Shown here piece after piece: positions 1 through 64,000 of a stretch of DNA of 64,000 nt (position 1 is the first letter of the stretch; each line of letters starts with the position of its first letter). The position numbers and the translations under genes were made by a program. Source of the DNA: Acorus gramineus. Taxonomy: Eukaryota; Streptophyta; Magnoliopsida; Acorales; Acoraceae. The notes under the pieces are model-generated. The model was not told where the DNA came from. It did no database searches and saw only the letters and a list, made by a program, of their open reading frames with translations. The DNA lies in assembly GCA_030737835.1 (NCBI GenBank), contig JAUJYN010000019.1, positions 2,068,433-2,132,432 on the forward strand, in the 5' to 3' direction.

Positions 1-295
1 TTTCACTCCCACGTCTAAATCTTGCTCTCTTCCTCTCTCTCAAGCCCCCCTAGGTGTTTGTGTTTATTCCCCAAAGAGAAGAGAAGGAGAAGGTGCAAGT
101 GCAAGTGAGTGTTTGTGTAAGTGTTGTTGTTGTTCTCTTATCTCAAGCTCCCTTTCATGATCCTTTCCCCCCTGATTTGCAGCCAAGAAGGGAGGCTGTG
201 GAGGGCTGAAGGTGGTGGTGTTGGTGGTGGCGGTTGAGGTGGTCGCGGGTGCGTCGAGGGCCCCCGAACCTCCCCCTTTCATTTCCCCTCCAAAG

Positions 296-904
296 GTGAG
301 CCTTTCCCCTTCTTTTCTTGATTTTTATGGCTTAGGGTTGGTTGGGAGGGTCATGCATGTTGGGTAGATGTGTTAGGGTGTGTGTGAGGGGTTGGGAAGG
401 GTTAAAATGGGGTTAGGGTTGGCTGGGCGCGCATTGGGAGTTGTCTACGCGCGTGCGCATGCAGGCGTGCACGCAGGCGGGCGCAGCAGGGCGCAGGCGG
501 GCGCGCAGACGCGCACGGGCGCGTGCGCGGGAGTGCGCGGGTGCGCGCGGAATGGGCGCGCGGGTGCTGGCGCGAGCGGGGGTGCGCGCGGGAGGGCGCA
601 TGAGTGCGCCCAGGCGCGCGCGAGCGTGCGCACGCGCGGGGCAGTGCGCCTGGGCGCGGGGCTGGGGGCCAGTGCACGCGCGTGCGTGCGTGCGCGTGCT
701 GGGATGCGTGCGCGTGCGGGGGGCCATGCATGTGGCTTCCCGAGGGTTCAGGTAGATGTCGGGGCACTCGGACTCGCGTGCGTACGTGCGTGCTCACATG
801 CGTGCGAGTCCGTATGCATGCTTGTCTGAGTATTGGGTATTTCTAATGATTTCTTTGTGTAAATTGTGTTGTTACTCACCAAATTGGATGCCCTTACCTT
901 GCAG
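296..904 (+). other. Predicted LTR intron 1, GC-rich (type-2 copy)
   Basis: Donor CAAAG|GTGAG at 296. The acceptor CCTTGCAG ends at 904, with GTTACTCACC about 35 nt upstream as a branch-point candidate. Bases 420-800 are almost pure G/C with alternating CGCG and GTGCGC runs. Reading frames here on either strand are artefacts of low stop-codon density. Confidence 0.5.
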
Positions 905-943
905 ATCTCGTCGGATGGGATGCGCGAGGTCCCGGGTTGTAAG
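905..943 (+). other. Predicted 39-nt LTR exon 2 (type-2 copy)
   Basis: Starts ATCTCGTCGG right after TTGCAG and ends GTTGTAAG immediately before donor GTGAGTGG. It is 39 nt, as is the inverted copy at 59691-59729, whereas type-1 copies have 36 nt. Confidence 0.5.
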
Positions 944-949
944 GTGAGT

Positions 950-960
950 GGTTCGATTCC
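950..960 (+). promoter_or_regulatory. Pol III B-box-like motif
   Basis: GGTTCGATTCC matches the B-box consensus exactly and overlaps the exon-2 donor. It is kept in the inverted copy at 59674-59684. No convincing A box lies upstream, so activity is doubtful. Confidence 0.25.
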
Positions 961-1386
961 AATCCCCCCCCCCTCTCTAGGGATGCGCTCGACCCGCATA
1001 GACGCGCGTCGCGCATCGATGGGGCCCCCTAGCTATAATATGAAAAACTATGCAATGCATGATTAATATGATGTAACCATGCCACATTAGACCTTGTATG
1101 CTAGGGATATGCACTCATATATCATGTATATAGGCCCATACATGCCTAAACACCATGTCCCCTATCTATGCATGTTTCCCATTTAGTTTAATTTATTTAA
1201 ATCAAAATGAGAGCATATTGTTATAAGTATGCCTTAGAGAATATTATAACCTTGTTGTTATAATATATGTTTCCCCGCATCTTAGTTATGCGCCCTGGAG
1301 GAATTCTTGAGAATTCATGACATTAGTAGTGTTACAAATCATTGTCAACGGATCCAAGAGGATCGTATCCGTGTGAGTAGGCTGTC

Positions 1387-2197
1387 TTCTCCTTTTGGTT
1401 GGATCCGATGTAGGGACTCCCCGGCGTTGGAAAGCTGACCTGACAGAGGGCTCCCGTCCGTAGGTACCTCTGATGCGTCGGACAGTACTGATAGTGGGAG
1501 TATACCAGGTGGAGGCTACGGAGTGTGGGAGGGGCTACCTTGTGGACCGGGGGTGGAGAGTGGTCTAGTCTGAAAAGACCCATGTCACCCCTAAAGGGTG
1601 AGGGTGGGGTGGGTCGGCGATGTTACGACCCACTAACTTGTGTAGTTACTCCCGTATAGGGACTATGACTACTTTAAGGTTAATATGAGTGTGTTGATTG
1701 TTGTTATTCCTGTGTTTTGTTATCTTGAGTATCGAGAGTAGTTGTTTTCCATTGGGTTCGCTTTGCGAACATGGGATCGTTCTCCCCTTCGTTGGATCCG
1801 ATGTAGGAACTTCTCGGGTTTAGTTGTCCTGACAGAGGGCTCCCATCCGTAGGTACCACCGATGCATTCGGACGAGTACTGATCGTGGGAGTATACCAGG
1901 TAGAGGCTACCCGAGGAAAGGGCTACTGGCGGACCAAGGGTGTAGAGCGGTGAGTTGAGGAGATCGGGTTGTAGATACTACCCGGGAGAGGGTTAACGAA
2001 TGATGTTGTGGGCGTGGGAATGGTTCTCCCCTTCGTTGGATCCGAGTAGGGACTTCCCGGCGATTACAGCTGTCCTGACAGAGGGCTCCCGTCCGTAGGT
2101 ACCACCGACGCGTTCGGAAGAGTACTGATAGTGGGAGTATACCAGGTAGAGGCTATGCAGGAGAGGCTACCAGTGGACCAAGGGTGTAGAGCAGTCT
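1387..2197 (+). repeat. Tandem GGATCC modules in type-2 LTR (3 copies)
   Basis: Three diverged copies (about 1387-1568, 1774-1945, 2024-2197) each run TTCTCCCCTTCGTTGGATCC, then CTGTCCTGACAGAGGGCTCC, then a GTAGGTACC block, GGGAGTATACCAGGTAGAGG and GGACCAAGGGTGTAGAG. Type-1 LTRs carry one related copy each; the right-edge type-2 LTR carries about four (58330-59250). Confidence 0.6.
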
Positions 2198-3670
2198 AAG
2201 CCTCTTCCAAAAGTCCCAATAGTCTCCCTCCTGGAGTGAGGGTAGGGATGAGGTGAAGACACATCGCCGCGTGACCCATTCGTTGTTCGACCGTTTCCAT
2301 AGTTGTTGGGTCCGGTCTTGAATCGATGTTCAAGGACACCGTTGGGCGATTATCTAGATAGATATGATCCAGTAGTGTTGTGTAGACCAGTAAATCCGGG
2401 TCTCTTCGACCGACGGTATGGTCTCTCCCCAAAAGTCCCAAAAGACTCCCTCTGGGAGTGAGGGTGGGGGTGAAGATGGTCGCGCCGCCACGTGACCCAG
2501 TTATCCATGGGTTTCCACCCATGTTTTCCTTGAAAGGAAATTGATTATGTATTGAACTGTAGTATGGTGATTGGTTTTCAGCCACTCACTGAGCTTGTAG
2601 CTCACCCCTCGCATAGTGTTTCTTTTCAGGGCAGTGTTGGGCGTGGAGCTGGAGCTTTCCTGTGGCATGGTCTTATGGGCGTGGTGTTATATATGTGTCA
2701 CTTTTCAGCCTTCTGGTAACCATTGGAACATTCTGGCAGTTTTTTAGCTTTTTTTCATTTTTCGATCGGAACCGCTAAAATTTTGGACTGTTAGCTATCA
2801 TCCTGAGTTTGAGGACTCGGATTGAAAATCTAACTGCATATTATGTGTCCTGGTGCCATTCCAAGCCACTCACTAAAATTTCATCGAATTCCGGTAACGT
2901 TTCAGAATTTCACAGTTCCGAATCGTATCCGGGTTTTGACTGAGCGAAAAGTCATTGGGAGACTTGACTTGGTCAAATGTGGGCCCATGACTTGGTCAAC
3001 TCCTTTGTTTTCTAGTGTGGATGGGTTGACCCAAGTCAAAGTGCACCTAAACCTAGCCTAATCCAAGCCTAATCCTAATTAGGGCTAAGTGAGTGGGTGT
3101 GAGTGTGTGTGGTGTGGGTGTGAGCATAAATAAATCCCACGACTACATTAAGCCCCACTATTCATCATCTTCTCCAAAAATTTCTCTCTCTCCCTCTCTT
3201 TAAGTCCCATTTATGATCTAGCTAGGGGTGTTGGATTGAAAATGTTATATATGTGTCACTTTTAACCTTCTGGTAACCGTTGGACCATTCTGGCAGTTTT
3301 TCGGTTTTTTTCGTTTTTCGGTTAGAACCGCTAAAATTTCGGGCTGTTAGCTATCGCCTTGAGATTGAGGGCTCCGATTGAAAATCTAACTACATATTAT
3401 GTGTCCTGGTGCCATTCCAAGCCGCTCACGAAAATTTCGTCGAATTCCGGTACGTTTCAGAATTTCACAGTTTCGAGGCGTATCCGGGTTTTGACCGGGC
3501 GAGAAGTCATTGGGAGACTTTGACTTGGTCAATGTGGACCCTTGACTTGGTCAAATGATTTTGGATTTTAGTGTGGTTGGGTTGACTAGGGTCAAACCAC
3601 ACTTAAGCCTCCCTAAACTAGCTTAAACCCTAATTAACCTAGCTTAACCTAATCTAAATGAGGTTTGACT

Positions 3671-3679
3671 TATTTAAAG
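3671..3679 (+). promoter_or_regulatory. TATA-like box of LTR promoter
   Basis: TATTTAAAG lies about 30 bp before the conserved CACTATTCATTGTCTTC block, a plausible start region followed by a long CT-rich leader. Other copies have TATA-like boxes at the same place. Confidence 0.45.
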
Positions 3680-3994
3680 AAAGCAAAAAGGTGCTCTTCA
3701 CTATTCATTGTCTTCTCCAACTCTTTTTCTCTCTCCCCCTCTCTCTTTTTCAAGCTTTTGAGCCACCTAGGGTCCTCAAAGCTTAAAACCTAAATCATAG
3801 AAAGGGTAGATCCGGTCCCGATCTACACCCCGGTGGTTTCAAATCCGAATTTCGGCGAGTCTAGCCCATTCTTCCGCCCTCTCTTCTCCTCAAATCGGAG
3901 CCATTTCGGAGGTGGGAAGAGGTCTTGGTGGTGGAGACCCTTGGAGAGGCGTTTCGGTGCGCGGAGAGCAACCGAACACCCCTTCCTTTCCTTG

Positions 3995-5157
3995 GTAAGC
4001 TCTTTTTCCTCTTCTTTTTGGCTTAGATGCTTGTTAGGAGGGGGGTTTTGGGGTTGGGTGGTGGTCGGCGGCTGTGGGTGGCTGTCGGAGGTGGTTGGGG
4101 GCGGTCGGAGGCCATGGGTGGCCGGCGGTTGGTGGTGGAGGTGCTCGGACAGGGTGTTGGGCAGTCCCGGGCGGGATGCCAGGGATGGCAGGGCTGTTCC
4201 GGGCGGGTAGCAGGGCTGGCTCGTGTTGGCTGTGCCCGCTGGCAGGCCAGGCAGACAGGCTGCGCACGCATGCAGGCAGGGCGGGCCGGTTGGGCAGAGA
4301 GGTTAGCAGTCTCGGGCAGCAGGCAGCACAGCACAGCGCATCAGGCAGGCGGGCAGTGATCGGGCAGCAGGCGAGCGGTACTCGGGCCACTCGGCGATGC
4401 GCGCAGGCAGGCAGCGTGGGCAGGCTGGCAGGCGCGTTGGGCGCGTGCTGCCAGGCGCACTGGGTCGCGGATGCTAGGCACTGGGTCGCGGGTCCCGGGT
4501 GCTGGGCGCTGGGTCGCGGATGCTGGGCGCTGGGTGTGCTGGGCGAGGGTGCTGGGCGCTGAGCACCGTGCAGGAGCATGCGCGCGGGGCGCTGGGCAGA
4601 GGCGCAGGCGTGCGCGCGGTGAGGTGAGCAGCGGATGCGAGCGGGCAGGGTGCGCGTGCGGGGCGCTGCGCTGGGACGCAGTGCGCGCGGGTGCACGGTG
4701 CGGGGCTGGTCGAGCGGATGGTGCAAGCCGGTGATGCGCGCGGGGTGCGCGTGGAGCGAGGCGAGGGCAGCGGAGGTGCGCGCGGGGTGCGCGCGGAGCG
4801 AGGCGCTGGGCGCGGGGCGTGTGGTGTGCGCGCGGGCCAGCACGGGGCATGCGGGGTGCGGGCGGGCTGCTGCGATGGGGCACAGTGGGCGCGCGGTGCA
4901 CATGGGTGGCTCGGCAGCACGTCCAGGCGTGCGGGCAGGGGCCCGGCGGTGCGCCTGGGTGCGCGGGATGAGGCGCGACGGTGCATCCGGGGGCGGGTGG
5001 CCGTGCGGGTGGTTGCCGAGGGTGCGGGAGTGAGTCAGGGTGCTCGGGCTAGCGTGCGTACGGGTCGTATGTACGTTTGCCTGAGTGTTGGGTATTTTTA
5101 GTGTATTTTTTATGTGTTTGTGGATTTTACTAACCGATTTAAATACCTGTCTTGCAG
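3995..5157 (+). other. Predicted LTR intron 1, GC-rich
   Basis: Donor CCTTG|GTAAGC at 3995. The acceptor ends CTGTCTTGCAG at 5157, with the near-ideal branch site TTACTAACC about 30 nt upstream. The middle (about 4150-5050) is GC-rich, with repeated GGGCGCTGGG and GTGCGCGCGG phrases. Length is 1,163 bp. Confidence 0.6.
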
Positions 5158-5193
5158 ATCTTGACAGACGGTCGCGTGACGACCCAGATACCT
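5158..5193 (+). other. Predicted 36-nt LTR exon 2
   Basis: Starts ATCTTGACAG and ends CAGATACCT before GTGAGTGG. Exactly 36 nt, without ATG or indels relative to other type-1 copies. Confidence 0.6.
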
Positions 5194-6334
5194 GTGAGTG
5201 GGACAATCCAACCCGGCAGGGAGGCGTTACATGCATCTGGGCGTGTACCGTCCTCCCCCGGGGCACCATAATAAATGTTAACTTGTGTAATATGAAAACT
5301 ATGTAAGCATGATAATGTGTAGTATGCATGCCACTCTAGACTTTGTATGCTAGGGACTTGTACCCTTAGGACCCGTATAAGAACCATGCATCCTATTATC
5401 ATGTTTCCCTGCTAGGAAAACCTTGACTTATGCATGTTCCCATTTAGTTTAATTTGCATATATCAAGTACGAGCATGTGATTGTTAGCATGTATTAGTGA
5501 ATATTATAGGGGAGGGGCCTCGCGAGGATAGCGGTGAGACCCGGGCTAGGGTACTCCGTGTTCTTTGTTTGGTTGTCGGGATGTCCTATATCGGGACCTC
5601 ACGCTGCCCTCCCAAGGTTATTTCCCCCAGTAATATTCCAACCTCTTTATTATGCATGTTCCTCGCATCCTGGTTATGCACCCTGGAGGAATTCTGAGGA
5701 ATTCATGACATTAGAGTTGTTGAGATGTGTTTGTCAGCGGATCCGAGTGGATCATATGCGATGGATAGGCCAATCTGTTCCCTTCGTTGGGTCCTTTAGA
5801 GACTGCCCCGACGTAGAGAGACTGTCCCGTGCAGGGGCTCCCATCAGTAGGCACCTCCTGATCTTGGACTCGGACTGTGCTGAATGTGGGAGTGGCCAAA
5901 CAGCCTACGGAGTGGGGGAGAGACTATCGGTGGACCAAGGGCGACCATCAGCCTAGTCAGTCCCAATATCCTATGTCACCCATTGAGGGGTGAGGGTGAG
6001 GGTGTAGTGGGTTGGCGATGTAGCGACCTACTGGATTGTTAGTCCCAATATCCTATGTCACCTATTGAGGGGTGAGGGTGAGGGTGTATGATTGTGTATG
6101 GATGATTATCAGGCTAATAAGTCCCAATATCCTATGTCACCTATTGAGGGGTGAGGGTGAGGGTGTAGTGGGTTGGCGATAGCGACCCACTGGCCTGTAT
6201 AGCTATTGCCATTTAGTGGCTTTTAATAATGTGATTGTGGAATAATAAGATCTGGTGGTTAATATATATTGTGATGCATGGGTTGTGCTGTTCACTGAGC
6301 GTGTGGCTCACCCCTCGCATAATATTTTCTCCAG
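5194..6334 (+). other. Predicted LTR intron 2
   Basis: Starts at GTGAGTGG and ends at TTTTCTCCAG (6334), with GGCTCACCCC about 25 nt upstream as a candidate branch site. Contains the G4/hairpin minisatellite. Confidence 0.5.
5961..6198 (+). repeat. G4/hairpin minisatellite, 3 units
   Basis: Units start TCCCAATATCCTATGTCAC at 5961, 6043 and 6122 (about 77-82 bp). Each has GGGGTGAGGGTGAGGGTG; the first and third continue into GTAGTGGG, completing four G-tracts, followed by a GTGGGTTGGCGAT...CGACC(C/T)AC hairpin. The second unit lacks the hairpin half. Confidence 0.75.
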
Positions 6335-6948
6335 TGCTATCTGAGTCGGATCTGGAGGAGGAGCTCCCCGAGGGACTTCATCAGTAGCAGAGTAGCGCTA
6401 CGTCCCGCGAGTATCAGAGGCTATCAGCATCCCTTTTGCTTGTATGTATTATATTCCGTGCTTGGGCACACGTTTGTGTTGTATTTGGATGTCTTCGTAT
6501 ATATTGGCTCTCACAGGACAGTTGATTATGTATCGAGTCTGTAATATGTTTTTGAATTACATATTCAGTCTTTAGCTTCCGCATTTGGTGTATATATCAT
6601 GTCAGCCCTGCTTCTACCTGTGTTGTCATTTTTAGCTGTTGTGTGAGTATGTTATTGAACTCCTGTTTACTGATATCATATATACACTTGCCGCGTTTCG
6701 GGGTCGGCCGGCCCTGGGGCGTGACAGAAAAACCCTAGAAGGAGAAAAGGAAGGTGAGGACCCGATCTATCTTCCGGTGGTCTTGGATCTTCATTTCCCT
6801 TTGTTTTTCCTCTTCTTATGGACCCTCTTCTCCTCTGTTTTCAGCCCCTCTTTGGCTGAGTGGAGATCTAGGTGGTGGCGGTCTTGGAGGTGGCAAATCG
6901 GTGCGCGAAGAGCACCCGTTCTTCCTCCCCTTCCCTTCCTGTCCTTGG

Positions 6949-7837
6949 GTGAGTTTTCTTTCCTTCCTTTCTTGTTTAGATGCATGTATAGGAGGTGTTT
7001 ATGGGTGTGCGAGGGGAGCATGGTGGTTTTGGTGGCTGTCGGTGGCTGTTGGTGGCGGTTGGGGTGGTAGAGCCGGCTCGGGCAGTGCGGGCTCATCAGG
7101 CCTGCGCGCGCGGGCAGGCAGGCAGGCAGACAGCGCAGGCTGGCAGGCGCGCTGTCGGGCGAGCTGGCAGGGCACGCGCGCGCGGGCGTGCACGCGGGTG
7201 CTGCGCAGGGGACGCAGTACGCGGGTTGAGCGGTTGGTGTGCGGGTGCTGCGCACTGGGCGCCGTGCGGGGCGCGCGTGCGGAGCGCTGCGCAAAGGCGC
7301 AGTGCGTGCTGTGCGCGCGGGGCTGTGTGCGGGTGCTGTGCGCTGGGCGCCGTGCGGGGGCGTGCGCGCGGAGCGCTGCGCAGAGGCGCAGTGCGTGCTG
7401 TGCGCGCGGTGAGGCGAGCGGGGAGTGCGTGTGGGGCACTGCGCTGGGGCACAGTGCGGGCGGGTGTGCGGGCGAGGCGCTGCGCTGGGTCGCAGTGCGC
7501 GCGGGTGCATCCGGGGCTGGACACACGGTGTGCACGGGCTCGCGCGTGCGTGCGCCCGAGCGTGCGGTGTGTCTGGCACGCGGGCTGCGCTCGGCAGCGT
7601 GTCCGGGCATGCGGGCAGGGGGCTCGACAGTGCGTCTGGCGCGCGGGTTGGGGCGCGGTTGTGCGCCCGGGGCGGGTGGCCGTGCGTATGGCTGCCCGGG
7701 GGTTCGGGAGTGTGTCGGGGTGCTCGGACTCGCGTACGTACGGGCCGTATGTACGTTTGTCCGAGTGTTGGGTATTTTAGTGTATTTTGGTATGTTTTTG
7801 TGTATTTTACTCACCGTGTTAAATACCTGTCTTGCAG
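6949..7837 (+). other. Predicted LTR intron 1, GC-rich (2685 LTR)
   Basis: Donor CCTTGG|GTGAG at 6949, acceptor CTGTCTTGCAG ending 7837, branch-like TTTACTCACC. The GC-rich core at 7070-7730 has repeats such as GCGCAGTGCGTGCTGTGCGC. Confidence 0.55.
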
Positions 7838-7873
7838 ATCTTGACAGACGGTCACGCGACGACCCGGGTATTG
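7838..7873 (+). other. Predicted 36-nt LTR exon 2 (2685 LTR)
   Basis: Runs ATCTTGACAG to GGGTATTG, then GTGAGTGG. 36 nt. Confidence 0.55.
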
Positions 7874-8837
7874 GTGAGTGGGACAATCCAACCCAGTAGG
7901 GAGGCGCTATATGCACTTGGGCATATACCGTCCTCCCCTGGGGCACCATAGTTTAATATTAACTTGTATAATATGTAATCTATGCAAGCATGATTAGTAT
8001 GTAGTATGCATGCCACCCTAGACCTTGTATGTTAGGGACTTGCACCCTTAGGATATGTGTAAGAGCCATGCATCCTGTCACCATGTTTTCATGCTAGGAA
8101 AGCCTCGACCTATGCATGTTCCCATTTAGTTTAATTTATTTAAATCAAATGCGAGTATATGTTTATTAGCATGCCTTAGAAAATGTTATAAGGGGCCTTG
8201 CGGGGTCAGCGTTGAGACCCGGGCTAGGGTACTCCTTGTTCCTTGTTTGGTTATCAGGATATCCTATATCGGGACCTCATGGTGCTTTCCCAAGGTTTCT
8301 TTTCCCGATAATATTATAACCTCGTTATTATAATATATGTTTCCCCGCATCTTAGTTATGCGCCCTGGAGGAATTCTGAAGAATTCGTGACATTTATAAG
8401 TTGAGATCGGTGTCGGCGGATCCGAGTGGATCGTATACGTGTGGATAGGTGTTTCTGTTCCCTTCGTTGGATCCGTATAGAGACTGCCCCAGCGTTAGAC
8501 AGGCTGTCCTGACAGAGGGCTCCCATCAGTAGGCACCTCCTGATTTGGTGACGGACTGTGTTGAATGTGGGAGTAGACCAGGCGGTCTACGGAGTGGAGG
8601 AGAGACTATCGGTGGACCAAGGGTGATTAACAGCCTAGTCAGTCCCAATATCCTAGGTCACCTATTGGAGGGTGAGGGTGAGGGTGTGGTGGCTCGGCGA
8701 TGTAGCGACCCACTAAATTGTGTAGTTCCTGCCACTTTGAGGCTTTGAATAAATTAATTGTGGTTAATATGAATTGTGATGCACGGGTTGTGCTATTCAC
8801 TGAGCGTGTGGCTCACCCCTCGCATATTTTTCTCTAG
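7874..8837 (+). other. Predicted LTR intron 2 (2685 LTR)
   Basis: Runs from GTGAGTGG to the acceptor TTTTTCTCTAG. One minisatellite unit lies at 8643-8717, its hairpin partly decayed (GTGGCTCGGCGATG, CGACCCAC). Confidence 0.45.
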
Positions 8838-9692
8838 TGTTATCTGAGTCGGATCAGTAGGAGGAGCTCCCCGAGGGACTTCAGCAGTAGCGGAGCAGCG
8901 CCACATTCCGCGAGTGTTAGAGGCCATCAGCATCCCTTTTTTATTGTATGTATTGTATTCTGTGCTTGGGCACACATTTGTATTAAATTTGGATGTCGTT
9001 GTATATATTGGCTCTCACAGGACAGTTGATTATGTATCGAGTCTGTAATATGTCTTTGAATTACAGATTCAGTCTTTTAGCTTCCGCTATTTGTGTATAT
9101 ATCATGTCAGCATCATGCTGTCTGTGTTGTCATTTTTTATGTTGTTTAGGGTATATTATTGAACTCCTGTTTAGACTGCTGATATCATATATACACTTGC
9201 CGCGTCCCGGGGACGGCCGGCCCTGGGGCGTGACACGTGGAGCGTTCTCCCGGCGGGTGGTGAGTGCGAGGCTGTCAGAATTCCTAGAGTCATTTTATGC
9301 TTTGTAAATCGTGCATGTGACACAGGTTGTATTTTCTTTGGTCTAGACTTGGCTCTCACAGGACAGTGATTGTGTATTCGAGCCTGTAATAATGTTTTTG
9401 ATTTACAGACATTGTTTATATATTATGCTTCCGCTTTTCAGTCAGTTATCATTATCTTGCTTTGCCACCTTGTGTATTGTTGTTGGAGTCTTTATTGACC
9501 TCAGGTATTGATAGCTGATATTTTATTATCTTTGCCACGTCTCGGGGACGCCTGGGGCGTGACAGACATGATGTCCTCAAAATGTATAACTGATATACCC
9601 CCTTGCCAAATTGGTCCACTGCATAACAGAAAAATGTTACATTTAACATCAAATTGAAATTATGAAATTTAAAACATAGCATGATAGTAATA

Positions 9693-9905
9693 TTACCTTC
9701 CAGAGGTGATGCTGACTATTTGCCTCAATGTTTTGACATCTTTTTGTCCCAGTGACTTGGTCACCTCATTCTTTGGAATTCTGAAAAAGAATTTTTGTTT
9801 TTTTGCTTCTTTCTGTTTTGGAGCTCCAATAGCCTTTCTTTTTGCTCTCTTTGCAGCATCTTTGTATTCATAGTTAGGGTCTTTTGTTACTTTCCTATCC
9901 TTCAT
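9693..9905 (-). pseudogene. Basic exon of the interrupted gene
   Basis: About 70 residues, Lys-rich (KRAKRKAIGAPKQKEAKKQK), resembling a nuclear-localisation or linker segment. It follows the 9902-10195 stretch (contains EIEYVELGICESTHEE) in a shifted frame, so an indel or splice joins them. Function not assignable. Confidence 0.35.
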
Positions 9906-10097
9906 CTTGATTCTTCAATCATTGACTTTGTTTGCTGTTTTTCTTCATGTGTTGATTCACATATGCCCAACTCCACATATTCAATTTCTGGTGCATGGGA
10001 ATTAAGTGGAACCACCTCAAGGGGATTTTCTTCCTGTGTTGGTTTTTGTGTCTGAAGGAATTCAAGCATTACAGACTGCTGTGCTATTATGTTTTCT

Positions 10098-10442
10098 TTA
10101 TCTCTGCATCCATTGCTGTTTTCTGTGTAATGTCGTGCACTGAAGCATCGTCTTCCATGCCAGAGATTGTTTTTTTTTCTGCTTTTCAATGACACTCAGA
10201 TATTCTTCATCTCGATCCTTGAATCCTTTAATCTCATCATCTCTTTGACTGACCAATTTTTTTAATCTTGCATTCACTTTTTTCAAATTTTCAATCTGTT
10301 CATTTAACCTGCGGATCTTTCTCCTCAGAAAACTGCATTCTTTGAAAATGCAATTCAAATTGCGGGCACCCGTTTTCAATCTGAAACTCATCCTGTTGTT
10401 CTCTACCATGATCTTTAGCATGTCATTTCTATGTGTTGTCAA
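10098..10442 (-). pseudogene. Coiled-coil-like exon of the interrupted gene
   Basis: About 114 residues, including RRKIRRLNEQIENLKKVNAR and a further K/E/D-rich part. The heptad-like spacing of L, I and V suggests a coiled coil. No start codon or upstream control region adjoins it, so it is an internal exon of the same broken gene. Confidence 0.4.
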
Positions 10443-10611
10443 TGTTGCTATGAGATTGATGATTTCTTCCTCCAGGGCTTGCCTTGTAGGTGTTGTCTGA
10501 ACATTTTCTGTGGCCTACCATGAATTCCCTTAGACTGATGTTCAGTTGCAAAGTTGTCAAACTGCCCACCACAATCTTCTATTACTGGCTGATTTTCAGG
10601 TCTATCTTGTA

Positions 10612-10986
10612 TTAGAACAAATTCTGTGCCCTCACCATTGTTATCAGCAGCACTGTTAGGATTATCACAGGCAACTGCTTATCTTCAGCAATGCATTCAG
10701 AATTTTCTGTAGTGTTAATATCAGCACAGACATTCTCATTCCCAATGTCTTCATGCATCTCATTACCCCCACCTTCATTCTGCTCAGTTGATTTTTCACC
10801 TTCCTCATCACCCGACGAGTTATTCTCATCTCCTTCATTGGCTTCCTCATTGTTTGATGAGTTATCACCAGATTCATCATCAGTACTATCAGCTAAATCT
10901 GATCCACTTTCTTCATTTAAGTCTTCTTCTGTTTCAGACTCAATCTGTGCAGATGTCTTTTCCCCCAGCTGCTGCAGTTCTATCAA
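10612..10986 (-). pseudogene. Acidic low-complexity exon of the interrupted gene
   Basis: An open stretch rich in E, D, S and N (phrases DDESGDNSSN, SSGDEEGEKS), preceded on the minus strand by a possible acceptor TATCCATAG near 11011. Acidic linkers of this kind occur between conserved domains in plant transposon-associated proteins. No enzyme motif is present. It ends with a hydrophobic tail that is probably out of frame. Confidence 0.4.
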
Positions 10987-12333
10987 CCTCGGTTCAATCT
11001 CTTCTATGGATAACTACATCATGAAATGGAGTACTATATATTAGTGAAAATATAACAAAGTCAAAATAGTTACATTTATCATTATAACAGTTATATGAAA
11101 AAGTGTAGTACAAACATATCCAGACACATATCAAATATGTTACATTTCCTTTTCATGTTACATTTTGTCGATAATATATGTTAAATTCGTACAACATAAT
11201 CTATGGTATGGAGACAGGTTGACAAATGTATCATGTTTTTTGAACAATTTAAATGAAAATTACATTCATTTAAAATAGTAATCTAACCAAACACTTAACA
11301 TAAACATGTTAAATTTGAAAAATAAATGCTAAATGTGTCAACACATTGTATGTGAAACAATGTATCACATAAAATAAACTTGTTACATTTCGATATAAGT
11401 GTTACATTGTTCGAAATAGTAATTTTTACATAAAATTAAGTGAATACTACTTTTACTGAAACAGTAATGGAGTTATGAGTAATGTAAATACTAACATGTG
11501 GTGTTTTAATCCTCCGGATGTTTATTTCCGATAATCTTTTATGCAATTTTTTCAAATCCAATTTCTTGAATCATGGGAATACAGATGGATGTGAAGGAGA
11601 AATCAAAGTGATGTGTTCACATAACTTGAACTGCATTGCATTAAAAGAACAGTGTCAGTATTTAATTTCATTACAATATTAAACTAACATTTTTGTGAGC
11701 ATTGTATTAACTTATAGGTAGTAGTGCAACACAGCCAGTTACACTTGTTGGGTTCTTGTGATGCTTATGAATGGACTTCATCAATAGATCTAGTATTGAA
11801 GACGACCAATCTGTTATGCCTGTGTCATTTGGAGCCTTATTTTTTTATCGGAGTCGCTAAAATTTTGGCTTTTAGCCACCTGCAGGAGTTGGAGCGCTCT
11901 GATTGAAGATTTGGCTACATAATTTTTCTCCTAGAAGTTATGTATTTCCGATTTGGTATTTAGATTTAATTTTGTTAAAATCCAAGATGAAGAGGTTTAA
12001 ATATGATTTTATCATGAGATGCTCAGTTTTGAGTTAGCTTTCGTACAAAAGTTGAATTAGATCAACTGGATTCATGTAGTAAAAGTTATGGGTATTTTTC
12101 CAAGTATACCCCGGGGATGAAAAATTCTGGCAGCAGCCCTGTTCAATGTTTAGCTCTCATTTCGGAATAGCTGGAGGGATTATTTGATCTTGGCATAAAC
12201 ATGAAAGTTGTAGATAATCTTCTTGGCTTTCCAAAGGATTTTGAATTGTGCAATTCGGAGCTATATTGTGGAAGTTATGGCTGTTCTAGTGAAGCCCGTC
12301 CAGAATTTCTGGTCAGGGACGATTTGGTCTTGT

Positions 12334-12357
12334 CCCCCCCCCCCCCCCCCCCCCCCC
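12334..12357 (+). repeat. Poly(C) tract, 24 C
   Basis: 24 consecutive C just upstream of a TATA-like ATTTAAAACC. The related LTR at 12979 has an 18-C run at 13537-13554 at nearly the same place. Confidence 0.9.
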
Positions 12358-14490
12358 ACCAACTCACTTTATCTCCATTTAAAACCCCCCCTTTTGTGGA
12401 AACCTCTCACTCCCTCTCACTCTCGTCTCCCTCTCCCTCTCTGTTTTTTTTGGTTGTGTGTGTGTTGTTAATGGAGGAAAGGATGAAGAAGAAGCTCAAG
12501 AAAGAGTGAGAAAGGGTGAGAAAAGGTGAGCATGTGTTGTTGTTGTTGTTGTTGTTTCTCTTCTCTCAATCCCCTTCTCATGCCCTTGCACCCCTGTTTT
12601 CTACCAAGAAGGGCTGGTGGAGAGGCTGAAGAGATGGTGGTAGTGGTGGTGGTGGTTGAGGTGGTCGTGGGTGTGTCGATAACCCCGCATCTCCCCATTT
12701 CCCTCCCCTGTTTCGGTAAGGCAGCTCACTGTCTTTTAAAGATCTCAGTGAATCTAGTATTTAGAGGCATATTTTTAGGATTATGTCTTCTTATGATTTG
12801 ATCAGCTATGTGTCTAGATGTTATATATGAAATTTGGGGTCATTATGATTTTGTGGTGTAAGTTAGAACCAGTTTTGCATGACCATGTATGCATGTTGTA
12901 TGATTTATTATGATGTAAATCCATGTTAGGGAGTGTCCCTATAATTATTAGATGATTGTGCATATGGTTCATGCACATTGTTGTGCCTGTGTCATTTGGA
13001 GCGCTCTGTTTGAAAATTTGGGTACATAATTTTTTTTCCTAAGTTACGTATTCCTGATTTGGTATTTGGATTTGATTTTGTTAAAATCCAAGATGAAGAG
13101 GTTAAATTATGATTTTATTATGAGATGTCCAGTTTTGAGTTAGCTTTCGCACATAAGTGGAATTAGACCAACTGGATTTTTGTAGTAAAAGTTATGGGTA
13201 TTTTTCCAAGTATACCCCGGGGATGGAAATTCTGGCAGCAGCCCTATTCCATGTTTAGCTCTAATTTCGGATTATCTGGAGAGATTATCTGATCTTTCCA
13301 TGAACATGAAAGTTGTAGATAATCTTCTTAGCTTTCCATCGGTCTTGGAATCAAGCAATTCGGAGCTGTATCGGGGAAGTTATGGCTGTTCCAGTGAAGC
13401 TTGCGCAGAATTTCTAGTCGAAGGGCGACTAGGTCTTTTCCCCCTTAAGATATTTGTGATAAATATCTTCCCCTCTCTCTCTCCCCTCCCAAATCCCACG
13501 ACTAACTCTTTTTGCTCTCCTTCTCTTTTCATTTAACCCCCCCCCCCCCCCCCCATGTGTTTGAGAAAATGTGTCAAAGAGAAGGGGAAGGTGGAGGAGG
13601 AAGTGGAGGTGGGTTGTGTTGTTGTTGCTTGTTTCTTCCCTTCTCCCAAGCTCCCCTTGCATGGATCCCCCCCCCCTGATTTTCGGCTGAAGAGGAGGCT
13701 GAGGAGAGGCTGAGGAGGTGGTGGTAGTGGTGGTGGCGGTTGAGGTGGTCGCGGGTGCGTCGAGGGCCCCCGAACCTCCCCCTTTCGTTCCCCCTCCAAA
13801 GGTGAGCCCCTCCCCTTCTTTTCTTGATTTTTAGGGCTTAGGGTTGGTTGGGGAGGCCATGCTTGCTAGGTAGTTGGGTTTGGGTGTGTGTGAGGGGTTG
13901 GGATGGGTGAAAAAGGGGTTATGAGGGCTTGGGCGCGCGCTGGGCGCGGTCTGCGCGCGTGCGCGCGCAAGCGGGCGCAGGCAGGCGCTGGCGGGCGCAG
14001 TCGGGCGCGCAGTTGCGCGCGGGTGCGCGCGCGAGCGGTGGTGCGAGCGGGGGTGCACGCGGGTGCGCGCGGGCGCGGTGGGCGTGCGTGCGAGCGTACG
14101 CGCGCGCGGGCAGGGCACCTGGGCACTGCGCCTGGGTGCGGGGCAGGGCGCCTGGGCATGCTCCTGGGCGCGGAGCTGGGGACCAGTGCGTGCGCGCTGG
14201 GCTGGACGCGGGTTGCGCGCGGGCGCGCGTGAGCGTGCGCGTGCGTGCGGCAGTGCTCGGGGCGCGCGGCAGTGCGCCGATGGTGCTGGGGTGTGTGCGT
14301 CCGTGCGCATTCGTGCGTGCGCGTGCGGGTGGCCGTGCGTATGGCTGCCCGGGGGTTCGGGTGTGAGTCGGGGTGCTCGGACTCGCGTGCGTACAGGCCG
14401 TATGTACGCTTGTCCGAGTGTTGGGGTATTTTAATGTATTCTAGTTGTATTTGTGAGTTTTACTCACCGAATTGATTACCCTATTTTGCA

Positions 14491-14525
14491 TCTTGACGGA
14501 CGGTCGCGCGACGACCCGACTATCT
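14491..14525 (+). other. Damaged LTR exon 2 (chimeric LTR)
   Basis: The sequence reads TTTTGCA|TCTTGACGG: two bases (GA) at the acceptor junction are missing, so the AG is lost. The GTGAGTGG donor at 14526 is intact. Confidence 0.5.
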
Positions 14526-15589
14526 GTGAGTGGGACAATCCAACCTAGTAGGGAGGCGCTATACGCACTTGGGCCTGTACCGTCCTCCCCTGGGGCACCA
14601 TGGATTTATATTAACTGGTTGTAATGTGTAATCCATGCAATCATGATAAAAATGTAGTATGCATGCTACCCTAGACTTTGTATGTTAGGGACTTGCACCC
14701 TTAGGATATGTGTAAGAGCCGTGCATCCTGTCACCTTGTTACCATGCTAGGAAAGCCTCGACCTATGCATGCGTCCTATTAGTTTGATTTATTAAATTAA
14801 ATGCTAGCATGCCTTGTATAATATTATAGGGAGGGGCCTTGCGAGGTCAACATTGAGACCCGGCTAGGGTACTCCATGTTCCTTGTTTGGTTGTCGGGAT
14901 GTCCTGTATCGGGACCTCATGCTGCCCTCCCAAGGTTTCTTGTCCCATAATATTATAACTCTTGTTAATAATCATTATTATAACTCTTGTTGATAACTAT
15001 TATTATATATGTTTCCCGCATCTTGGTTATGCGCCTTGGAGGGAATTCTGAAAATTCATGGCATGGTGTCACGCCCCAGGGCCGGCCGTCCCCGGGACGC
15101 GGCAAGTGTATATATGATATCAGTCTAAATAGGAGTTCAATAACATACTCACACAACAGCTAAAATGACAAAATGACAACACAAGCAGGGCTGACATAAT
15201 ATATACACCAATAGCGGAAGCTAAAAGACTGAATCTGTAATCCAAAAACATATTACAGACTCGATACATAATCAACTGTCTTGTGAGAGCCAATATATAC
15301 AAAGACATCCAAATACAATACAAACGCGTGCCCAAGCACGAAATATAATACATACAAGCACAAGGGATGCTGATAGCCTCTGATACTCGCGGGACGTGGC
15401 GCTACTCCGCTACTGATGAAGTCCCTCGGGGAGCTCTTCCTCCAGATCCGACTCAGATGACACTGGAGAAAATATTATGCGAGGGGTGAGCCACACGCTC
15501 AGTGAACAGCACAACCCATGCATCACAGTTTATATTAACCATAAATAATCAACCACCAGCCACAAAGTAGCATAACATCATAATCTAGT

Positions 15590-15825
15590 GGTTCGTTACA
15601 TCGCCGAACCATCATACCCTCACCCTCACCCCTCAATAGGTGACATAGGATATTGGGACTTATAAACATCCAAACACATCCACACACCCTCACCCTCACC
15701 CCTCAATAGGTGACATAGGATATTGGGACTGATAATCATCCAAACACATCCATACACATCCATACACATCCATACACCCTCACCCTCACCCCTCAACAGG
15801 TGACATAGGATATTGGGACTGACTA
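15590..15825 (-). repeat. G4/hairpin minisatellite, 3 units (A 3' LTR)
   Basis: On the plus strand each unit reads CCCTCACCCTCACCCCTCAA and ends AGGATATTGGGACT. Only the first keeps the hairpin half (GGTTCGTTACATCGCCGAACC). Spacers CATCCATACACATCCATACA extend the later units. Confidence 0.7.
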
Positions 15826-16566
15826 GGCTGTTAATCACCCTTGGTCCACCGATAGCCTCTCCTCCACACCGTAGCTTGCCTGGTCTACTCCCACATTCAG
15901 CACAGTCCGAGTCCAAGATCAGGAGGTGCCTACTGATGGGAGCCCTCTGTCAGGATAGCCTGTCTAACGCTGAGGAGTCCCTACACGGATCCAACGAAGG
16001 GGAGAGAAACAGCCTATCCACGCGCATATGATCCACTCGGATCCGCTGACTACACATCTCTACAACTCTAGTGTCTCGAATTCATCAGAATTCCTCCAGG
16101 GCGCATAACCAAGATGCGGGGAACATGCATTAGTATAAACGGGAAAAGAAACCTTGGGAGGGCACCATGAGGTCCCGATGTAGGACGTCCCGACAACCAA
16201 ACAAGGAACACGGAGCACCCTAGCCCGGGTCTCAATGTTGACCTCGCAAGGCCCCTTAATATTCCCTAAGGCATGCAATAATATTACCAGTTGCATTTAA
16301 TTTAACAAATTAAACTAATAGGAGCATACAAAAGGTGAGGCTTTCCTAGCATGATAACAAGGTGACAAGATGCATGGCTCTTACACAACCTAAGGGTGCA
16401 AGTCCCTAACATACTCAGTCTAGGGTAGCATGCATACTACATATCAATCATGCTGCATGGATTACATATTTAACAGGTTAATATTAATCTATGGTGCCCC
16501 AGGGGAGGACGGTATACGCCCAAGTGCATATAGCGCCTCCCAACTGGGTTGGATTGTCCCACTCAC

Positions 16567-16602
16567 TGATAGTCGGGTTGTCGCACGACCGTCCGTCAAG
16601 AT
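16567..16602 (-). other. Predicted 36-nt LTR exon 2 (A 3' LTR)
   Basis: 36 nt between TTGCAG and GTGAGTGG on the minus strand. G-to-A changes at CpG in the palindromic core suggest methylation decay. Confidence 0.5.
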
Positions 16603-18118
16603 CTGCAAGACAGGGTATCAACTTGGTGAGTAAAATCCACAAATACCACAAAAATACTCTAAAAATACCCAACACTCGGGCAAACGTACATACGGCCCGT
16701 ACGCACGCTAGCCGAGCACCCCGACTCACTCCCGCACCCCCGGCAACCACCCACACGGCCACCCGCCCCCGGATGCACCGCCGCGCCCAGCCCGCCCACC
16801 CAGGCGCCCTGCCGAGCCCCTGCCCGCACGCCAGGACGCACCGCCGAGCTCCCCGGGTGCACCGCGCGCTCACTGCGCCCCAACGTAGCCGCCCGCGCGC
16901 ACACCGCACGCCCCGCGCCCAGCACCTCGCCACGCGCACACCTCGCGAGCACCACCGCTCGCCTCGCCGCGCACCCCGCGCGCACCACCGCTCGCCTCGC
17001 CGCGCACCCCGCGCGCACCACCGCTCGCATCACCCCACTCGACCAGCACCCCAGCACGCCCAGCGCCCAGCACGCCCAGCACGTCCAGCGCCCAGCACGC
17101 CCAGCACGTCCAGCGCCCAGCACGCCCGCGCGCACGTCCGCGCGCATGCGCGCGCGCGCCCTGCCACTGCATTCCTGCTGCGCTGCCTGCTGCGCCTGTG
17201 CTGCCATCCTGCCCGGGACAGACAACCACTCTGCCCGAGCACCTCCACCACCACCCACCGACCACCAATGGCCTCCGACCGCCCCCAACCACCACCGACA
17301 GCCACCAGCCGCCCTCCACACTCAACCACACCCTCCTAACATGCATCTAAACATGAAAAAGAAGGAAAAACCCTTACCCAAGGAAAGGAAGGGAACCGGA
17401 GGATCTTCGTGCACCGAAACGCCTCCCAACGGATCTCCACTACCAAGACCTCTTCCTACCTCAAATGGGGCTGAAAACAGGGGAGAATAGAGGGGGTTAG
17501 AGGGGGCCAAACTTGTCGGAACTCGAATCCGAGAACACCGGGGGATAGATCGGGACCGGATCTAACCTTTCTATGTTTTGAGTTTTAAGCTTCAAGCACC
17601 CTAGGTGGCTCAAAACCAAGAAAAGGAGAGAGGGGGAGAGAGAAAACTCATTTGAGAAGATGATGAATAGTGGGGGAGACTTTTTAGATTCACTTAATAT
17701 ATAACCCTCACTTAGATTAGGGTTAAGAAAGGGTTAATTAGGCTTAAGAGAGGCTTTAAGTGGGATTTGACTTGGGTCAACCCAACCACACAAAAAAAAA
17801 AAAGGGTTGACCAAGTCATGGGCCCACTTTGACCGAGTCAACTCTCCCAATGACTTCTCGCTCGGTCAAAACCCGGATACGCCCCGGAACTGTGAAATTT
17901 CAGAAACGTTACCGGAATTCGATGAAATTTTCGTGAGTGGCTTAGAATGGCACCAGGACACATAATATGCAGTTAGATTTTCAATCGGAGTCCTCTAGCT
18001 CAGGACGATAGCTAACAGTCCAAAATTTTGCGGTTCCGATCGAAAAACGAAAAAAACTCAAAAACTGCAAGATTGCTCCAATGGTTACCAGAAGGCAAAA
18101 AGTGACACATATATAACA

Positions 18119-18146
18119 TTCTCCCCCCTTAGGAAATTTTGTCCTC
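18119..18146 (-). promoter_or_regulatory. Polypurine tract of element A
   Basis: On the minus strand, AATTTCCTAAGGGGGGAGAA directly abuts the LTR start TGTTATATATG at 18118. This is the standard plus-strand priming site next to a 3' LTR. The preceding TTTTGAGGACAAAATTTCC is typical of Tekay/Del elements. Confidence 0.85.
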
Positions 18147-18165
18147 AAAATAAATACAAGAACAT

Positions 18166-19330
18166 CTAAGAAGGGAAAAGATGCGGATACGCGTCACGCA
18201 TGGCGTCCTCGAGCTCCCAAGTGGCCTCGGCACCGGAACGGTGCTGCCATCGCACCTTGACCAGCTGGACGGTCTTGGTGCGGAGCCTCTTCTCGCGGTG
18301 GTCCAGGATCTCAATCGGCTGCTCAACGAAAGACAAGTCCGGCTCGAACGGGATGACGTGAGCAGGATCGTGGACATAACGCCTCAGCTGCGAGACATGG
18401 AAGACGTCATGAGCCTGAGCCAACTGTGGGGGCAGAGCTATGCGATAGGCCACCTCTCCAACTCGCTCGAGGATGAGGAATAGCCCAATGAAACGCGGAC
18501 TCAGCTTGCCCCGCACACCGAAATCGGAAGATGCCTTCATCGGGGACACCTTCAAGAACACATGGTCACCAACCTCGAAGGTGAGCTCACGGCGACGACG
18601 GTCGGCGTAGCACTTCTGACGACTCTGAGCGACTCGGATACGCTCGCGAATCGTCTTCACCATCTCTGAGGTCTGGTGAACTATCTCTGGTCCCTCCAAC
18701 TGGCGCTCTCCGACCTCGTCCCAACACAGGGGGGACCTGCAGCTGCGACCATAGAGTGCCTCGTAAGGAGCCATCCGGATGCTCGAGTGGTAGCTGTTGT
18801 TGTAGGCAAACTCCACCAACGGAAGGTGCCTCTCCCAACTGCCCCCAAAATCGAGAACACAGGCCCGCAGCATATCCTCAAGAGTCTGGATCGTCCTCTC
18901 CGACTGGCCGTCCGTCTGCGGATGAAACGTTGTACTGAAATGGAGGTTTGTACCAAGGGCGTGCTGGAGGCTACGCCAGAACCTCGAAGTAAAACGCGCG
19001 TCTCGATCGGAAATGATGCTGACTGGAGTGCCAGGGAGACGAACAATCTCGGAGACAAATAACTGCGCCAGGGTGTCTAGAGAATAGTGAGTCGGATGGG
19101 GAGGAAATGAGCAGACTTCGTCAGCCGGTCGACGATCACCCAGATGGCATCGCGACCCGAACGTGACCTCGGCAAACCTGAGACGAAGTCCATGGTGATC
19201 TGTTCCCACTTCCACTGAGGAATCTCAATGGACTGCAGCTTCCCCGCAGGGCGCTGATGCTCCGACTTCACCCGCTGGCATACTAGGCATCGGCCAACGA
19301 AACGACAAGATCCGTCTTCATCTCGCGCCA
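18166..19330 (-). pseudogene. Integrase and chromodomain C-terminus of element A
   Basis: Pol C-terminus inserting retrotransposon cDNA into chromosomes. In two frames: residues around [10 protein letters not shown] and [13 protein letters not shown] (first catalytic D), then, after a frameshift near 19080, SDRDARF (second D) and TDGQSERTIQTLE (E, D35E spacing). A GPY/F-like part (GKLSPRFIGLFLIL) and a chromodomain-like end (VKVRWQHRSGAEATWELED) finish at a stop at 18166. Compared with element C, a 1-nt loss in the AGAGAAT(C/A)GTGAG region explains the frameshift. It is much better preserved than the rest of element A's interior. The HHCC finger is only partly kept (CLVCQ present). Confidence 0.8.
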
Positions 19331-19900
19331 CCAGTAGCCACGATGAAGGCCCCTCAAACTGGCGCTCCACAACCGTCTCAACACAAGGGAGGTATGAAAC
19401 TGCGCCTGTAGAGTGCCCTTCACAGATCCATCTGGGTGCTCGAATGGCAGTCGCTTGCAGGCATACCCCAACAAATGGGTGGTGCCTCATCCAACTGCCC
19501 TCATCATCGAGCACGCAGGCACATAGCATGTCCTCCAAGGTCCGAATCGTCCTCATTGACTGGCTGTCCATCGGCGATGAAACGCTATACTTAAATGGAG
19601 GCTCGCGCCAAAGGCTGCGCCACAACCTCAAAGTAACCCTCGCGTCTCAACCGAAAATAGCGCCGAGTGGAGTGCCATGAAGACGAACAATCGCGAAGGT
19701 GAAAACCCACGTCAAGGCGTCCAGAGACTCAATCAGTCTGATAGGGAGGGAATCGCGGACTTAGTCAGTCAGTCAATGATCACCCAGACGGCGTCGTGAC
19801 CCGAACGTGACATTAACGAGTCTGCAACAATCCCTGACAACCCACTCTCACGTCCACTGAGGAATCTCGATGGACTGACGCTTCCCACGCGATGTTGAAT
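19331..19900 (-). pseudogene. Second, strongly decayed integrase stretch in element A
   Basis: Upstream of the good integrase lies another one with many indels. Recognisable pieces on the minus strand are [15 protein letters not shown] (compare [10 protein letters not shown]), [12 protein letters not shown] (compare [12 protein letters not shown]), and DNA matching the IEIPQW and RSRSG parts near 19790-19880. The core domain thus occurs twice in head-to-tail order within one element. Confidence 0.6.
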
Positions 19901-19949
19901 CTCGAACTTTGCCTGAGGGCATGCCAACCTGGGGAAACAAGGTCACCCA

Positions 19950-20250
19950 CATCACCTTATCATCACACCACAGCAACTCAACAAAGACTACCCCAAAGTA
20001 GTCCTCGGAAACCCAATAAAACTTTTGAGATCCACAAAGGCCTCCGGCGCAATCGTCAACCCCGACGGCAGTACTTAAAACTCGTAGTGCCTGAACAGTC
20101 ACGAAAGGCCATCTACGGGATGTCCAACTCTCGGATCTCCAGCTTGTGGTACCCTTGTGCGAAGATCGATCTAACAGCAGACACTCGCTCTCAGAGCTGG
20201 TCAAATAGATCATCGATTCGCGGCAAAGGTAATTGATCTTCAACCTCCAC
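19950..20250 (-). pseudogene. Decayed RT palm fragment in element A
   Basis: Base-level similarity to the intact RT of element C at about 36805-37000: shared GTCAACCC.GACGGCAGTACT, ACTCGTAGTGCC, and GAGCTGGTCAA..AGATC.TC. No open frame survives. Confidence 0.5.
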
Positions 20251-20860
20251 GGGGAGATCAAAACAACACCATGAACAATTAAGTTTTGATTCTGCTCCTC
20301 GAGCATGGCTGGCGCTCATGATAACACTTACACACTAGGTAAGCCGCTCAACCGCACTCAATCCACAAGACACGCATTAAGGGGTCGTCGAACCTCGACA
20401 ATGCCTATGCGACGTCATCTATCTGATAGGCGGTTGAGTCCCATCACGAACGCTAGCATCGCGTCTCCTTATTCGCGGCCAATGTGGGGCAAACGCGACA
20501 GTATCCACAACTGTGCTTACATGCCGCCAGAGATAGGCCGCTCATCACAACCATTGGAACTCCGGCATCCTGCACTCCATGGGCAGATTCATCACGGGGA
20601 GTCCACGCTCTCGTCATCATTTAGCAGCACCCTCCCAGTGTGGCCTCTACCTGGTAGCCTCCCAAGCCTGCTATCTCTGCCATATGGGCGAACCACAAGC
20701 ATAGGATCTGGGAGCACCTCACAGGGCTCTGGCCTCAACCGGGCAGCTACAACACACAATGATTTATCGAAGCGACTCCAGATGCCACTGTGGAACCCTG
20801 TCCACTAGCGATCGCCCACTGAGCTGCAATAGGACGCACCCAATCCTGATCGAACGCATC
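20250..20860. other. Unassigned sequence inside element A
   Basis: No domain recognised. Short phrases (CCTCTACCTGGTA, CCACTGTGG) recall LTR module sequence, but no continuous match is visible. Confidence 0.3.
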
Positions 20861-21225
20861 ACCACACCCAACCGCGATGCATCGGAGCAAACTGTGAACC
20901 CACCCCTCCCAGACGGAAGGTAAGAACTGGCGCTGAGGTGAGCCTTCGCTTAAACTCCAGGAAGCTCTCCTCGCAAGACGGGGACCATTCGAACCGGACA
21001 TCCTTCCGAGCGAGGCGGTTAGGAGGTACAGCCATCTTCGAGAAACCCTCGACAAACCTCCCGCAATAACCCGCCAAGCCCAGGAAGCTCTGAATCTCTG
21101 TGGGGTTCGACGGTCGACGCCAATTTGACACGGCGAGCATCTTATCCGGGTCCACAGATATGCCTTTGCCAGAAAATCACGTGGCCCAGAAAGGCCATAC
21201 CCTCCAACCAAAACTCGCACTTAAT
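20861..21225 (-). pseudogene. RT C-terminal stub of element A
   Basis: Covers the RT thumb/connection: [20 protein letters not shown], then [11 protein letters not shown] and RLTSAPVLT. Element B keeps the same piece (43240-43560), with the same upstream junction (CATC..TTTGATGCTTC) and a shared downstream junction (AACTGTGAACCCACC). The catalytic FIDD part is absent. Confidence 0.7.
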
Positions 21226-21229
21226 CCAC

Positions 21230-21990
21230 CATCAATTTGATGCTTCTAAGGTAGTCCTTGACTGGGAAAAGAAACCTTGGCAGGGCACCATGAGGTCCCG
21301 ATATAGGATACCCCGACAACCAAACAAGGAACACGGAGTACCCTAGCCCGGGTCTCAACGCTGACCCTGCAAGGCCCCTCATCCAGAGTAGGAAGTCTGG
21401 AAGAAGACATCAACTTTAAAGAACACTACTAACCCCACTGGATCATCTACATCTAGATAATCACCCATCGATATCCTTCAACATCCATCACAAGACCGGA
21501 CCCAACATCTATGGGAACGGTCGAACAACGAATGAGTCACGAGGCGACGCGTCTTCGTCTCATCCACACCCTCACTCCTGAAAGGAGACATCTTGGGACT
21601 TTGGGAGAGACTTAGACTGCTCTACACCCCTGGTCCACCGGTAGCCTCTCCTCCACACCGTGGGCTGCCTGGTCTACTCCCACATTCAGCGCAGTCCGAG
21701 TCCAAAATCAGGAGGTGCCTACTGATGGGAGCCCTCTGTCAGGAAGGCCTCTCTAACGCTGAGGAGTCCCTACACGGATCCGACGAAGGGGAGAACGGTT
21801 CCACGCTCGCGACATCATTCATTAACCTTCTTCGGGTAGCCTCTACCTGGCATACTCCCACGATCAGTACCCCTCCGACTGCATCGGCGGCACCTACGGA
21901 TGGAGCCCACTGCCGAGACGGCTACAACCTGGCCTCCTCGACTCGAACAACCACTCTTAATACCCGCTTAACGAGATATCACACACTTGC
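21230..21990 (-). other. LTR-derived block inside element A interior
   Basis: Follows TGATGCTTC and begins GGGAAAAGAAACCTTGG. It contains the conserved LTR block CCCCGACAACCAAACAAGG, then type-2-like DNA (GACCGGACCCAAC, GGTCGAACAACGAATG), a CACCCTCACTCC G-rich unit, and the GGATCC module (21610-21800 and again toward 21950). Element B has the same block in the same order at 43600-44560, so it predates both copies. Confidence 0.75.
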
Positions 21991-22095
21991 ATACCAGCAA
22001 CCAACACGCTCGCCAGGGCCTTTAATGCTCTCGCCTGCTTCCCCAACACTCTGGTCTGGCCTCCAGTGCCTTGGTCTGAGTCTCCACCAAATCCG

Positions 22096-22250
22096 CTATC
22101 GAGCGAACGCACGTTTCCATGTGGGAGGCTCCTGCGCCGATCCTGGCCTCACAGCCGTGGACACTCCAGTAGCATCCTCGCCTCTGATAGGTCCGGAAAC
22201 CTCCAAAGGTCGAGAGGGACCATGTCCGCGCTGTCCTCCACGAGGAGGCA
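22096..22250 (-). pseudogene. gag N-terminal fragment of element A
   Basis: Begins MPPRGGQRGHGPSRPLE, matching the gag starts of elements B and C, and continues to PGSAQEPPTW..RAFAR, where the frame is lost. It lies about 100 nt after the PBS, as expected for gag. The capsid and zinc-knuckle parts are missing. Confidence 0.75.
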
Positions 22251-22353
22251 TATCAGCAATCCTAAGAAAACCAGACACTAGGATCACAATACTCATATAG
22301 AAATCCTAGGACTCATCTCTACGAAAAGAAGACCATTGGCTCTGACAGGACCA

Positions 22354-22366
22354 GGCTCTGATACCA
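22354..22366 (-). promoter_or_regulatory. Primer-binding site of element A
   Basis: Minus strand reads TGGTATCAGAGCC, complementary to the 3' end of plant initiator-methionine tRNA, five bases from the 5' LTR end (22372). Confidence 0.88.
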
Positions 22367-22889
22367 ACTTTTATCACGCCCCAGGGCCGGCCGACCCTGG
22401 GACGCGACAAGTGTATATATGATATCAGTATAACAGGAGTTCAATAACATACTCACACAACAGCTAAAATGACAACAAAGACAACAAAAGCAGGGCTGAC
22501 ATAATATATACACCAATAGCGGAAGCTAAAAGACTGAATCTGTAATCCAAAAACATATTACAGACTCGATACACAATCAAATGTCCTGTGAGAGCCAATA
22601 TATACAAAGACATCCAAATACAATACAAACACGTGCCCAAGCACAGAATATAATACATACAAGCACAAGGGATGCTGATAGCCTCTGATACTCGCGGGAC
22701 GTTGCGCTACTCCGCTACTGATGAAGTCCCTCGGGGAGCTCTTCCTCCAGATCCGACTCAGATGACACTGGAGAAAATATTATGCGAGGGGTGAGCCACA
22801 CGCTCAGTGAACAGCACAACCCATGCATCACAGTTTATATTAACCATAAATAATCAACAACCAGCCACAAAGTAGCATAACATCATACT

Positions 22890-23112
22890 CCAGTGGGTCG
22901 TTACATCGCCGAACCATCATACCCTCACCCTCACCCCTCAATAGGTGACATAGGATATTGGGACTTATAATCATCCAAACACATCCATACACCCTCACCC
23001 TCACCCCTCAATAGGTGACATAGGATATTGGGACTGATAATCATCCAAACACATCCATACACATCCATACACCCTCACCCTCACCCCTCAACAGGTGACA
23101 TATATTGGGACT
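22890..23112 (-). repeat. G4/hairpin minisatellite, 3 units (A 5' LTR)
   Basis: Same unit number and spacer type as the 3' LTR of element A, with a hairpin half only in the first unit. Confidence 0.7.
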
Positions 23113-23858
23113 GACTAGGCTGTTAATCACCCTTGGTCCACCGATAGCCTCTCCTCCACACCGTAGCTTGCCTGGTCTACTCCCACATTCAGCACAGTCC
23201 GAGTCCAAGATCAGGAGGTGCCTACTGATGGGAGCCCTCTGTCAAGATAGCCTGTCTAACGCTGACGAGTCCCTACACGGATCCAACGAAGGGAAGAGAA
23301 ACAGCCTACCACACGCATATGATCCACTCGGATCCGCTGACAACACATCTCTACAACTCTAGTGTCTTGAATTCATCAGAATTCCTCCAGGGCGCATAAC
23401 CAAGATGCGGGGAACATGCATTAGTATAGACGGGAAAAGAAACCTTGGGAGGGCACCATGAGGTCCCGATATAGGACGTCCCGACAACCAAACAAGGAAC
23501 ACGGAGCACCCTAGCCCGGGTCTCAATGTTGACCTCGCAAGGCCCCTTAATATTCCCTAAGGCATGCAATAATATTACCAGTTGCATTTAATTTAACAAA
23601 TTAAACTAATAGGAGCATACAAAGGCCGAGGCTTTCCTAGCATGATAACACGGTGACAAGATGCATGGCTCTTACACAACCTAAGGGTGCAAGTCCCTAA
23701 CATACACAGTCTAGGGTAGCATGCATACTACATATCAATCATGCTTGCATGGATTACATATTTAACAGGTTAATATTAATCTATGGTGCCCCAAGGGAGG
23801 ACGGTATACGCCCAAGTGCATATAACGCCTCCCAACTGGGTTGGATTGTCCCACTCAC

Positions 23859-23894
23859 TGATAGTCGGGTCGTCGCGTGACCGTCCGTCAAGAT
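23859..23894 (-). other. Predicted 36-nt LTR exon 2 (A 5' LTR)
   Basis: 36 nt between TTGCAG and GTGAGTGG on the minus strand. Confidence 0.5.
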
Positions 23895-24937
23895 CTGCAA
23901 GACAGGGTATCAACTTGGTGAGTAAAACACACAAATACCACAAAAATACACAAAAATACACTAAAAATACCAAACACTCGGGCAACGTACATACGGCCCG
24001 TACGCACGCTAGCCCGAGCACCCCGACTCACTCCCGCACCCCGGCAACCACCCGCACGGCCACCCGCCCCCGGATGCACCGCCGCGCCCCAGCCCGCGCA
24101 CCCAGGCGCCCTGCCGAGCCCCTGCCCTCACGCCAGGACGCGCCGCCGAGCTCCCCGGGTGCACCGCGCGCTCACTGCGCCCCAGCGCAGCCGCCCGCGC
24201 GCACACCGCACGCCCCGCGCCCAGCGCCTCGCCATGCGCACACCCCACGCGCACCACCGCTCGCCTCGCCCCGCGCGCACCACCGCTCGCATCACCCACT
24301 CGACCAGCACCCCCAGCATGGCCAGCGCCCAGCACGCCCAGCACGTCCAGTGTTATATTTGTGTCACTTTTAGCCTGCTGGTAACCGTTAGAGCGTCCTG
24401 GCAGTTTTAAAAATTTTTAGGGTTTTTGGTCGGAACCGCATAATTTCAGACTGTTAGCTATCGTCTGAGCTAGAGGACTCCGATTGGAAATCTGACTGCA
24501 TATTTGGTGTCCTGGCGCCATTTTAGACCTCTCATGAAAGTTTCATCGAATTCTGGCATCGTTTGCAAAAATTTCCCAGTTCCGGGGCGTATCCGGGTTT
24601 TTAAGTCGCGCTCTACTTAAAAGGAATCAAAAAATATCTAATTACTATTCATTGTCTTCCTCGTCGAGATCTCTCTCTCCCCTCTCCGTTTTTCTTCCTT
24701 TCAAGCCCCCTAGACCCCTCAAAATCGAAAACCTAAAGCACGGGAAGTGTAGATCGGGTCCCGATCTACGCCCCGGTGCCTTCAAATCCCGATTCCGACG
24801 ACTCTAGCCTCTCCGACCTCCCCTCTCTCTCCTCTGTTTCGAGCCATTTTGAGGGCCGTGATAGATCGGGGCGTGAGAGAGCCTTTGAGAAAGGTTTCGG
24901 CGCGCGGAGAGCGTCCGGACTTCGCTCCCTCCCCTCG

Positions 24938-25921
24938 GTAAGCCCTATTTCTTCACTTTTCTTGCATAGATGTATGCTAGGAGGGTGGATCTGTGTATGA
25001 GGGGTGGTCGGCGGCTATGGATAGCCTTCGGGGGGCGGTGGAGGTGGTCGGAGGTCGGTGGGTGGTGGTTTGGGTGGTCTCGGGCTGCAGGGGGTGGTCT
25101 CGGGCTGCAGGGGGTCTTCTCGGGCAGCAGGCAGAGCAGCAGCAGCGCGCAGGCTGGGCGCGCGCGGTCATGCGCGCGTGCGTGCGCGGGCGCGCGTGCG
25201 CGCGGCGTGCAAGCTGGCGCGCGCGGGCGGCGTGCTGTGCCGGTCGTGCAGGCGTGCTGGGGGCCTCAGGCAGCGGGCAGCGAGCGCGAGGAGCTGGTGC
25301 GCGAGGTGCTGGGCGGGCTGGTGCGCGAGGAGCTGGTCGCGCAGGTGCTAGGCGTGCGTGCGCGAGGTGGTGGCCGAGCGCGGGCTGCGCGCGGAGGCGC
25401 GGCGAGGCCGTGGTGGTGCGCGCGGAGGGTGCGGCGAGGCCGTGGTGGTGCGCGCGAGGTGCGGCAAGGTGGCGGAGGCGCGTGCGAGGTGCGCGCGAGG
25501 TGCGGCAAGGCGGCGGAGGTGCGCGCGGGGCGAGGAGGCGTGCGCGAGGCGTGCGCGGGTCGCGGCAAGGCAGGGATGGTGTGCGCGGGGGGCGAGGCGC
25601 CGCGCGCGGGGGCGTGCGGGGTGCTCGCGGGCCAGCGCACGGCGTGCGGGGCGCGTGCGGGCTGCCGCGGCTGGGCTCGGTGGACGCGCGGAGCCCCGGG
25701 CGGTGCGCGGAGTGCGCGGGCTGAGGCGCGGCGGCGCGTCCGGGCGGTCGGGTGGCCGTGCGGGTGGTGGCCGGCCGTGCGGGGGGTTGTCGGAGTGCTC
25801 GGGCTAGCGTGCGTGCGGGTCGTATGCACGTTTGCCCGAGTGTTGGGAGTTTAATTATGGGTTTATGTATTTTGTAGTATTTATGGATTTTAACTCACCA
25901 TATTGATTGTCTGTCTTGCAG
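24938..25921 (+). other. Predicted LTR intron 1, GC-rich (24351 LTR)
   Basis: Donor CCTCG|GTAAGCC, acceptor CTGTCTTGCAG, branch-like TTTTAACTCACC. The core at 25140-25790 contains repeats of GAGGTGCGCGCG-like phrases. Confidence 0.55.
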
Positions 25922-25957
25922 ATCTTGACGGACGGTCGCGCGACGACCCCGATTCTG
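25922..25957 (+). other. Predicted 36-nt LTR exon 2 (24351 LTR)
   Basis: 36 nt containing the perfect palindrome GTCGCGCGAC, ending GATTCTG|GTGAGTGG. Confidence 0.58.
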
Positions 25958-27301
25958 GTGAGTGGGACAATCCAACTCAGTAGAGAGGTGTTATACGCAC
26001 TTGGGCGTATACCGACCTCTCCTGGGGCGACATGGATAAATATTACCTGCAAATAATATGTAATCCATGCTTGTGTGAATGAAAATGTAGAATGCATGCT
26101 ACCCTAGGCTTTTATGTTAGGGACTTACACCCATAGGATATGCGTATGAGCCATGCAGCATGTCCCCTGGTTTTCATGCTAGGAAACCCCGGCCTATGCA
26201 TGCGTCCTACTAGTTTAATTATTAAATTAAATGCTGGTATCTGTTAGATCGCATGCCTTAGGATAATATTATAGGGAGGAGCCTTGCGAGGTCAACGCTG
26301 AGACCCGTGTTAGGGTACTCCGTGTTCCTTGTTTGGTTGTCGGGATGTCCTGTATCGGGACCTCGGGCTGCCCTCCCAAGGTTCTAGTCCCAATAATATT
26401 ATATGTAATGATTGTATGATTGGTATAATTATTAGTATAGTTGGTAGATATTATAGGGGAGGGGCCTTGCAAGGACAGCGGTGAGACCCGGGTTAGGGTA
26501 CTCCGTGTTCCTTGTTTGGTTGTCGGGGTATCCTATAACGGGAACTCACGCCGCCCTTCCGAGTTTCTTTCCCCCAATGATATTCCAGCCTTACTGATTT
26601 TTGTACATGTTCCCGCATCTTGATGATGCACCTGGTTGAATTCAGAGGAATTCATGACATTTGAGTTGTAATGATATGTAGTCGGCGGATCCGAGTGGAT
26701 CATATGCGTATGGATAGGCTGTTCTGTTCCCTGCATTGGATCCGGTAGAGGCTACCCCCAACGTTAGACAGGGCCTTCCTGACAGAGGGCTCCCATTAGT
26801 AGGCACCTCCTGATTTGGTTTCGGACTGTGCTGAATGTGGGAGTAGACCAGGCGGCCTACGGAGTGGATGGAGAGACTATCGGTGGACCAAGGGTGACCA
26901 ACAGCCTAGTCAGTCCCAAAATCCTATGTCACCCATTGATGGGTGAGGGTGAGGGTGTAGTGGGTTGGCGATGAGCGACCTACTGGATTTGTGAATAGAT
27001 GATTATCAGTCCCAAAATCCTATGTCACCCATTGATGGGTGAGGGTGAGGGTGTAGTGGGTTGGCGATGAGCGACCTACTGGATTTGTGAATAATTGATT
27101 ATCAGTCCCAATAGCCTATGTCACCCATGGATGGGTGAGGGTGAGGGTGTGGTGGTTCGGCGAAGTACGAACCACTGGATTATGTTGTTAAGTATTGATG
27201 CCTGGATAAAATAATGGAATATTGGTAAATATTGTCTGTGATGCGTGGGTTGTGCTGTTCATTGAGCGTGTGGCTCACCACTCGTACATGTTTTTCCCCA
27301 G
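25958..27301 (+). other. Predicted LTR intron 2 (24351 LTR)
   Basis: Runs from GTGAGTGG to the acceptor TTTTTCCCCAG at 27301, with GGCTCACC upstream. Confidence 0.45.
26913..27180 (+). repeat. G4/hairpin minisatellite, 3 units (24351 LTR)
   Basis: Units start TCCCAA at 26913, 27009 and about 27105. Each has GGGTGAGGGTGAGGGTG and then a hairpin: GTGGGTTGGCGATG...CGACCTAC twice, GGTTCGGCGAAG...CGAACC once. Confidence 0.72.
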
Positions 27302-28990
27302 TGGTCACTGAGCCTGAGCTAGAGCCGGAGCAGTAGTAGGAGCTTTCCGAGGGATTTCTTCAGTAGCGGAGCAGCGCCACGTTCCGCGAGTGCCAGAGGT
27401 TATCAGCATCCCTTCTTGACTGTATGTATTTGATTTCCGTGCTTGGCACGTGTTTGTATATGTTCAGTTGTATTTGTGTATATTGGCTCTCACAGGACAG
27501 ATGATTGAGTATCGATTCTGTAGAATGTTTATTCACAGATTCAGTCTTTTGCTTCCGCATTTGGTGTATATATCATGTCAGCCTTTTGTTGCATGTGTGT
27601 CATTCTAGTTGTTTGTGTATGATATATATTATTGACCTCCTGTGTAGGCTTCTGATATGATACATACACTTGTCGCGTCCCGGGGTTGGCCAGCCCTGGG
27701 GCGTGACATCCAGCGCCCAGCACGTCCAGCGCCCAGCACGCCCAGTACACCCGCGCCTGCGCCACCCGAGCGCATTCCCGCACGCACGTCCGCGCGCACA
27801 CGCGCGCGCGCTCTGCCACTGCATGCCTGCTGCGCTGCCTGCTACGCCCGTGCTGCCATCCTGCCCGGGGCAAACTACCACCCTGCCCGTGCACCTCTAC
27901 CACCACCCACCGGCCACCAACGGCCTCCACACTCAATCCCACCCTCCTAACATGCATCTAAACATGAAAAAGAAGGAAAAACCCTTACCCAAGGAAAGGA
28001 GAGGAAAGGAAGGGAACCGGAGGATCTTCGTGCACCGAAACGCCTCCCAACGGATCTCCACCACCAAGACTTCCTCCTACCTCAAAAGGGGCTGAAAACA
28101 GGGGAGAATAGAGGGGGTTAGAGGGGGCCAAACTTGTCGGTACTCGAATCCGAGAACACCAGGGGATAGATCGGGACCGGATCTAACCTTTCTATGTTTT
28201 GAGTTTTAAGCTTCAAGCACCCTAGGTGGCTCAAAACCAAGAAAAGGAGAGAGGGGGAGAGAGAAAACTCATTTGAGAAGATGATGAATAGTGGGGGGGA
28301 CTTTTTAGATTCACTTAATATATAACCCTCACTTAGATTAGGGTTAAGAAAGGGTTAATTAGGCTTAAGAGAGGCTTTAAGTGGGATTTGACTTGGGTCA
28401 ACCCAACCACACAAAAAAACAAAAAAGGGTTGACCAAGTCATGGGCCCACTTTGACCGAGTCAACTCTCCCAATGACTTCTCGCTCGGTCAAAACCTGGA
28501 TATGCCCCGAAACTGTGAAATTTCATAAACGTTACCGGAATTCGATAAAATTTTCGTGAGTGGCTTAGAATGGCACCAGGACATATAATATGTAGTTAGA
28601 TGTTCAATCGGAGTCCTCTAGCTCAAGACGATAGCTAACAGTCCAAAATTTTAGCGGTTCCGATCGAAAAACGAAAAAAACTCAAAAACTGCCAGAATGC
28701 TCCAATGATTACCAGCAGCCTAAAAGTGACACATATATAACATTAGAGTTGTTATGATGTGTTGTCTGCGGATCCGAGTGGATCATATGCGATGGATAGG
28801 CTGTTCTGTTCCCTTCGTTGGATCCGTGTAGAGACTACCCCGGTGTTGGAAAGGCTGTCCCGTGCAGGGGCTCCCATCAGTAGGCACCTCCTGATTTGGG
28901 ATGGACTGTACTGAATGTGGGGGTGGCCAAACGGCCTACGGAGTGGGGAGAGACTATCGGTGGACCAAGGGCGACCATCAGCCTAGTCAG

Positions 28991-29150
28991 TCCCAATATC
29001 CTATGTCACCATATTGAGGGGTGAGGGTGAGGGTGTAGTGGGTTGGCGATAGCGACCCACTAGTTTGTGTAGTAAGTCCCAATATCCTTTGTCACCTATT
29101 GAGGGGTGAGGGTGAGGGTGTGGTGGGTCGGCGATGTAGCGACCCACTGG
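28991..29150 (+). repeat. G4/hairpin minisatellite, 2 units (chimeric LTR)
   Basis: Two units, each a G-quadruplex motif followed by a hairpin; the second has the perfect arms GTGGGTCG and CGACCCAC. Confidence 0.72.
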
Positions 29151-31303
29151 ATTGTGGAGTTCTTGCCACTTTGAGGCTTGTATAATGAGATTGTGGATTA
29201 ATAATATCTGGTTGTGGTTAATATAAGCTGTGATGCATGGGTTGTGCTATTCACTGAGCGTGTAGCTCACCCCTCGCATAATTATTTTCTCCAGTGTCAT
29301 CTGAGTCGGATCTAGAGGAGGAGCTCCCCGAGGGACTTCACCAGTAGCGGAGTAGCGCCATGTCCCGCGAGTTTCAGAGGCTATCAGCATCCCTTTTGAT
29401 TGTATGTGTTATATTCCGTGCTTGGGCACGCGTTTGTATATTGTTTGGATGTCTTTGTATATATTAACTCTCACAGGACATTTGATTATGTATCGAGTCT
29501 GTAGTATGTTTTTGGATTACAAACTCAATCTTTTAGCTTCCGCTATTTGTGTATATATTATGTCAGCCCTGCTTTTATCTGTGTTGTCATTTTAGCTGTT
29601 GTGTGAGTATGTTATTGAACTCCTGTTTGGACTGATATCCTATATACACTTGCCGTGTCCCGGGGGCCTGGGGCGTGACAGCTAGATATAAAATTCTCCT
29701 CGATATATTTATATGCGCATGTTAAAAACTGATAGGCCTATCTAGGATAGGCGTGGGTATGACCCGCTGTCGGGTTGTAACTTATTAGTTAGAGCGCTAG
29801 CGATGTAATCGCCCCGTGCATCCGAGCGATGCACTCGTTTGGAATTCAGGAGAATTCATTATCTTATCAGATTGTTAAGCCGGTAGTTGGGGCATGACAC
29901 CCCCCCCCTGTGTCCGAGCGACGCAACGGTGTGGGAGTACAGTAGTATTCGATATCTCGATAAGTGATTATCGAGAGTAGTTGTTTTTCCATTGGGTTCG
30001 CTTTGCAAACATGGAATGTTTACTCCCAATGTCGTCCGTGTTGAAGAGGGCCGGGTTGTAGCTGTCCTGACAGAGGGCTCCCATCTGTAGGTACCACCGA
30101 TGCATTCGGGAGCGTACTGATCGTGAGAGTGTACCAGGTAGAGGCTACCCAGGAGAGGGTTAACGAATGATATTGTGAGCGTGGAATCGTTCTCCCCTTC
30201 GTTGGATCTGATGTAGGAACTTCCCAGCGTTGGAAAAGCTGTCCTGACAGAGGGCTCCCATCCGTAGGTACCACCGAGGCATTCGGAAGCGTACTGATTG
30301 TGGGAGTATACCAGGTAGTGACTACCCGGGGAAAGGGCTACCGGTGGACCAAGGGTGTAGAGCAGTCTAAGTCTCTTCCAAAAGTCCCAAGAGTCTCCCT
30401 CTGGGAGTGAGGGTGAGGATGAGGTGAAGACACGTCGCCTCGTGACCCATTCGTTGTTCGTCCGTTCCCATAGTTGTTGGGTCCGGTCTCGTATCGATGT
30501 TTAAAGACATCGTTGGGCAGTTATCTCGATGTAGATGATCCAGTAGTGTTGCGTAGACCAGTAATCCCGGGTCTCCTCGACCAACGGTATGGTCTCTCCC
30601 CAAAAGTCCCAAGAGTCTCCCTCCGGGAGTGAGGGTGAGGGTGAGGTTGGTGATCCAATAGTGTTGTATGGACCAGTAATCCCGGGTCTCCTCGACCAAC
30701 GGTATGGTCTCTCCCCAAAAGTCCCAAGAGTCTCCCTCCGGGAGTGAGGGTGAGGGTGGGGTTGGTCGCGCCGCCGCGTGACCCTGTTATCCAGGGGTTT
30801 CCACCCATGTTTACCTTGAAAGGAAATTGTTTATGTATTGAACTGTTGTATGGTGATTGGTTTTCAGCCACTCACTGAGCTTGTAGCTCACCCCTCGCAT
30901 ACTGTTTCTTTTCAGGGGCAGTGTTGGGCGTGGAGTTGGAGCTTTCCTATGGCGTGGTCTTATGGGCGTGGAGCGTTCTTCCGGTGGGTGGCGAGTGCGA
31001 GGCTGTCAGCAGTCCTAGAGTCATTGTATGTATTGTAAATCGTGCATGTGGCACAGGTTGTATTTTCTTTGGTCTAGACTTGGCTCTCACAGGACAATGA
31101 TTGTGTATTCGAGTCTGTAATAATGTTTTTGGTTTACAGACATTGTTTATGTATTATGCTTCCGCTTTTCAGTCAGTTATCATTATCCTTGCTTTGCCAC
31201 CTTGTGTGTTGTTGTTGGAGTCTTTATTGACCTCAGGTATTGATAGCTGATATTTTATTATTGCCACGTCTCGGGGACGGCCCCCCTGGGGCGTGACACA
31301 ATC

Positions 31304-31558
31304 AAACTCTCTCATCTTGTTGAGGTCTTTCAAATATTGAAATGAGGCCCACCCGATAGCGTGACCACTGTTTGTGTAGAATTAATAATCCCACAAACAA
31401 GTATAGGCAGCACAACCTTGTGAAATCTTTCAGATCATGGCTCGTATCTCCCTCCAGTGCAATGAGCAGTTGATCTTCGATGTATGGGGCGTTAGGTCTG
31501 CTCACTGACCTAAACTTTCTCTTTACAAATGGCGTGTTCAGTTTGGTGCCGTAGTTCA
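31304..31558 (-). pseudogene. Exon of interrupted plant-mobile-domain-like gene
   Basis: Minus-strand exon after a good acceptor (TTTTCTTACAG). It reads on from the exon at 31626-31968 with matching phase. Visible parts are NYGTKLNTPF, CLYLFVGLLI and WSRYRVGLIS. A TGA at 31302-31304 sits next to the LTR insertion point; reading one base over gives an FDW motif that continues at 11811, so a 1-2 base indel is likely. The LTR at 11812-31298 landed inside this exon. Confidence 0.6.
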
Positions 31559-31625
31559 CTGTAAGAAAATTCAAACTAACACATTAATCACGACATTACA
31601 TTTTGAACAATTATCAGTAATATAC

Positions 31626-31968
31626 CTTTAACTTCCTTTCTTCCAGATTTGATGCCCAATATAATGTCAATTTCTATTGAAGTCATCTTCAAAGCCTTGC
31701 CTCCAATCTTGAAAGACTTAGAGACTGGATCATAACATTGTATTATCTGCAGAGAATCTGCATCGTTCTTTTTCCCCTGTCTATAGTCATATTTCTTGTC
31801 TAATAAACTCTTGAACAGATTCCAAAATGGTGTTGCTTGGAGCATCTTCACATGCTTTTCCTTTAGGTTGAGCTTCGAAAATATCTGATAGACTCTATAC
31901 AAGGATGACTTGAAATGTGGTTGAATTGATTTTCCCTTTTTCTTTGCAGATTTGCCTGTCTTTTTGGT
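31626..31968 (-). pseudogene. Exon of interrupted plant-mobile-domain-like gene (N-terminal part)
   Basis: Bounded by acceptor TTACATAG at 31969 and donor AAAG|GTATATT at 31625. About 114 codons with a Lys-rich start, then LYRVYQIFSKLNLKEKHVKM, TPFWNLFKSLL, and KIGGKALKMTSIEIDIILGI. The F..L..K....M...PFW..F and IGG..L.MT..E...ILG pattern is that of plant DUF1985/plant-mobile-domain proteins, often linked to Ulp1 proteases and Mutator-like elements. The family is assigned by pattern memory, not search. Confidence 0.6.
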
Positions 31969-32966
31969 CTATGTAAAAGTATGAACATTATTATAAATAG
32001 ATTGTTACATTTGATATTAGTGTGACATTTATACATCATCACACACATATTTGTTAATGTTTTCATTCAAACAAATGTAACAATATCATAGCTTTTACCA
32101 ATCTAACATTCAATCAATGCATATTTTTTCACATAAAAATAATCCTCAATTATTTTGTTACATTCTTATGAAGCGATAAACAATTAAATGTAATATTTTC
32201 AAGATTCATGCTGCAATGTAACCGACAATAAAAAGCTTCTTGGCTTTTTCAACAACAAATATAAACAGAATAAATAACTAATGTTACATTTGATATTTTT
32301 ACAAATGGATTGTTACATGTTATCTTTAGCATAGAACATCGAAACGTCATTGAATGTTACATTTTCAAATTTTGTTACATATTTTTGATGCACACAATGT
32401 AACATTCAAGTATCGTTAACATTTTGAGGTATAAAATGTACGAATGTCATATTTCCAATTTTACTATCAATAATAGTTACATTCTTTGTGAAACCTTCCA
32501 AAACCTAATCCAAAACCTAATATAATTTGTTACAGTTTACTCTGAGAATTGCAGTATATGATTTTTTTCGAATCACTAGTTCAAAAAAACCAAGCCATTC
32601 GATCAAAAATTGAAAAATCACAATTGGAAAAGATAAGAAACAAGAGTTCTTACTGCTCTTCGTCATTTTTTCTTGATTTGATGATCCAATCCCTCCAGAA
32701 GAAAGAGACGATTCGAATTGCAGAGTGTCGAAGGAACGATTTAGGGTTTTATCCCCTTTTTTCGATCGAATGTGATTATTTGGGGGTCGAGGGAATTTCA
32801 AAGCTCATTTTGGCTCATCGAAAGAGACGGTGTGTTTAATTCGTGGACGTCAAACCGGGATTGTTTTGGATTCGCGCGTGTGTTTTCGAGTAGTATTTAT
32901 GGGAGGGTATAATCGGTTTTTGCTTTGTTACCCTTTTTGAAAAGTGAAAAAACAAAACAATGACAG
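31969..32966 (-). other. 5' region of the interrupted gene: AT-rich intron and promoter
   Basis: 31969-32530 is AT-rich and packed with TGTTACATTT-type motifs on both strands, probably intron. A first exon may start at an ATG near 32668 (minus; MTKSS) followed by donor-like A|GTAAGAACTC, but its phase does not fit the next exon, so the start is unresolved. 32700-32960 looks like leader/promoter. Confidence 0.35.
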
Positions 32967-33036
32967 GTTGACACCTCATGGGGTTCGTGAGTGGGGCTTA
33001 TATTTTGGAGCCTGGGTATCACCACTGATATATTCA
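32967..33036. repeat. Terminal-like block (copy a) of a DNA-transposon-like element
   Basis: Contains CACCTCATGGGG, GAGTGGGGCTTATAT, GCCTGGGTA and CACTGATATATTC. An inverted relative lies at 53465-53548 and a direct relative at 51965-52050. It sits just outside the promoter side of the interrupted gene, as a transposon end would. Confidence 0.4.
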
Positions 33037-33047
33037 ATAATGATTTT

Positions 33048-33094
33048 TAAGCCCCAAATTTTAGGCCCCATCAAAAGCCCATGAGTTGGCACAT
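33048..33094. repeat. Terminal-like block (copy b), inverted relative of 51965-52050
   Basis: TTAAGCCCCAAATTTTAGG...GTTGGCAC resembles the reverse complement of the block at 51965-52050. The two could be the ends of a short non-coding element of about 1.4 kb split by element C. Confidence 0.35.
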
Positions 33095-34367
33095 GTACAA
33101 TACCCATTATACCCTTGTATTGTATTTTTGCTATTATTGCACCCCATATTTTTAGAAAGTGGTTACAATTTAGAATGATTGCATCAATCCCATTTATTCT
33201 TTAATTTTTTTCTTGTGTGATCCCTTCCAATCGAAGATCAATTGACAATGAGTTTGGAAAAATCAATTGACGATCAATTTTTTCTTATGTTATGGGTTTT
33301 GGAAGTTCTGTGGATGAAGATCAATTGACGGTGAGTTTGGAAAGATAGATTTTATGATCTTGGTAGGTAAAAAAATTGGATTTTGTTTTTGGAGTTCTAA
33401 TGAAAAGCTTTGTTTGACAGTTTTTTTTTTTTTTTGTCAAAATAAGATGTATTAGGTTTCGGTTCTTCTGATTCAGTTTTGACTCTTTGGATTTTCTAAT
33501 TTTGATTATATTTTTTAGCTTTGTTTGACATGTATTGAATCTGAATTTCATTTTAAATTCAGATACATGGCGTGTATCTTGATTTACATGCATTGTTGTG
33601 TACCAAGTATGATCTATACAATCGTTTATGATTGTATGTTTTGTGTATAATTATGCATCATGTGTCATTCATCATATTTTTTAGCTTTGTATCAGCATTA
33701 TTCGACTCATTCAGATTCAAGATTTTCAAATACAGTGCACATTCACTTGTATGGAATGTGTATTTGTTAATTCAAATTCAGATATACCTATATCTGAATT
33801 TGAATTCCAGCCCATTTTTTTAATGTATTTGTTAATTCAAATTCCAGATGCACTTGTATTTGAATTTGAATTTGAATTTCAACCCATTTTTTGAAGGTTA
33901 TTATTTTTATTTTTATGGATTTGAATAATGTATAGCTGATTAATATTTAATTGCTTATTGTTGACATTTTGATAAACTTTTATGAATTTTCTTTGCAGTT
34001 CTCAGTAGCATGTAGACCATATTTGTTCATTTGGATTTTCATATACATTATTGTATCTTAATTGATAACATGTGGTTGATGTTCTTTTTTTTCACCAGGC
34101 AGTGATGGTGTTTCAGATACAATCGACCTGTTTATTTCGCAAAAAAAAAACCGATGGTGAAGTCTCGATTGTGGGAACAAATCTGTCCTTTTTTTCGTTC
34201 GTATGGTTTTGCTCAAATCAGAACCCTAAAATTCAAATTTTTTGAAAACATGTTAGGTCTTACTTGTGCCACCCTTTGTGGGATTCAGTTACGATAGTTA
34301 GTTGAAACCAATTTTTAAAATTATAAGAATGGCAGCCTTGTCATTGTCATTTTTGGTGGTTAGATAA
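33095..34367. other. AT-rich non-coding host DNA
   Basis: No coding signal. Contains two imperfect copies of a 55-60-bp AATTCAAATTC repeat near 33765-33895, one with a perfect hairpin, and a T-run at 33420-33436. Confidence 0.5.
33770..33805. repeat. Perfect 17-bp inverted repeat with 2-nt loop
   Basis: ATTCAAATTCAGATATA, then CC, then its exact reverse complement. It could extrude as a cruciform. Confidence 0.9.
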
Positions 34368-34570
34368 TGTCACACCCCATGGCGGCCGTCCCCGAGGCGC
34401 GGCAATGGTATATATGATATCAGCAGTCTAAACAGGAGGTCAATAATATACTCTAAACAATCATCAACAATGACAATACAGACAACAATGAGGCTGACAT
34501 AATATATACACAAAAATAGCGGAAGCTAAAAGACTGAGTCTGTAATTCAAAGACATATTACAGACTCGAT
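34368..34570 (-). repeat. Remnant of element C 3' LTR
   Basis: Matches the PBS-proximal end of type-1 LTRs (TGTCACACCCCATGG through ATTACAGACTCGAT), then switches at once to pol sequence. Confidence 0.8.
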
Positions 34571-34945
34571 GCGAAGCCTCTTCTCGCGATGGTCCAGGAT
34601 CTCGATCGGCTGCTCCACGAATGACAAGTCCGGCTCGAAGACGAGCGGCTCGAACGGGATGATGTGAGCAGGATCGTGGACGTAAAGCCTCAGCTGCAAG
34701 ACATGGAAGACGTCATGGGCCTGAGCAACCTGCGGGGGCAAGGCGATCCGATAGGCCACCTCCCCAACTCACTCGAGGATGAGGAACGGCCCAATGAAAC
34801 GCGGACTCAGCTTGCCCCGCACGCCGAAACGGAAGATGCCCTTCATCGGGGACACCTTCAGGAAGACATGGTCACCAACCTCGAAAACGAGCTCACGGCG
34901 ACGATGATCGGCGTAGCTCTTCTGACGGCTCTAAGCGACTCGGAT
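34571..34945 (-). pseudogene. Element C integrase C-terminal part (truncated)
   Basis: Includes MAYRIALPPQVAQAHDVFHV and DLSFVEQPIEILDHREKRLR. A break near 34760-34945 separates it from the integrase core. The chromodomain present in element A is deleted here. Confidence 0.75.
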
Positions 34946-35933
34946 ACGCTAGCGAATCGTCTTGACCATCTCTGAGGTCTGGTGGATGATCTCTGGTCCC
35001 TCCAACTGGCGCTCTCCGACCTCGTCCCAACACAAGGGGGACCTGCAGCTGCGGCCATAGAGCGCCTCATATGGAGCCATCCTGATACTCGAGTGGTAGC
35101 TGTTGTTGTAGGCAAACTCCACCAACGGAAGATGCCTCTCCCAACTGCCCCCAAAATCGAGAACGCAAGCTCGCAGCATGTCCTCCAGGGTCTGAATCAT
35201 CCTCTCCGACTGGCCGTCCGTCTGCGGATGAAACGCTGTACTGAAGTGGAGGTTCGTACCAAGGGCGTGCTGGAGGCTACGCCAGAACCTCGAAGTAAAT
35301 CGCACGTCTCGATCAGAAATGATGCTGACGGGAGTGCCATGGAGACGAACGATCTCGGAGACAAACAACTGCGCCAGGGTGACCAGAGAATCGGTGAGTC
35401 GGATGGGGAGGAAATGAGCGGACTTCGTCAGTCGGTCGACGATTACCCAGATGGCATCGTGACCCGAACGTGACCTCGGCAAACCCAAAACGAAGTCCAT
35501 GGTGATCTGCTCCCACTTCCACTGAGGAATCTCAATGGACTGCAGCTTCCCCGCAGGACGCTGATGCTCCGACTTCACCTGCTGGCATACCAAGCAACGG
35601 GCAACGAAACGGGCAATATCCGTCTTCATCCCGCGCCACCAGTAGCCACGACGAAGGCCCCTGTACATCTTCGTGCCACCAGGATGCACTATGTACCTCG
35701 AACGATGGGCCTCGTCCAAGATCTTCTGCTTCAGCTCTGCGTCGTCAGGAATATACTCGACCTCTGAACCGCAGGATCCCGTCCTCGTGAATTTGGTAGT
35801 CCGGACGCTCGCCCCGGGCGACGCCTTCAGAGAGGACTAGAAAGTGAGGATCCTGCCCCTGAGCCGTGCGGATCTCGTCGAGAAGAACGGGCTGCACCAC
35901 TAGCCTGGCCAAAAAGCCACCCGCAGGAGTCTC
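34946..35933 (-). pseudogene. Element C integrase
   Basis: Ends strand transfer of retrotransposon DNA. The segment 34949-35719 (256 residues) has an HHCC zinc finger (H5, H12, C42, C45 of that stretch), catalytic D75 (TMDFV), D136 (ISDRD) and E172 (TDGQSERM), i.e. exact D35E spacing. It shares the pol frame with protease and RT. A stop (TAG, 34949-34951) ends it before the C-terminal part. 35720-35933 is linker toward RNase H in broken frame. The catalytic set is complete despite the stops. Confidence 0.88.
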
Positions 35934-36253
35934 TCAAATGCTGATCCAGCAAGCGGCCTCCTCCAGAAGCCTCCAACGACGTACAGCCATGTGGGCGGCC
36001 ATGCCCAAGGGCTGCTTGCTGAGAGCATCCGCCACGACATTCGCCTTACCCGGATGGTAAGCGATGTCACAATCATAGTCCTTCAGGAACTCGACCCAAC
36101 GTCTCTGACGCATGTTGAGCTCCGGCTGGGACTGCAAATACGTCAAGCTCTTATGATCAGTAAAGAGCTTGAACTCCTAACCATAGAGGTAGTGCCTCCA
36201 CATCTTCAGCGCAAAGATGATCGCTGCTAACTCGAGTCATGGGTGGGGTAATT
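35934..36253 (-). pseudogene. Element C RNase H
   Basis: Degrades RNA in RNA-DNA hybrids during reverse transcription. Visible motifs are [43 protein letters not shown]. It is in a different frame from RT, and a TAG at 36177-36179 interrupts it. Confidence 0.85.
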
Positions 36254-37183
36254 CTACTCATGGGGCTTCAACTGATGCGACGCGTAAGCCACCACCTTAC
36301 CGTGCTGCATGAGGACGCAACCCACACTCCCAGACGGAAGGGTAAGAACTGGCGCTGAGGTGAGCCTTCGCTTCAACTCCTGGAAGCTCTCCTCGCAAGA
36401 TGGGGACCACTCAAACCGGACATCCTTCCGAGTGAGGCGGGTAAGAGGTACAGCTATCTTCGAGAAACCCTCGACAAACCTCCTGTAATAACCCGCCAAG
36501 CCCAGGAAGCTCCGAATCTCTGTGGGGTTCGACGGTCGACGCCAATTCGACACGGCGGGCGTCTTGTCCGGGTCCATAGATATGCCCTCGCCGGAAATCA
36601 CGTGGCCCAGAAAGGCCATACGCTCCAACCAAAACTCGCATTTATTGAACTTGGCGAACAACTGATGTCGGGCCAAAGTTTCCAAGACAGTGCGGAGATG
36701 GTGAGCGTGCTCCTCAAGACTCCTCGAGTACACCAGAATATCATCGATGAAGACTACTACAAAGGAGTCGAGGAAGGGCCGAAACACCCGGTTCATCAGA
36801 TCCATGAAGGCCGCCGGCGCATTCGTCAACCCAAACGGCAGTACTCTGAACTCGTAGTGCCCATAACGGGTGCGAAAGGCCGTCTTCGGAATATCTGACT
36901 CCCGAATCTTCAGCTGATAGTAGCCCGAACGGAGATCGATCTTAGAAAAGACTCGCGCTCCCTGGAGCTGGTCAAACAGATCGTCAATCCGTGGCAAGGG
37001 GTACTTGTTCTTCACAGTCCGCTTGTTCAGCTGCCTGTAATCAATACAAAGCCACAGCAAACCGTCCTTCTTTCAGACGAACAGAACAGGGGCTCCCCAC
37101 GGAGAAACACTCGGACGTGCGAAGCCCTTCTCCAGCAACTCCTCCAACTGCTCCTTGAGCACCTTCAGCTCTGCTGGGGCCAT
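36254..37183 (-). pseudogene. Element C reverse transcriptase
   Basis: Copies element RNA into DNA. The 36254-37060 stretch shows [68 protein letters not shown] and the catalytic FIDD (Asp pair at 36740-36745), then GHVISGEGI and [11 protein letters not shown]. Two stops break the N-terminal part: TAG at 37184-37186 (in PY-stop-MAPAEL) and TGA at 37073-37075 (in VLFV-stop-KKDG). The sequence is of the Tekay/Del chromovirus type. Confidence 0.92.
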
Positions 37184-37186
37184 CTA

Positions 37187-38197
37187 GTACGGAGCTCTCA
37201 AAATCGGCTCAGTCCCCGGAATTAGATTAATCTCAAACTCGATCGCGCGATCCGGCGGTAATCCCGAAAGATCATCGGGGAAAACCTTGGGATACTCTGC
37301 CACGACCGGAGTCTGACTGATATCTGCCCGCAGTGGTGCGTCCTCCTGAGCAATGTACGCCAGAAAGCCCTCGCATCCTCCCTGAAGGAGTCTCCACGCC
37401 TGGATGGATGACACGAACCCCAAAGGGGCTACGTCACGATCGCCCACAAACTGGAAGGACCTCTGACCCGGAAGGTGGAAAGACACTGACTTGGCAAAAC
37501 AGTCGATGCTAGCGTGACTAGCTGAGAGCAAATCCATTCCCAGGATGGCATCGAAGTCCATCATAGCAAGCTCTACCAACTCCACTGGAAACTCATGCTC
37601 CGCAATCACCAAGGTACACCCTCGGTACATAGAACGGAGGAGAATACGGTCTCCAATGGGCAATGATATCTCCAGGATAACATCAAGAGGGGCGGACGCC
37701 ACGCCCATCCGTCTCGCAAAAGCGGGAGACACGAACGAGTGCGTGGCTCCGGAATCAAATAACACATATGCAGGGAGCTGGGAGATCTGAACAATACCTC
37801 GGACCACGCTACCTGAAGCCTGCGCCTCCTTGGCCGAAAGTGCTGCAACTCTGCCCTGAACAAACTGCGGCTGAGGAGCAGGGGCACGCCTCGCAGGCTG
37901 CACTGGCTGCCTCCTCTGGTCAACACGGCCACCCAGTGGCTGCTGCTGCTGACGCTGAGGCTGCTGCTGCTGCTGGCGCTGAGGCTGCTGCTGCTGGCGC
38001 TGAGGCTGCTGCTGCTGGTACGGCTGCTGCTGTAGCTGCTGCTGCTGCTGCGGAGGTAGCACGCGGGGTCGGCCAGCATCAGGGCAATTATATAAAATAT
38101 GCCCGATGCGCTGACAGTGATAACAGCGCCGCGTCTCCAGTCGCCTGGACTGGACTGGTACTGCCGCAATGGGTGCTGGACCTCGCACTGGCACCAC
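37187..38197 (-). pseudogene. Element C gag zinc knuckle and protease
   Basis: In this segment the CCHC knuckle is at residues 25-38 (CYHCQRIGHILYNC), followed by a Gln-rich run encoded by CTG/CAG-type repeats (about 37937-38058), then the aspartic protease motif VLFDSGATHSF near residue 148, and the RT lead-in ending APY. It shares the frame of gag start, RT and integrase, so the ancestor had a single gag-pol frame. Confidence 0.9.
37937..38058 (+). repeat. CTG/CAG-rich microsatellite in gag
   Basis: Imperfect CTG repeats with CTGAGG interruptions, reading Gln-rich on the coding strand. Confidence 0.8.
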
Positions 38198-38199
38198 AT

Positions 38200-39235
38200 C
38201 GACTGGAGTAGCGACAGCCCTGTCTGATCAAAGCGGGGCCGCTTCTTCTTGCGCTGTCCCTGGTCCTGGCTCCTGGGAGGTCTCTGGTCTGCAGAAGGGG
38301 TCGGAATCCCCATGGAGGCCCCGAGGTCTCGCTCGACTGTCTTCGCCCGAGACACCAAGTCCGAGTACCTCATAAACGCCTGGGAAGAGACATGCACCCG
38401 AATGGTGCTGATGAGACCCATCTCAAAGCGACGACACCGCGTCTCCTCATCCATCACCAAGGCTGGGGCGAACCTGGAAAGCCTCGTGAAGCGTGTGGAG
38501 TAGTCCGCGACTGACATGGAGCCCTGCGACAGCGGCTCAAACTCCAGCATCACGATCTGGCGCGTCAAAAACGGGAAGTACTCCTCCAGGAAATACCTCC
38601 GGAACTCTGCCCATAGCAGTCGCTCCACTCCCTCGGGAATGTCCACCGATCGGGTAGCCCACCAGTCTGCGGCGCTACCCTTCAGCATGAAGGTGGCCAG
38701 GGAGACACGCTGGCGATCGGTGCAGTGCATGGTCGAGAAGATCTTGTCCACCTCCATCAACCATCGCTCAGGGGCAAGGGGGTCCGTCGTCTGTCCATGG
38801 AACTCGGGAGGGTGGAGCTTCAGAAAGGCCGTGAGGCCACTCTGATGCACTCTCGCTGCAGCCTCCAGCTCCACGTCCCTCTCCAGGGGATCCTGAACTT
38901 CCACCGCTGGAATCACCACAGGAACAGGGGTACATTGGGTACCACAGGCGGATCTGCCACCAGGGGGACCTGTGGAACTACATCACGGGCCGCCCTCAAC
39001 TCCTGAATCTCTCGAGCCATCTCAGCTAATGCCCTCGTTGGGACTCTAATGCTCTGGTCTGAGTCTCCACCAAATCTGCTATCCGAGCGTAAGCACGCAC
39101 CCATGCAGGAGGCTCCTGCGCCAGTCCTGGCCCCATAGCCGAGGACTCTCCAGTAGCATCCTCACCTCTGGTAGGTCCGGGAACCTCCAAAGGTCGAGAG
39201 GGACCACGTCCACGCATTCCTCTACGAGGAGGCAT
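38200..39235 (-). pseudogene. Element C gag capsid region
   Basis: Starts MPPRRGMRGRGPSRPLE at 39235, about 100 nt after the PBS. The capsid core shows PPEFHGQ, LKGSAADWWA, FRRYFLEEYFPF, LSQGSMSVADYSTRFTRLSR and ETRCRRFEMGL. It is broken by frameshifts near 39090, 38915 and 38200; the last region restores the original frame. Confidence 0.88.
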
Positions 39236-39338
39236 ATCAGCAACCTAAGAAAACTAGACACTAGGATTAGAATACTCATATAGAAATCCTAGGACTCATC
39301 TCTACGAAAAAATAAGACCATTGGCTCTGACAGGACCA

Positions 39339-39351
39339 GGCTCTAATACCA
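39339..39351 (-). promoter_or_regulatory. Primer-binding site of element C (one mismatch)
   Basis: Minus strand TGGTATTAGAGCC differs at one base from the initiator-methionine tRNA complement. Four bases separate it from the LTR end at 39356. Confidence 0.8.
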
Positions 39352-39945
39352 ACTTTTTCACACCCCAGGGCGGCCGTCCCCGAGGCGCGTTAATGGTATA
39401 TATGATATCAGCTGTCACGCCCCGGGCGTCCCCGAGACGCGGCAAGTGTATATAAAATATCAGAATCTACACAGGAGGTCAATAATATCATACAAATGAC
39501 ACACAGACAACAAAAGCAGGGCTGACATGATATATACACCAAATGCGGATAACTAAAGACTGAATCTGTAATCAAAACACACTACAGACTCCATACATAA
39601 TCACATGTCCTGTGAGAGCCAATATACATACAAAGACGTCCAAATACAACACAAACGCGTGCCCAAGCACGGAAAATAATACATACTGGTACAAGGGATG
39701 CTGATAGTCTCTGCAACTCGCGGGACGTGGCGCTACTCCGCTACTGATGAAGTCTCTCGGGGAGTTCCTCCTTCGGATCCGACTCAGATGACACTGAAGA
39801 AAAATATTGTGCGAGGGGTGAGCCACACGCTCAGTGAACGGCACAACCCATGCATCACATACAATATTGACCACAACCAGATATTCTTATAATCCACAAT
39901 TCATATTACTTAATCCACAAATGATATCACAACTCAAAGCCGTGG

Positions 39946-40290
39946 GTTGCTCAATCGCCAACCCACTACACCCTCCCCCTCACCCTTCAATGGGCGACAA
40001 AGGATATTGGGACTGGCTACACATAACCAGCGGGTCGCTTCCGCCAACCCGCCACACCCTCACCCTCACCCTTCAATGGGTGACATAGGATATTGGGACT
40101 TACTGCACCAAAAACCAACGGGTCGCTTCCGCCAACCCGCTACACCCTCACCCTCACCCTTCAATGGGTGACATAGGATTTTGGGACTTACAAGCATCCA
40201 ATCACCACTCCAGTGGGTCGTTCATCGCCAACCCACTACACCCTCACCCTCACCCTTCAATGGGTGACATAGGATTTTGGGACTGACTAG
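39946..40290 (-). repeat. G4/hairpin minisatellite, 4 units (B 3' LTR)
   Basis: Four units, each with plus-strand CACCCTCACCCTTCAATGGG and a hairpin whose arms vary together: GTGGGTTG/CCAACCCAC, GCGGGTCG/CCAACCCGC (twice), GTGGGTCG/CCAACCCAC. Changes that keep pairing (GTGGG to GCGGG with CCCAC to CCCGC) are seen. Confidence 0.75.
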
Positions 40291-41048
40291 GCTGTTGGTT
40301 ACCCTTGGTCCACCGATAGTCTCTCCTCCACTCCGTAGGCCGCCTGGTCTACTCCGACATTCAGCACAGTCCGTCCTAAATCAGGAGGTGCCTACTGGTG
40401 GGAGCCCTCTGTCAGGAAGGCCTGTCTAACGCTGGGGTAGTCTCTACCGGATCCAACGAAGGGAACAGAACAGCCTACCCATCGCATATGATCCACTTGG
40501 ATCCGCAGACGGCACATTATAACAACACTAATGTTCTGAATTCCTCAGAACCCACCAGGGCGCATAACTACGATGCGGGGAACATGCATAAGGTTATAAC
40601 AGGGTGGAATATCGTTGGGGAAAGAAACTCGGGAGGGCAGCGTGAGTTCCCGTTATAGGACACCCCGACAACCAAACAAGGAACATGGTGTACCCTAACC
40701 CGGGTCTCACTGCTGTCCTCGCAAGGCCCCTCCCCTATAATATTCACTATAACATGCATTGTAAACAAATACTAGCATTTAATCAAATAAATAAACTAGT
40801 AGGGCACATGCATCGGCCGGGCTTCCTAACATGGAACCAGGGGACATGCTGCATGGCTCATACACATATCCTAAGGGTGAAGTCCCTAACATTCAAAGTC
40901 TAGGGTAACATGCATTCTACAATTTAATCATGCTCGCATGATATACATATCATTGCAGGTTAATATTTATCCATGACGCCCCATGAGAGGTCGGTATACG
41001 CCCAAATGCGTATGACCCCTCTCTACTGGGTTGGATTGTCCCACTCAC

Positions 41049-41084
41049 CGGAATCGGGGTCGTCGCGCGACCGTCCGTCTAGAT
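41049..41084 (-). other. Predicted 36-nt LTR exon 2 (B 3' LTR)
   Basis: 36 nt starting ATCTAGACGG, with intact GTCGCGCGAC palindrome. Confidence 0.55.
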
Positions 41085-42973
41085 CTGCAAGACAGACATT
41101 CAATATGGTGAGAACAATGCATAAAATACCCAAAAATACATCTAAAATACCCAACACTCGGATAAACATACATACGGCCCGTACGCACGTGTATCCGAGC
41201 ATCCCGAGCGCACCGCCGAGCCCCGGCCCGCGCGCCAAGGCGCACTGCCGAGCCCAGCCCGCATACCCGGACACCACCGGCGCACTGTCGCACGCCTCCC
41301 CGCGCGCCCTGACGCACCGCCGCACGCACGCGCACACTCGCGCGCGCCCGCGCGCACCGCGCGTCCAGCCCAGCGCGCCCCCGCGCGCACTGCACGCACG
41401 CCCCAGCACGCGCACGCACTGGCCCCCAGCACCGCGCGCACTGGCCCCCAGCACCGCGCCCAGGCGCATGCCCAGGCGCCCTGCCCAGCACTCAGGCGAA
41501 GTGCCCAGGTGCCCTGCCGCGCGGGCCCGCGCGCACTCCCGCGCACACCCCCGCTCGCGCCAGCACCAGCGCGCACCCGCGCACCCACTCCACGCGCACC
41601 CGCGCGCACGCACCCGCGCACGACTGCGCGCCCGACTGCGCCCGCCAGCGCCCAGCGCCCAGCACCCGGCACCCGCGACCCAGCGCCCAGCGCCCGAGAC
41701 CCTCACCCAGCGTCCACGCGCACGCCCGCGCAACACGCGCCCAGCGCGCCTGGCAGCACGCGCTCAGCGCGCCTGCCAGCCTGCCCGCGCTGCTGCCCGC
41801 GTTGCCTGCCTGCGCGCGTCGCCGAGTGGCCCGAGCACCGCTCGCCTGCACGCCCGGGGCACTGCCCGCCTGATGCCCGAGCGCCCCTGCCCTGCTCGCC
41901 TGCGCGCCCAGCCAGCTCGCCCGGCCTGCCAGCGCTCACAGCCCAGCAGCCTGCTCCGCACGCCTCTCCTGCACCCCCCGAGCGCACGCCCGTGCGCGCG
42001 CCCGCGCGCACGCGCTCGCGCGCCCAGCAAACTGGTGCCCTGCTCCCAGCCTACCCAGCTAGCCCTGCCAGCCTAGCACCCGACTAGCCCTGCACGCCCA
42101 GCACCAGGCACGCCCAGCGCCAGCCCGAGCGCACGCCCGCGCGCACGCCCGCGCGCACGCACGCGCGCGCTGCCAGCGGCCCTGCCTGCTGCGCCTGCGG
42201 CTGCTGCGCCTGCTGCTGCTGCCCTGCCATCCTGCCCGAGCCCGAGCTCCTCTACCACCCACCTCCGACCACCACCACAGCCTCCGACCGCCTCCCACAG
42301 CCCTCCGACGGCCACCCACCGCCGCCAACCGCCTCCCAACCACAAAACACCCCCCTAGCATACATCTATGCAAGAAAAAGAGGGAAAGGGGGCTTACCAA
42401 GGGGAGGAGGGGAAGTCCGGTGGCTCTCCGCGCGCCGAAACCTTTCCAAAGGCCTCTACGCCCCGATCTACCTCCCCGGAGATGGCTCAAATCAGGGACG
42501 AAAAGGGGGCGGGGAGGCAATCGTCGGAATTGGATTTGAAGACACCGGAGTGTAGATCGGGACCCGATCTACACTTCCCGTGCTTTAGGTTTTTGATTTT
42601 GAGGGGTCTAGGGGGCTCAAACGGAAGAAAAACGGAGGAGAGGAGAGAGAGAGAGCAAGTCGTAGGGATGATGAATAGTAAAAAGATATTTTTGATTCCT
42701 TTCATATAATGCGCGACTTAAAAACCCGGATACGCCCCGGAACTGCGAAATTTTTGCAAACGATGCCAGAATTCGATGAAATTTTCATGAGTGGCTTAAA
42801 ATGGCACCAGGACACCAAATATGCAGTTAGATTTTCAATCGGAGTCCTCTAGCTCAGACGATAGCTAACAGTCTGAAATTATGCGGTTCCGATCGAAAAA
42901 CCCTAAAAATTTTAAAACTGCCAGAAATGCTCCAACGGTTACCAGCAGGCTAAAAAGTGACACATATATAACA

Positions 42974-43000
42974 TTCTTCCCCCCTTAGGAAATTTTGTCC
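42974..43000 (-). promoter_or_regulatory. Polypurine tract of element B
   Basis: Minus strand AATTTCCTAAGGGGGGAAGA next to the 3' LTR start. Confidence 0.85.
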
Positions 43001-43230
43001 TCAAAATATGCAAAAACATCTAGGAGGGGAAAAGATGCGTCACACCTGGCATCCATGAGCTTCCATGTGTCCTTGACACCGGAACGGTGCTGCCATCGCA
43101 CCTCGACCAGCTGGACGGTCTTGGTGCAGAGCCTCCTCACGCGGCGGTCCATGATCTCAATCGACTGCTCCACGAATGACTGTCCGGCTCAGAGACAAGC
43201 GGCTCGAACGGGATGACGTGAGCAGGATCG
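42985..43230 (-). pseudogene. Element B pol C-terminal remnant (chromodomain end)
   Basis: QLVEVRWQHRSG and TWKLMDA match the chromodomain end of element A. It is joined abruptly at about 43237 to the RT stub, deleting RNase H and integrase. Confidence 0.75.
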
Positions 43231-43237
43231 TGGACAC

Positions 43238-43570
43238 CTTTACCCAACTGCGAACCCACCACTCCAAGACGGAGAGGTAAGAATTGGCGCTGAGGTGAGC
43301 CTCCGAGTAAACTCCAGGAAGCTCTCCTCGCAAGACGGGGACCACTCGAACCGGACATCCTTCCAAGTAAGGCGGTTAAGAGGAACAGCTATTTTCGAGA
43401 GTCCCTCGTCAAGCTTCCTACAATAACCCGCCAAACTCGAGAAGCTCCGAATCCTTGCGGGGTTCGACGGCCTACGCCAATTCGACATAGCAAGCGTCTT
43501 GCCCGGGTCCACAGATATGCCTTCACCAGAAATCACCCAGCCCAAAAGGCCCTAACCACCAACCAAACTC
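43238..43570 (-). pseudogene. Element B RT C-terminal stub
   Basis: [51 protein letters not shown]. Same segment and same two junctions as in element A. Confidence 0.75.
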
Positions 43571-43599
43571 ACACCTGATCCATCACCAGCTGATGCTTC

Positions 43600-44600
43600 C
43601 AGGGTATCCCTTGACTGGGAAAAGAAACCTCGGGAAAGCAGTATGAAATCCCGACATAGGATACCCCGACAACCAAACAAGGAACACGAAGTACCCTAGC
43701 CCGGGTTTCAACGCCGACCTCACAAGGCCTTAATCCAGAAAGGAACACTAGAAGAAGACATCATTATAAAGAACATTACCAACCTCACCGGATCATCTAC
43801 ATCTAGATAATCACCCGATGTCATTCAACATCCTTCTCAAGACCGGACCCAACCTCTAGGGGAATGGTCGAACAGCAATTTGGGTCACGAGTTGACGCGT
43901 CTTTGTCTCATCCACACCCTCACTCCCATCAGGAGACTTTTGGGACTTTGGGAGAGATTTAGACTGTTCTTCACCCCTGGTCCACCGGTAGCCTCTCCTC
44001 CACACCGTAGGCCGCCTGGTCCGCTCCCACAATTCAGCACAGTCCGAAACCAAATCAGGAGGTGCCTACTGAGGGGAGCCCTCTGTCAGGAAGGCCTCTC
44101 TAACGCTGAGGAGTCCCTACTCGGGTCCAACGAAGGGGAGAACGATTCCATACTCGCGACATCATCCATTACAGGACCGAACCCAACATCATCGGGAATG
44201 GTCGAATAAACCATTTGGTCACGAGCGACCCGTCTTCGCCTCATCCACACCCTCACTCCCGAAAGGAGACATTTTGGGACTTTGGGAGAGACTTAGACTG
44301 CTCTCTACCCCTGGTCCACCGGTAGCCTCTCCCCGCTCCGTAGCTCGCCTGGTCCTCTGACCGGGAGCCTGTCTAACGCCGGGGCTGTACTACGCGGATC
44401 CGACGAAGGGGAGAGCGATTCCACGCTCGCGGCACCATTCATCAATCCTCTTCCGGGTTAGCCCCTACCTGGCATACTCCCACGATCAGTACCCCTCCGA
44501 CTGCATCGGCGACACCTACGGATGGGAGCCTCCTGCCAGGACAGCTACAACCCGGCCTCTTTAACTCGAACAACCACACTCATTACCCGCTCATCCAGAT
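43600..44600 (-). other. LTR-derived block inside element B interior
   Basis: Order matches element A: CTTGACTGGGAAAAGAAACC, CCCCGACAACCAAACAAGG, GACCGGACCCAACC, GGTCGAAC, CACCCTCACTCC, GGTCCACCGGTAGCCTCTCC. A second round follows (44160-44560). No coding potential. Confidence 0.75.
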
Positions 44601-44642
44601 AACACACACACATGCTTAACAGCAACCAACACACATATATAT

Positions 44643-45964
44643 TCATAGGCAGCTAGGGAACAAAACATTACTTCGAACCATGACGCCCGAAACCTGGGCC
44701 TCCTCAGCCGAAAGCGCTGCAACCCTGCCTTGAACAAACTGCGGCAGAGGAGCAAGAGCACGCCTCGCCGGCTGCCGCTGCTGAGGTAGCACTCGGGGTC
44801 GGCCAGCATCAAGGCAATTGTATCTGATATGCCCGATGCGCTGACAATGGAAACAGCGTCGCCTCTCCGGTCGCCAGGACTGGATGGGCACTGCCGCAAT
44901 GGGTGCTGGATCCCACTCTGGCACCGCATCTGCTGGAGGAGAGGCAGCCGCTGACTGATCGAAACGGGGCCTCCTCCTCTTGCGCTGCCCCAGGTCCCGA
45001 CTCCCGGAAGGACCCTGATCTGCAGAAAGGGTCGGAACCCCCACGATAATCCCGAGGTCTCGCTCGACTGTCTTCGCCCGAGACACCAAGTCCGAGAACC
45101 TCGAGAAAGCCTGGGAGGAGACATGCACCCGAATGGCGCTGCAGAGACCAAGCTCGAAACGGCGGCACCGCGCCTCTTCGTCCATCACCAAAGCTGGAGC
45201 GAACCTGGATAGCCTCGTGAAGCGCGTGGAGTAGTCGGCGACAGACATAGAGCCTTGCGTCAACCGCTCAAACTCCTGCACCACGATCTGCTGCGCCGAG
45301 AACGGGAAGTACTCCTCCAGGAAATACCTCTGGAATCCTGCCCAAGAAAACTGCTCCACTCCCTCTGGAATGTCCACCACTCGGGCAGCCCACCAGTCGG
45401 CAGCGCTACCCTTCAGCATGAAGGTGGCCAGAGAGACTTGCTGGCGATCGGTGCAAAGCATGGTCGAGAAGATCACCTCCACCCCATCAACCATCGCTCT
45501 GGGGCAAGGGGATCCGCCAACTGGCCATAGAACTCGGGAGGTGGAGCTTTAAAAACTGCGAGGCCACTCTGCTGCACCCGCGCTGCAGCCTCTAGTCCCA
45601 CCTCCCTCGCCAGGGGATCCTGAACCCTCGCCGCTGGAAACACCACGGGGACTGGGGGTACTTCGGGTACCACAGACGGATCTGCTGCCAAGGGGACCTG
45701 TGGAACTGCATCACGGGCCGCCCTCAGCTCCCGGATCTCCCGCGCCTGCTCTACCAACGCTCTGGTCTGCGCCTCCAGTGCCTTGATCCGAGTCTCCACC
45801 GAATCCGCTGTCCAAGCGAACGCACGTTCCCGTGCGGGAGGCTCCTGCGCCGATCCTGGCCTCACAGCCGTGGACTCTCCAGTAGCATCCTCGCCTCTAG
45901 CAGGTCCGAAATCCTCCAAAGGTCGAGAGGGACCATGTCCGCGCCGTCCTCCACGAGGAGACAT
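44643..45964 (-). pseudogene. Element B gag with one frameshift
   Basis: Starts MSPRGGRRGHGPSRPLE at 45964. A coiled-coil-like stretch follows (ALEAQTRALVEQAREIREL), then PPPEFYGQLADPLAPERWLM. A small indel near 45480 shifts frame, then IFSTM, LKGSAADWWA, FQRYFLEEYFPF, LTQGSMSVADYSTRFTRLSR and the knuckle CFHCQRIGHIRYNC (44814-44855). It stops at 44643 just before the protease DSG. The capsid and nucleocapsid are otherwise open over about 440 codons, the best kept gag in the window. Confidence 0.88.
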
Positions 45965-46065
45965 ATCAGCAATCCTAAGAAAACCAGACACTAGGATCAG
46001 AATACTCATATCAAAATCCTAGGACTCATCTCTACGAAAGAAGACCATTGGCTCTGACAGGACCA

Positions 46066-46078
46066 GGCTCTGATACCA
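46066..46078 (-). promoter_or_regulatory. Primer-binding site of element B
   Basis: Minus strand TGGTATCAGAGCC, perfect 13-nt complement to the initiator-methionine tRNA 3' end, six bases from the LTR end at 46085. Confidence 0.92.
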
Positions 46079-46612
46079 CCTTTTTGTCACGCCCCGGGCG
46101 TCCCCGGTACGCGGCAAGTGTATATATAATATCAGAATCTACACAGGAGGTCAATAATATCATACAAATGACACACAGACAACAAAAGCAGGGCTGACAT
46201 GATATATACACCAAATGCGGATAACTAAAGACTGAATCTGTAATCAAAACACACTACAGACTCCATACATAATCACATGTCCTGTGAGAGCCAATATACA
46301 TACAAAGACGTCCAAATACAACACAAACGCGTGCCCAAGCACGGAAAATAATACATACTGGTACAAGGGATGCTGATAGTCTCTGCAACTCGCGGGACGT
46401 GGCGCTACTCCGCTACTGATGAAGTCCCTCGGGGAGCTCCTCCTCGATCCGACTCAGATGACACTGAAGAAAAATATTGTGCGAGGGGTGAGCCACACGC
46501 TCAGTGAACGGCACAACCCATGCATCACAGACAATATTCACCACAACCAGATATCCTTATAATCCACAATTCATATTACTTAATCCACAAATGATAGCAC
46601 AACTCAAAGCCG

Positions 46613-46957
46613 TGGGTTGCTCAATCGCCAACCCACTACACCCTCACCCTCACCCTTCAATGGGCGACAAAGGATATTGGGACTGGCTACACATAACCAG
46701 CGGGTCGCTTCCGCCAACCCGCCACACCCTCACCCTCACCCTTCAATGGGTGACATAGGATATTGGGACTAACTGCACCAAAAACCAACGGGTCGCTTCC
46801 GCCAACCCGCTACACCCTCACCCTCACCCTTCAATGGGTGACATAGGATTTTGGGACTTACAAGCATCCAATCACAACTCCAGTGGGTCGTTCATCGCCA
46901 ACCCACTACACCCTCACCCTCACCCTTCAATGGGTGACATAGGATTTTGGGACTGAC
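46613..46957 (-). repeat. G4/hairpin minisatellite, 4 units (B 5' LTR)
   Basis: Same four units in the same order as the B 3' LTR. Confidence 0.75.
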
Positions 46958-47719
46958 TAGGCTGTTGGTCACCCTTGGTCCACCGATAGTCTCTCCTCCA
47001 CTCCGTAGGCCGCCTGGTCTACTCCCACATTCAGCACAGTCCGTCCTAAATCAGGAGGTGCCTACTGATGGGAGCCCTCTGTCAGGAAGGCCTGTCTAAC
47101 GCTGGGGTAGTCTCTACCGGATCCAACGAAGGGAACAGAACAGCCTACCCATCGCATATGATCCACTTGGATCCGCAGACGGCACATTATAACAACACTA
47201 ATGTTCTGAATTCCTCAGAACCCACCAGGGCGCATAACTACGATGCGGGGAACATGCATAAGGTTATAACAAGGTGGAATATCGTTGGGGAAAGAAACTC
47301 GGGAGGGCAGCGTGAGTTCCCGTTATAGGACACCCCGACAACCAAACAAGGAACACGGTGTACCCTAACCCGGGTCTCACCGCTGTCCTCGCAAGGCCCC
47401 TCCCCTATAATATTCACTATAACATGCATTGTAAACAAATACTAGCATTTAATCAAATAAATAAACTAGTAGGGCACATGCATCGGCCGGGCTTCCTAAC
47501 ATGGAACCAAGGGACATGCTGCATGGCTCATACACATATCCTAAGGGTGCAAGTCCCTAACATGCAAAGTCTAGGGTAACATGCATTCTACAATTTAATC
47601 ATGCTCGCATGATATACATATCATTGCAGGTTAATATTTATCCATGACGCCCCAGGAGAGGTCGGTATACGCCCAAATGCGTATGACCCCTCTCTACTGG
47701 GTTGGATTGTCCCACTCAC

Positions 47720-47755
47720 CGAAGTCGGGGTCGTCGCGCGACCGTCCGTCTAGAT
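47720..47755 (-). other. Predicted 36-nt LTR exon 2 (B 5' LTR)
   Basis: 36 nt between TTGCAG and GTGAGTGG on the minus strand. Confidence 0.55.
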
Positions 47756-50441
47756 CTGCAAGACAGACATTCAATATGGTGAGAACAATGCATAAAATAC
47801 CCAAAAATACATCTAAAATACCCAACACTCGGATAAACGTACATACGGCCGTACGCACGTGTATCCGAGCATCCCGAGCGCACAGCCGAGCCTCGGCCCG
47901 CGCGCCAAGGCGCACTGCCGAGCCCAGCCCGCATACCCGGACACCACCGGCGCACTGTCGCACGCCGGCCCGCGCGCCCCGACGCACCGCCGCACGCACG
48001 CGCACACTCGCGCGCGCCCGCGCGCACCGCGCGTCCAGCCCAGCGCGCCCCCGCGCGCACTGCACGCACGCCCCAGCACGCGCACGCACTGGCCCCCAGC
48101 ACCGCGCGCACTGGCCCCCAGCACCGCGCCCAGGCGCATGCCCAGCACTCAGGCGAAGTGCCCAGGTGCCCTGCCGCGCGGGCCCGCGCGCACCCGCGCG
48201 CACTCCCGCGCACACCCCCGCTCGCGCCAGCACCCGCGCGCACCCGCGCACCCACTCCGCGCGCACCCGCGCACCCGCGCGCACGCACCCGCGCACGACT
48301 GCGCGCCCGACTGCGCCCGACTGCGCCCGCCAGCGCCCAGCGCCCAGCACCCGGCACCCACGACCCAGCGCCCAGCGCTCAGCGCCCAGCGCCCGGGACC
48401 CTCACCCAGCGTCCACGCGCACGCCCGCGCAACACGCGCCCAGCGCGCCTGGCAGCACGCGCTCAGCGCGCCTGCCAGCCTGCCCGCGCTGCTGCCCGCG
48501 TTGCCTGCCTGCGCGCGTCGCCGAGTGGCCCGAGCACCGCTCGCCTGCACGCCCGGGGCACTGCCCGCCTGATGCCCGAGCGCCCCTGCCCTGCTCGCCT
48601 GCGCGCCCAGCCAGCTCGCCCGGCCTGCCAGCGCTCACAGCCCAGCAGCCTGCTCCGCACGCCTCTCCCTGCACCCCCCGAGCGCACGCCCGCGTGCGCG
48701 CCCGCGCGCACGTGCTCGCGCGCCCAGTAAACTGGTGCCCTGCTCCCAGCCTACCCAGCTAGCCCTGCCAGCCTAGCACCCGACTAGCCCTGCACGCCCA
48801 GCACCAGGCACGCCCAGCGCCAGCCCGAGCGCACGCCCGCGCGCACGCACGCGCGCGCCCTGCCAGCGGCCCTGCCTGCTGCGCCTGCGGCTGCTGCGCC
48901 TGCTGCTGCTGCCCTGCCATCCTGCCCGAGCCCGAGCTCCTCTACCACCCACCTCCGACCACCACCACAGCCTCCGACCGCCTCCCACAGCCCTCCGACG
49001 GCCACCCACCGCCGCCAACCGCCTCCCAACCACAAAACCACCCCCCTAGCATACATCTATGCAAGAAAAAGAGGGAAAGGGGGCTTACCAAGGGGAGGAG
49101 GGGAAGTCCGGTGGCTCTCCGCGCGCCGAAACCTTTCCCAAAAGCCTTCTCACACCCCGATCTAGCTTGTCCCTAATCAGAGGACGAAAAGGGGAGGTCG
49201 GGGAGGCTAGGATCGTCGGAATTCGGATTTGAAGACACCGGAGCGTAGATCGGGACCCGATCTACACTTCCCGTGCTTTAGGTTTTTGGTTTTGAGGGGT
49301 GTAGGGGGCTCAAACGGAAGAAAAACGGAGGAGAGGAGAGAGAGAGAGCAAGTCGTAGGGATGATGAATAGTAAAAAGATATTTTTGATTCCTTTCATAT
49401 AATGCGCGACTTAAAAACTCGGAAAACCCTAAAAATTTTAAAACTGCCAGAAATGCTCCAACGGTTACCAGCAGGCTAAAAAGTGACACATATATAACAT
49501 CAGCAGTCTAAACAGGAGGTCAATAATATACTCTAAACAACAACAACAATGACAATACAGACAGCAATGAGGCTGACATAATATATACACCAATAGCGGA
49601 AGCTAAAGACTGAATCTGTAATTCAAAGACACATTACAGACTTAATACATAATCAACTGTCCTGTGAGAGCCAATATATATACAAAGATATCCAAATGTA
49701 ATACAAACATGTGCCCAAGCACGGAATACAATACATACAATCAAAAAGGGGGATGCTGAATGGCCTCGCACACTCAGAGCGTGACACTGCTCCGCTACTG
49801 TAGATGCGCCTCGGGGAGCTCCTCTTGGCCCACCGATAGCCTCTCCTCCACACCGTAGCTCGCCTGGTCTACTCCCACGATCAGCACAGTCCGACGCATC
49901 GGAGGTACCTACAGATGGGAGCCCTCTGTCAGGACAGCCTGTCTAACGCTGAGGAGTCCCTACACGGATCCAACGAAGGGAAGAGAGCAGTCTACCCACA
50001 CGGATACGATCCTCTTGGATCCGCCGACACCGATTGCAACTCTACAAATGTCATGAATTCTTCAGAATTCCTCCAGGGCGCATAACTAAGATGCGGGGAA
50101 GCATATATTATAACCACGAGGTTATAATATTCTCTAAGGCATGCTAATAACCATAAGCTCGCATTTGATTTAAATAAATTAAACTAAATGGGAAACATGC
50201 GTAGGTCGAGGCTTTCCTAGCATGATAACATGGTATCAGGACGCGTAGGTCTCATACATAATATAAGGGTGCATATCCCTAGCATACAAAGTCTAAGGGG
50301 GCATCGATGCAACATAATGATCATGCATAGCACAGTTTATATTTAATAATAGCTAATATGCAACTATGGTGCCCCAGGGGAGGGCAATGCACGCCTATGT
50401 GCATCGAACGCCTCCCTACTGGGTTGGATTGTCCCACTCAC

Positions 50442-50477
50442 CAATACCCGGGTCGTCGCGTGACCGCCCGTCAAGAT
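50442..50477 (-). other. Predicted 36-nt LTR exon 2 (C 5' LTR)
   Basis: 36 nt starting ATCTTGACGG and ending GGGTATTG before GTGAGTGG. Confidence 0.55.
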
Positions 50478-51964
50478 CTGCAAGACATGGGAAACCAAAA
50501 TGGTGAGTAAAATACACAAATACACAAGAAATACGCTAGAAATACCCAACACTCGGACAAGAATGCATACGGGCCCGTACGCACGCGAGTTCGAGTGCCC
50601 CGACACACTCCCGCACCCCCGGGCAGCCATGCGCACGGCCACCCGCACGCGCACGCACGGGTGTGCACGCACGCGCGCACCCCCGTGCCCCGGGCGCACT
50701 GTCGCACCCCAGCCTGCGCGCCCAGGCGCGCTGCCGCGCCTTTGCCCGCTCGCCCAGACACGCCGCACGATCGTGCGCACGCCTACGCGCGCGCCCGCGC
50801 GCACCGCGCGTCCAGCCCGCGCCTAACCGCACGCACTGTGTCCATGCGCAGCGCCCCGCGCGCACCCCTACGCGCACCGCACGCATTGCGCCCCTACGCA
50901 GCGCTCTGCGCGCACGCTCACGCCCACGCCCGTGCGCCCGCGCGTACGCGCGCACTCGCCCAGTGCCCCCGACTGCGCGCGCCTGCTCTGCCTACGCGCG
51001 CAGACTCGCGCGCACGCGCGCGGATGACCCCGCACGCGCGCCCGAGCCAACCCCACCACCTCCCTCAGCCCTCCCACACCCCAAACACTCATGCACAGCT
51101 TGCATACCCCATTTCACCTCCTAAACAACCATCTAAACAAGAAATAGTGGGGGAGGAAAGCTTACCCAAGGGAGGAAAGGAAAGGAGGGAACTTCGGGTG
51201 CTCTTCGCGCACTGATTTGCCACCACCAAAGCCACCACTACCAAGACCTCTTCTCAGCCTAAGAGGGGCTGAAAACAGAGGAGAAAAGGTGCCATGAGAG
51301 GAGGTCTCACAAGGGGGAAATCGAAAATGAAACCATGGAAAGGTAGATCGGGACAATACCTTCCTTTTCTCCTTCAATGGTTTTTCTTTTTAACCACCTC
51401 TACTAGATCAAAAGTGGGAAATAAAGAGAGGGGATGAGAGGTTTTGAGAGAACTTGAGAGAGAGAAGATGATGAATAGGGGGGGGACACTATTCTTGGGC
51501 GTGGACATCACTTAAAGCCACACACACACACCACACACACACACCACTTACACTTAGAAATAATTAGGTTAAGTTAGGTTTAGTTGAGTGAACTTTGACC
51601 TTAGTCAACACAACCACACTAGAAAACAAAAGATTTTGACCAAGTCAAGGGTCAAACTTGACTTGGTCAAGTCTCCCAATGACTTTTCGCTTGGTCAAAA
51701 CCCGGATACGATTCGGAACTGTGAAATTCTGAAACGTTACCGGAATTCGATGAAATTTTCGTGAGTGGCTTGAAATGGCACCAGGATACATAATATGCAG
51801 TTAGATTTTCAATCGGAGTTCTCAAGCTCATGATGATAGCCAAAAGTCCAAAATTTTAGCGGTTCCGATCGAAAAAAGAAAAGTTGAAAAACTGCTAGAA
51901 TGCTCCAATGGTGACCAGAAGGCAAAAAGTGACACATATATAACAGATAAAGTTAAATAGAGAA

Positions 51965-52050
51965 CCAATAGGAGAGTGCCACCTATTGGGGCTCACAAAT
52001 GGGGCTTAATTTCTAGGGCTCAAGTAGCAGCACTAATATATATTCTTCAA
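51965..52050. repeat. Terminal-like block (copy c)
   Basis: GTGCCACCTATTGGGGCTC, AAATGGGGCTTAATTTC, AGCACTAATATATATTC. Same orientation as 32967-33036, inverse of 33048-33094. Confidence 0.4.
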
Positions 52051-52753
52051 AATGATTTAAGTTGTGCATTAATGTCCTTTTGAAAGTTATTACAGTAAAA
52101 TTTTGAAAATTTATATTGTTCAAAAATCCCTTAAAAAGGCATTCATTCAATATTAAAACCCTTTTGACAAATATCACTGAAAATAGAGTTACCGGGGAGG
52201 GGGGTTTAATAATATAAAATTTGTTAAATGATATATTTGAAAAAAAAAACTTAAAACTCTGTTTTCGGTAAATTTAAGTTTAACAAATGAAATCTAATCT
52301 CTATTCATTACCACAATTTTGAATGCTGTTACACAATTTGTTTTTCAGCCCCATTTCCAGTCCCATATGCATTGATAAAAAATTACTAATGCATATATTC
52401 ACATTAACAAGGTATATACTTTGATTACATTTTTTCATATTTTATATAAATGCATCAATGTAATTCAGAGTATATACTTCATTTTAAAAAAAAATATGTA
52501 CCTCATTAGGACGTATGCTATTTTTTAAAAATTCAAAACATGTGAAAACTGGAATTGGGGTTGAAAAAAAAAATATACGTAGCATTATCTCCTTCAATTA
52601 TTCATTACCCGTTATCGGCCCACCTATGTATAAAAAATTACATTTTGTTAAGGGGTATAAAATCAAGGGCGCCTATCTTCCCGCCAATATAGCTATTTAC
52701 CCCACCCCTCTTAAAAAATAAGAATGGCATTTTTTAAGAGGTGAGTCCACCCT

Positions 52754-53040
52754 GACCCGTTCGATTTTGTGAAGTCGTCCATTATGTTACTGGTCGACGT
52801 CACAGAGTTGAACTGGTCACAGAGATCTAAGGCCCTCTCTGTAGCCCATTCAACTTTGTGTAGTCATCAGTTATATACTCCGTTCGACATCACAGAGTTG
52901 AACAGGTCACATAAATCTAATGTCTTCTTTGTGACCAATTCGACTTTGTGAAGTCATTCATTAAGTCAAATGTCAACATCACAGAGTCAAACTAGTCACA
53001 GAGACCTAAGACTCTCTCTACGGCCCATTAAACTTTGTGT
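52754..53040. repeat. About 90-bp tandem repeat, 3 units plus a partial
   Basis: Units at 52754-52843, 52844-52932, 52933-53022, partial 53023-53040. Each has TTCGA(C/T)TTTGTGAAGTC-like, TCACAGAGTTGAAC and CACAGAGATCTAA phrases. A diverged inverted unit lies at about 53150-53260. Confidence 0.75.
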
Positions 53041-53464
53041 TCTAAACAATGTGTTCACGTGTTACGGCGTTCTCAATGAAATGATATCTTCAAACAATGG
53101 TGCGTTGTTCAATATCCTGAAGGACAGATCATATATGATATCTTCACACTTTGTGAAGTCTCCCATTATGTCACAAATCAAATGGGCCGTAGAGAAGGCC
53201 ATAGGTCTCTATGACCCGTTCAACTATATGTGATGTCGACCTGTGACATAATGGCAATGTTTTAAAAACTGAACCGTTCAATGAACTAGAAAAATTAACG
53301 AGTCAAAGGTCACTGGTTCAACTGTTGGGTCAACCAGATTTGAACAGTGACATAATTATAATATAATAATTTTAATAATTATCATTATTAAATAAAAATA
53401 TAAAATATTTTAGAAAATCTTTACATAAAAGTTTTACATAACATCATAACATGATTTTATTATC

Positions 53465-53548
53465 AGTTCTGCTACACAGGCCCCATTATATAAGCCCCAC
53501 TCATAGACCCCATGAGGTGTGAAATTTTTATTGGCTGCTTGGTTGACC
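53465..53548. repeat. Terminal-like block (copy d), inverted relative of copy a
   Basis: Reverse complement contains CACACCTCATGGGG, GAGTGGGGCTTATAT and AGAACTGATA, matching 32967-33036. The DNA to its right repeats the layout seen left of copy a. Confidence 0.45.
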
Positions 53549-55129
53549 TTTACAAAAGCGGCAAAAAAGGAAAATACAGAACTACCCTAATTAAATCACA
53601 CGTTCATATGTCAAACCCCTCCATTTTTGTTTACGGTTTCTCCTCCCTAAACACATCTCAAAAATTTCTAACCGTTTTTTTTTAAATCAACAAATTAAAA
53701 AAATAATTCTAGCCGACCTGCTCCTCTTCGACGAACGGCGTCACCACCGCTGGATTCCTTTCATCGCTCTCTATCATATGAGAGGTGGTTCGACTACATT
53801 TTCAATCCTCCTCTGGATTCTACCTTTTTCGACCTTCATATCCACTTTTTGATGTAAATAACTGACTTTTAACGAAACACTAAGATTAGATGAAAATGTC
53901 AGTTACTTTTTGTGAATGTAATTTAGTTTTAAAATATATTATACAAATAGTTCAGTTAACTGACTTTTATTATTTAAGGCATCTAAACATCAGTTATATT
54001 TAAAAAATGTAACTGGCTTACAAAATATAATGCGTAAATGTTCATATTAGTTTGAAAATGTAACACAATAATGTGTCAATATAACATCAAAACTCTATAA
54101 AATCCTCCAAAAAACATATTTAACATCGAACACCAGATTCAAAGAAAAAATTGTAAACGAAATCCAGATCAAAGGCTGCCATATTTAATATCAAACAACA
54201 AATTCAAAAAGAAATTGTACTAAATGCAAAAACAAATAATAACAAAGGTCATACCTGAATCGACAGATATTGAAAACGATAGCCAAATCGAGCAGTTGCA
54301 CAAAAATGTTAGTTACATTTGTAAATGTAACTAACTTTTACAACATATGTGTTATATATGTGTCACTTTTAGCCTTCTGGTAACCATTGGAATATTCTGG
54401 CAGTTTTTCAGTTTTTCATTTTTCAATCGGAATCGCTAAAATTTTGGGCTTTTAGCTATCACCCTAAGTTTGAGGGCTCCGATTGAAAATCTAACTGCAT
54501 ATTATGTGTCCTGGTGCCATTCCAAGCCACTCACGAAAATTTCATCGAATTCCGGTAACGTTTCAGAATTTCACAGTTCCGAAGCGTATCCGGGTTTTGA
54601 CCGAGCGAGAAGTCATTGGGAGACTTGACTTGGTCAAGGTGGGCCCATGACTTGGTCAAATGTGTTTGGATTTTTGTGTGGTTGGGTTGACTAGGGTCAA
54701 ACCACACTTAAACCTCCCTAATCCTAGCTTAACCTAATCTTTTTTTCACTAATTGAGGGTGTGAGAGTGTGTGGTGTGTGTGTGAGGATAAATAAATCCC
54801 ACGACCAAGACAAATTCCCCCACTATTCATCATCTTCTCCAAAAATCTCTCTCTCTCTCTCTCCCTCTCTTTATATCCTCATTAAGACCTAGCTAGGGTG
54901 GTCAAAACCAAAAACCCTAAGAAGAGAAAGGATAGGTGAGCTCCCGATCTATCTTCCGGTGGTTTCATTTTCAAGTTCCCACATGTGTGACCTCTCCTCA
55001 TGCCCCCTTTTCTCCTCTGATTTCAGCCATTTTTAGGGCTGAAGGAGATCTCGGTGGTGGTGGTCTTGGAGGTGGTGTTTCGGTGCGCGAAGAGCAACCG
55101 ATCTTCCCTTCCTTCCTTTCCTTCCTTGG

Positions 55130-55857
55130 GTGAGGTTTCTTTCCTTCCTTTTCTTGTTTAGATGCATGTTAGGAGGGTGTTTTTGGGTATGCATGGCTGT
55201 TGGTGGCGGTTGGTGGCGGTTGGTGGCCATTGGTGGCCGTCGGGGAGGTGGTAGGGTTGTCTCGGGTAGGCTGGCAGCGCAGGCAGGCAGGCTGGCAGGC
55301 AGGGCGGGCAGAGCAGGCTGGCAGGGCACGCGCGCGTGCGCGCGGGTGGAGCAGGAGTGTGCGGGTGCTGCGCGCTGGGCGCCGTGCGGGGGCGTGCGCG
55401 CGGGGCGCTGTGCAGAGGCGCAGTGCGTGAAGTGCGCGTGGGGCCGCGAGCGGGTGCTGCGCGTAGGGCACCGTGCGGGGGCGTGCGCGCGGAGCGCTAT
55501 GTAGATGCGCAGTGCGTGCTGTGCGCGCGCGGTGAGGCGAGCGGGTGGTGCGCGCGGGGTGCTGCGCTGGGGCGCAGGGCATGCGGGTGTGAGCGCGAGT
55601 TGCTGCGCTGGGGTGCAGTGAGCGCGCGGTGCACCCGAGGGGCTCGGCAGCGTGTCCGGGCATGCTGGCAGGGGCTCGGCAGTGCGTCTAGGCCGGGTGG
55701 CCGTGCGTATGGCTGCCCGGGGGTTCGAGAGTGAGTCGGAGTGCTCGGACTCGCGTGCGTACAGGCCGTATGTACGATTGTCTGAGTATTGTGTATTTTT
55801 ATGTATTTTGTATGTATTGTGTATTTTACTCACCGAGTTGATTACCCTGTCTTGCAG
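55130..55857 (+). other. Predicted LTR intron 1, GC-rich (54350 LTR)
   Basis: Donor CCTTGG|GTGAGG, acceptor CTGTCTTGCAG, branch-like TTTACTCACC. Shortest type-1 GC-rich core seen on the plus strand (55265-55745). Confidence 0.55.
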
Positions 55858-55893
55858 ATCTTGACGGACGGTCGCGCGATGACCCGATTATTT
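55858..55893 (+). other. Predicted 36-nt LTR exon 2 (54350 LTR)
   Basis: 36 nt with GTCGCGCGAT core, ending TTATTT|GTGAGTGG. Confidence 0.55.
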
Positions 55894-56977
55894 GTGAGTG
55901 GGACAATCCAACCCAGTAGGGAGGCGCTATATGCACTTGGGCGTATACCGTCCTCCCCTAGGGCACCATAGTTTAATATTAACTTGTTTAATATGTAATC
56001 TATGCAAGCATGATTAGTATGTAGTATGCATGCCACCCTAGACTTTGTATGTTAGGGACTTGCACCCTTAGGATATGTGTAAGAGCCATGCATCCTGTTA
56101 TCATGTTTTCATGTTAGGAAAACCTCGACCTATGCATGTTCCCATTTAGTTTAATTTATTTAATCAAATGCGAGCATGCCTTAGGGAATATTATAAGGGG
56201 CCTTGCGAGGTCAACATTGAGACCCGGGCTAGGGTACTCCGTGTTCCTTGTTTGGTTGTCGGGATGTCCTATATCGGGACCTCATAGTGACCTCCCAAGG
56301 TCGCTTTTCCCGATAATATTATAACCTCGTTATTATAATATATGTTCCCCGCATCTTAGTTATGCGCCCTGGAGGAATTCTGAAGAATTCATGACACCAG
56401 TAGAGTCTCCCTTCTCTGGATTATGGGGCCTTACGAAGTCAGCGTTGAGACCCGGGCTAGGGTACTCCGTGTTCCTTGTTTGGTTGTTGGGATATCCTAT
56501 ATCGGGACCTCATGGTGCCCTCCCAAGGTTTCTTTTTCCAGTTAAGGAATACCGCGGATCCGAGTGGATCATATGCATATGGATACGCTATTTTTGTTCC
56601 CTTCGTTGGATCCGTGTAGAGACTGCCCCAGCGTTAGAAAGGCCATCCCGTCAGAGGGCTCCCATCAGTAGGTACCTCCTGATTTGGATTCGGACTATGA
56701 TGAAGTGTGGGAGTAGGCCAAGCGGCTACGGAGTGGAGGAGAGACTATCGGTGGACCAAGGGTGATTAACAGCCTAGTCAGTCCCAATATCCTATGTCAC
56801 CTATTGAGGGGTGAGGGTGAGGGTGTGGTGGGTCGGCGATGTAGCGACCCACTGGATTGTGTAGTTCCTGCCACCTTGAGGCTTTGAATAATAAATTGTG
56901 GTTAATATGAATTGTGATGCATGGGTTGTGCTATTCACTGAGCGTGTGGCTCACCCCTCGCATATATTTTTCTCCAG
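55894..56977 (+). other. Predicted LTR intron 2 (54350 LTR)
   Basis: GTGAGTGG to TTTTTCTCCAG, with GGCTCACCCC upstream. 56395-56540 duplicates the GACCCGGGCTAGGGTACTCC block seen at 56220-56300. Confidence 0.45.
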
Positions 56978-57377
56978 TGTTATCTGAGTCGGATCAGGAG
57001 GAGGAGCTCCCCGAGGGACCTCAGCAGTAGCGGTGTAGTGCCACATTTCCGCGAGTGTTAGAGGCTATCAGCATCCCTTTTTGATTTGTATGTTTTGTAT
57101 TCTGTGCTTGGGCACACGTTTGTATTATATTTGGATGTCATTGTATATATTGGCTCTCACAGGACAGTTGATTATGTATCGAGTCTGTAATATGCCTTTG
57201 AGTTACAGATTCAGTCTTTTAGCTTCCGCTATTTGTGTATATATCATGTCAGCGTCATTGTTGTCTGTGTTGAAATTGTTGATGTCGTTTAGGGTATGTT
57301 ATTGACCTCTTGTTTAGACTGCTGATATCATATATACACTTGCCGCGTCCCGGGGACGGCCTCCCTGGGGCGCGACA

Positions 57378-57514
57378 ATATTCATAATATAACAAATCAG
57401 TTACATTCATAAATGTTACTAACTTACAAAAAGTGTATAAACATACAGATTAGTTTGGAATGTAACTATATTCTGAAAAATAATTCATATAAGTTTGAAA
57501 AAAACAATTGTAAG
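57378..57514. other. Short host segment between two LTRs
   Basis: AT-rich, with CAGTTACATTC and ATGTTACTAAC, like 53880-54340. No gene. Confidence 0.6.
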
Positions 57515-59690
57515 TGTCACGCCCCAGGCGTCCCCGAGACGTGGCAATAATAAAATATCAGCTATCAATACCTGTGGTCAATAAAGACTCCAACAACAAT
57601 ACACAAGGTCGCAAAGCAAAGATAATGATAACTGAGTGAAAAGCGGAAGCATAATATATAAACAATGTCTGTAAATCAAAAACATTATTACAGACTCGAA
57701 TACATAACACTATCCTCTGAGAGCCAAGTCTAGTCCAAAGAAAATAGAACCTGTGCCACATGCATGATTTACAATACATACAAGACTCTAGGACTGCTGA
57801 CAGCCTCGCACTCGCCACCCGTCGGAAGAAAGCTCCACGCCCATAAGACCACGCCACAGGGAAACTCCAACTCCAAGCCCAACACTGCCCCAGAAAAGAA
57901 ACAGTCTGCGAGGGGTGAGCTACAAGCTCAGTGAGTGGCTGGAAACCAATCACCATACAATAGATTGATATATAAACAATTTCCTTTCAAGGAAAACATG
58001 GGTAGAAACCCAATGGATAACAAAGTCACGCAGCGGCGCGACCATCCTCACCCTCACTCCTGGAGGAAGACTCTTGGGACTTTTGGGGAGAGACCATACC
58101 GTCGGTCGAAGAGACCCGGAATTACTGGTCTACACAACGCTACTAGATCATCTACATCTAGATAACTGCCCAACGATGTCCTTGAACATCGATACGAGAC
58201 CGGACCTAACAACTCTTGGAACGGTCGAACAACGAATGGGTCACGAGGCGGCGTGTCTTCACCTCGTCCTTACCCTCACTCTCGGAGCGAGACTCTTGGG
58301 ACATTTGGAAGAGACTTAGACTGCTCTACACCCTTGGTCCACCGGTAACCCTTTCCCCTGCGTAGCCTCTACCTGGTATACTCCCACGATCAGTACGCTT
58401 CCGACCGCGTCGGTGGTACCTACGGATGGGAGCCCTCTGTCAGGACAGCTGTTATCGTCGGGGAGTGCCTACATCGGATCCAACAAAGGGGAGAACGATT
58501 CCGTACTCGCAACATCATTCGTTAACCCTCTCCCGGGCCTCTACCCGGTACACTCCCACGATCAGTACGCTCCCGAATGCATCGGTGGTACCTACGGGTG
58601 GGAGAACTCTGTCAGGACAGCTACACCCAGGCCTCTTAAACTCACCGCTCTACACCCTTGGTCCACCGGTAGCCCTTTCCCCGGGTAGCCTCTACCTGGT
58701 ATACTCCCATGGTCAGTACGTTCCCGAATGCATCGGTAGTACCTACAGATGGGAGTCCTCTGTCAGGGCAGCTGTAATCCCGAGAAGTTCCTACATCGGA
58801 TCCAACGAAGGGGAGAGCGATCCCATGTTCGCAAAGCGAACCCAATGAAAAACAACCACTCTCGATAATCACTTATCGAGATATCAAAACACAGGCATAA
58901 ACAACAATCTATGCAACACAACTCATATTAACCTTAAAATAATTAACGTCCCTAAACGGGAGTAACTGTACAAGCTAGTGGGTCGTAACATCGCCGACCC
59001 ACCCCACCCTCACCCTCACCCTTTAGGGGTGACATGGGCCTTTTGGGACAGACTAGGCTGCTCTCCACCCTTGGTCCACCAGTAGCCTCTCCCTCGCGTA
59101 GCCTCTACCTGGTATACTCCCACGATCAGCACCCTCCGAACGCATCGGAGGTACCTACAGATGGGAGCCCTCTATCAGGACACTTTTCTAACGCCGGGGA
59201 GTCCCTACTCGGATCCAACAAAGGGGAGAAAACAGCCTACTCACACGGATACGATCCTCTTGGATCCGTCGACAACGATTTCTAACACTACTAATGTCAT
59301 GAATTCTCAAGAATTCCTCCAGGGCGCATAACTAAGATGCGGGGAAACATATATTATAACAACAAGGTTATAATATTCTCTAAGGCATGCTTATACCAAT
59401 ATAATCACATTTTGATTTAAATAAATTAAACTAAATGGGAAACATGCATAGATCAAGGATTTTCAAGCATGGGACATGGTGTCTAGGCATGTATGAGCCT
59501 CTATACATGATACATGGATGTATATCCCTAGCATATAATGTCTAATGTGGCATGGTTACATCATAGCAAAACATGCATTATCAAGATATCTACATATTAT
59601 AGCTAGGGGGCCCCATTGATGCGCGACGCGAGTCTACGCGTGTCGAGCGCATCCCTAGAGAGGGGGGGGGATTGGAATCGAACCACTCAC

Positions 59691-59729
59691 CATACGACCC
59701 GGGACCTCGCGCATCCCATTCGACGAGAT
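59691..59729 (-). other. Predicted 39-nt LTR exon 2 (right type-2 LTR)
   Basis: 39 nt, equal in length to 905-943, flanked by CCTTGCAG and GTGAGTGG on the minus strand. Confidence 0.5.
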
Positions 59730-61357
59730 CTGCAAGGTAGGGGCATCAAGCTTGGTGAGTAACATCACAATTTACACTTAGAATTTACTAGAAATACCAA
59801 AGACTTAGACATGCATGCATACGGGGTCGCACGCATGCGAGCACGCGCGTACACACGCATGCCTGGGTGCCCCAGCACCTACCCGAGACCCTGGGAAGCC
59901 CCACGCATGCCCCAGCACGCGCACGCACGCGCACGCACTGCCCCCAGCCCCGCGCCCAGACGCACACCCAGGGGCACTGCCCCGCGTGCGCGCATGCTCG
60001 CACGCGCCCGCGCGCACTCGCGCGCCCACTTTGCGCGCACTCGCGCGCTCGCGCGCACGTGCCCACGCGCGTCTGGGCACCCGCCTGCGCCCGCCTGCGA
60101 GCGCACGCGCGCAGACTGCCCCCAACGCGCGCCCAGTGTCATGCCCCAGGGCGGCCGTCCCCGAGACGTGGCAGGCATATATAATATCAGCAGTCTACAC
60201 AGGAGATCAATAACATACTCTAAACAACATCAAAAATGACAACACAGACAATAAGGGAGCTGACATAATATATACAAATAGCGGAAGCTCAAACGACTGA
60301 GTCTGTAATTCAAAGACATATCACAGACCCGATACATAATCAACTGTCCTGTGAGAGCCAATATAACGACATCCAAATACAAGTATGCGCCCAAGCACGG
60401 ATAACAATACAAACAATCAAAAGGGATGCTGATGGTCTCTCACTCGCAGAACGTGACGCTGATCTGCTACTGCTGTAGTGCCTCGGGGAGCTCCTCCTTC
60501 AGATCCGACTCAGATATAACTGGAGAAAAATATATGCGAGGGGTGAGCCACACGCTCAGTGAATAGCACAACCCATGCATCACAATTTACATTAACCTTA
60601 AACAATTTATAGTCCCTAACACGGGAGCAACTACATATTCTAGTGCGTCGTTTCATCGCCAACCCACCTCCCCCCTCACCCTCACCTTTCCGGGGGATGA
60701 CATGGGCCTCTTGGGGCATACAAGACCGCTCTCCACCCCTGGTCCACCCGGTAGCCTCTCCCACCCTCGGGCCTCCGCCTGGTATACTCCCACTATCAGT
60801 ACTGTCTGACGCATCGGAGGTACCTACGGGCGGGAGCCCTCTGTCAGGTACAGCCAACGCCGGGGAGTACCTACATCAGATCCAACCAATAAGGAGAAGA
60901 CAGCCTACTCACACGGATACGATCCTCTTGGATCCATCGACACCGATTTGTAACTCTACTAATGTCATGAATTCTCAAGAATTCCTCCAGGGCGCATAAC
61001 TCAGATGCGGGGAGACATATATTATAACAACAAGGTTATAATATTCTCTAAGGCATGCTTATAACTATATGCTCTCATTTTGATTTAATTAGATTAAACT
61101 AGATGGGAACATGCATAGTTCGGGGCTTTCCAATTAAAGGACAAGGTGACTAAACATGCATAGGCCGCTATACATGATATAAGGGTGCATATCCCTAGCA
61201 TACAAAGTCTAAGGTGGCATGGATATATCATATTAATCATGCATGCATAGCTTTATATTTATTACAAGTTAATACACAATTATGGTGCCCCAGGGGAGGG
61301 CAATGCACGCCTACGTGCATCGAACGCCTCCCTACTGGGTTGGATTGTCCCACTCAC

Positions 61358-61393
61358 CGAAACCCGGGTCATTGCGTGATTGTCCGTCAAGAT
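61358..61393 (-). other. Predicted 36-nt LTR exon 2 (60137 LTR)
   Basis: 36 nt. The palindromic core is decayed (AATCACGCAATG), but length and both splice sites are kept. Confidence 0.52.
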
Positions 61394-62630
61394 CTGCAAG
61401 ACATAGGCATTCAATATGGTGAGTAAACTACACAAATACATAAGAAATTTACTAGAAATACCCAATACTCGGACAAGCATGCATACGGACCCGCACGCAT
61501 GCGAGCACGCGCGTACGCACGCGAGTCCGAGTGCCCCGACACCCTCTCGAACCCATGGGCAGCTATACGCACGGCCATCCGCACGTGCGCGCACGAATGC
61601 GCACGCACGCACGCGCCCCTGCGGCCCGGGCGCACTGCCGCGCCCACGCCCACGCGCCCAGACGCGCTGCTGTGCCCCTGCCCGCGCGCCCAGACACGCT
61701 GCCGCGCACGCTCGCGCGCGCCCGCACACACCGCGCGTCCAGCACTGCGCGTACCCGCGCGTACTGCGCCCCTGCGCAGCACGCCCGCGCGTCTGCGGGT
61801 ACGCGGGCTCGCCCGCCAGTGCGCCCGTCTGCGCGCGCCCGCGCCTACCTGTGCGCGCAGACTATTGCGCACGCGCACGGATGACCCCTGCCCGCGCGCC
61901 CAGACACGCTACCGCGCACGCTCGCGTGCGCCCACGTGCACCGCCCGTCCAGCCCTGCGCGTACCCGCGCGTACTGCGCCCCTGCGCAGCACTCCGCGCA
62001 CACGCCCGCGAATACCGCGTGCACTGTGCCCCCGCGTAGCACTCCGCGCGCACGCCCCCGCGTCTGCGCGTACGCGCGCACGCCTGCCAGTGCCCTCGTC
62101 TGCACGCGCCAGCGCCTGCCTGCGCGCGCAGACTCGCCCGCACGTGCGCGTATGACCCCGCACGCGCGTCCGAGCCCCTCCACCCCTCCACAGCCCTCCC
62201 TCACCCCCCCCCCCCCCTAACACCCATGCAAGCAATGCATACTCAAACACACACCCTAAACAAGCATCTAACCTAGCTAGGGGAGGAGAAGGACTTACCC
62301 AAGGAGAGGAGAACAAAGGGAGGAAGCTCGGGTGCCCTTCACGCACCGAAATGCCACCACCAAGACCACCACCACCAAGCCTCTAGCAAGGCCTAACAAA
62401 GGCTGAAATCAGGGGAGAAGGGGAGACCATGAGAGGAGGTAAACAAAGGGGAAAGAAAAACTAAAACCATAGGAAGATAGATCTAGCCCTTACCAATCTT
62501 TTTCCCTTCAATGGCTTTTCTTTTTCAACCACTTCTACTAGCTCCAATGGAGGAAAAATAAGAAGAGGAGGTGTGGATTTGTGTGTGAGAGAGAGAGAGA
62601 GAAGAAGAAGGGGGGACGCCTACAAGGGGG

Positions 62631-62632
<2 letters not shown>

Positions 62633-62664
<32 letters not shown>
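62633..62664. repeat. CA microsatellite
   Basis: About 16 uninterrupted CA units just upstream of the LTR leader; a shorter CA run occupies the same place in element C (51522-51545). Confidence 0.9.
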
Positions 62665-62672
<8 letters not shown>

Positions 62673-64000
62673 TAGGGCAAATTAGGGTTTTTGTGAGGTT
62701 TGACCTTGGGTCAACCTAACCACACAAACAAACAAAATGTTTTGATCAAGTCAACAGTCAAACTTGACTTGGTCAAAGTCATCTTTGACTTGGTCAAGTC
62801 TCCCCATGACTTTCCGCTTGGTCAAAACCCGGATACGATTCAGAACTGCGAAATTCTGAAACGTTACCGGAATTCGATGAAATTTTTGTGAGTGGTTTGA
62901 AATGGCACCAGGACACATAATGTGCAGTTAGATTTTCAATCGGAGTTCTCAAGCTCATGATGATAGCCAAAAGTAGCGGTTCCGATAGAAAAAAGAAAAA
63001 GTTAAAAAACTGCCAGAAATGCTCCAAAGGTGGCCAAAAGGCTAAAAGTGACACATATATAACACCCAGCCTCTTCCAACCTCTTTTTAACCCTCCCCAA
63101 CCCCTCACACATACTCTAACCCATATGCATAGCATGCATGAACACCCTAATGGCCCCCTATGCCATGAAAACCAAGAAAAAAGGGGGAGAGCTCACCTTT
63201 GGAGGGGGAATGAAAGGGGGAGACTCGGGGGCCCTCGATGCACCCGCGACCACCTCAACCACCACCACCACTACCACCACCTTCTCAGCCCTCCTCAGCC
63301 CTCCTATGGCTGCAAATCAGGGGGGGGAGAACAAGATATGAGAGGGTGCTTGAGAGAGAGGAGATCAACAACAACAACAAAACCTACACAAAGTTTTCTC
63401 TTGCACTTGCACCTTCTCCTTCTCTTCTCCTTGAGGAGTTAAAACAAACACTTGGGGGGCTTTGAAAGAGAGAAGAGAGAGCCAAGAATCCCACGTTGGG
63501 AGTGGGAGGGAGAGAGAGAGAGAGAGATTTTGGCAAATAAATATCCTAAAGAGGGATCAAATGACTAAGTCGTCCTTGACCAGAAATTCTGTACGTGCTT
63601 CACTAGAACAGCCATAACTTCCTCAATATAGCTCCGAATTGCACAATTCAAAGTCCGTTGGAAAGCCAAGAAGATTATCTACAACTTTCATGTTTATGCC
63701 AAGATCAAATAATCCCTCCAGCTATTCCGAAATGTGAGCTAAACATTGAACAGGGCTGCTGCCAGAATTTTTCATCCCCGGGGTATACTTGGAAAAATAC
63801 CCATAACTCTTTCTACATGAATCCAGTGTACCTAATTCCACTTTTGTACGAAAGCTAACTCAAAACTGAGCATCTCATAATAAAATCATATTTAAACCTC
63901 TTCATCTTGGATTTTAACAAAATTAAATCCAAATACCAAATCGGAAATACATAACTTATAAGAGAAAAATTATGTAGCCAAATTTTCAATCAGAGAGCTC

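Follow-up and report, generated by a model that had tools for sequence, protein, structure and literature searches.

The 64,000-nt stretch of the Acorus gramineus genome analysed here (the window) is a nest of Ty3/gypsy copies related to one another. Retrotrans_gag, RVP_2, RVT_1 and RT_RNaseH_2 matched above cut-off in open reading frames of different window copies, and Chromo at the integrase C-terminus reached 21.9 bits against a cut-off of 25.1, behind a SH3_Tf2-1 match. Scanning the window for Rfam families and for tRNAs gave no matches. The elements presumably belong to the Tekay/Del clade, a label backed by the size and the end of the LTR. The reference LTR, copy b, extends from position 3243 to 6726 on the forward strand (3484 bp, TG...CA), its ends being placed where the copies stop aligning, and has no gag behind it.

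The original prediction had located two introns, separated by a tiny exon, in each of nine LTR copies, and all nine sets of splice sites were found at the predicted coordinates and on the predicted strands. Copy b (forward strand) reads as exon 1 (3700–3994, the unmapped 5′ end being a guess from a TATA-like region), intron 1 (3995–5157), exon 2 (5158–5193, 36 nt), intron 2 (5194–6334) and exon 3 (6335–6441, 107 nt, ATG-free). From the start of intron 1 to the end of intron 2, the other copies cover positions 296–2629 (copy a, of a divergent family, with a 39-nt exon 2 containing ATGs), 6949–8837 (c), 24938–27301 (d) and 55130–56977 (e) on the forward strand, and 15463–17377 (f), 39794–42397 (g), 46464–49088 (h) and 60520–62298 (i) on the reverse strand. 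Donor 1 is GT[A/G]AG, acceptor 1 is TTGCAG, donor 2 is GTGAGTGG, and acceptor 2 consists of CTCAC, pyrimidines and [C/T]AG in 9/9 sets; exon 2 measures 36 nt in all but copy a. Four additional exon-2 copies were seen near 14500 (+), 23900 (−), 50480 (−) and 59730 (−), the first of which no longer has the AG at acceptor 1. A coding role for exons 1–3 was rejected: the joined exons of the 12 copies shown have stops in all three frames and share no open reading frame.

The host genome comprises 398.6 Mb in 137 contigs. A first look with the exon-2 region yielded 3644 candidates, of which 40 were scored and 38 of these fetched (one of the 40 was the window itself). Acceptor 1 was intact in 38/38 fetched copies and donor 2 in 37/38. 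Among the 32 with exon 3, acceptor 2 was CAG in 31 and GAG in the remaining one, and the GTATGT at the end of exon 3 (donor 3) was kept in 31/31 readable copies. Donor 1 was present in all 33 copies whose exon-1 match reached it, a biased count since it was sought by its own motif. Boundary conservation, computed on distinct 50-mers from 32 copies, changed in steps at the exon/intron limits. At donors 2 and 3 and at acceptor 2 the intron side was nearly invariant and the exon side variable. A blind comparison of dinucleotide retention within the window gave nothing for donor 1 (retained in 3/9 copies, blurred by a one-base shift). In the same comparison acceptor 2 was retained in 8/10 copies, little different from the mean of 0.75 for other AGs. 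This window-only test was dropped for its small number of copies and the shift at donor 1.

Branch-like sites were sought in 8 window and 24 genome copies taken together. A CTNAY motif was found between −45 and −15 in 31/32 copies for intron 1 and in 31/32 for intron 2, the median position of its A being −25; of the control windows in the two introns, 1% and 6%, respectively, contained it. The stricter CTRAY was present in 1/32 (intron 1) and 0/32 (intron 2). This sample and that of the ATG counts below exclude 14 of the 38 genome loci, where the script could not place a site, as well as copies a, f2, x14, x50 and x59 and other partial window copies. Scored with splice matrices, the sites ranked high but not always first, donor 2 ranking 55 of 213 in copy e and 86 of 239 in copy f.

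The exons were poor in ATG. It had been claimed that the spliced leader of the 3243 copy is free of ATG from about 3700 to 6444, and this is so. Counting as exon 1 the 270 nt before donor 1 (215 in copy c), exon 1 lacked ATG in 5/8 window copies, exon 2 in 6/8 and exon 3 in 8/8; there were five ATGs in exon 1 (copies c, e and i) and two in exon 2 (copies e and i). Across the 24 genome copies, exon 1 had 1 ATG versus 39, 103, 11, 93 and 58 occurrences of the other five orders of the same three bases, exon 3 had 1 versus 64, 47, 40, 52 and 41, and exon 2 had 2 ATGs, while ATG occurred 264 times in intron 1, 755 times in intron 2 and 132 times in the opening 280 nt of intron 3. Considering only positions common to at least two copies, ATG accounted for 2/67 in the exons (2 versus 65 for the other orders) and 124/593 in the introns (124 versus 469; Fisher p 1.1e-4). 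U3 pieces of the eight window copies showed no depletion (30 ATGs versus 48, 19, 21, 29 and 61). Two ATGs are found in exon 2 of the 296 copy, whose family runs against the leader pattern, with ATGs in exons 2 and 3.

The strongest evidence for splicing comes from copies in the genome from which intron 1 is missing exactly. A search for the exon 1 end and the exon 2 start within 14–42 nt of each other detected 17 exact exon 1/exon 2 junctions in the own genome; the reversed-pattern control detected 0. Every junction respected the same GT..AG limits, 14 reading TTG|ATCT and 3 TTGG|ATCT, and in intron-bearing copies, too, exon 1 ends in either TTG or TTGG. Ten of the 17 were fetched, and each of them extends from the start region of the LTR across exon 1 and into exon 2, with donor 2 located 36 nt further on; the context of acceptor 2 was visible in 7/10 of these 3-kb loci, and 5/10 carried ATG within exon 1 or exon 2. 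Three pairs of junctions lie on the same strand about 5.1 kb apart (C2:7693189 / 7698312, C54:738886 / 744001 and C78:713356 / 718444), as would be expected of short elements with an LTR at either end.

A 50-row tree, built from 10 intronless copies (out of 17) and 40 intron-bearing ones with intron 1 excluded from the alignment, required at least four changes in intron-1 presence, the starred branches forcing four. A single clade of intronless rows was rejected (p-AU 4e-65). Such a tree cannot tell gain from loss, but four gains of the same intron at the same base are not credible. One more match, not included in the tree, has the ATCTAGAC variant seen in copies g and h and might represent a fifth event. 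Recombination between copies could also have spread the intronless state. Reverse transcription of a spliced RNA leads to LTRs lacking the intron concerned, and intron 1, judged from these genomic copies, is almost certainly spliced. It has the attributes of a spliceosomal intron: GT..AG limits, a branch-like site and exact excision.

One may ask whether splicing is needed at all, the motifs being fortuitous or conserved for reasons related to DNA or to another RNA function, and the copies lacking intron 1 being ordinary deletions. LTR deletions do occur (at L048, C6:25022328, the deletion runs from inside intron 1 to inside intron 2, so that donor 1 and acceptor 2 remain and exon 2 is gone), and the sites are situated within well conserved LTR blocks. 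Ordinary deletions would nevertheless have to end 17 times out of 17 at the same GT..AG limits, in TTG| (14) and TTGG| (3), having arisen four or more times on the tree. The branch-like sites and the ATG pattern also speak against this explanation, which is highly improbable. Site conservation and its steps, the branch-like motifs, the ATG depletion and the recurrent exact loss of intron 1 are all visible in the DNA and amount to more than chance. The original proposal that the LTR transcripts are spliced is supported for intron 1 by the 17 exact junctions and at least four events; the model itself is probably one intron short.

The base composition of intron 1 is unusual for a plant intron. 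Its ends are rich in U (49% in the first 40 nt and 45% in the last 90 nt), and its interior contains 75% GC and 15% U. Short GC repeats, with long and seemingly spurious open reading frames on both strands, were noted in this interior, for instance at 4040–5040.

The third intron would start at the end of exon 3, where the aligned copies have GTATGT (GTTTGT in copy i). In copy b, alignment and conservation place this donor 3, and the portion of intron 3 that is inside the LTR, at 6442–6726 (+). Splicing had been thought to clear the upstream ATGs, and the depletion in the exons agrees with this; a three-exon leader would still carry ATGs before gag, since the LTR end beyond 6442 holds 6 to 8 per copy (8 copies, b–i), with more between the PBS and gag. 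A third intron, missed in the original prediction, would be needed. In copy h, intron 3 is predicted to occupy 45975–46358 (−), from donor 3 through the LTR end and the PBS to TTTTCTTAG. The PBS, TGGTATCAGAGC, which we take to be of the tRNA-iMet type, is at 46067–46078 (−), inside this intron, and the gag ATG is at 45962–45964 (−), 10 nt past acceptor 3. A PBS directly follows the 5′ LTR, as TGGTATCAGAGC behind two LTRs and as TGGTATTAGAGC behind a third. Acceptor 3, TTTTCTTAG|G, precedes the gag ATG by 9–10 nt in 3/3 window leaders and in 9/10 genome loci with a displayed gag match, the tenth display lying inside the LTR. Two of the window leaders have CTGAT or CTAAT upstream of it, and the remaining one has GTGAT. 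A second acceptor-like site, followed by an upstream ATG, precedes acceptor 3 between the PBS and gag and scores higher in 2/3 leaders; in the model it would go unused. The predicted third junction would join exon 3 to GATTGCTGATATG or its variants.

Splicing might instead stop at introns 1 and 2, the conserved TTGTATGTATT near 6440 being a polyadenylation or R/U5 element and Gag being translated, from a leader in which the LTR end and the PBS remain, by leaky scanning, shunting or reinitiation. TTGTA-like motifs do occur in plant poly(A) regions. Conservation continues past GTATGT, and the exon side of donor 3 is usually poor as a donor, the bases upstream differing between families (rank 7 of 240 to 29 of 207 in eight copies). 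A copy devoid of intron 3 was not found in the genome search, though neither model needs one. However, the absence of ATG from exon 3 stops exactly at GTATGT, a good acceptor is positioned just before the gag ATG, and the 6 to 8 ATGs of the LTR end would all stay in the leader. We regard leaders with two introns as unlikely, and a third intron, deduced from the arrangement of these motifs, as probable. Its removal would clear the remaining upstream ATGs together with the PBS.

Intron 2 is defined by the site check, the boundary conservation and the branch-like sites; we consider it very likely to be spliced. It harbours a conserved hairpin at 5212–5262 (+) in copy b, 18 nt past donor 2. The hairpin folds in 13/13 window copies, with energies from −23.7 to −33.8 kcal/mol, and 86.9% of cells are paired compared with 37.7–57.3% when the pairing is slid. 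Covariation was modest: its score was matched by 4/500 shuffles, and the proportion of pairs changed on both sides (3/20) was matched by 131/500. The hairpin could, as a hypothesis, be a packaging or dimer signal. In L011:2701-2778, an arm of its loop shows a short tandem duplication. Elsewhere in intron 2, a unit of about 80 nt with CCTATGTCACC-ATTGAGGGGTGAGGGTGAGGGTGT is present three times in copy b (5970, 6052 and 6131) and, as an exact pattern, once in copy e (56791).

No counterpart of the 17 junctions was obtained for the other introns. Pattern searches of the own genome gave 0 matches for the intron-2 loss junction (with a broader exact pattern), 0 for a donor 1 to acceptor 2 junction and 0 for the intron-3 loss junction. 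An earlier intron-2-loss pattern, allowing 3 mismatches and blind to the TTGCCACTGAGC type of exon 3, had produced 55 matches with 2–3 mismatches, mostly ordinary acceptors; two of them, C1:31823307 and C54:1532205, seem to be of neither kind and were left uninspected. The anchors of the patterns were present in 30 (exon 1/exon 2), 24 (exon 2/exon 3), 26 (exon 1/exon 3) and 29 (exon 3 anchor of the intron-3 pattern) of 32 placed copies, and the gag anchor of the intron-3 pattern fitted 9/12 leaders examined. With anchors almost equally common, differences in sensitivity hardly explain 17 versus 0.

We propose the following organization of the 5′ leader. It would comprise four exons and three introns, the first two introns lying entirely inside the 3.5 kb LTR and the third beginning close to the LTR end, spanning the PBS and finishing some 10 nt short of the gag ATG. 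Removal of all three would leave exons 1, 2 and 3 (about 300, 36 and about 107 nt) nearly adjoining gag, and the resulting RNA, with its short and mostly ATG-free leader, would be the gag-pol mRNA. Such an RNA, having neither the PBS nor the intron-2 hairpin, could not be the template. The template would be an RNA retaining introns 2 and 3, and with them the hairpin and the PBS, intron 1 being present or gone. The complete four-exon model with separate mRNA and template is, in our judgement, reasonably likely, and the division of labour between mRNA and genome taken by itself, as read from the DNA, slightly less so. Whether the LTR acts as a splicing switch, with the bulk of its long leader made of introns that enclose the PBS and a packaging hairpin, retention itself marking the genome and splicing marking the gag-pol mRNA in a reversal of the retroviral rule for Gag, is evenly balanced.

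The asymmetry of intron loss could also result from ordered splicing in which intron 1 goes first. This belongs to a reading where the introns are spliced and serve expression or export, the hairpin is employed otherwise and intron 1 is merely the most efficiently spliced of the three. Intron-mediated enhancement is known in plants, the preservation of donor 2 in 10/10 fetched intronless copies is what ordered removal predicts, and the modest covariation of the hairpin fits this view. On the other hand, the position of the PBS inside the predicted intron 3 means that fully spliced RNA would not be primed in the usual way. We find this reading somewhat unlikely, and retain the model with distinct mRNA and template.

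In retroviral leaders the splice donor is followed by the packaging signal, Gag is made from unspliced RNA, and spliced RNA retains the PBS. The predicted gag mRNA of the Acorus element differs in being spliced and deprived of the PBS, and two whole introns are contained in the LTR. The proposed likeness lies in a spliced RNA lacking leader signals and an unspliced RNA serving as genome (PMC12789967). Plant LTR retrotransposons are described as generally intronless except Ogre and EVADE in a 2025 review (PMC12786077), in agreement with the original remark that introns inside LTRs are rare in plant Ty3/gypsy elements. No report of introns inside plant LTRs was found in the literature searched, where most subscription papers were out of reach.

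Ogre, of the Tat lineage, is likewise a Ty3/gypsy element with a facultatively spliced intron, the only intron mentioned in the consulted passages of PMC6317226; that intron lies between the gag-prot and RT ORFs, whereas those of Acorus are in the LTR leader. Retrosat2, RIRE3 and RIRE8 of rice are assigned to the Del/Tekay clade (PMC6317226). These are Ty3/gypsy elements with LTRs above 3.2 kb ending in GGGCGTGACA, to be compared with GGGGCGTGACA in the Acorus element; their grass members have an extra ORF0, and no introns are reported for them, the word "intron" occurring 0 times in the main text (PMC3485330). In that text the cause of the long LTR is given as unclear, and the origins and functions of large LTRs are called poorly understood (PMC3485330). 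BARE1 of barley resembles our model by its separate RNA pools for translation and reverse transcription, with splicing involved. It differs in being Ty1/copia, in pools distinguished by TATA box, cap and poly(A), and in a 104-nt intron located within gag that yields a Gag-only mRNA (PMC3735527), unlike the Acorus introns, which precede the gag ATG. EVADE and the alternatively spliced copia elements of sunflower have spliced and unspliced isoforms that play different roles; these are Ty1/copia elements in which splicing removes coding sequence, not the LTR leader, to give a short GAG (PMC12786077 and PMC7730604).

Introns inside the LTR would give long LTRs a job and would offer a simple separation of mRNA from genomic RNA. 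Should the splicing switch also operate in other Tekay/Del elements, their LTR lengths above 3 kb would be accounted for. Exact intron loss is a record readable from DNA that can be searched for in any sequenced plant, and annotation ignoring splicing would misjudge the leaders that such elements have in their mRNA.

The divergent family of copy a (296-2684 and 58043-59965) is abundant, with 2969 first-look candidates, the 40 scored ones being 97–100% alike to it; as its ATGs are kept in exons 2 and 3, its use of the leader may differ. The segment 39413-49423 contains two LTRs 95.9% alike, each followed by a PBS and gag, with gag-side internal stretches only 83.8% alike, an arrangement that resembles a fusion of two elements by LTR recombination. 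The first of the internal regions is short, at about 3.35 kb.
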